Source: Rhodospirillales bacterium
GTDB lineage: Bacteria > Pseudomonadota > Alphaproteobacteria > Rhodospirillales > Casp-alpha2
Assembly: GCA_017644185.1 (NCBI GenBank)
Contig: JAEPMA010000018.1
Location: forward strand, 1-41,705
Reading direction: 5' to 3'
Length of the DNA: 41,705 nt
The translations under genes and the position numbers were made by a program. Numbering within the stretch: the first letter of the stretch is position 1; every line of letters starts with the position of its first letter. Of the stretch, positions 1 through 41,705 are shown piece by piece. The notes beneath the pieces are model-generated. The model was not told the DNA's origin. It was given only the letters and a program-made list of their open reading frames with translations, and did not search any database.

Positions 1-376
<376 letters not shown>

Positions 377-382
377 CTATGA

Positions 383-697
383 TTAGGCAGCTTTTTTCTT
401 GGCAGCGGATTTTTCGATCACGCCAAGAATGTCTGATTCTTTCATGATGATGAGGTCTTCCCCATCAATCTTGACCTCGGTACCGGACCACTTGCCAAAC
501 AGCACGTGATCGCCGGCTTTGACGTCGAGCGGCGAAACCTTGCCGTCTTCCGACTTGTGACCGGCGCCGACGGCGACGATGACGCCTTCCATCGGTTTTT
601 CCTGTGCGGTATCGGGAATGATGATCCCACCCGCGGTCTTTTCCTCCTGCTCGACGCGCCTTACCAGCACGCGATCATGCAAAGGCCTGAATGCCAT
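383..697 (-). CDS. groES: Co-chaperonin GroES
   Basis: A 104-residue co-chaperonin that caps GroEL. The N-terminus [14 protein letters not shown] and the mobile-loop region [11 protein letters not shown] are typical of the family, as is the length. The open frame continues upstream to 886, but the ATG at 697 is preceded by a strong AGGAGG ribosome site and matches the family start, so the longer version was rejected. The C-terminus is slightly extended with a Lys/Ala-rich tail (SAAKKKAA). It is the first gene of the groESL operon, downstream of a perfect CIRCE element. Confidence 0.98.
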
Positions 698-740
698 GTT
701 CGTTCCTCCTTGAACAAGCGAACGTGAGTTGTTGCATAGA

Positions 741-767
741 TTGGCACTCCAATCCTGAGAGTGCCAA
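741..767 (-). promoter_or_regulatory. CIRCE operator (HrcA binding site)
   Basis: A perfect inverted repeat TTGGCACTC-N9-GAGTGCCAA lies 44 bp upstream of the groES start. It differs from the classical CIRCE consensus TTAGCACTC-N9-GAGTGCTAA only by a symmetrical A-to-G/T-to-C change. It lies immediately downstream of the predicted -10 box, where the HrcA repressor would block groESL transcription. hrcA itself is not in the window. Confidence 0.93.
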
Positions 768-771
768 AGCG

Positions 772-799
772 TATTTAGCGCGGTTTCACGGCAGGTCAA
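772..799 (-). promoter_or_regulatory. Predicted groESL promoter
   Basis: On the minus strand TTGACC (799-794) and TAAATA (777-772) are separated by 16 bp and end 5 bp before the CIRCE element. The geometry fits a housekeeping-type promoter repressed by HrcA. The CTTGA core of the -35 box could also be read by sigma-32, whose gene is next door, but the CCCCAT-like -10 of sigma-32 promoters is not apparent. Inferred from motif and position only. Confidence 0.6.
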
Positions 800-953
800 G
801 CCAGAAAGTCCGCTTTTTTTACGCGGTCTTTCGCAAATTAGCAGCACTCTACCACAAAGGCTGACAAGCCATTGAAAATTAAGCATTTTTTATTGCGTCA
901 AATTCTGAACGGCTGCAGAATTATTGCAATACAACGTTTTGAAAGGAGACCGA

Positions 954-1244
954 ATGTTACCCGACAACACAGGCCCTTCCGGACAATCGTTCCTGGACCA
1001 ACTCGCCGGTTACAGGCTCACCACCGCGCAGATTTGCTACCATCTGCCCGACTATCCGCAGTTGTTGCAGGAATTCATTTGGCAACAACTGGATGTTGCC
1101 CCGGAGTTCCCGCAGCTTAGAAAATTCTTGGATTTCTGGGAAAAGCGAATAGACGGACGTCTTCACTCCGTCACGATCGCTTCGGCGGAGCTTGTTAGCC
1201 CCGCCGAACTCAGGATGGCCGACGGCATGTTCGCCGTCCAATAG
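954..1244 (+). CDS. usg: Usg family protein
   Basis: A 96-residue small protein of the alphaproteobacterial Usg-like family, whose biochemical function is unknown. Recognised from the pattern YRLTTAQICYHLPDYP, then WQ.LD.APEFP.LRKFLDFWE, then a C-terminal LHSVTIA.AELVSPAELR. The open frame begins at 924, but ATG 954 has a good GAAAGGAGA ribosome site with proper spacing, so it is preferred. It is transcribed away from groESL and converges on rpoH (6-bp gap). The C-terminus SPAELRMADGMFAVQ matches the family end, so the gene appears complete. Confidence 0.85.
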   Translation: MLPDNTGPSGQSFLDQLAGYRLTTAQICYHLPDYPQLLQEFIWQQLDVAPEFPQLRKFLDFWEKRIDGRLHSVTIASAELVSPAELRMADGMFAVQ

Positions 1245-1250
1245 GTTGCC

Positions 1251-2135
1251 CTAAGCCGCCGAAGCCTGCATCGCCTCGGCGCGGACCAATTTCTGGATCT
1301 TATCGAACGCACGCACCTCAAGCTGGCGGATGCGTTCACGGCTGATGCCATACTGCTCACCCAACTCCTCAAGGGTAACTGGGTCATCCTTCAAGCGCCG
1401 TTCAATCAGGATGTGGCGTTCACGCTCAGGCAGTTCCGCCAACGCCCGCTCGAGCATCCCCGAGCGAACCGACATTTCTTCACTTGCACCAACCAGCGAT
1501 TCCGGGTTCGGCCGCTCGTCAACAAGCGTATCCTGGAATTCCGCGGCCCCGTCCTCGGTCTGCGAAAGCGGTGCGTTCAGCGACAGATCGCGCGAATGCA
1601 GGCGGCGGTTCATGTGCTGAACCTCTTCCTCGGTGGCGCCCACAGCTTCTGAGATCATGCCGGCCTGCTCGTCGCTCAACTCACCATTGTCATAAATCTT
1701 GAGCTGGTTCTTCATGCGGCGGAGCGAGAAGAACAACTTCTTCTGCGAGGCAACAGTACCCATTTTGACCATCGACCAGGATTTAAGCACGTACTCGGTG
1801 ATCGATGCTTTGATCCACCAGATCGCATAGGTGGAGAGGCGGAACCCCTTGTCCGGGTCGAACTTTTTGACCGCCTTCATGAGCCCGATATTGCCTTCAG
1901 AAATCAAGTCAGCCACCGGCAGCCCATAGCCGCGATACCCCATCGCAATCTTGGCGACAAGCCGCAGATGCGAGGTCACTAACTGATGCGCAGCATCGAC
2001 GTCACCTTCGTCACGCAGACGGTAGGCGAACATGTACTCCTCTTCTTTCTCAAGAATCGGAAATTTCCAGATTTCCTGGAGATACCGCGACAAACCATTT
2101 TCGCTCGTCAGTGCGGGAAGCGTCATGCTGGACAT
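1251..2135 (-). CDS. rpoH: RNA polymerase sigma-32 factor RpoH
   Basis: A 294-residue heat-shock sigma factor. Region 2 is visible at residues 50-120 (HLRLVAKIA, LISEGNIGLMKAVKKFDP, STYAIWWIKASITEYVL), the diagnostic RpoH box QKKLFFSLRR at 131-140, and region 4 near the C-terminus (LEELGEQYGISRERIRQLEVRA). The frame is open to 2231, but ATG 2135 begins the conserved part and is preceded by an AGAGGA ribosome site. A long leader separates the gene from its predicted promoter at 2380-2409, leaving room for translational control of the sort known for sigma-32 genes. It should drive heat-shock genes such as the adjacent groESL. Confidence 0.95.
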   Translation of the reverse strand: MSSMTLPALTSENGLSRYLQEIWKFPILEKEEEYMFAYRLRDEGDVDAAHQLVTSHLRLVAKIAMGYRGYGLPVADLISEGNIGLMKAVKKFDPDKGFRLSTYAIWWIKASITEYVLKSWSMVKMGTVASQKKLFFSLRRMKNQLKIYDNGELSDEQAGMISEAVGATEEEVQHMNRRLHSRDLSLNAPLSQTEDGAAEFQDTLVDERPNPESLVGASEEMSVRSGMLERALAELPERERHILIERRLKDDPVTLEELGEQYGISRERIRQLEVRAFDKIQKLVRAEAMQASAA

Positions 2136-2202
2136 GTTTATGATCCTCTTTCCTGTCTTAACCGGCCTGAATGAAGCACCGTAAATTCCGACATACCGAA
2201 AC

Positions 2203-2228
2203 CCGGACCACGTAAAAACGCGGGCCGG
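2203..2228 (-). promoter_or_regulatory. Hairpin in the rpoH mRNA leader
   Basis: Arms of 10 nt (CCGGCCCGCG and CGTGGTCCGG in minus-strand sense) flank a six-base loop. Eight pairs are Watson-Crick, one is G-U and one is a mismatch. It lies 68 nt upstream of the rpoH start and just after the stop of a possible 12-codon leader ORF. No U-tract follows, so it is not a terminator. A role in translational or temperature control is an inference. Confidence 0.45.
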
Positions 2229-2241
2229 CAAACGGTCACCA

Positions 2242-2280
2242 TCAATTCTGGTTGTGCGGAATCTTCAGAAAGAACTTCAT
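2242..2280 (-). CDS. Possible 12-codon leader peptide upstream of rpoH
   Basis: ATG at 2280 starts MKFFLKIPHNQN followed by TGA. It is preceded by GGAGGATGAGG, the strongest ribosome-site-like sequence in the leader, with GAGG 2 nt from the ATG and GGAGG 8 nt from it. The ORF lies between the predicted promoter (2380-2409) and rpoH. I do not recognise the peptide. Chance occurrence is possible because it is so short; the Shine-Dalgarno sequence is the main support. Confidence 0.4.
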   Translation of the reverse strand: MKFFLKIPHNQN

Positions 2281-2379
2281 GGCCTCATCCTCCAATAGAG
2301 CAACGTAGCCTTTGTTGCGGGTTCACTACTGTCTAACCCATTTGGCGAGCCCCAGTCGGGCACCCCCCATTACCTGACC

Positions 2380-2409
2380 TTTATACTCGGTAATTATCAA
2401 TTTTGTCAA
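2380..2409 (-). promoter_or_regulatory. Predicted sigma-70 promoter of rpoH
   Basis: The minus strand carries a consensus -35 TTGACA (2409-2404) and -10 TATAAA (2385-2380) with an 18-bp spacer, a near-canonical housekeeping promoter. Transcription would start about 240 nt upstream of the rpoH ATG, giving a long 5' leader. Confidence 0.75.
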
Positions 2410-2562
2410 GGAAATCCCGTATTTCCCCAGAGGTCACGTTACAAATTCGTAATACATAACAGCACGTTAAGCGCCTGCAGCCTGGAGATTAATATAAATA
2501 ACTGTTTTCTTTTGATATTTTATTATTTTAACTATATATTTATGTATTTTATGGGAAAAAGA
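2410..2562. other. AT-rich spacer between rpoH promoter and mlaA terminator
   Basis: Part of the only gene-free stretch over 300 bases in the window (2136-2599). The segment 2485-2555 is strongly AT-rich with T and A runs, unlike the GC-rich surroundings. It could act as an UP-element-like region for the rpoH promoter or simply hold the U-tract of the mlaA terminator. I see no gene in it. Confidence 0.5.
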
Positions 2563-2586
2563 AAACCGGCCACCGACGGCCGGTTT
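2563..2586 (-). terminator. Rho-independent terminator of mlaA
   Basis: A perfect 9-bp stem (AAACCGGCC / GGCCGGTTT) with a six-base loop lies 13 nt after the mlaA stop. In minus-strand sense it is followed by a TTTTCTTTTT-type run. This would end mlaA transcription before the rpoH promoter region. Confidence 0.85.
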
Positions 2587-2599
2587 CTTGAAGCAACTT

Positions 2600-3517
2600 T
2601 TATTTTACGCCGGCGATAGAACCATTGGTATCCGGTGCAAAGTTTAGGTCGTAGTTGGGGATTTGCGGGAGATCCTCTTCGCGACCGTTGGAAATCTCCG
2701 TTTGGCGCTTTTGACGGTACAGACTGCGGATCGCCGCGTAATAGTCCACCGACGTCTTTTTGATCTGCTCCAACTCGTCGACGAGACCTGCATATTCGTC
2801 CACGGCAGACACCCCTGTACGCGCCCAGGACTCCGCATCCCGATCGGTGTTGGAGAGATAAAGCCCCAGCGGATCGAAAAACGGATCGACAACATATTTA
2901 CCGATTGCATCGCGCGGATTGGACGGTCCAAGCAGCGGAAGCACAAGGTAGAGCCCTTCGCCAAAGCCGTACACACCAAGTGTTTGACCGAAATCCTCTT
3001 CATGCTCTTCGAGGCCGATCGCACTCGCCATATCGGCGATACCGCCAATCCCACCGATGGTATTGACCACAAACCGCGCAACAGTCGTCAGCGCACGATC
3101 AACCTCCAACTGGAGGAGATCGTTAACGAAGGTCACGGGGGAGGCAAGATTGTCGATCACATTACCAAGCCCCGCACGTACGGTCGCAGGTAGCACCGTG
3201 TTGTAGGTCTTGGCGACGGGCGTCAATACTGCGGCATAAACAACCTCGTTGAACTCGAAAATCACCCGGTTCACCGGCTCAAGCGGGTCGCCCAGATCAT
3301 CTTCAGCCGTCGTCGCCTGCGCCAACAGGGTTTGCTGCTGCGGCAAAGCCATCGCGGGTACCTCCGCGATTTGCGTGTCGATCACCGCAGTCGGATGCGC
3401 AGATCCACCAAACGGCTCGAGAGCGTCCTCGTAATCAGCTAACGCAGGGCCGCTCAGAGCGAGCCCGGCACCAACAATCAACGCGAAACAAGAATTGGGG
3501 ATGTACAGTGCGCGCAT
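2600..3517 (-). CDS. mlaA: MlaA/VacJ family outer-membrane lipid-asymmetry protein
   Basis: A 305-residue protein of the MlaA (VacJ) family, which removes mislocalised phospholipids from the outer leaflet of the outer membrane and passes them to the periplasmic carrier MlaC. Family signatures are DPLEPVNRVIFEFN, the RFVVNTIGGIGG segment, EDFGQTLGVYG, GLYLVLPLLGPSNPRDAIG and the Y...R..... DREAESW-like region (TDRDAESWAR). The start at 3517 gives an N-terminal signal peptide ending near GPALA-DYED; the longer frame to 3754 lacks a better start. Oddly, no lipobox cysteine follows the hydrophobic segment, although enterobacterial MlaA is a lipoprotein. It is divergent from two MlaC-like genes. 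Confidence 0.92.
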   Translation of the reverse strand: MRALYIPNSCFALIVGAGLALSGPALADYEDALEPFGGSAHPTAVIDTQIAEVPAMALPQQQTLLAQATTAEDDLGDPLEPVNRVIFEFNEVVYAAVLTPVAKTYNTVLPATVRAGLGNVIDNLASPVTFVNDLLQLEVDRALTTVARFVVNTIGGIGGIADMASAIGLEEHEEDFGQTLGVYGFGEGLYLVLPLLGPSNPRDAIGKYVVDPFFDPLGLYLSNTDRDAESWARTGVSAVDEYAGLVDELEQIKKTSVDYYAAIRSLYRQKRQTEISNGREEDLPQIPNYDLNFAPDTNGSIAGVK

Positions 3518-3741
3518 CGGCTTCCAGTTCGTTATTTTCGCTTTTGGACAAACACCCGACGGCGCCCCAACAAGCGACCCACCTCCGTAGCTTTTTACCC
3601 GGTTCAATGCCGGACGGGCAACATGATTGTGACCTTTTCCACATAACTGTGGCATTTTTGTCATCCAACCTTGAAAACAGTATGTTAACGGCTGCTCGGG
3701 AATATGATTTACTCGGAATAACAAGGGGGTTGTCGGAGAAC

Positions 3742-4350
3742 ATGCGTCTACCAAAAGTGATATCCTGCACGATTCTGGTCTTGCTTCTTGCCGGGCTGCC
3801 CGGGCGCACTTGGGCCGGCCCCGCCAGCGATCTCGTCTCCGATTTTCAGAAAGGCCTGATCGCCGTCATGAAAGACGCCAAAACGCTTGGCGTCAAAGGC
3901 CGGTACGAACGTCTCGAACCTCTTGTAAAAGGCACGTTTCACCTGAGTCTGATGGCTGGCCTGTCCGCCGGCGAACATTGGCAGACGGCCAATGAAGACC
4001 AGCGCAAACGCCTCGTCGCCGCATTCACCCGCATGAGCATCGCCACCTTAGCCACTTTGTTCAACGGATATTCAGGGGAGTCCTTTCAAGTCGTCGGTGA
4101 GCGTGACGGGCCTCAACAGATCGTTTTCGTGGATACCGTGTTGAAGTCATCCGGACGGGACAGCGATGTCCAGATTTCCTATGTCGCCCGCCAATTCGGC
4201 CAATACTGGCAGTTGATCGACGTTATCGTCGACGGCGGCATCAGTGAACTTAAGGTCCGAATCTCAGAATATCGCCAGACTCTCAAATCAGGCGGCGTCG
4301 AAGCGCTAATCAAGCTGCTTGAGGGAAAATCCAACGACCTCCTCGCCTAA
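3742..4350 (+). CDS. MlaC/Ttg2D-family periplasmic lipid carrier (copy 1)
   Basis: A 202-residue secreted protein of the MlaC/toluene-tolerance Ttg2D family (HpnM-like), expected to ferry lipids across the periplasm. It has an N-terminal signal peptide (VISCTILVLLLAGLPGRTWA-G). The family core includes the helix-rich N-half, the strand segment QIVFVDTVL, YVARQFGQYWQLIDVIVDGGISELKVRISEY and the C-terminal SGGVEALIKLL. ATG 3742 has GGAGAAC just upstream; the frame is open to 3508 but lacks a better start. It is followed 63 bp later by a paralogue, and no MlaD, MlaE or MlaF gene is adjacent. Confidence 0.8.
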   Translation: MRLPKVISCTILVLLLAGLPGRTWAGPASDLVSDFQKGLIAVMKDAKTLGVKGRYERLEPLVKGTFHLSLMAGLSAGEHWQTANEDQRKRLVAAFTRMSIATLATLFNGYSGESFQVVGERDGPQQIVFVDTVLKSSGRDSDVQISYVARQFGQYWQLIDVIVDGGISELKVRISEYRQTLKSGGVEALIKLLEGKSNDLLA

Positions 4351-4413
4351 CCCAACTGCCCTATTACTGCCTTTTTCAGAATAGATACTCGTTAAATAAT
4401 TAAAGGAGCAGGC

Positions 4414-5013
4414 ATGCGCTTTACCGCACGCACCCTATTGTTGGCCCTGAGCTTACTTTTCTCGCCCGATGTTGCTCTGGCTGCTCCCGCGGACATCGTT
4501 GAAACCTATCACAATCAACTAATTCAAGCCGTGGACGAAACTCACGGTCAATCCGATGAGGTGCGTTTCAAAAGACTTGCGCCAGCCATGGATGCCGCTT
4601 TCGATTTCGAAAGCATGATCAAAACGATCGCGGGATCTTACTGGCAAAAAGCCTCTCCCGATGCGCGCGAAGGACTGTTGCGCGCGTTCCGACGTATCAG
4701 CATCGCGACCTACGCCGATCAGTTTGGCGGAATGACGGACGGCGCGTTTGACGTCAAAGGTACGCGAGACGGACCTCGCGGCCTTAAACTCGTCGATAGC
4801 CAGCTGAAAACAGCGAGCGAGTCGGTAAAGATGACCTATGTGGTCCGGGATAAAGGGGGGGCGTGGCAGATCATCGACGTCCTGCTTAAAGGGGGCATCA
4901 GCGAACTCGCCGTTCGCGCGTCCGAATATTCCAACATTTTAAAAAGCGGCGGTGTCGAAGGGTTGACTTCGACACTGAACGATCAGGCGGTATCGCTCCT
5001 GAAAACGAACTAA
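4414..5013 (+). CDS. MlaC/Ttg2D-family periplasmic lipid carrier (copy 2)
   Basis: A 199-residue paralogue of the preceding gene. It has a signal peptide ending near DVALA-APAD and the family C-half YVVRDKGGAWQIIDVLLKGG, SELAVRASEYSNILKSGGVEGL. Start ATG 4414 is supported by AAAGGAG eight bases upstream. The two copies are clearly homologous but divergent, which argues for an old duplication with different cargo or partners rather than a recent copy. Its stop overlaps by 4 bp, tail to tail, with the HpnL-like gene. Confidence 0.82.
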   Translation: MRFTARTLLLALSLLFSPDVALAAPADIVETYHNQLIQAVDETHGQSDEVRFKRLAPAMDAAFDFESMIKTIAGSYWQKASPDAREGLLRAFRRISIATYADQFGGMTDGAFDVKGTRDGPRGLKLVDSQLKTASESVKMTYVVRDKGGAWQIIDVLLKGGISELAVRASEYSNILKSGGVEGLTSTLNDQAVSLLKTN

Positions 5014-6014
5014 CGCTCTCTGTGATCCGCATCCAAGTTCTTCAATCCGGTGGGATATAGCGTCCAGGCGACAAGCCCCAATACGATCCAGCTAACCTCA
5101 CGAATTCTGCGCACGGCTGCGCAAGCGAGACCAAGGTGAGGCGCTCCTGTAATCGCCGTCGTGACGACGACAAATGCACCTTCCTGCGCCCCTATACCGA
5201 GTGGAATAAAGAAGATCGCGGCCCGAATCATCTGGGCAAGCGCCTCCATCATCCATGCATCCGACCAAGAAATCTCGTGGCCCAGGAAGTGGAACGTCAG
5301 ATAAATCTCAACGACACCCAGTACCCAATTGATGAAAGCCAACAGAAGTGCCGCCGACAATCGGCCGCCGTTTCGGGTATAAAACTCGACGAACCGACGG
5401 TCGAGGTCTTCGACCACCTTGATGGCACCGGCTGCGCGTTCGACCCACGTATGGCCGCTAAATTTGGCCATCAACCAACTCGATACCCGGTAGCGCTGGA
5501 TAGCAAACAACAGCACCGTCCCGATGGTCAGCAATGCCAATCCGACGCTTGACGTCACCGTCAAGCCGCCGCCTATGTCCTCGGACACCGTCATAAACGC
5601 AAACCCGATGATCAGGAACAAGATCAGGGCGATCATATTCACGGTACGCGCCATGACGATCGATGCGGATGCCTCGGTATAGCTCACCCCGTAACGCCGT
5701 TTCAGGATGACCGCCTTGACCGGCTCCCCCGCGAAGCCACCAGCCGGAATGACATTGTTAAAGGCCTCCCCGGCGAGTCGAACGATGAAGGTGCGACGGA
5801 TCCATGCCGGCGTTACCGGCAAAGACGTCAAGATCAGGAGCCAAGAGACCGAGTCGCCCAAAAACGCGAGAAAATAAACGAAGATGACGATCGCAATGCC
5901 CGTCAGGCCGACTTGGGCAACCAATCCGGCGACATCCCCGAGATCGATGTCCTTCGCAATGAAATACAAGAGCACGCAGCCGGCGAGCAAAGAGATGAAT
6001 TTCCAGATATTCAT
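5010..6014 (-). CDS. hpnL: HpnL-like flippase-domain integral membrane protein
   Basis: A 334-residue polytopic membrane protein of the lysylphosphatidylglycerol-synthase-TM/UPF0104 (flippase-like) family. About eight hydrophobic helices are visible, and the typical conserved features are the loop with AGGFAGEPVKAVILKRRYG and the C-terminal FFIPLGIGAQEGAFVV. In hopanoid producers a member of this family, HpnL, accompanies hpnN; here it directly follows hpnN, which is the main reason for the symbol. The ATG at 6014 lies 4 nt after the hpnN stop with a GAGGAAG ribosome site; starts at 6038 or 6035 would overlap hpnN. Lipid translocation is an inference. Confidence 0.7.
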   Translation of the reverse strand: MNIWKFISLLAGCVLLYFIAKDIDLGDVAGLVAQVGLTGIAIVIFVYFLAFLGDSVSWLLILTSLPVTPAWIRRTFIVRLAGEAFNNVIPAGGFAGEPVKAVILKRRYGVSYTEASASIVMARTVNMIALILFLIIGFAFMTVSEDIGGGLTVTSSVGLALLTIGTVLLFAIQRYRVSSWLMAKFSGHTWVERAAGAIKVVEDLDRRFVEFYTRNGGRLSAALLLAFINWVLGVVEIYLTFHFLGHEISWSDAWMMEALAQMIRAAIFFIPLGIGAQEGAFVVVTTAITGAPHLGLACAAVRRIREVSWIVLGLVAWTLYPTGLKNLDADHRER

Positions 6015-6018
6015 CTCT

Positions 6019-8646
6019 TCACGCTTCCTCGCCATCACGGATGAAAAGCTGCATCAGCGCTGGCAAAAGAACCAGAATAGCGATCAAACTCAGCGAGATC
6101 GCAATGCTCAGCAGCAGCCCCATACTGGCCGTTCCCGGGTGGCCTGACAGCATGATCGAACCGAACGAACCAAGCGTCGTCAGCGCGCTCAGCATGACGG
6201 CTCTCGGTGTCGTTGTCGCCATGGCATCTTTGGCCGCTCCGCGCTGACGCATCACGATATGCACACCGAAATCCACGCTAAGCCCGAACAACAGGGGCAG
6301 CACGATAACGTTGGCAAAATTGAACGGAATATCGGCAATCGCCGAGACCGCCAAAGTCCAAAGGGCCGCGATGCAAACCGGTACGAAGATAAGCAGCACA
6401 TCACCGATGCGCCTCAGTACGAGCCAGAGTACGATGCTGACCCCTGCCAGAGAAATCATCAACGCCATCCCGAACGCATCCAACACGGCACGGCCCGCCT
6501 CTACGATGACAACGGGAGCTCCGGTCGCGTTCGGCGCCACAGACTGCACCACCGCCACGTAATCGCGTAGTTTTTCAGGATTCCGAAGATCCTCCTTCGG
6601 CAGGATGTCCAGGCGCACCTGTCCATTGGCGCTTACATAGCGACGAGATAACTCTTCGGGAAGCGAGCCTAAATCGACACGTCCGGCCTCAAGCGCGACT
6701 GCAAGATCATTCAAACGACCAGGCAAATACCTGAACAATGCCTGATTGATCTCTGATGATGTTGTTTCGGCGTCAACCCCGCCCAGGACCGACGCCAGTC
6801 GGCTTGCCGCTTCACCGAGGACGGGGTGACTGGTGATTTGTTGCAGATGAGCCTGCACCGACTTGAACGCGGCGAGCAATTCTTCGTTGCTCAGCGCCAC
6901 CGTCCCCATAGGCGCATAAAACGCGGGTCCCAGAAACAGTGCCATACGGTCAATGGTGGCCAGCTTGATGTCCTGGTCTGCCGGCACAAGGGTGTGCACA
7001 CTGTCGACCCGATCAACGACGGACAGTACCTGCAATTCGGATATCAGTTTCTCCGCGCCCCCCTCATCCTCCACCAACACCTCAGCGGAGTATGGGTGGA
7101 TCGTACCATCCTCCATCAAATCGAACAGCGTCTCTACAGACGGTGCAGTCGGATCCTTCAGGTTCATGGGGTCGAAATCGAACCGTGCACCCGAAGCAAG
7201 CCACCCGGATACGACTGCGCTCAGCATCCCAACGATGACAATGGCGCGCGCCGCACCGCGCCGCTTGCCCCGTGATTGTTTGCCTCCGGCCCGGTCACCG
7301 AGCGCGGGCGGACGCCGGACCAAGAGTTTCAAAAGCGCCGGCAGTACCGTCAGGTTGCAGAACAGGGCCACGAACATGCCCACACCTGCAATCAGTCCCA
7401 GTTCCGCCAGACCAACATAACTCGTCGGAAGGAAAGAAAAGAAAGCGATTGCCGTCGTTATGGCGCAAACGGCGAGCGAACTGCCCACGCTTCGGCCTCC
7501 CTTAGAGAGTGCCTCGCCCCAAATCATAGTGCCGCCTGAATACTCAGACGCCCTTAATGCGAAATGGATACCAAAATCGACACTCAGTCCGACGAACAGA
7601 ACAGCAAAAGCGACCGAAATAAGGTTCAGCGATCCGAGCGCCAAAATCGCGAATGCCGCCGTCCACAAAAGTCCGATGATAAGCGTCAAGAACAATGACA
7701 TCATCACACCCGGGGATCGCAGCCCGATCAGCAACACCCCAATAACAATGGAAGCCGAGATGATCCCGGCCAGTCCCATGCCGACTTCCACGCTCTTGAG
7801 TTCATCACTCTCCAGTGCGGCGGATCCCGTCAGCCTGACCCGATAGCCCTCACCTGTCAGCCCCTGCTTTTCCGCGATGTCATGTATTGCATCACTCGCA
7901 CGGGAGGCGGGGTGCAAAGACCCATAATCGAGATTGGGACTCGTTTGTATCAGACGTCTTGCCGGACCTTCCTTGTCCGACATGCCCAGTATGACCTCAG
8001 ACCACACCAAGGCACTGTTATTGCCATCACGTACCTTTTCCGCGACATCCGCCATTCGAAGAAGGACCGATGCGGCCTCCGCCAGGGTCGCGCTCTCTCC
8101 CGCTTGCGAGAAGAGCGCCAGCATCTCCCCGAGCCCTGCCAGGTTCGGTTGTTGCCATAGCGTGCCAAGGAAGGGCTGTGCCGCGGCGAGCCGTGTCGAC
8201 AAGCTCTCTAGCTCGTCTGTATCCAGATAGAGCATCCCGTGCTTGCGCAGGAACGGGTCGGTTTCGGGCGAAAATACATTCTCGAAGACATCCGGCATGG
8301 TGCGCATTGCATCGACCATACGGCGAACAGCGTCATCTGCGGCATCCGCGTTCGGTGCCTCGACAACGACCAGAAGATTGTCGTCAAGCTGAGGGAACGC
8401 CGCGTCCAACTTGATCGCGTTTTGGCGGAACGCGAGATCGGCCGACAACATATCCTCGGTATCGGTATCAATCCGCAAATGGGTCGCGAGGTAAGTCGCC
8501 GCTAAAACGCTGACCAACAATACCGCAACCACCAATACAGGCGCCCGTCGTTGACATGCATCGACCCAGCGCTCGACAGCGTCGGCGAAAAGTCGGCTTA
8601 TTCCGGTTTCGGCCGCTGGCGGCACCCGGCTCTCCCGCCCGATCAA
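6019..8646 (-). CDS. hpnN: HpnN, hopanoid-associated RND/MMPL transporter
   Basis: An 875-residue RND-superfamily permease with two repeated halves, each a periplasmic domain followed by a membrane bundle. The conserved DFGIHF (first half) and DFGVHI (second half) segments within SVDFGxH motifs are typical of the MMPL/HpnN group. HpnN is known to move hopanoids from the inner to the outer membrane. The first codon at 8646 is TTG with no clear ribosome site; a GTG at 8625 preceded by GGGAG is a good alternative and would shorten the protein by seven residues. It is transcribed with the HpnL-like gene. Confidence 0.9.
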   Translation of the reverse strand: MIGRESRVPPAAETGISRLFADAVERWVDACQRRAPVLVVAVLLVSVLAATYLATHLRIDTDTEDMLSADLAFRQNAIKLDAAFPQLDDNLLVVVEAPNADAADDAVRRMVDAMRTMPDVFENVFSPETDPFLRKHGMLYLDTDELESLSTRLAAAQPFLGTLWQQPNLAGLGEMLALFSQAGESATLAEAASVLLRMADVAEKVRDGNNSALVWSEVILGMSDKEGPARRLIQTSPNLDYGSLHPASRASDAIHDIAEKQGLTGEGYRVRLTGSAALESDELKSVEVGMGLAGIISASIVIGVLLIGLRSPGVMMSLFLTLIIGLLWTAAFAILALGSLNLISVAFAVLFVGLSVDFGIHFALRASEYSGGTMIWGEALSKGGRSVGSSLAVCAITTAIAFFSFLPTSYVGLAELGLIAGVGMFVALFCNLTVLPALLKLLVRRPPALGDRAGGKQSRGKRRGAARAIVIVGMLSAVVSGWLASGARFDFDPMNLKDPTAPSVETLFDLMEDGTIHPYSAEVLVEDEGGAEKLISELQVLSVVDRVDSVHTLVPADQDIKLATIDRMALFLGPAFYAPMGTVALSNEELLAAFKSVQAHLQQITSHPVLGEAASRLASVLGGVDAETTSSEINQALFRYLPGRLNDLAVALEAGRVDLGSLPEELSRRYVSANGQVRLDILPKEDLRNPEKLRDYVAVVQSVAPNATGAPVVIVEAGRAVLDAFGMALMISLAGVSIVLWLVLRRIGDVLLIFVPVCIAALWTLAVSAIADIPFNFANVIVLPLLFGLSVDFGVHIVMRQRGAAKDAMATTTPRAVMLSALTTLGSFGSIMLSGHPGTASMGLLLSIAISLSLIAILVLLPALMQLFIRDGEEA

Positions 8647-8767
8647 GGCACTAGGGGCGTCTCAAGATAGCTCCCGGGCTTATACGAAGCGAACACGCCT
8701 TGAACAACCGTTCTTGACAGTTGGCACCCCGCCGCACACTTTCCGCCATCCCTTGAGGAGCACATCA

Positions 8768-9388
8768 ATGGCCATGAAAAAGCCCCCCTTCGATCAGCGG
8801 ATTGCCACCGTTTTGGTACGTCCATTGGTGAATACCCCGATCACGCCGAACCATGTATCCTTGTTTACCCTCGTCGTCGCACTTGCCGGGGCGGGCATGC
8901 TGGCGACTGGCGACACGGCCATGGCAACCACGGGCGCCGGACTGTTCGTGTTCGCTCGCTTTCTCGACCATTTTGACGGCGAACTGGCCCGTCAGTCGGG
9001 AAAAACCTCCAAGCTCGGGTACTACCTGGACTACATCGTCGGATCGATCAGTTACGCGGCGCTATTTTTCTGCATGGGCTGGGGCTTCAAGGATAGTGCT
9101 ATCGGATATTGGGCCGTCGTGCTCGGCTGCGGCGGTGCGGCAGCTGCAGTCATCTCCATGTTCACCAATCTCGGTATCGATAAACAAACGGGAGGCGATG
9201 AGACCGGCAGCGCCATTGGTTACCCGGGCTTCGCGGGGTTTGAGCTCGAGGACGGCATATATCTTCTGTGGCCGGTGACTTGGCTCGGTTACCTTTACCC
9301 GTTTTTCATTGCCGCTGGGTTCGGTGCGACAATTTATTGCCTGTACACCTGCGTGATGTTGATCAGGATGCGCGCGCGTCGTCCTTAA
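8768..9388 (+). CDS. CDP-alcohol phosphatidyltransferase family protein (altered active site)
   Basis: A 206-residue membrane enzyme of the CDP-alcohol phosphatidyltransferase family, which swaps CMP of a CDP- (or CMP-) activated donor for an alcohol. The signature D-x2-D-G-x2-A-R-x8-G-x3-D-x3-D is present at D67, D70, G71, A74, R75, G84 and D88, but the last aspartate is glycine (G92). That position is normally catalytic or metal-coordinating, so the protein may be inactive, altered in specificity, or a partner of the paralogue at 9363-9977. ATG 8768 has GAGGAG seven bases upstream; the frame is open to 8714. Several hydrophobic helices follow. Donor and acceptor are not known; context suggests phosphonate headgroups. 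Confidence 0.85.
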   Translation: MAMKKPPFDQRIATVLVRPLVNTPITPNHVSLFTLVVALAGAGMLATGDTAMATTGAGLFVFARFLDHFDGELARQSGKTSKLGYYLDYIVGSISYAALFFCMGWGFKDSAIGYWAVVLGCGGAAAAVISMFTNLGIDKQTGGDETGSAIGYPGFAGFELEDGIYLLWPVTWLGYLYPFFIAAGFGATIYCLYTCVMLIRMRARRP

Positions 9389-9977
9389 GGGCCTTTCTGA
9401 ATAGAAAGATGAAGAGCAGTGCAAAAGCCGGGGCGCCAACCGCTGCAGCGACAAGCAAGCCTTCCGACCACCCCAAAAGGATCGCAATCGGAATTGCCAG
9501 CATCGCATCATCGGGGTCGAAACCGAAGATGCCGCCGATTTCCGCCGCACGTGCGCCTTGAAGGTTTTCGATCCTGATCACCAACAACAAGATCGTCGCC
9601 ACGGCGGCACCGGCCAGCAATCCCATCGGAATAGCCCAAAGTCCGTACCCGCCGAACCTCAACCCAATCCCCAATCCAATGAAGATCAAAGCATTACAGA
9701 ACGCATCCGCAAACAGATCATAGGTGTGCCCACCCGGACTGGTACGCCCGGTCATTCGAGCCAAATCGCCGTCTGCCCGATCCAGCAACATGGAAAGGAT
9801 GAACAGGATCGCGCCATAGTTCGCCCACTCGACACTCCCGTGCGCCACCGACATGGCAGCACTGACGCCGGCAATGATGCGGACCGTGGTCAATTGGTTT
9901 GGCGTCACCGGCGTTTTTGCCAATGGCCGAACGATCGTCACTCGCGCGATCTTGTGAATCCAAGTGTTGTGGGACAT
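9363..9977 (-). CDS. CDP-alcohol phosphatidyltransferase family protein
   Basis: A 204-residue paralogue of the gene it overlaps tail to tail by 26 bp. It has the complete family signature: D66, D69, G70, A73, R74, G83, D87 and D91, so it should be catalytically competent. Both paralogues share the N-terminal RPL..TP.TPN motif that precedes the first membrane helix. It starts 15 nt after the phosphonopyruvate decarboxylase gene and is probably co-transcribed. With a nearby PntC-like cytidylyltransferase, the plausible reaction is transfer of a phosphonoalcohol/aminoethylphosphonate group from its CMP derivative to a lipid alcohol; ordinary phosphatidylglycerophosphate- or phosphatidylinositol-type chemistry cannot be excluded. 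Confidence 0.88.
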   Translation of the reverse strand: MSHNTWIHKIARVTIVRPLAKTPVTPNQLTTVRIIAGVSAAMSVAHGSVEWANYGAILFILSMLLDRADGDLARMTGRTSPGGHTYDLFADAFCNALIFIGLGIGLRFGGYGLWAIPMGLLAGAAVATILLLVIRIENLQGARAAEIGGIFGFDPDDAMLAIPIAILLGWSEGLLVAAAVGAPAFALLFIFLFRKALKDDARAS

Positions 9978-9992
9978 CGCTGGGTTCGCTCT

Positions 9993-11135
9993 CTAGTTCT
10001 TGGCGAGGAACGACTTGAAACGCCGTGCCACCTCAGGTGGCTTCACGGTCGGCCGTCCAAGTTTCTCCAATGATCCCGGCGCGATCTTCATGTGGATCAA
10101 TGTAGGCCCATCTTCATTCAGGGCCTGCGCCAAAGCCTGCTCGAACCCTGGCGTATCATTGACCCGAACACCTCGCTTGTAACCGGCGGCGACAGCACAG
10201 GCGGCGAAGTCGACGCCCGCCGAAACGGTCGGCTGCCCGCCGGTGGAGTCGTATGTTCCGTTGTCCAGCACGAGATGAACGAGGTTCTTCGGTGCGTACG
10301 CGCCGACCGTCGCCAACGTTCCCATCTTCATCATCAGCGCGCCGTCGCCATCGACGACAATGATTGGTTTATCGGTGTTGAGAGCCACACCCAACCCCAT
10401 CCCCGCGGCACATCCCATTGAGCCAACCTGATACAGATGCTGCTCACGGTCTGCGATGGTGAATAACTCACGGCCCGATTTGCCGGTCGTCACGATGACA
10501 CCGGCATTTTCGGGCAACTGACCCAGCATGCTTTCAAGTGTCTCGTAGCGGCTAGGCGGTCGCATATCAGAACGCAGATCAACAATCTCGCCCCCGCCTT
10601 CTGCGACCGGCTGCTCGACATCGCCCAAATCCTGATCGGCAACATCTCCCTTCTGCATGATAAAGGCGACCGGCAGCTGGCTTTCATCCATCTGCGCCAT
10701 GGCGTCATCCAGCATGGGTTTGACCCGGTCGTCTTCAGAAGGAAAAAGGTTATAGGGAATACGCAAAACCTCGAACAAATCCGGCGTAATTTCGCCCATC
10801 AACTCATGCTGCGGTTCATCGCTCAGGCCGGGCCCGGCACGCCACGTACAGATGACAAGCGTCGGAATTTTAAATGGGTAATTGAGCGACGTCAGCGGGT
10901 TGACCGCATTCCCGAACCCGGAATTCTGAAACATGACCGCCGTCTGGCGGCCCGCAAGCCAGGCACCGGCCGCGATGGCGACGGACTCCCCCTCGCTCGC
11001 CGCGGCCACGTAAGACGTGGCCGTGTCGTTCAGAACGCCGTTAATCAGCGGCGTCAGGAAGGAGCACGGCACACCTGTAAAGAAATCAAACCCCTTGAAT
11101 TTGGCATGGCGCAGGAATGTGGCGGCTTCGATCAA
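9993..11135 (-). CDS. Phosphonopyruvate decarboxylase (ThDP-dependent)
   Basis: A 380-residue thiamine-diphosphate enzyme expected to decarboxylate phosphonopyruvate to phosphonoacetaldehyde, the step that pulls PEP mutase forward in phosphonate synthesis. Seen: the N-terminal pyrimidine-binding half with GFDFFTGVPCSFL and AAASEGESVAIAAGAWLAGR, the DEPQHELMG segment, and the ThDP motif GDG at 263-265 ending in LDNGTYDSTGGQPT. The start is placed at a TTG (11135) because GGAGGT lies six bases upstream and the resulting N-terminus matches the family; the frame is open to 11207. Sulfopyruvate decarboxylase is a homologous alternative, but those are usually two subunits (ComD and ComE). PEP mutase is not in the window. 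Confidence 0.85.
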   Translation of the reverse strand: MIEAATFLRHAKFKGFDFFTGVPCSFLTPLINGVLNDTATSYVAAASEGESVAIAAGAWLAGRQTAVMFQNSGFGNAVNPLTSLNYPFKIPTLVICTWRAGPGLSDEPQHELMGEITPDLFEVLRIPYNLFPSEDDRVKPMLDDAMAQMDESQLPVAFIMQKGDVADQDLGDVEQPVAEGGGEIVDLRSDMRPPSRYETLESMLGQLPENAGVIVTTGKSGRELFTIADREQHLYQVGSMGCAAGMGLGVALNTDKPIIVVDGDGALMMKMGTLATVGAYAPKNLVHLVLDNGTYDSTGGQPTVSAGVDFAACAVAAGYKRGVRVNDTPGFEQALAQALNEDGPTLIHMKIAPGSLEKLGRPTVKPPEVARRFKSFLAKN

Positions 11136-11299
11136 TTCATTACCTCCGGCGTTGATGGCTCCAGCACTTCGGCAGATCGTATTTTCTGGCCGAGGGAACG
11201 ATGCCATACAAGGGATTTGTCGTTAATCGACATCAGCAATGCCCGTGACACTGGCCACGCCAAGCGTTATACGGTGGCCGAAATCTGGCCCGGACTGGA

Positions 11300-12061
11300 A
11301 TGACGATGCTACAGACACCTCATCTCAACGACGAAGACATTACCGCTTTCGAGCGTGATGGCTACCTGGTGAAGCGCGGCGGCTTTAATGCCGAGGACAT
11401 GTCCAGTATTTCCGCCTGGACCGATGAGGTGGTCGCGATGCCGGAGGTTTCTGGCCGGCATTGGGTTTATCATGAGAAAAGCCGCAAGGACGGCGGCGAC
11501 CTCGTCAACCGTATTGAGAATATCGCTCCCTTCCACGAGGGCTTCCATCGCCTAACGGATGCGCTCAAGGCGCCCGTCTCACAATTGCTCGGCGAGCCTG
11601 CGGTTCTCTTCAAAGAGAAAATCAATTTCAAGATGCCGGGTGGTGGCGGATTTGCGCCGCACCAGGATAGCCAAGCCGGTTGGGACACGTATGCCGATTT
11701 CTTCATATCCGCACTGGTCAGCATCGACCGTGCAACGCTTCTGAACGGCTGCCTCCAGCTTGTCGCAGGGCATCACAAGTCGGGTCTCGTCAAATCCTGG
11801 GAGCCTCTGAACGACGATGAAATGAAGGGCATGAGCTTCGAGCCGGTGCCGACCGAACCGGGCGACATCGTCTTCTTCGACTGCTATGCGCCGCATGCGT
11901 CAGAGGCAAACATGAGCGATCAGGTCCGCCGTATCTATTACGCGACCTACAACCGGGCTTCCGCAGGCGATCACATGGCGCAGTATTACGCGGACAAACA
12001 TAAGAACTTCCCGCCGGATATCGACCGCGATCCGGACAAGGAATACGTCTTCCGCGTCTAG
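11300..12061 (+). CDS. PhyH-family Fe(II)/2-oxoglutarate dioxygenase
   Basis: A 253-residue non-haem iron dioxygenase of the phytanoyl-CoA hydroxylase family. The iron triad is visible: H121 and D123 (PHQDSQAGW) and H199 (APHASEAN), with R211 (QVRRIYY) a likely 2-oxoglutarate ligand. The HQDxQAGW signature and the C-terminal AGDHMAQYYADK region resemble dioxygenases such as PhnY that hydroxylate 2-aminoethylphosphonate at C1, from memory and not from a search. It is divergent from phosphonopyruvate decarboxylase across 164 bp. Starts at 11300 or 11306 are both possible. The substrate may be an aminoethylphosphonate or its lipid; hydroxylation of another alkyl substrate is also possible. Confidence 0.78.
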   Translation: MTMLQTPHLNDEDITAFERDGYLVKRGGFNAEDMSSISAWTDEVVAMPEVSGRHWVYHEKSRKDGGDLVNRIENIAPFHEGFHRLTDALKAPVSQLLGEPAVLFKEKINFKMPGGGGFAPHQDSQAGWDTYADFFISALVSIDRATLLNGCLQLVAGHHKSGLVKSWEPLNDDEMKGMSFEPVPTEPGDIVFFDCYAPHASEANMSDQVRRIYYATYNRASAGDHMAQYYADKHKNFPPDIDRDPDKEYVFRV

Positions 12062-12071
12062 CGTCGGTTAA

Positions 12072-12725
12072 TCAAGGAAGGCCGTTCCGCCCGTGCGCCA
12101 GAAACGCCGGCCGATCGCTCAAAAGCTCATAGTATTCTGACACCGCTTCGAACGTTGGTTTTTCCATACCATCCAGCATGAACCAGCGGTTCACCACCAA
12201 GCCGACCGGAATGTCCGCGACGGTAAACTTACGGCCGGCGACATAAGGGCCGCCATCCCTCAGATGCGCATCAAGCAAACCAACCTCATGGATCAGGTCT
12301 TTTCGACCCTGCGCCACGAACCACTCGTTGTTCCATGGCGCTTCCTGAAGCTGCCCGCCCAGAAACGCGCCGCGGAGAGCGTGCGTAACATCATACGCAA
12401 CCCAGTCCATCCATTGTTCGACCTTTTGCCGATGGACAAGTTCTGACGGGTATAATTCCTCGTTGCCTGCTTTCGATGCCAGATACCGGACGATGGCGTT
12501 GGACTCTCGCATAACGTGACCGTCATCGATCACCACGGGAACCTGTGCCGCAGGATTCAATTCCAGAAATTCAGGGCTGTTGCAGGCTCGAAAGCCGCGG
12601 CCGTAGTCTTCACGCTCGTAGGCGACACCTAGCTCGTCGCACGCCCATAAGACCTTGCGAACGTTGAATGAATTCTTTCTTCCGAGAATACGTAATGTCG
12701 ATGTGGTCGTGCCGTCGGCTGGCAT
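12072..12725 (-). CDS. Glutathione S-transferase family protein
   Basis: A 217-residue protein with an N-terminal thioredoxin-like GST domain (residues 10-90: NSFNVRKVLW, AQVPVVIDDG, RESNAIVRYLA) and an all-helical C-terminal domain with FTVADIPVG. The PxVxD and ESNAI elements bind the glutathione gamma-glutamyl part in the family, and Ser19 or Asn18 in the first loop is the candidate activating residue. ATG 12725 has GGGAAGAG upstream. It sits between the PhyH dioxygenase and the cytidylyltransferase, facing the former; no specific role can be assigned. Confidence 0.88.
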   Translation of the reverse strand: MPADGTTTSTLRILGRKNSFNVRKVLWACDELGVAYEREDYGRGFRACNSPEFLELNPAAQVPVVIDDGHVMRESNAIVRYLASKAGNEELYPSELVHRQKVEQWMDWVAYDVTHALRGAFLGGQLQEAPWNNEWFVAQGRKDLIHEVGLLDAHLRDGGPYVAGRKFTVADIPVGLVVNRWFMLDGMEKPTFEAVSEYYELLSDRPAFLAHGRNGLP

Positions 12726-12818
12726 GGTCTCTTCCCTGTCCGTTTATTATGGATGTTGCCAGGATCATCCGGGATAAACATGCGGAAGACAAACGCCCAT
12801 GCGGACATATCGTCGTGA

Positions 12819-13562
12819 TTAGGTTTTTAGCTTCGGCAAGATGACCTCGCGGGCGCGCTCCAGGTCTTCGGGAAAGTCGATTTCGATCCAGTTCAAATCC
12901 GAGATATCGACAATGCCGAAAACACCGTCCGGGCCACCTATGACAACGTCTCGGATTGCCTCCTCATACGTCGACATAAGCTGCCCACCCTCGATGTAAT
13001 TCTCCAAAGAGGCCGCGATTAGCGGCCCCGTATCTGCAGACACTTTCATAAAGCCCGGCCACTCACCCATAGCGTCAAACTGGCCGACGATACGCTTACC
13101 GAAATCAACGACATTTCCATCGCGCAAACAGATCCGGACCGGATCATCGCCCTCATCCAGATCATCATCATAGACGAAGGCGCTGTCTTGAGAGCTATCG
13201 ATCAGGCGCTTGATGATGTCGGTGTCATAGAGGATGTCCGCATCCATAAAGAGCACGTCCTGACCCCGTCGATAGGTCTCGCGGGCGTACCACATCGATA
13301 TGATGCTCCCACCACGGTACATCGGGTTCTCGATCACCTCGAGAAAGCCAGGCGGCGAGCACTGCTCCGCCTCCGCAACGACGAGATCTTTTCGGTATCC
13401 AACGACAAGTGTCAGCTTTTCGACGCCAAAAACCTGCAGATATTCAAAATGGCGAGCCAACAAAGTTCTACCATCGAACTCGATCAGGCTTTTCGGAGGT
13501 TGCGAGCGGCTATCGCCGAACAAGCGACTGCCGACACCGGCAGCTAGAATAATGGCGTGCAT
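12819..13562 (-). CDS. PntC/LicC-like nucleotidyltransferase (probable CMP-phosphonate or phosphocholine cytidylyltransferase)
   Basis: A 247-residue NTP-transferase. The nucleotide-binding loop LAAGVGSRL is at residues 6-14, the conserved lysine in PPKSL at about 24, the metal-binding aspartates in MDADI at 107 and 109, and the C-terminal motif WIEIDFPEDLERA. This pattern matches the phosphocholine (LicC) and 2-aminoethylphosphonate (PntC) cytidylyltransferases, which activate a phospho- or phosphono-alcohol as its CMP derivative. With a phosphonopyruvate decarboxylase and two CDP-alcohol phosphatidyltransferases nearby, the phosphonate reading is favoured. It lies 51 bp downstream of hpnA in the same direction, so it may be co-transcribed with a hopanoid gene. 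Confidence 0.8.
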   Translation of the reverse strand: MHAIILAAGVGSRLFGDSRSQPPKSLIEFDGRTLLARHFEYLQVFGVEKLTLVVGYRKDLVVAEAEQCSPPGFLEVIENPMYRGGSIISMWYARETYRRGQDVLFMDADILYDTDIIKRLIDSSQDSAFVYDDDLDEGDDPVRICLRDGNVVDFGKRIVGQFDAMGEWPGFMKVSADTGPLIAASLENYIEGGQLMSTYEEAIRDVVIGGPDGVFGIVDISDLNWIEIDFPEDLERAREVILPKLKT

Positions 13563-13613
13563 GTGCGGAATTCCCTGGTTGCGGAGCGTATCTTTATCGA
13601 TTGCCGGGCCAAG

Positions 13614-14627
13614 TCAAGGACGGCTCAGATATCCATTTTCTCTGAACCATATTACGGCATCGCGCAGCGCGTCCTCGCCCGGCCGGTGCCGATACCCGAG
13701 TTCAGATTCGGCTCGCCCGCTTGAGAAGAACATTTTCTTTTTGGACATCTTGAGGCCGTCAACCGTGGCGAAAGGCTCGCCATTGCCCGTCAGGGAACAC
13801 CACATCTCCGCCGCCCATGCGATTGGGTAAATCGGCCCGCGCGGAATCTGCATGATCGGCGGTTTCACCCCTGCGATGCCGGCAACAGTGTGCAGTATAT
13901 CCCGAAGCGTCATGTCGTCGCCGCCAAGAATATACCGTCGTCCGATCTTTCCCTTTTCGTATGCAAGCAAGTGTCCCGCCGCGACGTCATCGACATGGGC
14001 AATATTCAACCCGGTATCCACGTATGCCGGCATTCGACCAGTGGCCGCCTCCACGACCAGGCGCCCGGTGGGTGTCGGTTTAATGTCTCGCGGACCGATC
14101 GGCGTGGAGGGATTGACGATCACGCAGTCGAAGCCGGTTTCGCGAATCACCTCATTTACAGCTTCCTCCGCCCGATATTTGGACTGCTTGTAAACACCGA
14201 TCATGTCCGCGAAACCGACCGGAGTCCGCTCATCCGATGGCGTGCCTGACGGATCGATACCAAGCACCGCGACACTCGACGTATAAACAGCCCGCTTGAC
14301 CCCCGACTGATGTGCTGCCTGCAGAATAGCGCGCGACCCATCGACGTTTACGCTGAACATTGCCTCAGGATCCCGGGTCCAAAGCCGATAGTCGGCGGCG
14401 ACATGAAACAGTCCTTCGCACCCGTCCAGGGCGGATCTCAGCGTATCCGGGCGCATCAGGTCACCTTCGCAGACAGTAACCTCTAGACCGGCCAAGTTCC
14501 GTCGGTCGCTGCCGGGGCGCGCGAGCACCCGGACGTCGGCGCCCCGCTCGACAAGTGCGCGAACGACCGCCGATCCAACAAATCCGGTCGCCCCCGTCAC
14601 GAGGTATGGTCCAGCGTTCAACTCCAC
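13614..14627 (-). CDS. hpnA: HpnA, hopanoid-associated NAD(P)-dependent epimerase/reductase
   Basis: A 337-residue extended short-chain dehydrogenase of the dihydroflavonol-4-reductase-like HpnA family. The Rossmann motif VTGATGFVGSAVV is near the N-terminus, the catalytic Y-x3-K is in VYKQSKYRAEE, and PSTPIGPRDIKPTPTG and the C-terminal DALRDAVIWFRENGYL segment are family features. A GTG at 14627 with GAAGGGAG six bases upstream is the likely start; a TTG at 14654 is the alternative. The sugar- or side-chain-modifying substrate of HpnA is not established. It is divergent from ispH and upstream of the cytidylyltransferase. Confidence 0.9.
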   Translation of the reverse strand: MELNAGPYLVTGATGFVGSAVVRALVERGADVRVLARPGSDRRNLAGLEVTVCEGDLMRPDTLRSALDGCEGLFHVAADYRLWTRDPEAMFSVNVDGSRAILQAAHQSGVKRAVYTSSVAVLGIDPSGTPSDERTPVGFADMIGVYKQSKYRAEEAVNEVIRETGFDCVIVNPSTPIGPRDIKPTPTGRLVVEAATGRMPAYVDTGLNIAHVDDVAAGHLLAYEKGKIGRRYILGGDDMTLRDILHTVAGIAGVKPPIMQIPRGPIYPIAWAAEMWCSLTGNGEPFATVDGLKMSKKKMFFSSGRAESELGYRHRPGEDALRDAVIWFRENGYLSRP

Positions 14628-14809
14628 ATTGCACTCCCTTCGGTTAAAGGCCAAACAAGCACTGATTTTAGGAGTTTTCCATGGAAAATCGGCGCCAAAG
14701 ACGTTAAACAGCCATTGATAACGGCTATTCGCATGCCACCTCTAAGGTAATGCGGTCGAACACGTTTTCGGCTGCCGTAAAGACTTTATTCCCGGGATTT
14801 GTTGATATT

Positions 14810-15772
14810 ATGAGCGAACCTATCGAAATCATTCTTGCCAATCCTCGCGGATTTTGCGCAGGCGTTGAGCGTGCCATCGAAATTGTGGAACGCGCTTTGA
14901 CAAAATACGGTCCGCCAATCTACGTGCGCCACGAGATCGTTCACAACAAACATGTGGTCAATTCGTTGCGTGCCAAGGGTGCGATCTTCGTCGATGAGAT
15001 CGATGAAGTACCCGACGGCGCGGTGACGATCTTTAGTGCGCATGGGGTCGCTGAAAAGGTCGAGGGTGCGGCTCGGGTTCGGAATCTCCCGGTTATCGAT
15101 GCCACCTGCCCGCTGGTCTCGAAAGTCCACAAGGAGGGTCAGAATCATGCCACGAAGGGCCGTCAGGTCATCTTGATCGGGCACCGTGGTCACCCGGAAG
15201 TCGAAGGCACGCAGGGCCGGATCCCAGGTGGCGTTCTGTTGGTGAGCGACCCGAGCGATGTCGACGAGATCGAGGTCGAGGACCCGGACAAGCTTGCGTA
15301 TGTGACGCAAACGACCTTGTCGGTCGATGAGACGCGTTCGACGATCGATGCACTCAAAAAGCGCTTCCCGAAGATTGTCGGACCGGACGTAAAAGATATC
15401 TGCTACGCAACGCAGAACCGGCAGCAAGCGGTACGGGAACTCTCTGAAGCCGTCGATTTGATGCTGGTCGTCGGAGCCAAGAATAGCTCGAACTCCAATC
15501 GTCTTGCTGAACTTGGTGGCGAGAACGGAACGCCGTCTTATCTGATCGACGATGCAACGATGATAAAAGATGAGTGGCTGGAAGGCGTCAAAAAGGTCGG
15601 ATTGACCGCAGGTGCCTCGGCACCCGAAGAGCTTGTCCAAGGCGTAATTTCTCGGATCAACGAGCTCAGAGGCGCCACGGTGAGAAACCACACCGGCGCG
15701 GAAGAAAACGTGGTCTTCAAGCTACCTCGTGAACTGCTCAATGTCGCACCCGCCGAAGCAGCAGGAGACTGA
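14810..15772 (+). CDS. ispH: 4-hydroxy-3-methylbut-2-enyl diphosphate reductase IspH
   Basis: A 320-residue [4Fe-4S] enzyme that makes IPP and DMAPP in the last step of the MEP pathway. The three cluster cysteines are in [24 protein letters not shown] and [11 protein letters not shown]. Active-site elements [24 protein letters not shown] and KNSSNSNRL are intact. ATG 14810 gives the normal family N-terminus; ATG 14750 would add twenty residues and has only a weak AAGG. One base separates its stop from hpnH, so isoprenoid supply and hopanoid elongation are translationally linked. Confidence 0.96.
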
Positions 15773-15773
15773 T

Positions 15774-16928
15774 ATGGCTGTCCCCCTGATCCAGCAAATT
15801 CGCGTCGGCGCCTATATCATGAAGCAGCGCATCAAGGGCGTTGATAAGTATCCGTTGGTATTGATGCTGGAACCCCTTTTCCGTTGCAATCTCGCGTGCC
15901 CCGGGTGTGGCAAGATCGACTACGAGGACAACATCCTCAACAGGCGCTTGAGTTTTGAGGAATGCATGGAAGCCGTCGACGATTGTGGCGCGCCGATCAT
16001 TTCCATCCCAGGCGGCGAACCGTTGATCCATAAAGAAATCAAACAGATCGTCGAGGGGATCGTCGCGCGCAAGAAGTTCGTTTACCTGTGCACCAACGCG
16101 CTTTTGCTGGAAAAGCGTTTGGACGACTTTAAGCCCTCGCCCTACCTGACATTCTCCGTTCACCTGGACGGCCTTGAAGAGCATCACGACCACGCTGTTG
16201 ATCAGAAGGGGACCTTCAAGCGCGCTGTTGCCGCCATCAAGGCTGCCAAGGCCCGTGGCTTCCGCGTTAACGTCAACTGCACCCTGTTCGATCAGATGTC
16301 AGCCGAGGAATGTGCCGAGTTCTTTGATTTCTGCACCAACGAACTTGAGGTCGAAGGTATTACGATTTCGCCGGGTTATGCGTACGAACGTGCCCCTGAC
16401 CAGGAACATTTCCTGAAACGCGGCAAGACCAAAGAGCTGTTCCGCAATATCTTCCGCCTCAAGGGAGACAAGAAATGGCAGTTCAGCCAGTCTACCCTGT
16501 TCATGGATTTCCTGGCAGGGAATCAGCAGTACGAATGCACACCGTGGGGCAACCCAACGCGAAACATCTTCGGCTGGCAAAAACCCTGTTATCTCTTGAG
16601 CGAAGGTTACGCAAAAACCTTCAAGGAGCTCATGGACGAGACACCCTGGGAGCAGTACGGCACCGGCAACTATGAAAAATGCGCGAACTGCATGGTGCAT
16701 TGCGGGTACGAGCCGACAGCCGTGGCAGATACCGTCAAACACCCGTTAAAGGCACTACGTGTGTTTCTCAAGGGTATCGATACCGAGAAGCCAATGGCAC
16801 CGGAAATCCCGCTTGAGAACCAGCGTCCAGCCGAGTTCGTGTTCGAAAATCTGGTCGAGACGATGACCCAGAAACTAGAGCGCGAAAAAGCCGAGGCCCG
16901 GGCCAAGGACGCGGGCCGCGCCGCTTAA
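15774..16928 (+). CDS. hpnH: HpnH, radical SAM adenosyl-hopane synthase
   Basis: A 384-residue radical SAM enzyme that joins the 5'-deoxyadenosyl group to diploptene to give adenosylhopane. The cluster motif CxxxCxxC is at C38, C42 and C45 (FRCNLACPGC), followed by the SAM-binding ISIPGGEPL and a C-terminal cysteine-rich part (CTPW, KPCYLL, EKCANCMVHCGYEPT) typical of HpnH. ATG 15774 is preceded by GGAG within the last codons of ispH; the frame is open to 15729 but that start lies inside ispH. Its 3' end overlaps the convergent hpnG by 54 bp. Confidence 0.96.
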   Translation: MAVPLIQQIRVGAYIMKQRIKGVDKYPLVLMLEPLFRCNLACPGCGKIDYEDNILNRRLSFEECMEAVDDCGAPIISIPGGEPLIHKEIKQIVEGIVARKKFVYLCTNALLLEKRLDDFKPSPYLTFSVHLDGLEEHHDHAVDQKGTFKRAVAAIKAAKARGFRVNVNCTLFDQMSAEECAEFFDFCTNELEVEGITISPGYAYERAPDQEHFLKRGKTKELFRNIFRLKGDKKWQFSQSTLFMDFLAGNQQYECTPWGNPTRNIFGWQKPCYLLSEGYAKTFKELMDETPWEQYGTGNYEKCANCMVHCGYEPTAVADTVKHPLKALRVFLKGIDTEKPMAPEIPLENQRPAEFVFENLVETMTQKLEREKAEARAKDAGRAA

Positions 16929-17552
16929 GCTTTCCATCGCTCTTTTGTTGTAGCTGTTGAGGTCGAGCAAACGCCCGATCGTCCAAGGCTGCACACATAC
17001 CCCGGCCATGACAGGCAACAAGCTGATGCTGCCGTCCGGACGTACCGCATCCAAGGCATATTCCGGGATATCGAACTGCACCGGATCCACGACCGCGCGC
17101 AAGACGGCAAAAGGTATACCGGCATCTTGGGCTAATTTCGCGACGTAATGACTTTCCATATCTATAGCGGCGATTTGCTGCTCCGCTAAACGCGCTTTGT
17201 CTACAGCGTTCGCCACATAATCGACCCCGGTTATCGTCACCTTGTCAGCGCCGGTGATGGATGCAAGCCTGCTTGTCCAACCTAAGTCGGCTTGATAACG
17301 GTTGCCCTCGTCATCCGTGACAAACTCGCCGACCAAGACGTCGCCAGGTTGGTGTGTCGCTGAAACGGCGCCGGCACTTCCGAAGCTCAGAATGCCGCCG
17401 ACCCCAAGTCCGATCAGCTCTTCGGTCCCGGCACGGGCTCGCGCTGGACGCGCTCCTGTTAAACGAATGAGCGGCGCCGCCGCATCTCCCATAATGGGCG
17501 CGAGTGCGGCTTCTTCGGATTTAACGCCGGTGATGATGCCGATGCGCGGCAC
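16875..17552 (-). CDS. hpnG: HpnG, adenosylhopane nucleosidase
   Basis: A 225-residue nucleoside-phosphorylase-like protein; HpnG removes adenine from adenosylhopane, leading to ribosylhopane and bacteriohopanetetrol. Features are the N-terminal RIGIITGVKSEE, the purine-phosphorylase SFGSAGAV loop and the catalytic-region DMESHYVAKLA. A GTG at 17552, five bases after the shc stop, is chosen because it begins the family's conserved strand; the frame is open upstream inside shc. No strong ribosome site is seen, which suggests translational coupling to shc. Its last 54 bp overlap the hpnH coding sequence on the other strand. Confidence 0.9.
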   Translation of the reverse strand: MPRIGIITGVKSEEAALAPIMGDAAAPLIRLTGARPARARAGTEELIGLGVGGILSFGSAGAVSATHQPGDVLVGEFVTDDEGNRYQADLGWTSRLASITGADKVTITGVDYVANAVDKARLAEQQIAAIDMESHYVAKLAQDAGIPFAVLRAVVDPVQFDIPEYALDAVRPDGSISLLPVMAGVCVQPWTIGRLLDLNSYNKRAMESLSGAARVLGPGLGFFAL

Positions 17553-17557
17553 CGGGC

Positions 17558-19510
17558 TTAAATGCCGTATTTCGGTGTGCGCTCGTTGGCGCGGGAAAGG
17601 TTCACGTAGCGCGCCAAAGTCCACATCGGGAAATAGGCACTGTAGCCGTGATACCGCAGATAGAACACACGCGGAAAGCCGACCGCGTTGAAGTATTCTT
17701 CATCCCATTTACCGCCGTCGCGCGGCGCGTTCATCAGATAATCGACGCCGCGTTTGACCGAGTTGGATTTGATCTCGCCAGCCGCGATCAGGCCTAATAC
17801 GGCCCAAGACGTTTGCGACGGGGTCGAGGTTTTGACCTCGTCACGCCGATGCTGCCAATAACTAGCGCAATCCTCCCCCCAGCCACCATCAGCACATTGC
17901 CGGGATTTCAGCCATTCGACTGCCTTACGAATGTAGGGGGCGTTCATGTCTTCCCCGACGGCGTTGAGCGCACATAATACTGACCAGGTTCCATAAACGT
18001 AATTGTTGCCCCAGCGGCCGAACCACGAGCCGTCGGGCTCCTGCTCATTCTTCAGATAGTCGACACCACGACGGACGCTGTCGCGTTCCATCCCATACCC
18101 AAGCTGCGCAAGGAACGATACGCATCGTGCACTGACATCAGCCGTGGGCGGATCCAGCAAGGCACCATGATCCGCGAAGGGAATATGCTGAAGAGCATAG
18201 TATTCGTTGTCGATATCGAAGGCGCCCCAGCCACCGTTTTTGGATTGCATTCCCTCAATCCAGATCTCCGCCCTTCGAATAGCTTCCGAATATCGCTCCG
18301 GATCGGCACGATGCAGCAACATGCCGACAACGGCCGTGTCGTCCACGTCCGGGTAGTAGTCATTGTTGTACTGGAATGCCCAGCCGCCCGGCTCCAAATC
18401 CGGTCGGTTGACAGCCCAATCACCTTTGACGTCGAGAATCTGCCGTTCCGCCAGCCAATCCGTAGCTGCGGCCAGCGCTTTCTCGCTCATGTCGAGACCG
18501 GCTTCCATCAGCGCATGGCCACCGAGGGACGTGTCCCAGATCGGCGACAGGCAGGGCTGGCAATACCCCTCGTCGTTTTCAAACGTTAGAAGCTTGTCGA
18601 TGGATTCCCGCGCGATCACGTAATCCGGATGATCTCGCGAATACCCGAGTGCATCGAAAGCCATGACCGTGTTGGCCATTGCCGGGAAGATCGCGCCCAG
18701 ACCGTCCTCGCCGTTCAGCCGCGGTGCAATGAAATCGAGACACCTGCGGATGGCTTTTTTCTCGATACCCGATGGGAACAACGGCTCAACTAGCTTGGCG
18801 ATCCGGTCAATCCCAAGGCACAGGGTCCCGACCCAGTGGCCGGTCGGGTTGACCATGTATTCTTCCTCGTCGTTGGCCGGTCTTACGAAAAGCTCGGGTA
18901 TTCCCGTCTTTCTGGGGTTTTGAGCCCTCGGTTTGAGCACCGCCAAGATCAGGAGCGGCACCATTACGGTACGCGACCAGTATGAAATCTTATCCACGTG
19001 GAATGGCGACCATCGCGGCAACAGCAGCGCCTCGGCCCGCATCACCGGGACAGCACGCCACGGCACCTGCTCAAACAGGGCAAGCGCGATACGAGTAAAT
19101 ACATTTGCCTTCGCGGCCCCGCCATGCGCCAGGATCGCGTCTCGTGCCGCCTTCATATGCGGTGCATCCGGATCATCACCGACCAGTTTCAGGGCGTAAT
19201 AAGCCTTCACCGACGCGCTGATGTTAAAGTCGCCGTCGTGATACAGCGGCCAACCACCGTGTTTTTCCTCCTGAATACGGCGCAGATAGACGGCAAGCTT
19301 CTGCTCGATCTCGTCATTGGGTTCGCCGAGATAATGATTGAGCAGAATATATTCGGCCGGAATTGTTGCATCCGCCTCGAGTTCAAAAGCCCAATGACCG
19401 TCCTCGTGCTGCTCCTGCAGGTACCATTCTCGCGACATCGAAACGACCTGCTCCACCTCCGAAAGCGAGTCATTTCTACCGGTCGCTGCCTGAGCGCTGA
19501 ATTCAACCAA
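17558..19510 (-). CDS. shc: Squalene-hopene cyclase
   Basis: A 650-residue (alpha/alpha)6-barrel cyclase that converts squalene to hopene/hopanol at the inner membrane. The catalytic acid motif DVDD is at 388-391, the QW repeats are recognisable (DGHWAFE, GGWPLY, GYCQPCLSPIWDT, GGWGAFD, DGSWFGRWG, GGWGEDC, GKWDEEYFNAVGFP), and the C-terminal FYLRYHGYSAYFPMWTLARY is typical. Length is normal for the family. The first codon is TTG at 19510 with AGGAA upstream. It is the sixth gene of the hpnM-to-hpnG operon. Also called hpnF. Confidence 0.97.
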   Translation of the reverse strand: MVEFSAQAATGRNDSLSEVEQVVSMSREWYLQEQHEDGHWAFELEADATIPAEYILLNHYLGEPNDEIEQKLAVYLRRIQEEKHGGWPLYHDGDFNISASVKAYYALKLVGDDPDAPHMKAARDAILAHGGAAKANVFTRIALALFEQVPWRAVPVMRAEALLLPRWSPFHVDKISYWSRTVMVPLLILAVLKPRAQNPRKTGIPELFVRPANDEEEYMVNPTGHWVGTLCLGIDRIAKLVEPLFPSGIEKKAIRRCLDFIAPRLNGEDGLGAIFPAMANTVMAFDALGYSRDHPDYVIARESIDKLLTFENDEGYCQPCLSPIWDTSLGGHALMEAGLDMSEKALAAATDWLAERQILDVKGDWAVNRPDLEPGGWAFQYNNDYYPDVDDTAVVGMLLHRADPERYSEAIRRAEIWIEGMQSKNGGWGAFDIDNEYYALQHIPFADHGALLDPPTADVSARCVSFLAQLGYGMERDSVRRGVDYLKNEQEPDGSWFGRWGNNYVYGTWSVLCALNAVGEDMNAPYIRKAVEWLKSRQCADGGWGEDCASYWQHRRDEVKTSTPSQTSWAVLGLIAAGEIKSNSVKRGVDYLMNAPRDGGKWDEEYFNAVGFPRVFYLRYHGYSAYFPMWTLARYVNLSRANERTPKYGI

Positions 19511-19607
19511 TGAGCGGGTTCCTTATGAGCGGTCGGCTCCCGGGGAGCGTAACGCGATAAACGTCTGATGAAGTCGATCTAGACCGTAAACTTTTGTCAA
19601 AATTTCG

Positions 19608-20855
19608 TCATTTATTCAAGGCCAACGCGGCACTCTGGTGTCCCGAGCGTATCGCCCCTTCGATGGTCGCGGGCAGCCCGGTATCAGTCCAATCTCCGGC
19701 AAGCCAAAGATTCCGCAACTTAGTGGCGTACGGCGGGCGTAGCCGCAGGTTTTCCGGGGTTTGTGCAAAAGTAGCCCGTTTCTCTTTAATAACCCGTACC
19801 GGCGGGAGGACTTCAGGATCGCATGTCAGAATCGGCGCGACATCCCGCCAAACCCGCTCCGCAATCTCATCAGCGGCATCAGCAACCAGGTGCTCGGCCG
19901 CGCTGATCGTAACAGAAGCGATATCGCCCCTTAAAAACAGCCATTCAGCCACCCCGCCGATTATCCCGATAATCGACGATCCTTGCACTTCCCCATCAAG
20001 GCGGAAATGCACATTGACGATCGACCGGAAGTCCTGCGGCGCCGGAATATCCGCCAGCAGATTGGTGACGACCGGCGGCGGTAATGCTGAAATGACGATA
20101 TCGTTTTCGCCGATATCGATTACGTCGCCCTCAAGATCGATCGAAGAGACGCGGCCGTGCGATGAATTGATCTGTCGACATCGCACGCCAAGCCGCACAT
20201 CGGCGCCGTTACCCTGCAAGTAGTCGAGCGCCGGCTCGACGAAACTGAAACCGAGACCACGCTTCGCCATCACCGGGCGACAGGCACTCCCGCCCTTGAG
20301 CAATGTTTCCTCGATCACCGGCTTAAGCAGTGCCGCCGCGGCCGTCTCAGGTTCCGTGTTCAGTACTGCGACAGCAAAAGGCTTCCAAAAATGAGAATAA
20401 AGCTGCCCCGTTTCCGAAAGCACATCTGCTACCGTCTCGGAAGAGGTAGCTTTCAGGATACGTCTGCTGTGCCAGTAATCCCTGAAACGGACACCGGGGA
20501 TACCATGATGCGGACACAAAAGACGCCAAGGAATCCGTCCATCGGAAAGCTTGATTGACCAGCTTTCACCAGAACTGACATCACGAAACGGAAAAACGGG
20601 CGCGAGGATTTCGACCGTATCGCGGGCCCCGATCCTTTGCAGATAAGACGCCACGTCCGTATTGCCGCTAAGCACAAGGTGGTTGCCGTTATCGATGTCA
20701 CACCCGAGCTGCCGGTCGAAAAAGCTGCGGCATCTTCCACCGGCCTGAGGGGCCGCTTCGGCAAGTGTTACCGGCACCCCTTTCTCCAGGAGCGCAGTCG
20801 CGGCGGCTAGGCCGGCGAGCCCACCACCGACAATGTACGCCCGCCGCTCGGTCAC
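19608..20855 (-). CDS. hpnE: HpnE, squalene-associated FAD-dependent desaturase/reductase
   Basis: A 415-residue flavoprotein of the phytoene-desaturase/HpnE family. The FAD-binding dinucleotide fold YIVGGGLAGLAAA is at the N-terminus, followed by AGGRCRSF, and the C-terminal LAGDWTDTGLPATIEGAIRSG is the second FAD motif. HpnE reduces hydroxysqualene to squalene, the third step of the HpnCDE route from FPP. The GTG start at 20855 overlaps the hpnD stop by 4 bp (GTGA), indicating translational coupling. Confidence 0.95.
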   Translation of the reverse strand: MTERRAYIVGGGLAGLAAATALLEKGVPVTLAEAAPQAGGRCRSFFDRQLGCDIDNGNHLVLSGNTDVASYLQRIGARDTVEILAPVFPFRDVSSGESWSIKLSDGRIPWRLLCPHHGIPGVRFRDYWHSRRILKATSSETVADVLSETGQLYSHFWKPFAVAVLNTEPETAAAALLKPVIEETLLKGGSACRPVMAKRGLGFSFVEPALDYLQGNGADVRLGVRCRQINSSHGRVSSIDLEGDVIDIGENDIVISALPPPVVTNLLADIPAPQDFRSIVNVHFRLDGEVQGSSIIGIIGGVAEWLFLRGDIASVTISAAEHLVADAADEIAERVWRDVAPILTCDPEVLPPVRVIKEKRATFAQTPENLRLRPPYATKLRNLWLAGDWTDTGLPATIEGAIRSGHQSAALALNK

Positions 20856-21733
20856 CCGAACACCCCATAACGGACCGCGATCATCAGTTTCTCAAACTTC
20901 GAGGGTCCAACGTCTTTGTCGAGTTCATCCCAACCACGGGCCAGCAATTTGTCGAGAATGCGTCGGTATACCTGCATCATCATCACGGCAGGCCGAACAG
21001 CCGCCGGGTCGGCATTATTGATAATCACTCCAGCCGCATTGAAATGCGCGTCCGCACGGCGCGCCAGTCGATCGCATAATACCGAAAGCCGCGGCGCGGT
21101 CATGACATCCGCCGCGCTTTCACCTCCAGCGCCTGCTTCCGCCAGCATATCCGCCGGCAGGTACACTCGGTCTCGTCCCGCGTCTTCAACGATATCGCGG
21201 AGAATATTTGTCAGCTGCAATGCAAGCCCGAGTTCGGCAGATAAGCGGATACCTTCGTCCTCACCCATTCCGAATATACGGACACAAAGACGCCCTACCG
21301 CACACGCCACTCGGTCGCAGTAGAGTAACAATTCATCCATATCGGCGATACGGACACGCGGCAGCGCATCCATCTCCATACCGTCGATCACGGCGAGGAA
21401 ATCCGCCTTGTTCAAACCGTATGTCGCAACCGGCGCTTGAAGTGCCCGGGTGATCGGATGATGGCAGACGCCCCCGTAAAGAAGTTCGATTTCCGCACGC
21501 CACGCATCCAAAAGCGCGCGTTTCCGGTCCAGAGGCAGATTTCCGTCCGCAATATCATCGACTTCGCGGCAAAAGGCATAGACGGCGAATACGGCGCGTC
21601 GGCGAGATGCCTCAAGCCGCCGCATCCCCCAGAAAAAAGATGTGCCAGCACGCCGGACCAACGCCTCCACGTACGCTTCAGGCGGGTTCGGGGGTAAATC
21701 CGGTTCAAGTGGCAAGCTGTCATGCACATTCAT
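20852..21733 (-). CDS. hpnD: HpnD, presqualene diphosphate synthase
   Basis: A 293-residue trans-isoprenyl-diphosphate head-to-head synthase. The two aspartate-rich motifs that bind Mg-diphosphate are present: REVDDIAD in the first helix bundle and LTNILRDIVEDAGRDRVYLP in the second. HpnD condenses two FPP to presqualene diphosphate. Start is ATG 21733. It overlaps hpnE and follows hpnB after 55 bp. HpnD is told from HpnC by its RREVDD-type motif and the GRDRVYLP segment. Confidence 0.93.
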   Translation of the reverse strand: MNVHDSLPLEPDLPPNPPEAYVEALVRRAGTSFFWGMRRLEASRRRAVFAVYAFCREVDDIADGNLPLDRKRALLDAWRAEIELLYGGVCHHPITRALQAPVATYGLNKADFLAVIDGMEMDALPRVRIADMDELLLYCDRVACAVGRLCVRIFGMGEDEGIRLSAELGLALQLTNILRDIVEDAGRDRVYLPADMLAEAGAGGESAADVMTAPRLSVLCDRLARRADAHFNAAGVIINNADPAAVRPAVMMMQVYRRILDKLLARGWDELDKDVGPSKFEKLMIAVRYGVFG

Positions 21734-21788
21734 GGCGGCATGGATACACTACCGCCTTCGGCACGTCATCTTTTAGCTGGCGTCAAGC

Positions 21789-22925
21789 TTAGGGGTAGGT
21801 CCGACCTTTCCACGCCCCACCGCGCCCCAGATAGTGCAATCGAGCCGAGTCCACTGTCATGAGCGTGTAAAGCGCACCCGCCAACGGCAGCGACAATGCC
21901 CATAGAGGGTTCAAACGATACAGGTCCAGCGTCGGTAGGTACGTCCAGGCCATAATCAGCCATGACGCAGCTCCTATTCCCGCCAGCATCATGTGCCCGG
22001 TAAAGAGACCAATCATCACCGACGCCGGCGCTATCAGGTAAAGGATCAACATTCCGACAATCGTCCCGGCCAGCCAGACCGGGTTATGGTTCAACTGCAC
22101 ATATGCCGTGCGCGCGACCATTCGCCAGATAGACGCCAGATCCTCATAAGCGCGCAGACTATGCGTTTCTTCCGCCAGACCCAGCCATACCGGTCGAAGC
22201 GGTTTAATTAGTCGAGCCAACGCACAATCATCGATCACACGGTTTCGGATCGCCGCAATTCCACCCGCAGACTGGAGTGTCTTCGTATGCACCAGCATGC
22301 ATCCACCGGCGGCGGCAGCCAAGGCGTTCCTGGGGTCGTTTACCTTGGGAAACGGGTAAAGCTTTTGGAAAAAGTAGATGAATGCGGGGATCAAAAAACG
22401 CTCCCAGAGCGAAATGCAACGTAGTTTGACCATCAGCGAGACAAGCCCCAACTGCTCGTCAACTGCTTTCCCAACCAGGCGAGTGATATTGCCTGGCGCG
22501 TGTTCAATATCCGCATCCGTCAGAAGAATGTATTCGGTCTCACTTGCTTTCGTGACCCCCTGACTGACCGCCCACATCTTGCCGGTCCATCCGTCCTCGA
22601 GCGGGGCACCGTCCACAATGACCAAGTGTTCGCTCTCTTCTTCTCCTCGAATTACAGCCCTTGCAGCGGCAGCCGTCCCATCTGAGCTGTTGTCATCCAC
22701 CACCACAATCGACAGTGGCCCTGCATAGTCCTGATCGAGCAGCGACCGAACCGTATGCCCAATGCTCTCCGCCTCATCACGCGCCGGGATGACGCAAACC
22801 ACAGACGGCCAAGCAGTTATATTAATTTGATTTAAGTTAATCGTTTGATCTGAATGCCAAAAGCGCCCATGAAACAGCATGAGATAGAGCCAGACGAGCA
22901 GCGATATCAGAGCTAAGTAAATCAA
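21789..22925 (-). CDS. hpnB: HpnB, hopanoid-associated glycosyltransferase
   Basis: A 378-residue family-2 glycosyltransferase with one N-terminal membrane anchor and several C-terminal membrane helices. The nucleotide-sugar site is recognisable as VVVDDNSSDGT, then the DxD-type LLTDADIEHAPG, and the acceptor-side IDDCALARLIK. HpnB is conserved in hopanoid operons, but its acceptor and donor are not firmly known. It lies 9 bp downstream of hpnC. Start ATG 22925 immediately precedes the anchor. Confidence 0.9.
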   Translation of the reverse strand: MIYLALISLLVWLYLMLFHGRFWHSDQTINLNQINITAWPSVVCVIPARDEAESIGHTVRSLLDQDYAGPLSIVVVDDNSSDGTAAAARAVIRGEEESEHLVIVDGAPLEDGWTGKMWAVSQGVTKASETEYILLTDADIEHAPGNITRLVGKAVDEQLGLVSLMVKLRCISLWERFLIPAFIYFFQKLYPFPKVNDPRNALAAAAGGCMLVHTKTLQSAGGIAAIRNRVIDDCALARLIKPLRPVWLGLAEETHSLRAYEDLASIWRMVARTAYVQLNHNPVWLAGTIVGMLILYLIAPASVMIGLFTGHMMLAGIGAASWLIMAWTYLPTLDLYRLNPLWALSLPLAGALYTLMTVDSARLHYLGRGGAWKGRTYP

Positions 22926-22934
22926 TACGCGCCC

Positions 22935-23798
22935 TCAAGCGAAAAGCCCGGATATGGCACCCCGGAGAATACAAGAGGTGTAACCCAGTTTGGATAACTC
23001 GACCCGCCGCTCGAGCGGATCTTCGCGGGAGAGTTTGCCGATCAAGGCGTCCGCAATTCGAATGATTGCAGCGCTCTCCATGGCTAGCCGGCGGCTTGAA
23101 ACAGCTTTCGGCAATGGGTAGGCATCGATCATAAGATCCCGGGTCGCATACAGGCAGCGGTCTATGACGTTGCGCAGTTCCGGTGTGGCGGAACTATTAT
23201 TGAGCATCTCGATTGAAGCGCCGGCTTCCGCCATCCAGTCCATCGGCAGATAAACCCGGTCGAGGACGAGGAAATCGTCCTTGCAGTCTTGAAGGTGATT
23301 AATGACCTGCAACGCATTACATAGCGCATCCGATGATTTGTAACCGTCTTTCGATCCACCTGTCAGATCAACCAAGTACCGACCGACCGGCGCGGCTGAC
23401 CGGATACAATACGACATCAGATCTTGCCAGTCGCCGTATCGGGTCTTGGTCGCATCCTGCTTGAAAGCATCGATTAGATCGAGACAGTGACGCTCAGGAA
23501 CACCTGACTCGCGCAAGCTTTCGCGCATACGGCGTCCGGTCTCGTAGGCGGCGTCAACCTCACCTTGACCTTGAACAGCGGCGGCGAAACCTTCAAGCCT
23601 TCGGACCTTCTCCCCCGCGCTCAAATCTGGATTGTCGGCAATGTCATCGATCGCACGGGCATACCGGTAAAACACGGCCACGTGTGGCCGCGCTTCAGGC
23701 GGCAGCAAAAACGATCCAACGGGAAAATTTTCGTAAGCCGCATCCTTGCCGGACGGGGTTTCCACCGCCGGCCCAGACGCCGCATCAGATTCAGTCAC
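22935..23798 (-). CDS. hpnC: HpnC, hydroxysqualene synthase
   Basis: A 287-residue squalene/phytoene-synthase fold enzyme. Aspartate-rich motif 1 is RAIDDIADNP and motif 2 is NHLQDCKDDFLVLDRVYLP. In the HpnCDE pathway it converts presqualene diphosphate to hydroxysqualene. The N-terminal ENFPVGSFLLPPEARPHV is typical of HpnC. Start is GTG 23798, overlapping the hpnM TAG by one base (TAGTG), so translation is probably coupled. Confidence 0.93.
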   Translation of the reverse strand: MTESDAASGPAVETPSGKDAAYENFPVGSFLLPPEARPHVAVFYRYARAIDDIADNPDLSAGEKVRRLEGFAAAVQGQGEVDAAYETGRRMRESLRESGVPERHCLDLIDAFKQDATKTRYGDWQDLMSYCIRSAAPVGRYLVDLTGGSKDGYKSSDALCNALQVINHLQDCKDDFLVLDRVYLPMDWMAEAGASIEMLNNSSATPELRNVIDRCLYATRDLMIDAYPLPKAVSSRRLAMESAAIIRIADALIGKLSREDPLERRVELSKLGYTSCILRGAISGLFA

Positions 23799-24463
23799 TA
23801 TTTTTGTGATGCCTCTTCGTTGGAGGCGAGGCGCTCCGCACGGGCCTTTTTGAGACGCGTTTCAAGATTTGCCATCAACGCATTCACATCGCCGCCATTC
23901 GACCGCAACAACGATGAAAATTCTGCGCGTTGGGTCTGTGCCATGCTCAAGCCCTCGACCATGATATCGATAACTCTGAGCTTATCTTCTGTACTGCGAA
24001 CACGCCAGTCGACATGTAGCGGCTTGTCGGCGTTAGGGCGCTTTAAAGTCGTGCGTACAAGCACCTGATTTTCATCAATGCTTTGAACACCGGCGACTTC
24101 GAGCGTTTCGCCTGTATAGCGCTGGAAGCGATGCGCGTATGTCGCAACCATCAACTGCTCGAAAATCGATAAATATCTCTCGCGTTGTTCATCCGTCGCG
24201 CTGCGCCAATACCTGCCGCCCAGAACCCAACGAGCAATGGTTTGAAACGCCACATATTCCTGCATGATCTGCCGGAAACGGTTTTCCTGCTCGTCCAAAC
24301 CGACCGTCGGGTCGGTCAACTTGCTGATCGCGTCATCCGCCAGTTTGGCGATGAGCGCTTCCGCCCTGGGGCCGAGTTCCTCTGCCCCTACAGTTTTGGG
24401 CTGCACAGCAACAGCCATAAATAACGCGAATATCCCCGCGATAGTTACGTGTCTGATAAACAT
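23798..24463 (-). CDS. hpnM: HpnM, hopanoid-associated MlaC/Ttg2D-family periplasmic protein
   Basis: A 221-residue secreted protein and first gene of the hpnM-hpnC-hpnB-hpnD-hpnE-shc-hpnG operon. It has a signal peptide ending near KTVGA-EELG and the MlaC-family pattern RWVLGGRYWRSATDEQRERY, then DWRVRSTEDKLRVIDIMVEGLSMAQTQRAEFSSLL and a C-terminal VNALMANL. HpnM is thought to take part in hopanoid transport. It is a third MlaC-family member in the window, along with 3742-4350 and 4414-5013. Confidence 0.88.
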   Translation of the reverse strand: MFIRHVTIAGIFALFMAVAVQPKTVGAEELGPRAEALIAKLADDAISKLTDPTVGLDEQENRFRQIMQEYVAFQTIARWVLGGRYWRSATDEQRERYLSIFEQLMVATYAHRFQRYTGETLEVAGVQSIDENQVLVRTTLKRPNADKPLHVDWRVRSTEDKLRVIDIMVEGLSMAQTQRAEFSSLLRSNGGDVNALMANLETRLKKARAERLASNEEASQK

Positions 24464-24638
24464 GGCCCACCTCCTCGTTTATCGGCGTCAGTCTAACGAA
24501 TGACGGGGCACTCACAAAGCGTGCATCGGAAAAATCACGTAAGTAGTTACCGAAATGCGACAGGCCCAATATCGTTATTTTTCATTCTACCGTCGTCCCA
24601 TTACAATTGGCTGACCACCTACAGGACGGGAGGCATGC

Positions 24639-25943
24639 GTGGTTTGTTGTCATCATTACCAATTGCTCGCTGGATGTGACGAAGCATTCAGGGTCGATGG
24701 CCAGTCTTTGGTGTTCGGCCCCGGATGTCTCAGTGAGGCTGGCGCGCACGCAGCAGGCCTGGGTCTTAAGCGCATCGGATTGTTTACAGACAAACGCCTG
24801 ACTGCATCCGACCACGTCGGAAAAGTGCTGAAGTCGCTGAAGGAAGCTGGGCTCGACGTCGCGGTGTATGACGACGTCGCCGTCGAACCCACGGACGAGA
24901 GCTTTCAATCAGCTGCAGCCTTCGCACAAGAGAGCGGTGCGGATGGGTTTATTTCGGTCGGTGGCGGATCGGTAATCGACACCTGTAAGGCGGCAAATCT
25001 TTATGCGTCTTATCCAGCCGAGTTCCTGACATACGTGAACGCGCCTGTCGGCGGCGGCGTACCGGTCCCCGGCCCGCTTAAACCGCATATCGCCTGCCCG
25101 ACGACATCCGGTACCGGGTCTGAAGCGACAGGAATCGCGATCTTCGACCTCCTGTCGATGAAAGCCAAGACCGGGATCGCATCCATACACCTCAAACCGA
25201 CCCTGGGGCTCGTCGACCCACATGTGACACATACACTCCCCAAGACCGTCATCGCCGCAACAGCCTTCGATGTTCTTTCACATGCCTTGGAAGCCTTGAC
25301 GGCACGGCCTTTTACCGTTCGAGAAAAACCCGCCGATCCGGCAGCGCGTCCGTACTCACAGGGTGGCAACCCATGGAGCGACGTCATCGCCAAAGAGGCT
25401 TTACGGCTAGTCGGTGAGCACATGGTCGCCGCTGTCACGGACGCAGACAACATCGAAGCGCGCGAATATCTGATGTGGGCATCGTCACTGGCCGGTGTCG
25501 CGTTCGGGCAGGCCGGGTGCCATCTTCCTCATGGTATGTCCTATGCCGTCTCCGGACTCGTCAAAGACTTCAAACCTGACGGTTATCCGCAGGATATTCC
25601 GATGGTCCCGCATGGCATGTCGGTCATCCTGAATGCACCGTCGGTTTTCAGGCTAACCGGTCCTCACGCGCCTGAAAGACATCTCGTAGCCTATGCCTGT
25701 CTGGGTGGCACGTATGAAGCTGGCCCGTCCGAGGCGGGTGAGGCAGTTGCCGAGCACCTGATCGGTATGATGAAAGCAACGGGTATTCCGAACGGTCTTC
25801 AGGGAGTGGGATACGATAGTGCCGATTTAGACAAACTCACGGACGGCGCGTTCCCGCAGAAACGCCTCCTCAATCTCGCGCCATGCCAGGTCGAACGGGA
25901 CGACCTTTATAAGCTTTTCGAAGGTGCACTCAATTACTGGTGA
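24639..25943 (+). CDS. Iron-containing alcohol dehydrogenase, hydroxyacid-oxoacid transhydrogenase type
   Basis: A 434-residue group III Fe-dependent alcohol dehydrogenase most like hydroxyacid-oxoacid transhydrogenase (HOT/ADHFE1), which oxidises 4-hydroxybutyrate-type hydroxyacids while reducing 2-oxoglutarate with tightly bound nicotinamide. Nucleotide motifs GGGSVID (108-114) and [11 protein letters not shown] (154-164) and the metal ligands D211, H215, H298 and H325 are intact. Family inserts [12 protein letters not shown] and [10 protein letters not shown] are present. The start is GTG 24639 with GGGAGG five bases upstream. It converges on the ComC-like gene with no gap between stops, so a link to sulfolactate metabolism is possible but unproven. 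Confidence 0.85.
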
Positions 25944-26942
25944 TCAAGCGCTGCGCGCTTTCAGGTCCGTGACCAGATCATCAGGAATTTCGACACCGTC
26001 CGTCGCCGAATTTTCACGGATCGTGAAGCGACGGGCGCCGGGCATACGGGTGCCGTCCTGAGATAGGATCGCGTCTGCCAGAACTTCCATGCGTTCGCTG
26101 AATGCACCGCCCGAAAACCCGGCAGGATCGATAACGATGAAGAATTGGCCGATATGCGGTGCAGGCCCTTTATCATCGAAAAATGAGGACGCTTCAAAAC
26201 CGTGGTTCGACCCCGTCAAGGTTGCCGTTAATATCTCAACCATCATCACCAGCGCCGCCCCCTTGGCATCGCCCATCGGCAACAACGAACCGCTCATAGC
26301 CGCCTTAGCATCGGTGGTCGGTCTACCCTCGGCATCGACGGCCCAATCTTCCGGGATCGGCTCACCTTTGTCCGCGGCCAGCTTGATCTTGCCGCGCGCG
26401 ACTTTTGACGTGGACAAGTCTGCAACGATCGGCGGCTTACCGATAAGTGGGCATGCGAAAGCAATCGGGTTCGTGCCGTAAATCGGCCGGCGACCGCCCC
26501 ATGGCGCGATCGCCGCGGGAGAGTTTGTAAAACCAAGAGCCAGATAGCCCGCCTCGGCAAAGGGCTCCACGTGGTGTCCGGCTACGCCGGCATGATGGGA
26601 ATTCCCTATTGCAAGACCGACGATACCGGTCTCTTTGATCGTCTCCAAAGCCGCCGAGATCCCAGCTTCAATGGCGGGATAGGCGAACCCGGACTTGGCG
26701 TCGACACGTATAGACGCGCTCTTGGGTGTCGTTACGTCTGGGGTCGCGAAACCGTCAACTTTTCCGGCCTTGGCCTGGTCGGCATAAGCCGGCAGACGGG
26801 AAACACCATGGGACGGGATACCGTCCGCGTCCGCCTTGACCAGCGCGCGGGCCACGGCTGCGGCGTTATCAGGCGACGTTTTAGAATTGACTAGAACGCT
26901 CGCCGCGAGATCGTGAAGCTCGGAAAGAGATAGACGTGCCAA
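25944..26942 (-). CDS. comC: ComC-like (R)-sulfolactate dehydrogenase (Ldh_2/malate-LDH family)
   Basis: A 332-residue NAD(P)-dependent 2-hydroxyacid dehydrogenase of the malate/L-lactate (Ldh_2) family. Signatures are GIPSHGVSRL (41-50), the catalytic-region NSHHAG (114-119) and PWGGRRPIYGTNPIAFACP. In sulfolactate-degrading bacteria ComC reduces sulfopyruvate to (R)-sulfolactate, the SuyAB substrate; the slcC-suyAB context supports this over malate or ureidoglycolate. The start is TTG 26942, three bases after the slcC stop with GAGGGG upstream. Last gene of the suyA-suyB-slcC-comC operon. Confidence 0.8.
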   Translation of the reverse strand: MARLSLSELHDLAASVLVNSKTSPDNAAAVARALVKADADGIPSHGVSRLPAYADQAKAGKVDGFATPDVTTPKSASIRVDAKSGFAYPAIEAGISAALETIKETGIVGLAIGNSHHAGVAGHHVEPFAEAGYLALGFTNSPAAIAPWGGRRPIYGTNPIAFACPLIGKPPIVADLSTSKVARGKIKLAADKGEPIPEDWAVDAEGRPTTDAKAAMSGSLLPMGDAKGAALVMMVEILTATLTGSNHGFEASSFFDDKGPAPHIGQFFIVIDPAGFSGGAFSERMEVLADAILSQDGTRMPGARRFTIRENSATDGVEIPDDLVTDLKARSA

Positions 26943-26945
26943 CGG

Positions 26946-27878
26946 TTACGCCCCTCTCAAACAATTCGCGACCGCGTCGGCGATCATGTTGCAGACCCGG
27001 TCATCGGCTTCGACCGTCCGTGCGCCTGAATGGGGCGTCAGCAGGAGGTTGGGAACACCGGCGAACGGATTATCCGCTGTCAGCGGTTCGACATCGTATG
27101 TATCAAGAAACGCACCGCCGATGACACCGTCTTTCAGCGCTTTTACGAGATCGTTTTCATTTACGATCCCGCCACGTGCGAGGTTGAACAGTACCGCGTC
27201 GGACTTCATCTTCGACATCGTCGCCATATCGAACATATTCCGAGTTTCGTCACTCAACGGGACATGGATGGATACGGCGTCCGCATCCATCAGCGCATCA
27301 TCCAAACTTGCGCGCGGCGAAACGCCATGCTCCGCCCAAACCGCGCTGCTGATATCAATGTATGGATCCCACGCCGTAACGGTCATACCGACCCCCTTGG
27401 CACGCCAGGCGAGGGCTTTACCGATAGATCCGAAACCGATGATGGCCAGCGTCTTGCCCGCCACTTCACGTCCAAGGAGTTGCATTCGCGGCCACTTACC
27501 CGCGATCACATCCTCGGTTGCCCGGTAGGACTTTCTGAACAGAACGTACAGCCCGCCCATCGCCAATTCAGCAACGGAATCAGAATTGGCGCCGGTTGCG
27601 GGAAAAACCTCGATCCCTTTCGCGGCGCAAACGTCAGTGTCGATATTGTCTAGGCCGACCCCTAACCTGCCCACGCACTTCAGCGCATCCGCCTTTTCAA
27701 GTACAACCCCACGTACTTGCGTTTGGTTGCGAACGATCAGACCCGGCACCCCTTGAAGCGCCTCGGCAATCTTCTCCGGCTTATCCCACAGTTCGACGTC
27801 GTATTTGACGTCGAATTCGGATTGCAGGCGCTCCAGGGCGCCCTGATCGATGAATTCAGTGATAAGGATGTCGGTCAT
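26946..27878 (-). CDS. slcC: SlcC-like (S)-sulfolactate dehydrogenase (D-2-hydroxyacid dehydrogenase family)
   Basis: A 310-residue enzyme of the D-isomer 2-hydroxyacid dehydrogenase family. The Rossmann motif GFGSIG is at 148-153, followed by an aspartate (D171 in AWDPY) that points to NAD rather than NADP. The catalytic triad is complete: R235 (NLARGG), E264 (YDVEP) and H283 (TPHSG). Length and the N-terminal ILITEFID fit SlcC, which oxidises (S)-sulfolactate to sulfopyruvate. Its position between suyB and comC is the main support for the substrate; phosphoglycerate dehydrogenase is less likely because the ACT domain is absent. A hairpin separates it from suyB. Confidence 0.82.
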   Translation of the reverse strand: MTDILITEFIDQGALERLQSEFDVKYDVELWDKPEKIAEALQGVPGLIVRNQTQVRGVVLEKADALKCVGRLGVGLDNIDTDVCAAKGIEVFPATGANSDSVAELAMGGLYVLFRKSYRATEDVIAGKWPRMQLLGREVAGKTLAIIGFGSIGKALAWRAKGVGMTVTAWDPYIDISSAVWAEHGVSPRASLDDALMDADAVSIHVPLSDETRNMFDMATMSKMKSDAVLFNLARGGIVNENDLVKALKDGVIGGAFLDTYDVEPLTADNPFAGVPNLLLTPHSGARTVEADDRVCNMIADAVANCLRGA

Positions 27879-27907
27879 GTTGCGCTTTCGTAGGTCGGGA
27901 AATGGAA

Positions 27908-27936
27908 CGGCCGGTACCGGGTTTCGGTACCGGCCG
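27908..27936 (-). terminator. Intercistronic hairpin between suyB and slcC
   Basis: A perfect 11-bp inverted repeat (CGGCCGGTACC / GGTACCGGCCG) with a seven-base loop begins 7 nt after the suyB stop. In the minus-strand sense it is followed by TTCCATTTCCC, only moderately U-rich. It may be a partial terminator or an mRNA-stability element that keeps suyAB transcript above slcC-comC. Confidence 0.65.
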
Positions 27937-27943
27937 CTGCCAA

Positions 27944-29236
27944 TTAAGCGCTGCGGTAGAGTTTGGTCAACACGAACTGGCGGTGACCAAGTGCTTCCGC
28001 GGCCGTGAGCCGGCCATTGCAGGTCCGCATCGTGATGTCGATCAGGCCGTCACCGGCTTGATCAAAGTTCATCTCGCGACGCAGGATCCCCGAGCAGTCG
28101 AAATCGATGTGCTCACGCATCGTGCGAACAGTCCGCGGATTGGCGGTCAGTTTAATCACTGGCTCGATCGGGTTACCGACGACGTTACCTTGCCCCGTCG
28201 GGAACAGGTGTACGACGAAGCCGGCTGCCGCCTGCAGGGTCACGCACTCGGCCGCAGCCGAAGACGTGTCCATGAAGTAGAGGCCTTTGCCCTTACCCGG
28301 TTCTTCCGCAGGCTCCAAAACGTCGACGTATTTCGCCTTCTTGCCGATCTTCTCCAGGTTGCCGAAAGCTTTCTCCTCGATGGTGGTCAAGCCACCCTCG
28401 ATGTTGCCCTTGGTTGGCTGGCTGTCGGAAAGGTCCGAGGTTTTAAACGGCTCGATGACTTCGTCCATGTAGGCCTGCCAGGTCTTCATGAACTTCTCAC
28501 CCGCCGCCTTGGTCTTACCGCGCGTTGCGCAGACCATCTCGGCACCCGTAATTTCGGACGTCTCACCGAAGCACGTCGTGGCGCCCCAGGCGTCCATCTT
28601 GTCGATGAAGTTACCGACGGTCGGGTTCGAGGCCAGACCGGAGGTTGTATCTGATTCGCCGCACTTCACGGAAACCCAAAGTTCCTCGATCGAGCAGGTT
28701 TCGCGCTGCAGTTCCGACGCCCAGTGCAGGTATTCTTTCGCCTGGCGCGATGCAGCCCAGATAACTTTGTGATCGCCATTCTGTTCGATCGCGAAGCCCG
28801 CGACCGGCTTACCGGACTTGGCGATGCCATCGACAACGCGCTGGGTCCAGGCGGTTTCGATCCCGATCACGATGACTGCAGCAACGTTCGGGTTGCAGCC
28901 AGTCCCGATCAGGGTCCTGAAGTGAAGCTCAAGGTCTTCACCAAACTGCAGACGACCGTATGGGTGCGGGATCGCCATCGTGCCTTTGACGTTGTTGGCG
29001 ACTGCCTCACATGCCGCGTTCGAAAGATCGTCGAGCGGCAGAATGATCACGTGATTCCGCACCCCAACTCGACCGTTCTCACGACGGTAACCGGTAAACG
29101 TCGGCTTTCCGCGAGAGCGCACCGGAAGATACTTAGGTTCGGGGATATAGAGCGGTGCGTCCTCGACGAGTTTCGGGACGACCGGCGACTTGGCCTTCTT
29201 AGCGGCCGGAGCCTTCTTGGATTTCTTGGCAGCCAT
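27944..29236 (-). CDS. suyB: (2R)-sulfolactate sulfo-lyase, large subunit SuyB
   Basis: A 430-residue UxaA/altronate-dehydratase-family subunit. With SuyA it cleaves (R)-sulfolactate to pyruvate and sulfite. Family features include the opening [18 protein letters not shown], the conserved [51 protein letters not shown] and [14 protein letters not shown]. Cys residues in GTGCNPN, KCGESD and DFDCSG are candidate iron or cluster ligands. The ATG at 29236 lies 2 nt after the suyA stop, with GAGGTG upstream; a GTG at 29245 would overlap suyA. The first 20 or so residues are an unusual Lys/Ala-rich tail not typical of the catalytic fold. Confidence 0.88.
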
Positions 29237-29238
29237 GA

Positions 29239-29529
29239 TTACCACCTCTTCGTCTTGACGTTGTGGACGTGGACGTGACCGCCCTTTTTGACATCGGAAA
29301 TCGCTTTGCCGATATCGTGACCATACTTGATGATCGTGTCGCCCTTCTTGATGTCCTTGAGCGCGACCTTATGGCCCAGCGGAATGGCATCCTTGCTCTT
29401 GATCTTGAGCGTGCTGTCCTTGGCCATCAGCCAGCCTTCGAGGTTGCTCCCCTTCTTGACCGTCTCGACGACCACGACGCCGACGGTATCCTCGACTTCG
29501 TGGACAAGAAAATCTGGTGCTTTAGGCAC
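29239..29529 (-). CDS. suyA: (2R)-sulfolactate sulfo-lyase, small subunit SuyA (SAF domain)
   Basis: A small SAF-domain protein, the partner of SuyB in sulfolactate sulfo-lyase. The sequence [18 protein letters not shown], the IPLGHKVAL and KYGHDIGKA segments are the usual SAF/UxaA-N features, including the histidines thought to be near the metal. GTG 29529 is preferred because GGAGGG lies four bases upstream and the product is 96 residues beginning at PKAPDFL; ATG 29541 (100 residues) is an alternative. It is the promoter-proximal gene of the suy operon, divergent from a GntR-type regulator. Confidence 0.88.
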
Positions 29530-29600
29530 TGTTCCCTCCATGGAAAAGTTGTTTCCAGAGAAACCTACCTTTCGGCTTGCAGGAGTCAAGATATTCTTAT

Positions 29601-29618
29601 AACTCTTATATAAGACTT
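29601..29618. promoter_or_regulatory. Palindrome in suyA/gntR divergent region (candidate operator)
   Basis: AACTCTTATATAAGACTT is an 18-bp near-perfect palindrome, with a perfect 12-bp core TCTTATATAAGA (29604-29615) and one non-complementary position per arm. It lies 60-70 bp upstream of suyA and just before the regulator's GAGGAG ribosome site. Symmetry, AT-rich core and position between a GntR/HutC regulator and its likely target fit an autoregulatory operator. On the minus strand it is followed by TTGACT, 16 bp from TAGGTT, a possible suyA promoter. Confidence 0.55.
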
Positions 29619-29630
29619 GAGGAGCATTTC

Positions 29631-30368
29631 GTGAACGATCCGTTTCACCGACCAGAGAAACAACCGTTATACGCCGCCGTCCGTGACGCGGTCCTGGAAC
29701 GGATCGGTTCTGGCTTGTTGGCGCCTGGGGATATGCTTCCGAGCGAGTTCGCTCTAGCTGACGAATTTCAGGTCAGCCAAGGGACTGTACGGAAGGCGCT
29801 GGATGACTTGGCGGCGCGTAATCTCGTAGTACGCCGCCAGGGCAAAGGCACGTTTGTTGCGGCACACACACCTGAACGTGCGCTGTTCCATTTCTTTCAC
29901 ATCGTCGCCGATGATGGCGCACGGGAATTACCCACTAAGAGCCGCGTTTTGAGCTGCCGTCGTCGCAGGCCAGACCGCGAGGAAGCCGCGGCCTTGCATC
30001 TGGCGCGCGCCGACAGGGTTGTCGAGATACGCCGCATTCGCGAGATGGATGGCAAAGCAGCGATTACCGAAACCGTCTGCGTACCAGCTCAGTGGTTTCC
30101 CGACCTGGACAAGCGCGCCATCGAGGAAGTTCCCAACGAACTTTATCAAATGTACGAAGAACGCTACGGCATCACCGTGCACCGCGCGTCAGAGAAGCTG
30201 AGGGCTGTCTCGGCCAGCAGCGAAAACGCCGATCAGCTTGGCATAAAGCCGGGGTCCCCTCTCCTCGAAATCTCACGAGTGGCCGAAACCCTCGACGGTC
30301 GGCCGGTCGAACTTAGACGTAGCCGCTGCCTGACGGACGGGCGCCACTATCAATCGGTGATCGTCTGA
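29631..30368 (+). CDS. GntR-family (HutC/UTRA) transcriptional regulator
   Basis: A 245-residue regulator. The N-terminal winged helix (residues 10-80) has PLYAAVRDAVLERI, PSEFALADEFQVSQGTVRKALDDLAARN and VRRQGKGTFV, and the C-terminal UTRA effector domain includes VVEIRRIREMDGKAAITETVCVP and a terminal SRCLTDGRHYQSVIV. Start is GTG 29631 with GAGGAG six bases upstream; the frame is open to 29577. It faces suyA across a palindrome, so it most likely controls the suyA-suyB-slcC-comC operon, with sulfolactate or sulfopyruvate as a plausible effector. The symbol suyR is not assigned because regulation is inferred only. Confidence 0.88.
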   Translation: MNDPFHRPEKQPLYAAVRDAVLERIGSGLLAPGDMLPSEFALADEFQVSQGTVRKALDDLAARNLVVRRQGKGTFVAAHTPERALFHFFHIVADDGARELPTKSRVLSCRRRRPDREEAAALHLARADRVVEIRRIREMDGKAAITETVCVPAQWFPDLDKRAIEEVPNELYQMYEERYGITVHRASEKLRAVSASSENADQLGIKPGSPLLEISRVAETLDGRPVELRRSRCLTDGRHYQSVIV

Positions 30369-30370
30369 AT

Positions 30371-30874
30371 TTAGGCCCCAGCCTGCTGACCGTGCCTCTT
30401 GGCCCATACGGCTTTCACACCGTCCGCCGCAGTCTGGTAGTGGTGGCTCATGGCCTGAGCCGACCGCCCCCATCCGGCGAGATCAGCACCCTCCGCAATC
30501 TCGAAGGCATCGAAGCCGCAGCGCTGCATGAATGCGTATTGGTCGCGCAGAACGTTGCCCGTGGCCCGAATTTCGCCTTTATAAGCAAAGCGTTGGCGCA
30601 GCAATCGCGCCTGAGAATAGGCGCGGCCATCGGTGTACGCGGGAAATGTCAAAAACACCGTGCCGATCGCATCCAGATCATCGGCGATATCTGCGGGAGA
30701 TTGGTCGTTTGAAAACGCGACACCGACCGGCGCATTGCGCTTTTTCAACACGTCCGCTTCCGCCTTCCAGCGCTCTAGGCTGACCACGGCGGCAATCTCA
30801 TCGGATATGTCCGCGTCATCCTCGACACGCACCCAGTGATCGTTGGTAAGTTGACCCTGTTTAAGCAGCGGCAT
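30371..30874 (-). CDS. DUF934 family protein
   Basis: A 167-residue DUF934 protein of unknown biochemistry that typically follows sulfite reductase in alphaproteobacteria and is thought to assist sulfite reduction. ATG 30874 with GAGGAG upstream gives MPLLKQGQ; the frame is open to 31135 only because it runs antisense-phase through cysI and is not coding there. Recognisable features are GVAFSNDQSPADIADDL, FPAYTDGRAYSQARLLRQR and QYAFMQRCGFDAFEI. It overlaps the cysI stop by 14 bp and ends 2 bp from the converging regulator. Confidence 0.85.
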   Translation of the reverse strand: MPLLKQGQLTNDHWVRVEDDADISDEIAAVVSLERWKAEADVLKKRNAPVGVAFSNDQSPADIADDLDAIGTVFLTFPAYTDGRAYSQARLLRQRFAYKGEIRATGNVLRDQYAFMQRCGFDAFEIAEGADLAGWGRSAQAMSHHYQTAADGVKAVWAKRHGQQAGA

Positions 30875-32531
30875 GTTGCTTCTCCTCGAACAAGGCGGTT
30901 TTGAAAGGTGTCTGTCCAAGCCGGCGATAGGTCTCGATGAAAGGCTCACCCTCGTTGCGAACCTTGAGATACGTTTCAACGACCGTCTCGACGGCGTCCA
31001 CGATCTCGGCGCTCGAGAACGCGGGGCCGACAATCTTACCGATGGCGGCATTCTCATCTGCGCTACCGCCGAGGGTAAGCTGATAGTACTCCTCACCCTT
31101 ACGGTCGACGCCAAGAATTCCGATGTGGCCGGCATGATGATGACCGCAGGCGTTGATGCACCCCGAGATGTTGAGCGTCAGCCCACCGATATCGAATTGC
31201 CGCTTAATATCGGCGAAACGGCGCTGAATACGTTGAGCGACCGGAATTGAGCGCGCATTGGCCAAAGAGCAGTAATCCAACCCGGGGCAGGATATGATAT
31301 CGCTGATCAAACCCAGGTTTGGCGTCCCCAGCTGAATATCGTCGAGTTCCTTCCACAACGCGTAGAGATCCGCCTTCCTGACGTCTGCAAACACGAGGTT
31401 CTGCTCGTGCGCAACGCGGAGCTCACCAAATGAATATTTGTCGGCGAGATCCGCGACCGCTTCCATTTGCGCCGCCGTCGCATCACCCGGCGCACCACCG
31501 ACAGGCTTCAACGAAATATTCGCGACCGCATATCCAGGTTTTTTGTGTGGGGCGACATTCGCCCGCATCCAGCGACCAAAAATCGGATTCTCGAACTGCT
31601 TGACCTGAAGATATTGATCGTGATCCGGCAAATCCGCGTACTCGGGATCGGTGAAGAAGGCGCGAACACGTGCCAACTCGGCGTGCGGGAGATCGATCCC
31701 CTCTTCCTTCATCTGCGACCACTCGGCCTCGACCAGATCGCGAAGCTCTTCGATCCCGGTCTCGTGCACTAGGATCTTAATGCGTGCCTTATACTTATTG
31801 TCACGGCGGCCGAGCTGGTTATACACGCGAAGGATCGCCTCCAGATAAGACAAAAGATAATCCTTCGGAAGAAACTCACGAACCGTACGACCGATCATAG
31901 GTGTTCGACCGAGGCCACCGCCGACGAGCACCTCGAATCCAACTTCGCCATCGTCACTGCGTTTCAGAATCAGGCCGATATCGTGGAATTTGACCGCCGT
32001 ACGATCGTGCGGCGAACCGGTCACCGCGATCTTGAACTTGCGCGGTAGGAACGAGAATTCAGGATGCAGTGACGACCATTGGCGGATCAACTCCGACCAA
32101 ACGCGGGAATCGTCGATCTCCTCAGGGTCGACACCTGCATACTGGTCCGCGGTCACATTCCGAATGCAGTTTCCGGAAGTCTGAATAGCGTGCATTTCAA
32201 CCGACGCCAATTCTTCCAGGATGTCAGGCGTATCTTCAAGCCGGGGCCAGTTAAACTGGATGTTCTGACGCGTCGTGAAGTGGCCGTAACCACGGTCGTA
32301 AGTACGCGCGATCTGGGCCAGCTTCCGTAACTGGGTGGATGACAACAATCCGTACGGAATGGCAACGCGCAACATATAAGCGTGCAGTTGCAAATAGAGC
32401 CCGTTCATCAGCCGGAGCGGCTTGAATTCGTCCTCCGTCAAGTCGCCCGAAAGACGACGCGCAACTTGTTCCCGGAACTGTTCTACCCGCTCGGCAACAA
32501 AGGCATGATCAAAATCATCGTATTTATACAT
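30861..32531 (-). CDS. cysI: Sulfite reductase hemoprotein (nitrite/sulfite reductase family)
   Basis: A 556-residue sirohaem/[4Fe-4S] reductase that reduces sulfite to sulfide. The cluster-sirohaem ligands are all present: C415 and C421 (SCPGLDYC, Cx5C) and C458 and C462 (SGCINAC, Cx3C). Sirohaem-binding arginines are in FTTRQNIQFNW and GRTVREF-like segments, and the two ferredoxin-like half repeats are visible. The ferredoxin- or NADPH-dependent donor is not in the window. It starts at ATG 32531, 3 nt after the DUF2849 stop. Proximity to suyAB, which releases sulfite, suggests that C3-sulfonate sulfur is assimilated. Confidence 0.93.
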   Translation of the reverse strand: MYKYDDFDHAFVAERVEQFREQVARRLSGDLTEDEFKPLRLMNGLYLQLHAYMLRVAIPYGLLSSTQLRKLAQIARTYDRGYGHFTTRQNIQFNWPRLEDTPDILEELASVEMHAIQTSGNCIRNVTADQYAGVDPEEIDDSRVWSELIRQWSSLHPEFSFLPRKFKIAVTGSPHDRTAVKFHDIGLILKRSDDGEVGFEVLVGGGLGRTPMIGRTVREFLPKDYLLSYLEAILRVYNQLGRRDNKYKARIKILVHETGIEELRDLVEAEWSQMKEEGIDLPHAELARVRAFFTDPEYADLPDHDQYLQVKQFENPIFGRWMRANVAPHKKPGYAVANISLKPVGGAPGDATAAQMEAVADLADKYSFGELRVAHEQNLVFADVRKADLYALWKELDDIQLGTPNLGLISDIISCPGLDYCSLANARSIPVAQRIQRRFADIKRQFDIGGLTLNISGCINACGHHHAGHIGILGVDRKGEEYYQLTLGGSADENAAIGKIVGPAFSSAEIVDAVETVVETYLKVRNEGEPFIETYRRLGQTPFKTALFEEKQHAAA

Positions 32532-32534
32532 AAT

Positions 32535-32888
32535 TCAAATTCCGTTCATGAAGACAGCGGAGGCGTCGGCGCGTGGATCGAAGTGCTCAGGCACCACTTT
32601 CTTCGCGAAAGCCGGATGGACCGAAGGGCCGAAAGCACGGATCCGCTCTTTGTAAACAAGAGGTGAGACTACCCGTCCCCTGCCTTCCGGTGAGCTGACC
32701 TCCACCTCGATCAGGTAGGCGCCGACCACGTCCATCGCTGTTTCGGCTTCATGCTCGAGTTCGGCAACATCATCGTCGCGCTGGGCAATCCGCGCGTCAT
32801 CGATGTGACGGGTCCATTCGCCGTCATATCCAAGGAAAACCACAACCCCGTCCTTTAGACGGTTAGCTGTCGCGACGTGTATCGACAT
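32535..32888 (-). CDS. DUF2849 family protein
   Basis: A 117-residue small protein of family DUF2849, regularly found upstream of cysI in alphaproteobacteria; function unknown. ATG 32888 with GAGGAG seven bases upstream gives MSIHVATANRLKDG; the frame extends to 32921 without a better site. The motif LKDGVVVFLG.DG.W near the N-terminus and a C-terminal segment around residues 75-115 are the recognisable parts. First gene of the DUF2849-cysI-DUF934 operon. Confidence 0.85.
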   Translation of the reverse strand: MSIHVATANRLKDGVVVFLGYDGEWTRHIDDARIAQRDDDVAELEHEAETAMDVVGAYLIEVEVSSPEGRGRVVSPLVYKERIRAFGPSVHPAFAKKVVPEHFDPRADASAVFMNGI

Positions 32889-32955
32889 GTTCAATCTCCT
32901 CGGCGCTGGGTTTAACGCCATTATTACGATTAAACATGAGAGAAATTATTTAATT

Positions 32956-32961
32956 TGTCAA
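32956..32961 (-). promoter_or_regulatory. Possible -35 box of the sulfite reductase operon
   Basis: A consensus TTGACA on the minus strand lies in a very AT-rich stretch (32930-33013) upstream of DUF2849. The matching -10 is weak (candidates around ATGTTT or TTTAAT at 18-21 bp), so an activator may be needed. The AT-rich block contrasts with the GC-rich genes on both sides. Confidence 0.4.
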
Positions 32962-33013
32962 TTTTAATTGTTAAATATTTTTATTATACTATATTATTAT
33001 GTGGTTTATGTTT

Positions 33014-33931
33014 TTAAGATGTAGCGGTGATGACTTTGATGCTGGATGTGCGCAACGGTATCCGGCTCTTGTCCGCCAAGGCCTTCACGTTTGGTACAAT
33101 TTCATCAAGTTTTCCAAGAACTTCTGTCGCCGTTGCGGGGCGGTCTCGGCGGCGTGGTTCAAGACATTGCTCAATCAATTTGGCGAGGCGTTCGGGAATC
33201 CCGAAGCGACCTGACCGCATCGGCGCGCGGCCCGCTTTCGGGAGCCGTCCACTCAGCATCCGGTACATGACGACGCCAGCGGAATATACGTCCGCTCGCG
33301 CGTCGACCTCCCGGGCACTCTTGCGTTGTTCGGGGCTGATATATTCCAGCGTCCCCACCCAGATACCTGAGCGAGACCCCTTTGCGCCCGGCACTTTGAC
33401 CATACCGAAGTCACACAATTTCACATTGCCCCGCCGTTTACTGTCCAAGAGCACGTTCGGGGGCTTGATATCGCGATGAACGAGACCGGCTTCATGCAAT
33501 ACGCTCAACCCCGCCAGTACCTGCCGCCAAACCTCGACCGCACGACGGGGCGATACGGGTCTGGGGCGCCATTCTTTGGGGATTTTCTCTATTTCCTCGG
33601 GCGTATCCGCGTCTTCACCGATCTCATAAAGGAGATTAGCCTCCATGAACGGCATAACAACGAAAGGCTTACCCTCCTCCGTCTCGCCGACATCCACGGC
33701 GGTTACGAGGTTCGGATGATCAAACCGCGCCATGATATTGGCTTCATCGACAAAACGGGCCCGCCAGAACTCTTCACCATATTTTGCTTTCTCACCGGTG
33801 TTGTCGCCTTTCGGATGAAAGACCTTCAACGCGAAATAACCGTCGCGGTCCGGGTCTCGGACGATGAAAATATCGGAGAAGCTGGTTTCCAGAAGCGGCG
33901 CCTCGACCGCGTATTTGCCGATCTTATCCAT
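33014..33931 (-). CDS. Serine/threonine protein kinase with an atypical glycine loop
   Basis: A 305-residue Hanks-type kinase. The VAIK lysine is K36 (YFALKVF), the alpha-C glutamate E63, the catalytic loop HRD at 152-154 with N159, and DFG at 174-176. An APE-like SPEQ follows the activation segment WVGTLEYISPEQRK. The glycine-rich loop is replaced by LETSFSD, with no glycines, and an acidic insert of about 30 residues occupies 100-130. No membrane helix or sensor domain is seen. The ATG at 33931 is preferred over a GTG at 33955; neither has a clear ribosome site. It begins just after the terminator of the giant surface-protein gene. Confidence 0.82.
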   Translation of the reverse strand: MDKIGKYAVEAPLLETSFSDIFIVRDPDRDGYFALKVFHPKGDNTGEKAKYGEEFWRARFVDEANIMARFDHPNLVTAVDVGETEEGKPFVVMPFMEANLLYEIGEDADTPEEIEKIPKEWRPRPVSPRRAVEVWRQVLAGLSVLHEAGLVHRDIKPPNVLLDSKRRGNVKLCDFGMVKVPGAKGSRSGIWVGTLEYISPEQRKSAREVDARADVYSAGVVMYRMLSGRLPKAGRAPMRSGRFGIPERLAKLIEQCLEPRRRDRPATATEVLGKLDEIVPNVKALADKSRIPLRTSSIKVITATS

Positions 33932-33972
33932 ACCGAAAGAATGCCAAAGCCTCACGAAGGGCGCAAAAAGAA

Positions 33973-33998
33973 AGGGGGGCCTGAATATGCGCCCCCCT
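33973..33998 (-). terminator. Rho-independent terminator of the giant RTX protein gene
   Basis: An 8-bp perfect stem (AGGGGGGC / GCCCCCCT) with a ten-base loop lies 25 nt after the stop of the giant gene and is followed in minus-strand sense by TTCTTTTT. The downstream kinase starts only about 35 nt beyond the T-tract. Confidence 0.85.
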
Positions 33999-34022
33999 CT
34001 CCGATTCAGATATCGGCAGGAC

Positions 34023-37000
34023 CTACCATTCGAGTTTCTCGACCCCTTCGAAGGTCAGCTCGCTGCCGTCGGCAAGTTCGATCTTACCGGAGGCTTCGCT
34101 ATCGAAGACAAGACCGTCCTCGGTTTCGGTATAAGTGGCGCCGTCGTCGAGTTGCAGCGTCCAGCCGCTGTCACCACCTGGACCACCATCAATGCCGTCC
34201 AGTTGGATCGTGTCCGACCATCCATTACCGCCATCGAAGTAATCGGCTCCATCACCGGCGCCAAAGATGAACAGATCGTCGCCACTGCCACCATACGCTT
34301 CATCGTTGCCAGCACCACTCTCGATAACGTCATCGCCACCACCGCCGTAGATGGTGTCATCGCCGTCACCGCCGTAAATGGTGTCGTCACCGTCACCACT
34401 GGACTCAAAGCCGTTCTGGTCGCCGTAGATGACATCGTTGCCTTCGCCGCCATCCAGAACGTCGCTACCGGTGCCGCCATTGATCATATCGTCGCCGGCG
34501 CCGCCGTCGATGGTATCGTTGCCACCAGCGGCATCGTCGTACCAAAGGTCACCGTACAGCTGGTCATTGTCATCACCACCGGAGATGACATCTTCACCGC
34601 TACCGCCGTAGACCGTATCGTCGCCGGCCCCGCCGAACAGCGTGTCGTCGCCATCTGCGCCGTCGTGCCACCACTGGTCACCGAACATCTTGTCATCGCC
34701 GTCACCACCGGCCATGACATCGTCACCACCCCAGCCCGTCAGCGTATCGCTGCCGCCGCCACCAGTTTGGTCGTAGCTGCCCGGGTCGACGATATCGATA
34801 CCATCGCTGGCGGAAACGTGATCGTCGATCGAAGACGTCGCCGTCACCGTATAGGTGTCGCCGTCAACTTCCGTCGCAGTCGCCGACACATTCAAATCGA
34901 AGGCGGCCGTGCCACCAGGCACAGTCATCTCCAACCCGTCCAGATCAGCTTCTGAGAACGACCAGCTACCATTGCCGTTATCGGTCCCGGCACTGAACGT
35001 CACGCCGTCCGGCAAGTCGCTGACCGAAATCGACAGTGTTTCCGAACCATCGGTATCCGTAAGATCGGCCGTGATCGTCACCGGATAGGTCGTGATCTCT
35101 TCTCCACCACCGCCTTCGGCCATCATGTCTTCGACGCCAAGTTCGTAGAGGTCCTGAATTTGCTCGTCGGTCAGAGGTGTGTCGTAAATCGCAATATCGT
35201 CGATGTGACCATCGAAGAAGTCCCGCATATTGCTGGCCTGATTGTCGCCGCTGTGAGACTGCGACGCACCGAATGTCCACGGGTTTTCGTTGCCCTGCAG
35301 GCCGCCTGTATAGCTCGGATCGGATGCGACGAGTTCTCCGTTCTGGAAAATCTTCATGCCGCCCTCGCCCCAGGTCACGGTGACCTGGTTCCACTCGCCG
35401 GACGATACGCTCCCGCCAGAGATGGTGTGACTGGAGCTCTCATCCTGCATACGGAGTTCAAGCTGTCCGCTTGAATTGATCGAGAGGTTGAAATGTCCGC
35501 CGTCATCGTAGCCGTACGAGTCGGACGACGCCAAAGTCCCGTCATTGCTCTCGTCCGAATTGAACCACAGTGTCAGGGAACCGCTTTCAGGTTTCAGGTC
35601 ATCGCTGTGCGATACCTCGATGTACTGCCCGTCATCATCCTTGAATTCGGCTGACGTGTTATACCCTGAACCCGCCCCACCGTCGTCAAGGTCGAGATCG
35701 TTCTTGGACCAGGATTCACCGACGGAATGACCATCATGGTCACCGATCTGATCGTTCAGCGTCAGGCCGCTGGTTTCGTCCATGTTCCAGTACGCAACCG
35801 GTGTTGGGCTCACGCTCGTGGTCGTGCCTTCGCCCACGTCGACCGACAGCTCCGGCGCATCCGCGTCACCTGTGACATCAACGCTGAGCGTCGCGGTCGA
35901 AGTTGCGGTGTCACCGCTAGACGTTTCCGTCGTCGTCGCCGTGATTGTCAGGTCGAAGTTATCGCTGCTGTCGGTCGGCGGCGTAATCGTCAGACCTTCG
36001 AGCTGGTCCTGGGTGACATCGGCGGATCCGCCCGAGATCGTGATCTCGTTACCGTCACCGTCATGCAACCGTGCCCCATCCGGAATATCCGAGATCGTGA
36101 TCGCAAGGGTTTCGGACCCATCTGCATCCGTCATGTCGATATCGATATCGAGCGCAATCGCCGAGTCTTCGAGACCGGAAGCATCGCTCTCCGTGATCGT
36201 CGCCCCTTCCGCGGAGTTATCGAGTTCCGGCACACTGATCGTGAGTGAGCCCGTCGCGGTCGCGGTATCGCCATCATTCTCGGTCGCAATCGCCGTAACG
36301 GAGACGTCGAAGTCCTCGACACCCGACGGCAGACTTACCGTCAGGCCATCGACATCGCCACCATCCACGGTCCAGGACCCGTCTTCATTCTGCTCTCCGG
36401 CACTGAGCACCGCACCTTCCGGCAAACCGTCAATGGTGATGGTCAGCGATTCCGAGCCATCAATGTCCGTGAGCGCCGCCGACACGTCGAGTTCGGCCGT
36501 GAAGCCGAAGCCGTCGCCGGCACTGACCGTCTGCTCGGCCAGGACATCACCGTCCTGATCGGCAACCGTCAGCGTGATGTCGTGCGGCCCACCGTCACCT
36601 TCAGCCAGCGTCACCTCGATGCTGTCGACATCCTCGGCATCGACCGTCCAGGTGCCGTCTTCGTTCTCGGTACCAACATTCAATGTCGCGCCATCCGGCA
36701 CCCCGGAGACGATAACACTGACCTCGCCGCCACCGACTTCATCCGGGATCGAATAGTGGCCGTCGTTCTCAAGAACCACACCTTCCGGCGGCTCGGAATA
36801 GAGATCGTCGCCAGACAGCGTCTGGCCATTCATATCAACCTCGAACACCTGGTCGCCGCCATTTTCCCAATACGTGATCTTGATCGGGTATAGGCCCGGT
36901 TCGGCTACCGTGAACGAACCGTTCGACGTCGATGCGCCGCGGTTGCCATCATATTCAGAGATCGTGCTGCCACCGACTTCAAGACGGAAGCCGTCGTCGG

Positions 37001-40000
37001 TGCGGGTGGCAAAATTATGCGTACCCGGTTCCAGATAGACGTAACCCGTCAATTGCACGGCAAACGTCTCGGCACTCGCAGACAGGCTGGCGTCCGCGCT
37101 TTGTGCATCGTCACCAAGGAACCCGCCAATCGTGCTCCCCCCCGAATAATCAACACTCGTAGACGTGAAGTTCGCGGTCGGCGCGTTGTTATCGATCATA
37201 TTATCGATCTGATCGAGATTACTCAGGCTGCTCGACGTGTTGTAGACAGTACCGGAAAGGCCTGTACCCGCCGGCATTTCATAGGGCTCAGACCCACCGT
37301 TTTCGATCGCCGTCGTGATGTCGTCGGACACTTCGATGCTGATGGTCTGCTGCGTCGGGGTTGCCGTCGAGTCACCGGTCTCGAGGTCCGGTGCATCGGC
37401 AACACCAGCGACGTCGACATCTAGCGAGGCCGTATTCGTGGTCGTAGCACCGGTCGACTCTTCGGTCGTCGTCGTGGTGACCGTCAGCGAAAAGTCTTCG
37501 TTCGAATCAGATGGCGGCTTGATCGAAAGACCGTCCAGTTGCGCTTCCGTCAGTTCGGCGGAGCCACCCGACACATTGATTTCGTTACCGTCACCATCAT
37601 AAAGCGTTGCGCCGTCCGGAATATCGGAAAGCGTGATCGTCATCGTTTCCGAACCGTCAGTGTCGAGTTGCGTCACGTCGATATCGAGTGCGATCACGCT
37701 GTCTTCGTTACCGGAAGCATTGGATGCGCTGATATCGGCACCTTCCGCAGTCTCGTCGAACACCGGCACATCCACACTGAGCGTCGTCGACACGGTATTC
37801 GTGTCTCCGTCGTTCTCGGTGGAGGTGGCATTAACCGCGAGATTGAAATCGGCGGTCCCTTCCGGCACCTGGATCGTCATGCCGTCAAGTTCAGCGTCCG
37901 TAATGTCCGCTGAGCCGTCGGTAATCGTGATCTCGTTCCCATTGCCGTCAATCAACACCGCGCCTTCCGGCAGGTTGTCGACAGTCACCGAGAGGGATTC
38001 CGAGCCGTCCGTATCCTGAAGATTCGACGAGATGTCGAGATCGAAACTGATCATCGAATCATCGATTGCGACATCAACCGTTTCCGTCGCCAACGTCGTA
38101 TCCCAGTCGTCGCCGGTCGCAATCTGGAAGTTGTCGATGTACATCCCTTCGCCGGAAGACGTCGTATTCACACTGATGCCGATCTGCGCCTGACCATTCT
38201 CATCCAAGGTCACCGTGAAGGAATGGGTGCCAGATCCGTCAGCTGAATTGACTGCCTGCTCGTCATTCGCCTCAACATTCAGGTAGTCCGCATAACTACC
38301 GCTTTCGTCCCAACCGCCATAGCCGTTGTAGTCGAACGAAACGGTGATTGTCTGCCCGGCATGCTCTTCGCCGAAATCGAAGGTCTTAACCGCGTTGTCG
38401 TTGTAATCGATCTGCATTGCGCCGTTCACGCAACCGCTCTCGCCGCTCCAGCCATCAGCATTGGACGAGAAGTTCTCCGTGACGAGGTTTTCGCCCGCAC
38501 CACCAGGCCCTTCTACAGTGAACGTGAGCGAGACTTCCTCGGCTTCTGAACCGTCCGCAGGCGTGATCGTGAGGTCACTCAGGTCTTCGGCATCAAGTGT
38601 CCAGGACCCGTCACCGTTATCCGTGCCACCCGAGAGCGTTGCCCCCGCGGGAACACCGGACACCGTGACAGTCGCACCAGCGGTGCCCGCAGCGGAAATC
38701 GTGTTCTCTGACACATCGACATCCGTCGTTCCACCAACCTGCGTACCTTCACCAACACTGGCGCTCAGGGTCGGCGCATCGGCAACACCGGCCACGTCGA
38801 CATCAAGTGACGCGGTATTGGTGATCGTTTCACCGGTCGATTCTTCGGTCGTGGTCGTGGTGACCGTCAGCGAGAAGTCTTCGTTGGAATCCGCCGGCGG
38901 CTTGATCGAAAGACCGTCCAGTTGCGCTTCCGTCAGTTCGACGGAGCCGCCCGAGACATTGATCTCGTTTCCGTCACCGTCATAAAGCGTTGCGCCGTCC
39001 GGGATATCGGAAAGCGTGATCGTCATCGTTTCCGAACCGTCCGTGTCGAGCTGAGTCACATCGATCTCGAGCGCGATGACACTATCTTCATTACCGCCTG
39101 CATTCGTGGCATCAATCTCGGCACCCTCGGCCGTCTGATCGAGTTCCACACCGCCGGCGCTGAGCGTCGTCGAAACCGTCGCCGTATCGCCGTCGTCTTC
39201 GGTCGACGTAGCGCTGACGGTGAAGTCGAAGGAATCTCCGGCATTCTCGCCACTCAGCGTGACCGTCAACCCGTCGAGATCCTCCGCAGACAACGTCCAA
39301 CTACCGTCTTCATTCTGCTCGCCTGCGCTCAGCACGGCGCCTTCCGGCAGATCGTCGACAGTGAAGCTCAGGCTCTCGGAGCCATCCGTATCGGTCAGTT
39401 GCCCGGAGATATCCAGCGGGTACTCGACGGAGGTTTCACCACCCTGAACCGTGGTAAAGTCAATGGAGTGGATCAGATAGTCATCGTCCTCACCCGATGC
39501 CGTGAACACGATCTGGTCAAACGAGCCGCCATCATCTGCGGTCAGGGTGACTGGTGCATCGACATTGTCGGTGACGCCGTTGACTTGACCTTCGCCGACT
39601 TTCACGCCGTCGCGATAGATCTCATACGTCGCCTGTTCGCCGCTATGCATCCACGCAAACGAGACATCGGCCGACGAGACATCGTCGTCGAACGATACGA
39701 CGATCTGCTCGGAAACATCGTTATCTGCGTCGTAACCAAGTTCCGAACCGGCGGCATCCGGGGTTTCGCCCGCAACGCCAAAGCCCCCCGGGCTTTGATT
39801 ATACGTTAGGTTGTCTGCAGAAGCGTCGGTCAACGAGCCGTCCGGATTGACACTACGGCCCATAACGGAGAAACCGGAATCCGTGCTGGTGTAGTTGTCC
39901 GCGCCAATCGTCACGTCCACTTCCTCACCACCGGTTTGCGTGATGGTCGGTTCGCCCAGAGAAGCCGTCAGCTCCGGTGCGTCCGCAACCCCGGCAACGC

Positions 40001-41705
40001 TGACGTCGATGCTGCCGTCGACCGTGACGGTCTGGCCGTCCTGTTCCGTGGTGACCTCAATTCCGAGCGAAAAGTCATCGTTGGAATCACTCGGCGGTTT
40101 GATCGACAGACCATCGAGCTGATCCTCGGTCAATTCGACGGAACCGTTGTTGGTCGCAATCTCATTACCGGCAGCATCATAAAGAGTCGCACCGTCCGGA
40201 ATGTCGTTCAGCGTAATCGACGAAATGTCGTCCACACTCGAAACATCGATATCGAGTGCGATCGCCGTATCTTCGTTACCCGCCGCATCGGAAAGGGTCA
40301 GATCGGCTGCATCGACAACACCATCCACAGTGACCGAAACCGTCGCCGTATCGCTACCACCCTGACCGTCGGATACGGTGTAGGTGAAGTTGGTTTCGCC
40401 ACTCCAATTTTCATCTGGCGTGAAGGTAAAGGTTCCATCTCCATTGTCGGTGATCGTGCCGTGTTCGGGTTGCTCGAACGACGAAATCGTCAAGGTGTCG
40501 CCGTCGACGTCGGTGTCATTATCGAGAAGGTCAGACGCCGAGAACGTAATCGTCCCGTCTTCCGTGCCGGAAAGCGTGTCGTCCGTCGCGACCGGGCCGT
40601 CGTTGACGGCGGAGACATCAATGGAGGCCGTGCCCGTGTCCGTCGCCGTCCCGTCGGAGACGGTGTATTCGAACGTCTCCGTGCCGTTCCAGTTCTCATC
40701 CGGATTGAACGTCACCGTCCCATCTTCGTTCAGTGTCACGGTGCCGTAGCCGACATCGACCGATTCACCGGCGGCAATATCCTGACCGTCGATCTGCGTC
40801 ACCGTCAGGGTGTCGCCGTCGAGATCGGTGTCGTTCTGCGTCAGGTCGAGGGTGACGGACGTATCTTCACTGGTGGTGGCCGTATCGTCGGTGGCCACCG
40901 GGCCGTCGTTGACGGCGGAGACATCAATGGAGGCGGTGCCGGTGTCCGTGGCCGTCCCGTCGGAGACGGTGTACTCGAACGTCTCCGTCCCGTTCCAGTT
41001 CTCGTCCGGATTGAACGTGACGGTGCCGTCTTCGTTCATCGTCACGGTACCGTAGCCCACGTCGACGGACTCACCAGCACTGATGTCCTGCCCGTCGATC
41101 TGCGTGACGGTCAGATTATCGCCATCCAGATCGGTGTCGTTGGCAGTGAGGTCGAGGGTGACGGACGTGTCTTCAGACGTCGTTGCCGCATCGTCCGTCG
41201 CGACCGGGCCGTCGTTGACGGCGGAGACATCAATGGAGGCGGTGCCGGTGTCCGTCGCCGTCCCGTCGGAGATGGTGTATTCGAACGTCTCCGTCCCGTT
41301 CCAGTTCTCGTCCGGATTGAACGTCACCGTCCCATCTTCGTTGAGGGTGACCGTACCAAAGCCGACATCGACCGACTCACCGGCCGAGATGTCCTGGCCG
41401 TCGATCTGCGTGACGGTCAGCGTGTCGCCGTCGAGGTCCGTATCATTGGCCGTGAGGTCGAGGGTGACCGACTGATCTTCCGATGTCGTCGCCGTGTCAT
41501 CCGTCGCCACCGGGCCGTCGTTCACGGCCGAAACATCAATCGTCGCCGTTGCTGTCGCCGTGTCGGTCCCGTCGGAGACGGTATATTCGAACGTCTCTGT
41601 CCCGTTCCAGTTCTCATCCGGATTGAACGTCACCGTCCCATCTTCGTTCATCGTCACCGTGCCGAACCCGACGTCGACAGACTCACCAGCACTGATGTCC
41701 TGACC
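34023..41705 (-). CDS. Giant secreted repeat protein with cadherin-like, PA14, LamG and RTX domains (5' end outside window)
   Basis: The last 2561 residues of a much larger protein; the frame is open to the window edge, so the GTG at 41657 is not a real start. From N to C: a run of 102-residue cadherin-like repeats (41705-40310); alternating immunoglobulin-like modules with GNEDSxIALDIDVTQLD and SIKPP signatures; a carbohydrate-binding-like beta-sandwich (about 38490-38105); a PA14-like domain (about 37260-36800); a LamG-like domain (about 35800-35135); and about a dozen RTX GGxGxDxLx nonapeptides (34760-34230) with a C-terminal tail ending KLEW. The RTX block and acidic sequence indicate calcium-dependent folding after type I secretion. 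It is probably an adhesin or biofilm matrix protein; the transporter genes are not in the window. Confidence 0.93.
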   Translation of the reverse strand, partial: GQDISAGESVDVGFGTVTMNEDGTVTFNPDENWNGTETFEYTVSDGTDTATATATIDVSAVNDGPVATDDTATTSEDQSVTLDLTANDTDLDGDTLTVTQIDGQDISAGESVDVGFGTVTLNEDGTVTFNPDENWNGTETFEYTISDGTATDTGTASIDVSAVNDGPVATDDAATTSEDTSVTLDLTANDTDLDGDNLTVTQIDGQDISAGESVDVGYGTVTMNEDGTVTFNPDENWNGTETFEYTVSDGTATDTGTASIDVSAVNDGPVATDDTATTSEDTSVTLDLTQNDTDLDGDTLTVTQIDGQDIAAGESVDVGYGTVTLNEDGTVTFNPDENWNGTETFEYTVSDGTATDTGTASIDVSAVNDGPVATDDTLSGTEDGTITFSASDLLDNDTDVDGDTLTISSFEQPEHGTITDNGDGTFTFTPDENWSGETNFTYTVSDGQGGSDTATVSVTVDGVVDAADLTLSDAAGNEDTAIALDIDVSSVDDISSITLNDIPDGATLYDAAGNEIATNNGSVELTEDQLDGLSIKPPSDSNDDFSLGIEVTTEQDGQTVTVDGSIDVSVAGVADAPELTASLGEPTITQTGGEEVDVTIGADNYTSTDSGFSVMGRSVNPDGSLTDASADNLTYNQSPGGFGVAGETPDAAGSELGYDADNDVSEQIVVSFDDDVSSADVSFAWMHSGEQATYEIYRDGVKVGEGQVNGVTDNVDAPVTLTADDGGSFDQIVFTASGEDDDYLIHSIDFTTVQGGETSVEYPLDISGQLTDTDGSESLSFTVDDLPEGAVLSAGEQNEDGSWTLSAEDLDGLTVTLSGENAGDSFDFTVSATSTEDDGDTATVSTTLSAGGVELDQTAEGAEIDATNAGGNEDSVIALEIDVTQLDTDGSETMTITLSDIPDGATLYDGDGNEINVSGGSVELTEAQLDGLSIKPPADSNEDFSLTVTTTTTEESTGETITNTASLDVDVAGVADAPTLSASVGEGTQVGGTTDVDVSENTISAAGTAGATVTVSGVPAGATLSGGTDNGDGSWTLDAEDLSDLTITPADGSEAEEVSLTFTVEGPGGAGENLVTENFSSNADGWSGESGCVNGAMQIDYNDNAVKTFDFGEEHAGQTITVSFDYNGYGGWDESGSYADYLNVEANDEQAVNSADGSGTHSFTVTLDENGQAQIGISVNTTSSGEGMYIDNFQIATGDDWDTTLATETVDVAIDDSMISFDLDISSNLQDTDGSESLSVTVDNLPEGAVLIDGNGNEITITDGSADITDAELDGMTIQVPEGTADFNLAVNATSTENDGDTNTVSTTLSVDVPVFDETAEGADISASNASGNEDSVIALDIDVTQLDTDGSETMTITLSDIPDGATLYDGDGNEINVSGGSAELTEAQLDGLSIKPPSDSNEDFSLTVTTTTTEESTGATTTNTASLDVDVAGVADAPDLETGDSTATPTQQTISIEVSDDITTAIENGGSEPYEMPAGTGLSGTVYNTSSSLSNLDQIDNMIDNNAPTANFTSTSVDYSGGSTIGGFLGDDAQSADASLSASAETFAVQLTGYVYLEPGTHNFATRTDDGFRLEVGGSTISEYDGNRGASTSNGSFTVAEPGLYPIKITYWENGGDQVFEVDMNGQTLSGDDLYSEPPEGVVLENDGHYSIPDEVGGGEVSVIVSGVPDGATLNVGTENEDGTWTVDAEDVDSIEVTLAEGDGGPHDITLTVADQDGDVLAEQTVSAGDGFGFTAELDVSAALTDIDGSESLTITIDGLPEGAVLSAGEQNEDGSWTVDGGDVDGLTVSLPSGVEDFDVSVTAIATENDGDTATATGSLTISVPELDNSAEGATITESDASGLEDSAIALDIDIDMTDADGSETLAITISDIPDGARLHDGDGNEITISGGSADVTQDQLEGLTITPPTDSSDNFDLTITATTTETSSGDTATSTATLSVDVTGDADAPELSVDVGEGTTTSVSPTPVAYWNMDETSGLTLNDQIGDHDGHSVGESWSKNDLDLDDGGAGSGYNTSAEFKDDDGQYIEVSHSDDLKPESGSLTLWFNSDESNDGTLASSDSYGYDDGGHFNLSINSSGQLELRMQDESSSHTISGGSVSSGEWNQVTVTWGEGGMKIFQNGELVASDPSYTGGLQGNENPWTFGASQSHSGDNQASNMRDFFDGHIDDIAIYDTPLTDEQIQDLYELGVEDMMAEGGGGEEITTYPVTITADLTDTDGSETLSISVSDLPDGVTFSAGTDNGNGSWSFSEADLDGLEMTVPGGTAAFDLNVSATATEVDGDTYTVTATSSIDDHVSASDGIDIVDPGSYDQTGGGGSDTLTGWGGDDVMAGGDGDDKMFGDQWWHDGADGDDTLFGGAGDDTVYGGSGEDVISGGDDNDQLYGDLWYDDAAGGNDTIDGGAGDDMINGGTGSDVLDGGEGNDVIYGDQNGFESSGDGDDTIYGGDGDDTIYGGGGDDVIESGAGNDEAYGGSGDDLFIFGAGDGADYFDGGNGWSDTIQLDGIDGGPGGDSGWTLQLDDGATYTETEDGLVFDSEASGKIELADGSELTFEGVEKLEW
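37391..39113 (-). repeat. Dispersed direct repeat within the giant gene (1383-bp offset)
   Basis: A block of about 330 bp at 37391-37730 recurs at 38774-39113 with an offset of 1383 bp. Both copies encode the same module (IALDIDVTQLDTDGSETMTI, then SIKPP and TTTTTEESTG). More divergent versions occur near 40000-40290 and 35850-36190, so four related modules alternate with other domains. Confidence 0.8.
40591..41705 (-). repeat. 306-bp tandem repeats encoding 102-residue cadherin-like modules
   Basis: The segment beginning ACCGGGCCGTCGTT (plus strand) recurs at 40591, 40897, 41203 and 41509, an exact 306-bp period, and the array continues off the window. Each unit encodes one module from DGPVATDD to DVSAVN. 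Copies are near-identical with synonymous differences and a few swaps (VGFG or VGYG; ISAGES or IAAGES). Confidence 0.93.

Follow-up and report, generated by a model that had tools for sequence, protein, structure and literature searches.

Phosphonate genes inside a hopanoid cluster of Rhodospirillales suggest an undescribed membrane lipid, possibly a phosphonate-bearing hopanoid

Hopanoids are the bacterial counterparts of cholesterol, acting as sterol surrogates, and are widely used as molecular fossils. In a Rhodospirillales bacterium, genes resembling those of phosphonate metabolism lie inside a hopanoid cluster, which raises the question of whether the two sets act together and on which lipid. 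The window, that is, the whole stretch of DNA analyzed, comprised 41,705 nt of contig JAEPMA010000018.1 (GCA_017644185.1). All the genes that an earlier note had placed between hpnN and hpnA were recovered by Pfam and NCBIfam profiles, in the order and on the strands claimed, and the gene of a PntC-like cytidylyltransferase (CYT) followed hpnA in the same direction, both being on the minus strand with 51 nt between them:

2600..5013, mlaA-like gene, mlaC-like gene and hpnM (PF04333, PF05494); HpnM at 4414..5013, plus strand, 160.9 bits, cut-off 160.1
5010..6038, minus strand, hpnL-like flippase-domain membrane protein overlapping hpnN (TIGR03476 165.6 bits, below cut-off 195.65; LPG_synthase_TM)
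6019..8646, minus strand, hpnN, RND-type hopanoid transporter, left border of the module (TIGR03480 882 bits, cut-off 751.85)
8768..9388 (longest ORF from 8714), plus strand, cdpA, CDP-alcohol phosphotransferase (CDP-AP) homologue (PF01066 44.9 bits, cut-off 22)
9363..9977, minus strand, cdpB, CDP-AP (PF01066 53.1 bits, cut-off 22)
9993..11207, minus strand, ppd, phosphonopyruvate decarboxylase (TIGR03297 413.3 bits, cut-off 312.5)
11300..12061, plus strand, phyH, PhnY-like Fe(II)/2-oxoglutarate dioxygenase homologue (PF05721 97.7 bits)
12072..12725, minus strand, glutathione-S-transferase-like gene between phyH and CYT (PF02798)
12819..13562, minus strand, CYT, PntC-like cytidylyltransferase (NTP_transf_3 53.3 bits, cut-off 27)
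13614..14654, minus strand, hpnA, hopanoid-associated epimerase-like protein, right border (TIGR03466 492 bits, cut-off 367.65)
14750..24463, remaining hopanoid locus: ispH, hpnH, hpnG, shc, hpnE, hpnD, hpnB, hpnC and HpnM/MlaC-like protein (NCBIfam)

In the remaining locus, IspH, HpnH, SHC, HpnE, HpnD, HpnB and HpnC scored above their NCBIfam cut-offs, HpnG was the best match of its protein yet fell below (154.8 vs. 187.1 bits), and the HpnM-like protein was under its cut-off (108.3 vs. 160.1 bits). The joint presence of shc, hpnC-D-E, hpnG (sub-cut-off) and hpnH marks a hopanoid locus; neither a PEP mutase nor a transaminase was detected within the window. Comparisons were based on 385 genomes of the organism's class (class sample) and on a second sample of 80 named CYT loci. 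The lipid-trafficking neighbors (mlaA-like, mlaC-like, hpnM) were frequently retained in related loci. The glutathione-S-transferase-like gene, also part of the module and absent from the earlier gene list, was matched in only 2 of the 80 named loci (35% and 25% identity) and is thus not conserved. In 8 of 19 loci examined its position was occupied by an EamA-family membrane protein, which in relatives lies between CYT and phyH; its NCBIfam match (TIGR03340, 142.7 bits, below the cut-off of 288) is named "phosphonate utilization associated putative membrane protein".

CYT orthologues, delimited at a gap in the list (E ≤ 1.1e-32; next genome, 2.2e-25), were present in 48 of the 385 genomes, under 23 family labels. 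The squalene-hopene cyclase gene, shc, accompanied CYT in 47 of these 48, compared with 106 of the 385 overall and 11 of the 27 genomes having only weaker CYT homologues. The cdpB profile matched 46/48 CYT-positive genomes vs. 2/32 chosen CYT-negative, shc-positive ones (44/48 vs. 0/32 at E ≤ 1e-23), a comparison that favors CYT-positive genomes because the profile was built from CYT-linked loci, and in which 7 of the 32 CYT-negative genomes carried weaker CYT homologues. HpnA was above cut-off in 44/48 and 19/32 genomes, respectively, while HpnH, found in all 80 genomes compared (48 and 32), was uninformative.

Physical linkage pointed the same way: of the 40 loci fetched from the class sample, 31 had hpn genes close to CYT, as did 64 of the 80 named loci, so the association is not due to chance; the two counts are not independent, since the samples have at least 17 loci in common. 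No hpn gene was present in the fetched stretch, sometimes a short one, of 9/40 and 16/80 loci. In 52 of the 80 named loci hpnA was within 1.5 kb of CYT. Co-directional pairs with less than 150 bp between matched segments, counted over the 40 and 80 loci (at least 17 shared), were hpnA-CYT (40), CYT-cdpA (15), cdpA-hpnA (13) and hpnN-CYT (12), where "cdpA" is merely the nearer of the two window queries. One locus (L180) reads hpnN-CYT-CDP-AP-hpnA, its matched segments separated by approximately 15, 36 and 3 bp. The arrangement differs in L184, which comes from a MAG with the label Proteobacteria and packs hpnG, hpnN, CDP-AP, hpnA, CYT, pepM, ppd, aepT (31% identity), hpnH and hpnB into 17 kb. 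The coupling to hopanoid genes proposed in the earlier note is supported by these counts, and the neighborhood, whose conservation had been set beforehand as a refuting test, is widely kept in relatives, so that this refutation clearly fails.

The signature D1xxD2GxxAR...GxxxD3xxxD4 is complete in cdpB and shows no variation across the 12 rows of alignment A2, and cdpB is proposed as a candidate phosphonate-to-lipid transferase. In cdpA the fourth Asp is replaced by Gly (DHFDGELAR...G...D...G), while all 15 rows of alignment A3 agree in the remaining seven residues of the signature; among 103 CDP-AP ORFs taken from related loci, 37 had the third Asp and lacked the fourth (loci common to both samples counted twice). 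Owing to this Gly, cdpA is classed as a homologue, not a transferase, and may perhaps be a partner of cdpB in the transfer. According to the part of PMC4634129 available, D4 is the presumed catalytic base, and a PIP synthase with Asn in its place is almost inactive. The nearest fold to the cdpB model was AF2299. Six long helices were counted by us on the DSSP line of the model; that part of PMC4634129 sets a six-helix type apart from enzymes with lipid acceptors, and by this classification the count weighs against a lipid acceptor.

Regarding the acceptor, seven CYT-positive genomes had a CDP-AP related to cdpB no more than 4 kb from hpnJ, and in one of them (G210) the CDP-AP was the last gene of an hpnL-hpnI-hpnJ-hpnK run, overlapping hpnK by 4 bp, with HpnI, J, K and L all over their cut-offs. 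HpnJ was not enriched with CYT (13/48 CYT-positive vs. 7/32 CYT-negative genomes, p = 0.79, Fisher's test ignoring shared ancestry), and the profile search gave no HpnJ match in the window's genome. A survey of 63 hopanoid-polyol structures from 52 Alphaproteobacteria (PMC12583986) uses "phosph" four times in its main text, as far as available, and never for a lipid structure, which counts against a phosphono-hopanoid. The suggestion that the phosphonate is attached to a hopanoid stands in part: shc in nearly all CYT-positive genomes and the CDP-APs near hpnJ speak for it, while we infer both product and acceptor. On these gene associations, a hopanoid acceptor is given even odds.

The acceptor could instead be diacylglycerol or another common lipid, with an ordinary phosphonolipid as product; its genes would share a locus with those of hopanoids because HpnN, HpnL and Mla-type proteins would carry both lipids to the outer membrane. 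Eukaryotic choline/ethanolamine phosphotransferases, which carry out CDP-headgroup transfer by the same chemistry, are weak profile relatives of cdpB, and both the several CYT loci without a nearby hpn gene and the many CYT-positive genomes with more than one CDP-AP match would agree with this. Taken alone, diacylglycerol gives no reason for shc in 47/48 CYT-positive genomes, for the rarity of the CDP-AP in the chosen CYT-negative ones, or for the paralogue closing the hpnL-I-J-K run, and we regard it as rather unlikely; a hopanoid side chain is the more likely acceptor.

The nature of the transferred group depends on CYT. Its AlphaFold model (pLDDT 94) retrieved solved PntC structures from the PDB at Foldseek ranks 1-7 (6pd2/6pd1, query TM 0.80-0.84), followed by IPCT and LicC (0.66-0.74); sugar nucleotidyltransferases reached up to 0.76 with weaker E-values. 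The nucleotide-binding signature GxGxR was found in 26/26 rows of alignment A1, and the PK lysine K24 was invariant. PntC is a CMP-AEP synthase whose glutamates E104 and E196 (Tde-PntC) contact the AEP amine, according to the available part of PMC6697681; CYT has D107 at the first of these positions, an Asp that it shares with LicC, and E200 at the second, a Glu shared with PntC and nearly invariant. In sequence searches, phmmer against the PDB placed HddC first (1.1e-7, residues 3-129, half the protein) and PntC third (2.5e-6, residues 2-244, full length), and the best NCBIfam matches, Sden_1164 and bifunctional inositol-1-phosphate cytidylyltransferase, were far below cut-off. The fold match thus supports a PntC-type enzyme, and CYT is proposed to make CMP-aminoethylphosphonate. 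The best NCBIfam match of PhyH was methylphosphonate hydroxylase (NF052437), but its 168.9 bits fall short of the cut-off of 500, and PhyH is therefore not an assigned PhnY member; a similarly working phosphonate hydroxylase is proposed from this match.

Alternatively, CYT and cdpB might decorate a hopanoid with phosphoethanolamine, inositol phosphate or a sugar phosphate rather than with a phosphonate, the phosphonate genes being frequent but separate neighbors. Above-cut-off PEP mutase was absent from 8 of the 48 CYT-positive genomes, all of which retained a cdpB-family match: two held pieces cut by contig ends (G007, G374), G306 had a sub-cut-off match, and G378 (98% complete), G217 (95%), G307 (92%), G228 (80%) and G011 (77%) had none at E ≤ 1e-70. 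The closeness of inositol-phosphate cytidylyltransferases and sugar nucleotidyltransferases in fold, the sequence searches that did not favor PntC, and the uneven distribution of HpnA, annotated as a sugar epimerase, also fit a non-phosphonate group. Against it, the 44 class-sample genomes with above-cut-off PEP mutase (41 with shc) comprised 40 with CYT and only 4 without; PntC led the fold ranking with E200 nearly invariant, and the PhnY-like PhyH was near CYT in 38/80 named loci (opposite strand in 37/38). A non-phosphonate group is accordingly judged improbable, and the claim of a phosphonate headgroup module is upheld at the level of gene content.

The supply of phosphonate would draw on several contigs. 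The window ppd is the genome's only above-cut-off phosphonopyruvate decarboxylase, and the PEP mutase (TIGR02320, 396 bits, cut-off 319.55) is on contig C27, outside the window. This protein carries the EDK.....N stretch, on which the sequences were filtered, and branches inside the PepMs of hopanoid loci; among relatives, 15/17 loci had EDK.....NS, and of the other two L087 is truncated where its contig stops and L098 lacks the motif. The only above-cut-off transaminase is PhnW on C29, in a catabolic phnWAY/AEP-transporter cluster. Many Rhodospirillales relatives hold pepM inside the same hopanoid locus, several with a transaminase as well. Some CDP-APs yield soluble products. The polysaccharide-like surroundings of pepM on C27 (asparagine-synthase-like, APS-kinase-like, ABC-transporter and nucleotidyltransferase genes) would suit a phosphonate destined for exopolysaccharide or LPS with an incidental hopanoid neighborhood; this is very unlikely given that hpn company is retained in many families and rearranged in L184 and L180, that the CDP-AP partner scarcely occurs outside CYT carriers, and that PIP synthases make membrane lipids in the literature available. 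A set of sulfolactate-like genes lies at 25-33 kb, approximately 15 kb off, with resemblance to galactarate dehydratase, sulfite reductase and sulfolactate dehydrogenase (196 bits for the last, vs. cut-off 500). That ppd is a sulfopyruvate decarboxylase belonging to this set, unrelated to phosphonates, can practically be dismissed, as its 413 bits exceed the phosphonopyruvate decarboxylase cut-off, both NCBIfam sulfopyruvate models score it below theirs, and ppd directly follows pepM in relatives.

The best explanation of the whole takes the window to contain one form of a conserved locus that unites hopanoid and phosphonate genes. From gene identities, conservation, co-occurrence and fold matches, we infer the following route (probability roughly 0.5). 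PEP mutase would form phosphonopyruvate from PEP, Ppd would convert it into phosphonoacetaldehyde, and transamination, for which PhnW is the candidate here, would give 2-aminoethylphosphonate, possibly hydroxylated by the PhnY-like dioxygenase. CYT would use CTP to form the CMP-phosphonate, and cdpB, perhaps with cdpA, would move the phosphonate onto a hydroxyl of a membrane lipid, most likely a bacteriohopanepolyol side chain; the phosphono-hopanoid may then reach the outer membrane via HpnN, HpnL and Mla/HpnM-type proteins. A phosphonate-bearing envelope lipid of some kind is quite probable. The fuller proposal is held tentatively, at slightly less than even: a phosphono-hopanoid class (bacteriohopanepolyols with (hydroxy)aminoethylphosphonate) made by an hpn-embedded CYT/CDP-AP pair almost confined to hopanoid producers in the class sample. 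In this proposal a second CDP-AP would serve the cyclitol ether branch (HpnI/J/K) of some lineages, and the signature-defective CDP-AP would be a partner subunit or an enzyme with another base.

Among known systems, Kennedy-type CEPT1 and CPT1 belong to the CDP-AP family of cdpB and transfer a CMP-activated headgroup to a lipid hydroxyl; cdpB differs from them in being about half as large and in having a fold closer to that of AF2299 and PIP synthases. PhnY-type 2-oxoglutarate phosphonate hydroxylases resemble the window PhyH, which differs in its biosynthetic, not catabolic, context and its sub-cut-off score. The bacteriohopanetetrol cyclitol ether pathway (HpnI, HpnJ, HpnK) likewise decorates hopanoid side chains and has CDP-AP paralogues near its hpnJ, yet its literature, as available, names no CDP-AP, and the window's genome has no HpnJ match. 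In the PntC pathway (Rice et al. 2019, PMC6697681), an NTP-transferase domain is fused to PEP mutase, AEP is synthesized, and a LicC-like cytidylyltransferase activates it as CMP-AEP; PntC is also the best fold match of CYT. In the text available, its clusters contain LicD-like or glycosyltransferase genes, whereas the window has a CDP-AP partner and a cluster merged with hopanoid genes, and the word "hopanoid" does not appear. The earlier note's view that no such system is described does not quite hold: linkage of phosphonate and hopene genes (PEP mutase, decarboxylase and aminotransferase with hopene cyclase) had already been noted in Roseomonas, with a guessed "terpene-phosphonate" (PMC8776678); that report, in the part available, gives a few sentences on one bacterial family, without cytidylyltransferase, CDP-AP, PhyH, hpnI-J-K link, co-occurrence test or mechanism.

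The presence of phosphonate genes inside the hopanoid cluster of many bacteria suggests an undescribed membrane lipid, possibly a phosphonate-bearing hopanoid. If phosphonates are indeed placed on hopanoids, they would represent an overlooked class of bacterial membrane lipid, and orphan hpn genes would gain a context, the functions of hpnA, hpnB and hpnL not being established according to the available part of PMC12583986. The CDP-alcohol phosphotransferase family would gain a candidate triterpenoid acceptor. Many MAGs of Rhodospirillales are among the named CYT carriers, several under isolate names that look marine, and a membrane lipid may then be one source of reduced phosphorus in the sea.

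Read along the minus strand from hpnA, the phosphonate genes of this Rhodospirillales genome (4.16 Mb, completeness 99.9%) were arranged within the hopanoid locus as follows:

hpnA, 13614-14654, minus strand, start of the order
CYT (PntC-like cytidylyltransferase gene), 12819-13562, minus strand, 51 nt after hpnA
GST-like gene, between CYT and PhyH
PhyH gene, plus strand, between the GST-like gene and ppd
ppd (phosphonopyruvate decarboxylase), minus strand, between PhyH and cdpB
cdpB (CDP-alcohol phosphotransferase homologue, CDP-AP), minus strand, 15 nt after ppd
cdpA (CDP-AP), plus strand, between cdpB and hpnN
hpnN, then an hpnL-like gene, minus strand, beyond cdpA
ispH, hpnH, hpnG, shc (squalene-hopene cyclase), hpnE, hpnD, hpnB and hpnC, on the other side of hpnA

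All members of the ispH-to-hpnC set exceeded the NCBIfam cut-off except HpnG (154.8/187.1 bits). This gene order, together with domain and family matches, bore out the gene list of the earlier note, which did not mention that PEP mutase (PepM) and 2-aminoethylphosphonate (AEP) transaminase (aepT) are absent from the window. Elsewhere in the window (C9:1-41705), a GroES match at 383-886 begins at residue 64 of its ORF, which points either to a start codon set too far upstream or to an extended N-terminus; the genes at positions 24639-32921 (Fe-ADH, Ldh_2, hydroxyacid dehydrogenase, a galactarate-dehydratase-like and a sulfite-reductase-like gene) may form a cluster for degradation of the sulfolactate type (the top match of the Ldh_2 gene, under cut-off, was sulfolactate dehydrogenase); and a minus-strand ORF of 2544 codons (34023-41657) adjoins a protein-kinase-domain gene (33014-33955).

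CYT was searched in 385 genomes of the class, 75 of which gave a match at E <= 1e-10; with the orthologue threshold set in the gap from 1.1e-32 to 2.2e-25, chosen after the list was seen, 48 genomes spanning 23 family labels were retained as CYT carriers. Neighbourhoods were obtained from 40 of these besides the window, the lower-scoring G130, G155, G232, G253, G289, G334 and G354 being left out, and a further set came from a scan of named genomes, in which 565 stretches were confirmed and the best 80 kept. Most of these 80 come from Rhodospirillales MAGs; Pseudoroseomonas coralli, Roseicella aerolata and MAGs with the labels Gammaproteobacteria and Nitrospinae are represented as well. Every fetched locus was retained in the counts, and genes were assigned by an anchor/GC3 rule, as calling by support alone had picked antisense ORFs. 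At least one hpn gene was found in 31 of the 40 class loci, pepM, ppd or aepT in 20, and both in 16; the corresponding numbers among the best 80 named loci were 64, 39 and 32, with at least 17 loci common to the two samples. No hpn gene was found within the fetched stretch, in some cases a short one, in 9/40 class loci and 16/80 of the best named loci. Moreover, hpnA, CYT, pepM, ppd, hpnN and a CDP-AP gene occurred jointly in 13 of the best 80 named loci. Among cultured carriers, Pseudoroseomonas coralli M0104 (L175) has CYT, pepM, ppd, aepT, a CDP-AP gene and hpnN, and Roseicella aerolata GB24 (L181) has the first five of these; an almost full locus (L124) comes from a MAG named Caenispirillum bisanense.

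A recurrent order (L139, L127, L185) was hpnC-hpnB-hpnD-shc-hpnG, hpnH, ispH, hpnA-CYT, phyH, pepM, ppd, aepT, cdpB, cdpA, hpnN, a further CDP-AP gene and hpnL, relative to which the window lacks pepM, aepT and the further CDP-AP gene and has in addition hpnE and the GST-like gene. In other lineages the order differs while the gene company is kept: hpnN-CYT-CDP-AP-hpnA are closely packed in L180, from a MAG labelled Nitrospinae, and L184, from a MAG labelled Proteobacteria, has hpnG-hpnN-CDP-AP-hpnA followed by CYT-pepM-ppd-aepT and hpnH-hpnB, its PepM clustering in the PepM tree with those of L171 and L188, both labelled Gammaproteobacteria. In eight loci (L115, L121, L123, L128, L140, L153, L158 and L172) the position of the window's GST-like gene, between CYT and phyH, is occupied by a gene for an EamA-family membrane protein of approximately 280 residues, a possible exporter or flippase; the only NCBIfam match of the L128 protein, under cut-off, was TIGR03340 (phosphonate utilization associated membrane protein).

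The AEP pathway genes missing from the window were located elsewhere in the genome. The single above-cut-off PEP mutase, a fusion of PepM with an NTP-transferase domain, lies on contig C27 in a polysaccharide-like cluster; the window's Ppd is the sole above-cut-off Ppd; and the sole above-cut-off AEP transaminase lies on C29 beside genes for phosphonoacetate hydrolase, phosphonoacetaldehyde dehydrogenase and an AEP ABC transporter, a catabolic setting. AEP could thus in principle be made from three places. In a tree of 45 PepM proteins, shown without support values, the C27 protein nested among hopanoid-locus PepMs, beside those of L118, L128 and L133, which we read as a relocation of pepM out of an ancestral hopanoid locus. 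The uptake and degradation genes on C29 (positions 44000-62000, locus L107; PhnW, PhnA, phosphonoacetaldehyde dehydrogenase and the AEP ABC transporter) suggest that this genome may both make and scavenge phosphonates. A role of Ppd as a sulfopyruvate decarboxylase was rejected in view of family scores and of the pepM-ppd adjacency in relatives.

The co-occurrence tests across the class gave small p-values (2.6e-17 to 1.2e-41), which ignore shared ancestry. The shc gene was present in 47/48 CYT carriers vs. 106/385 genomes overall, and in 11/27 genomes having only weaker CYT homologues; the one carrier without it, G307, has HpnH and HpnA. An above-cut-off PEP mutase was detected in 44/385 genomes, 40 of them with CYT and 41 with shc. 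For comparison, 32 of the 59 shc-bearing genomes without CYT were picked, approximately one per family and each at least 90% complete, 27 being left out. The cdpB profile (12 rows) matched 46/48 CYT carriers vs. 2/32 of these genomes (44/48 vs. 0/32 at E <= 1e-23), a contrast biased toward carriers because the profile was made from CYT-linked loci. HpnH, present in 80/80 genomes, was useless as a discriminator, and HpnA is not confined to phosphonate loci, being above cut-off also in 19/32 genomes without CYT, although it was commoner in carriers (44/48, p = 0.0008). Counting against the phosphonate reading, eight CYT carriers had no above-cut-off PEP mutase, five of them without any trace at the search threshold used.

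Regarding the activating step, CYT found no close family in NCBIfam, and by sequence alone PntC ranked third, after HddC, yet aligned over the whole length. For its AlphaFold model (pLDDT 94), the PntC structures 6pd2/6pd1 took ranks 1-7 in a PDB library of 350,542 chains, ahead of IPCT and LicC. Residues D107 and E200 align with the AEP-contacting E104 and E196 of Tde-PntC, one of these positions being LicC-like and the other PntC-like. Another candidate for the sole activating enzyme was the C-terminal NTP-transferase domain of the PepM fusions. Counting only fusions of more than 500 residues with the EDK motif, the GxGxR signature was missing in 45/45 proteins (L014:11491-13152 and 44 relatives, some loci counted twice), which mostly read AA[S/T]RG instead; [S/T]RG stood in its place in 41/43 pattern-fitting fusions, with the same double counting. 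The signature was kept in 26/26 CYT rows. This alternative is therefore doubtful: judging from these motifs, CYT is the likely activating enzyme of the phosphonate, and the fused domain possibly has a changed activity. PEP mutases frequently come as fusions of this kind.

The CDP-AP signature is complete in cdpB, whose predicted fold, nearest AF2299, looks like the six-helix type; since 3-4 additional helices are suggested for CDP-APs with lipid acceptors in the portion consulted of PMC4634129, this would weigh against a lipid acceptor. Proteins of the cdpA type have lost D4, the presumed catalytic base, whose change from D to N nearly abolished the activity of a PIP synthase (PMC4634129). D3 without D4 was found in 37/103 CDP-AP ORFs of the loci; the 15-row cdpA alignment shows no variation at the seven remaining signature residues or at an E-D pair close to the C-terminus. 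The cdpA paralogue (window 8768-9388, with 37 related ORFs) may be either a pseudo-enzyme partner or an enzyme of other chemistry.

The best evidence for a putative action of a CDP-AP on hopanoid side chains was linkage to hpnJ. A second cdpB-like gene was set less than 4 kb from hpnJ in G210, G300, G378, G087, G200, G370 and G147 (CDP-AP at L191:9674-10279; further hpnJ loci L192-L197). In G210 it is the last gene of the run hpnL-hpnI-hpnJ-hpnK-CDP-AP (gaps of 90, 15, 44 and -4 bp), with HpnI, HpnJ, HpnK and HpnL each above the NCBIfam cut-off; G300 and G378 share this order by homology, G087, G200 and G370 have hpnI-hpnJ-hpnN-hpnL-CDP-AP, and G147 carries hpnJ, CDP-AP, hpnL, aepT and part of ppd on a single contig. 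The linkage occurred in 7/13 CYT carriers with HpnJ, including G300, whose HpnJ match consists of two sub-cut-off pieces with one stop, while a CDP-AP of the cdpB family was found in 0/7 HpnJ-bearing genomes without CYT (p = 0.04). HpnJ itself was not enriched in carriers (13/48 vs. 7/32), nor did it show the depletion expected if the headgroup replaced the cyclitol ether, an alternative left unsupported. We know of no role of a CDP-AP in the cyclitol ether pathway.

Among the matches listed for hopanoid and phosphonate literature there is one direct precedent: hopene cyclase genes linked to PEP mutase in Roseomonas species, a linkage taken in PMC8776678 to suggest a hybrid cluster, with a terpene-phosphonate as the guessed product. 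No paper among the matches listed, judged from the listings and largely outside subscription journals, dealt with the CYT/CDP-AP pair in hopanoid loci. Counting against a phosphono-hopanoid is an alphaproteobacterial lipid survey of 63 structures (PMC12583986), in whose consulted text 'phosph', apart from two cited references, concerns only a phosphorylase and the MEP pathway; its 52 strains may or may not carry the locus. The hopanoid-phosphonate locus is real, conserved and only sketched in print, and its putative phosphonate product is chemically plausible.
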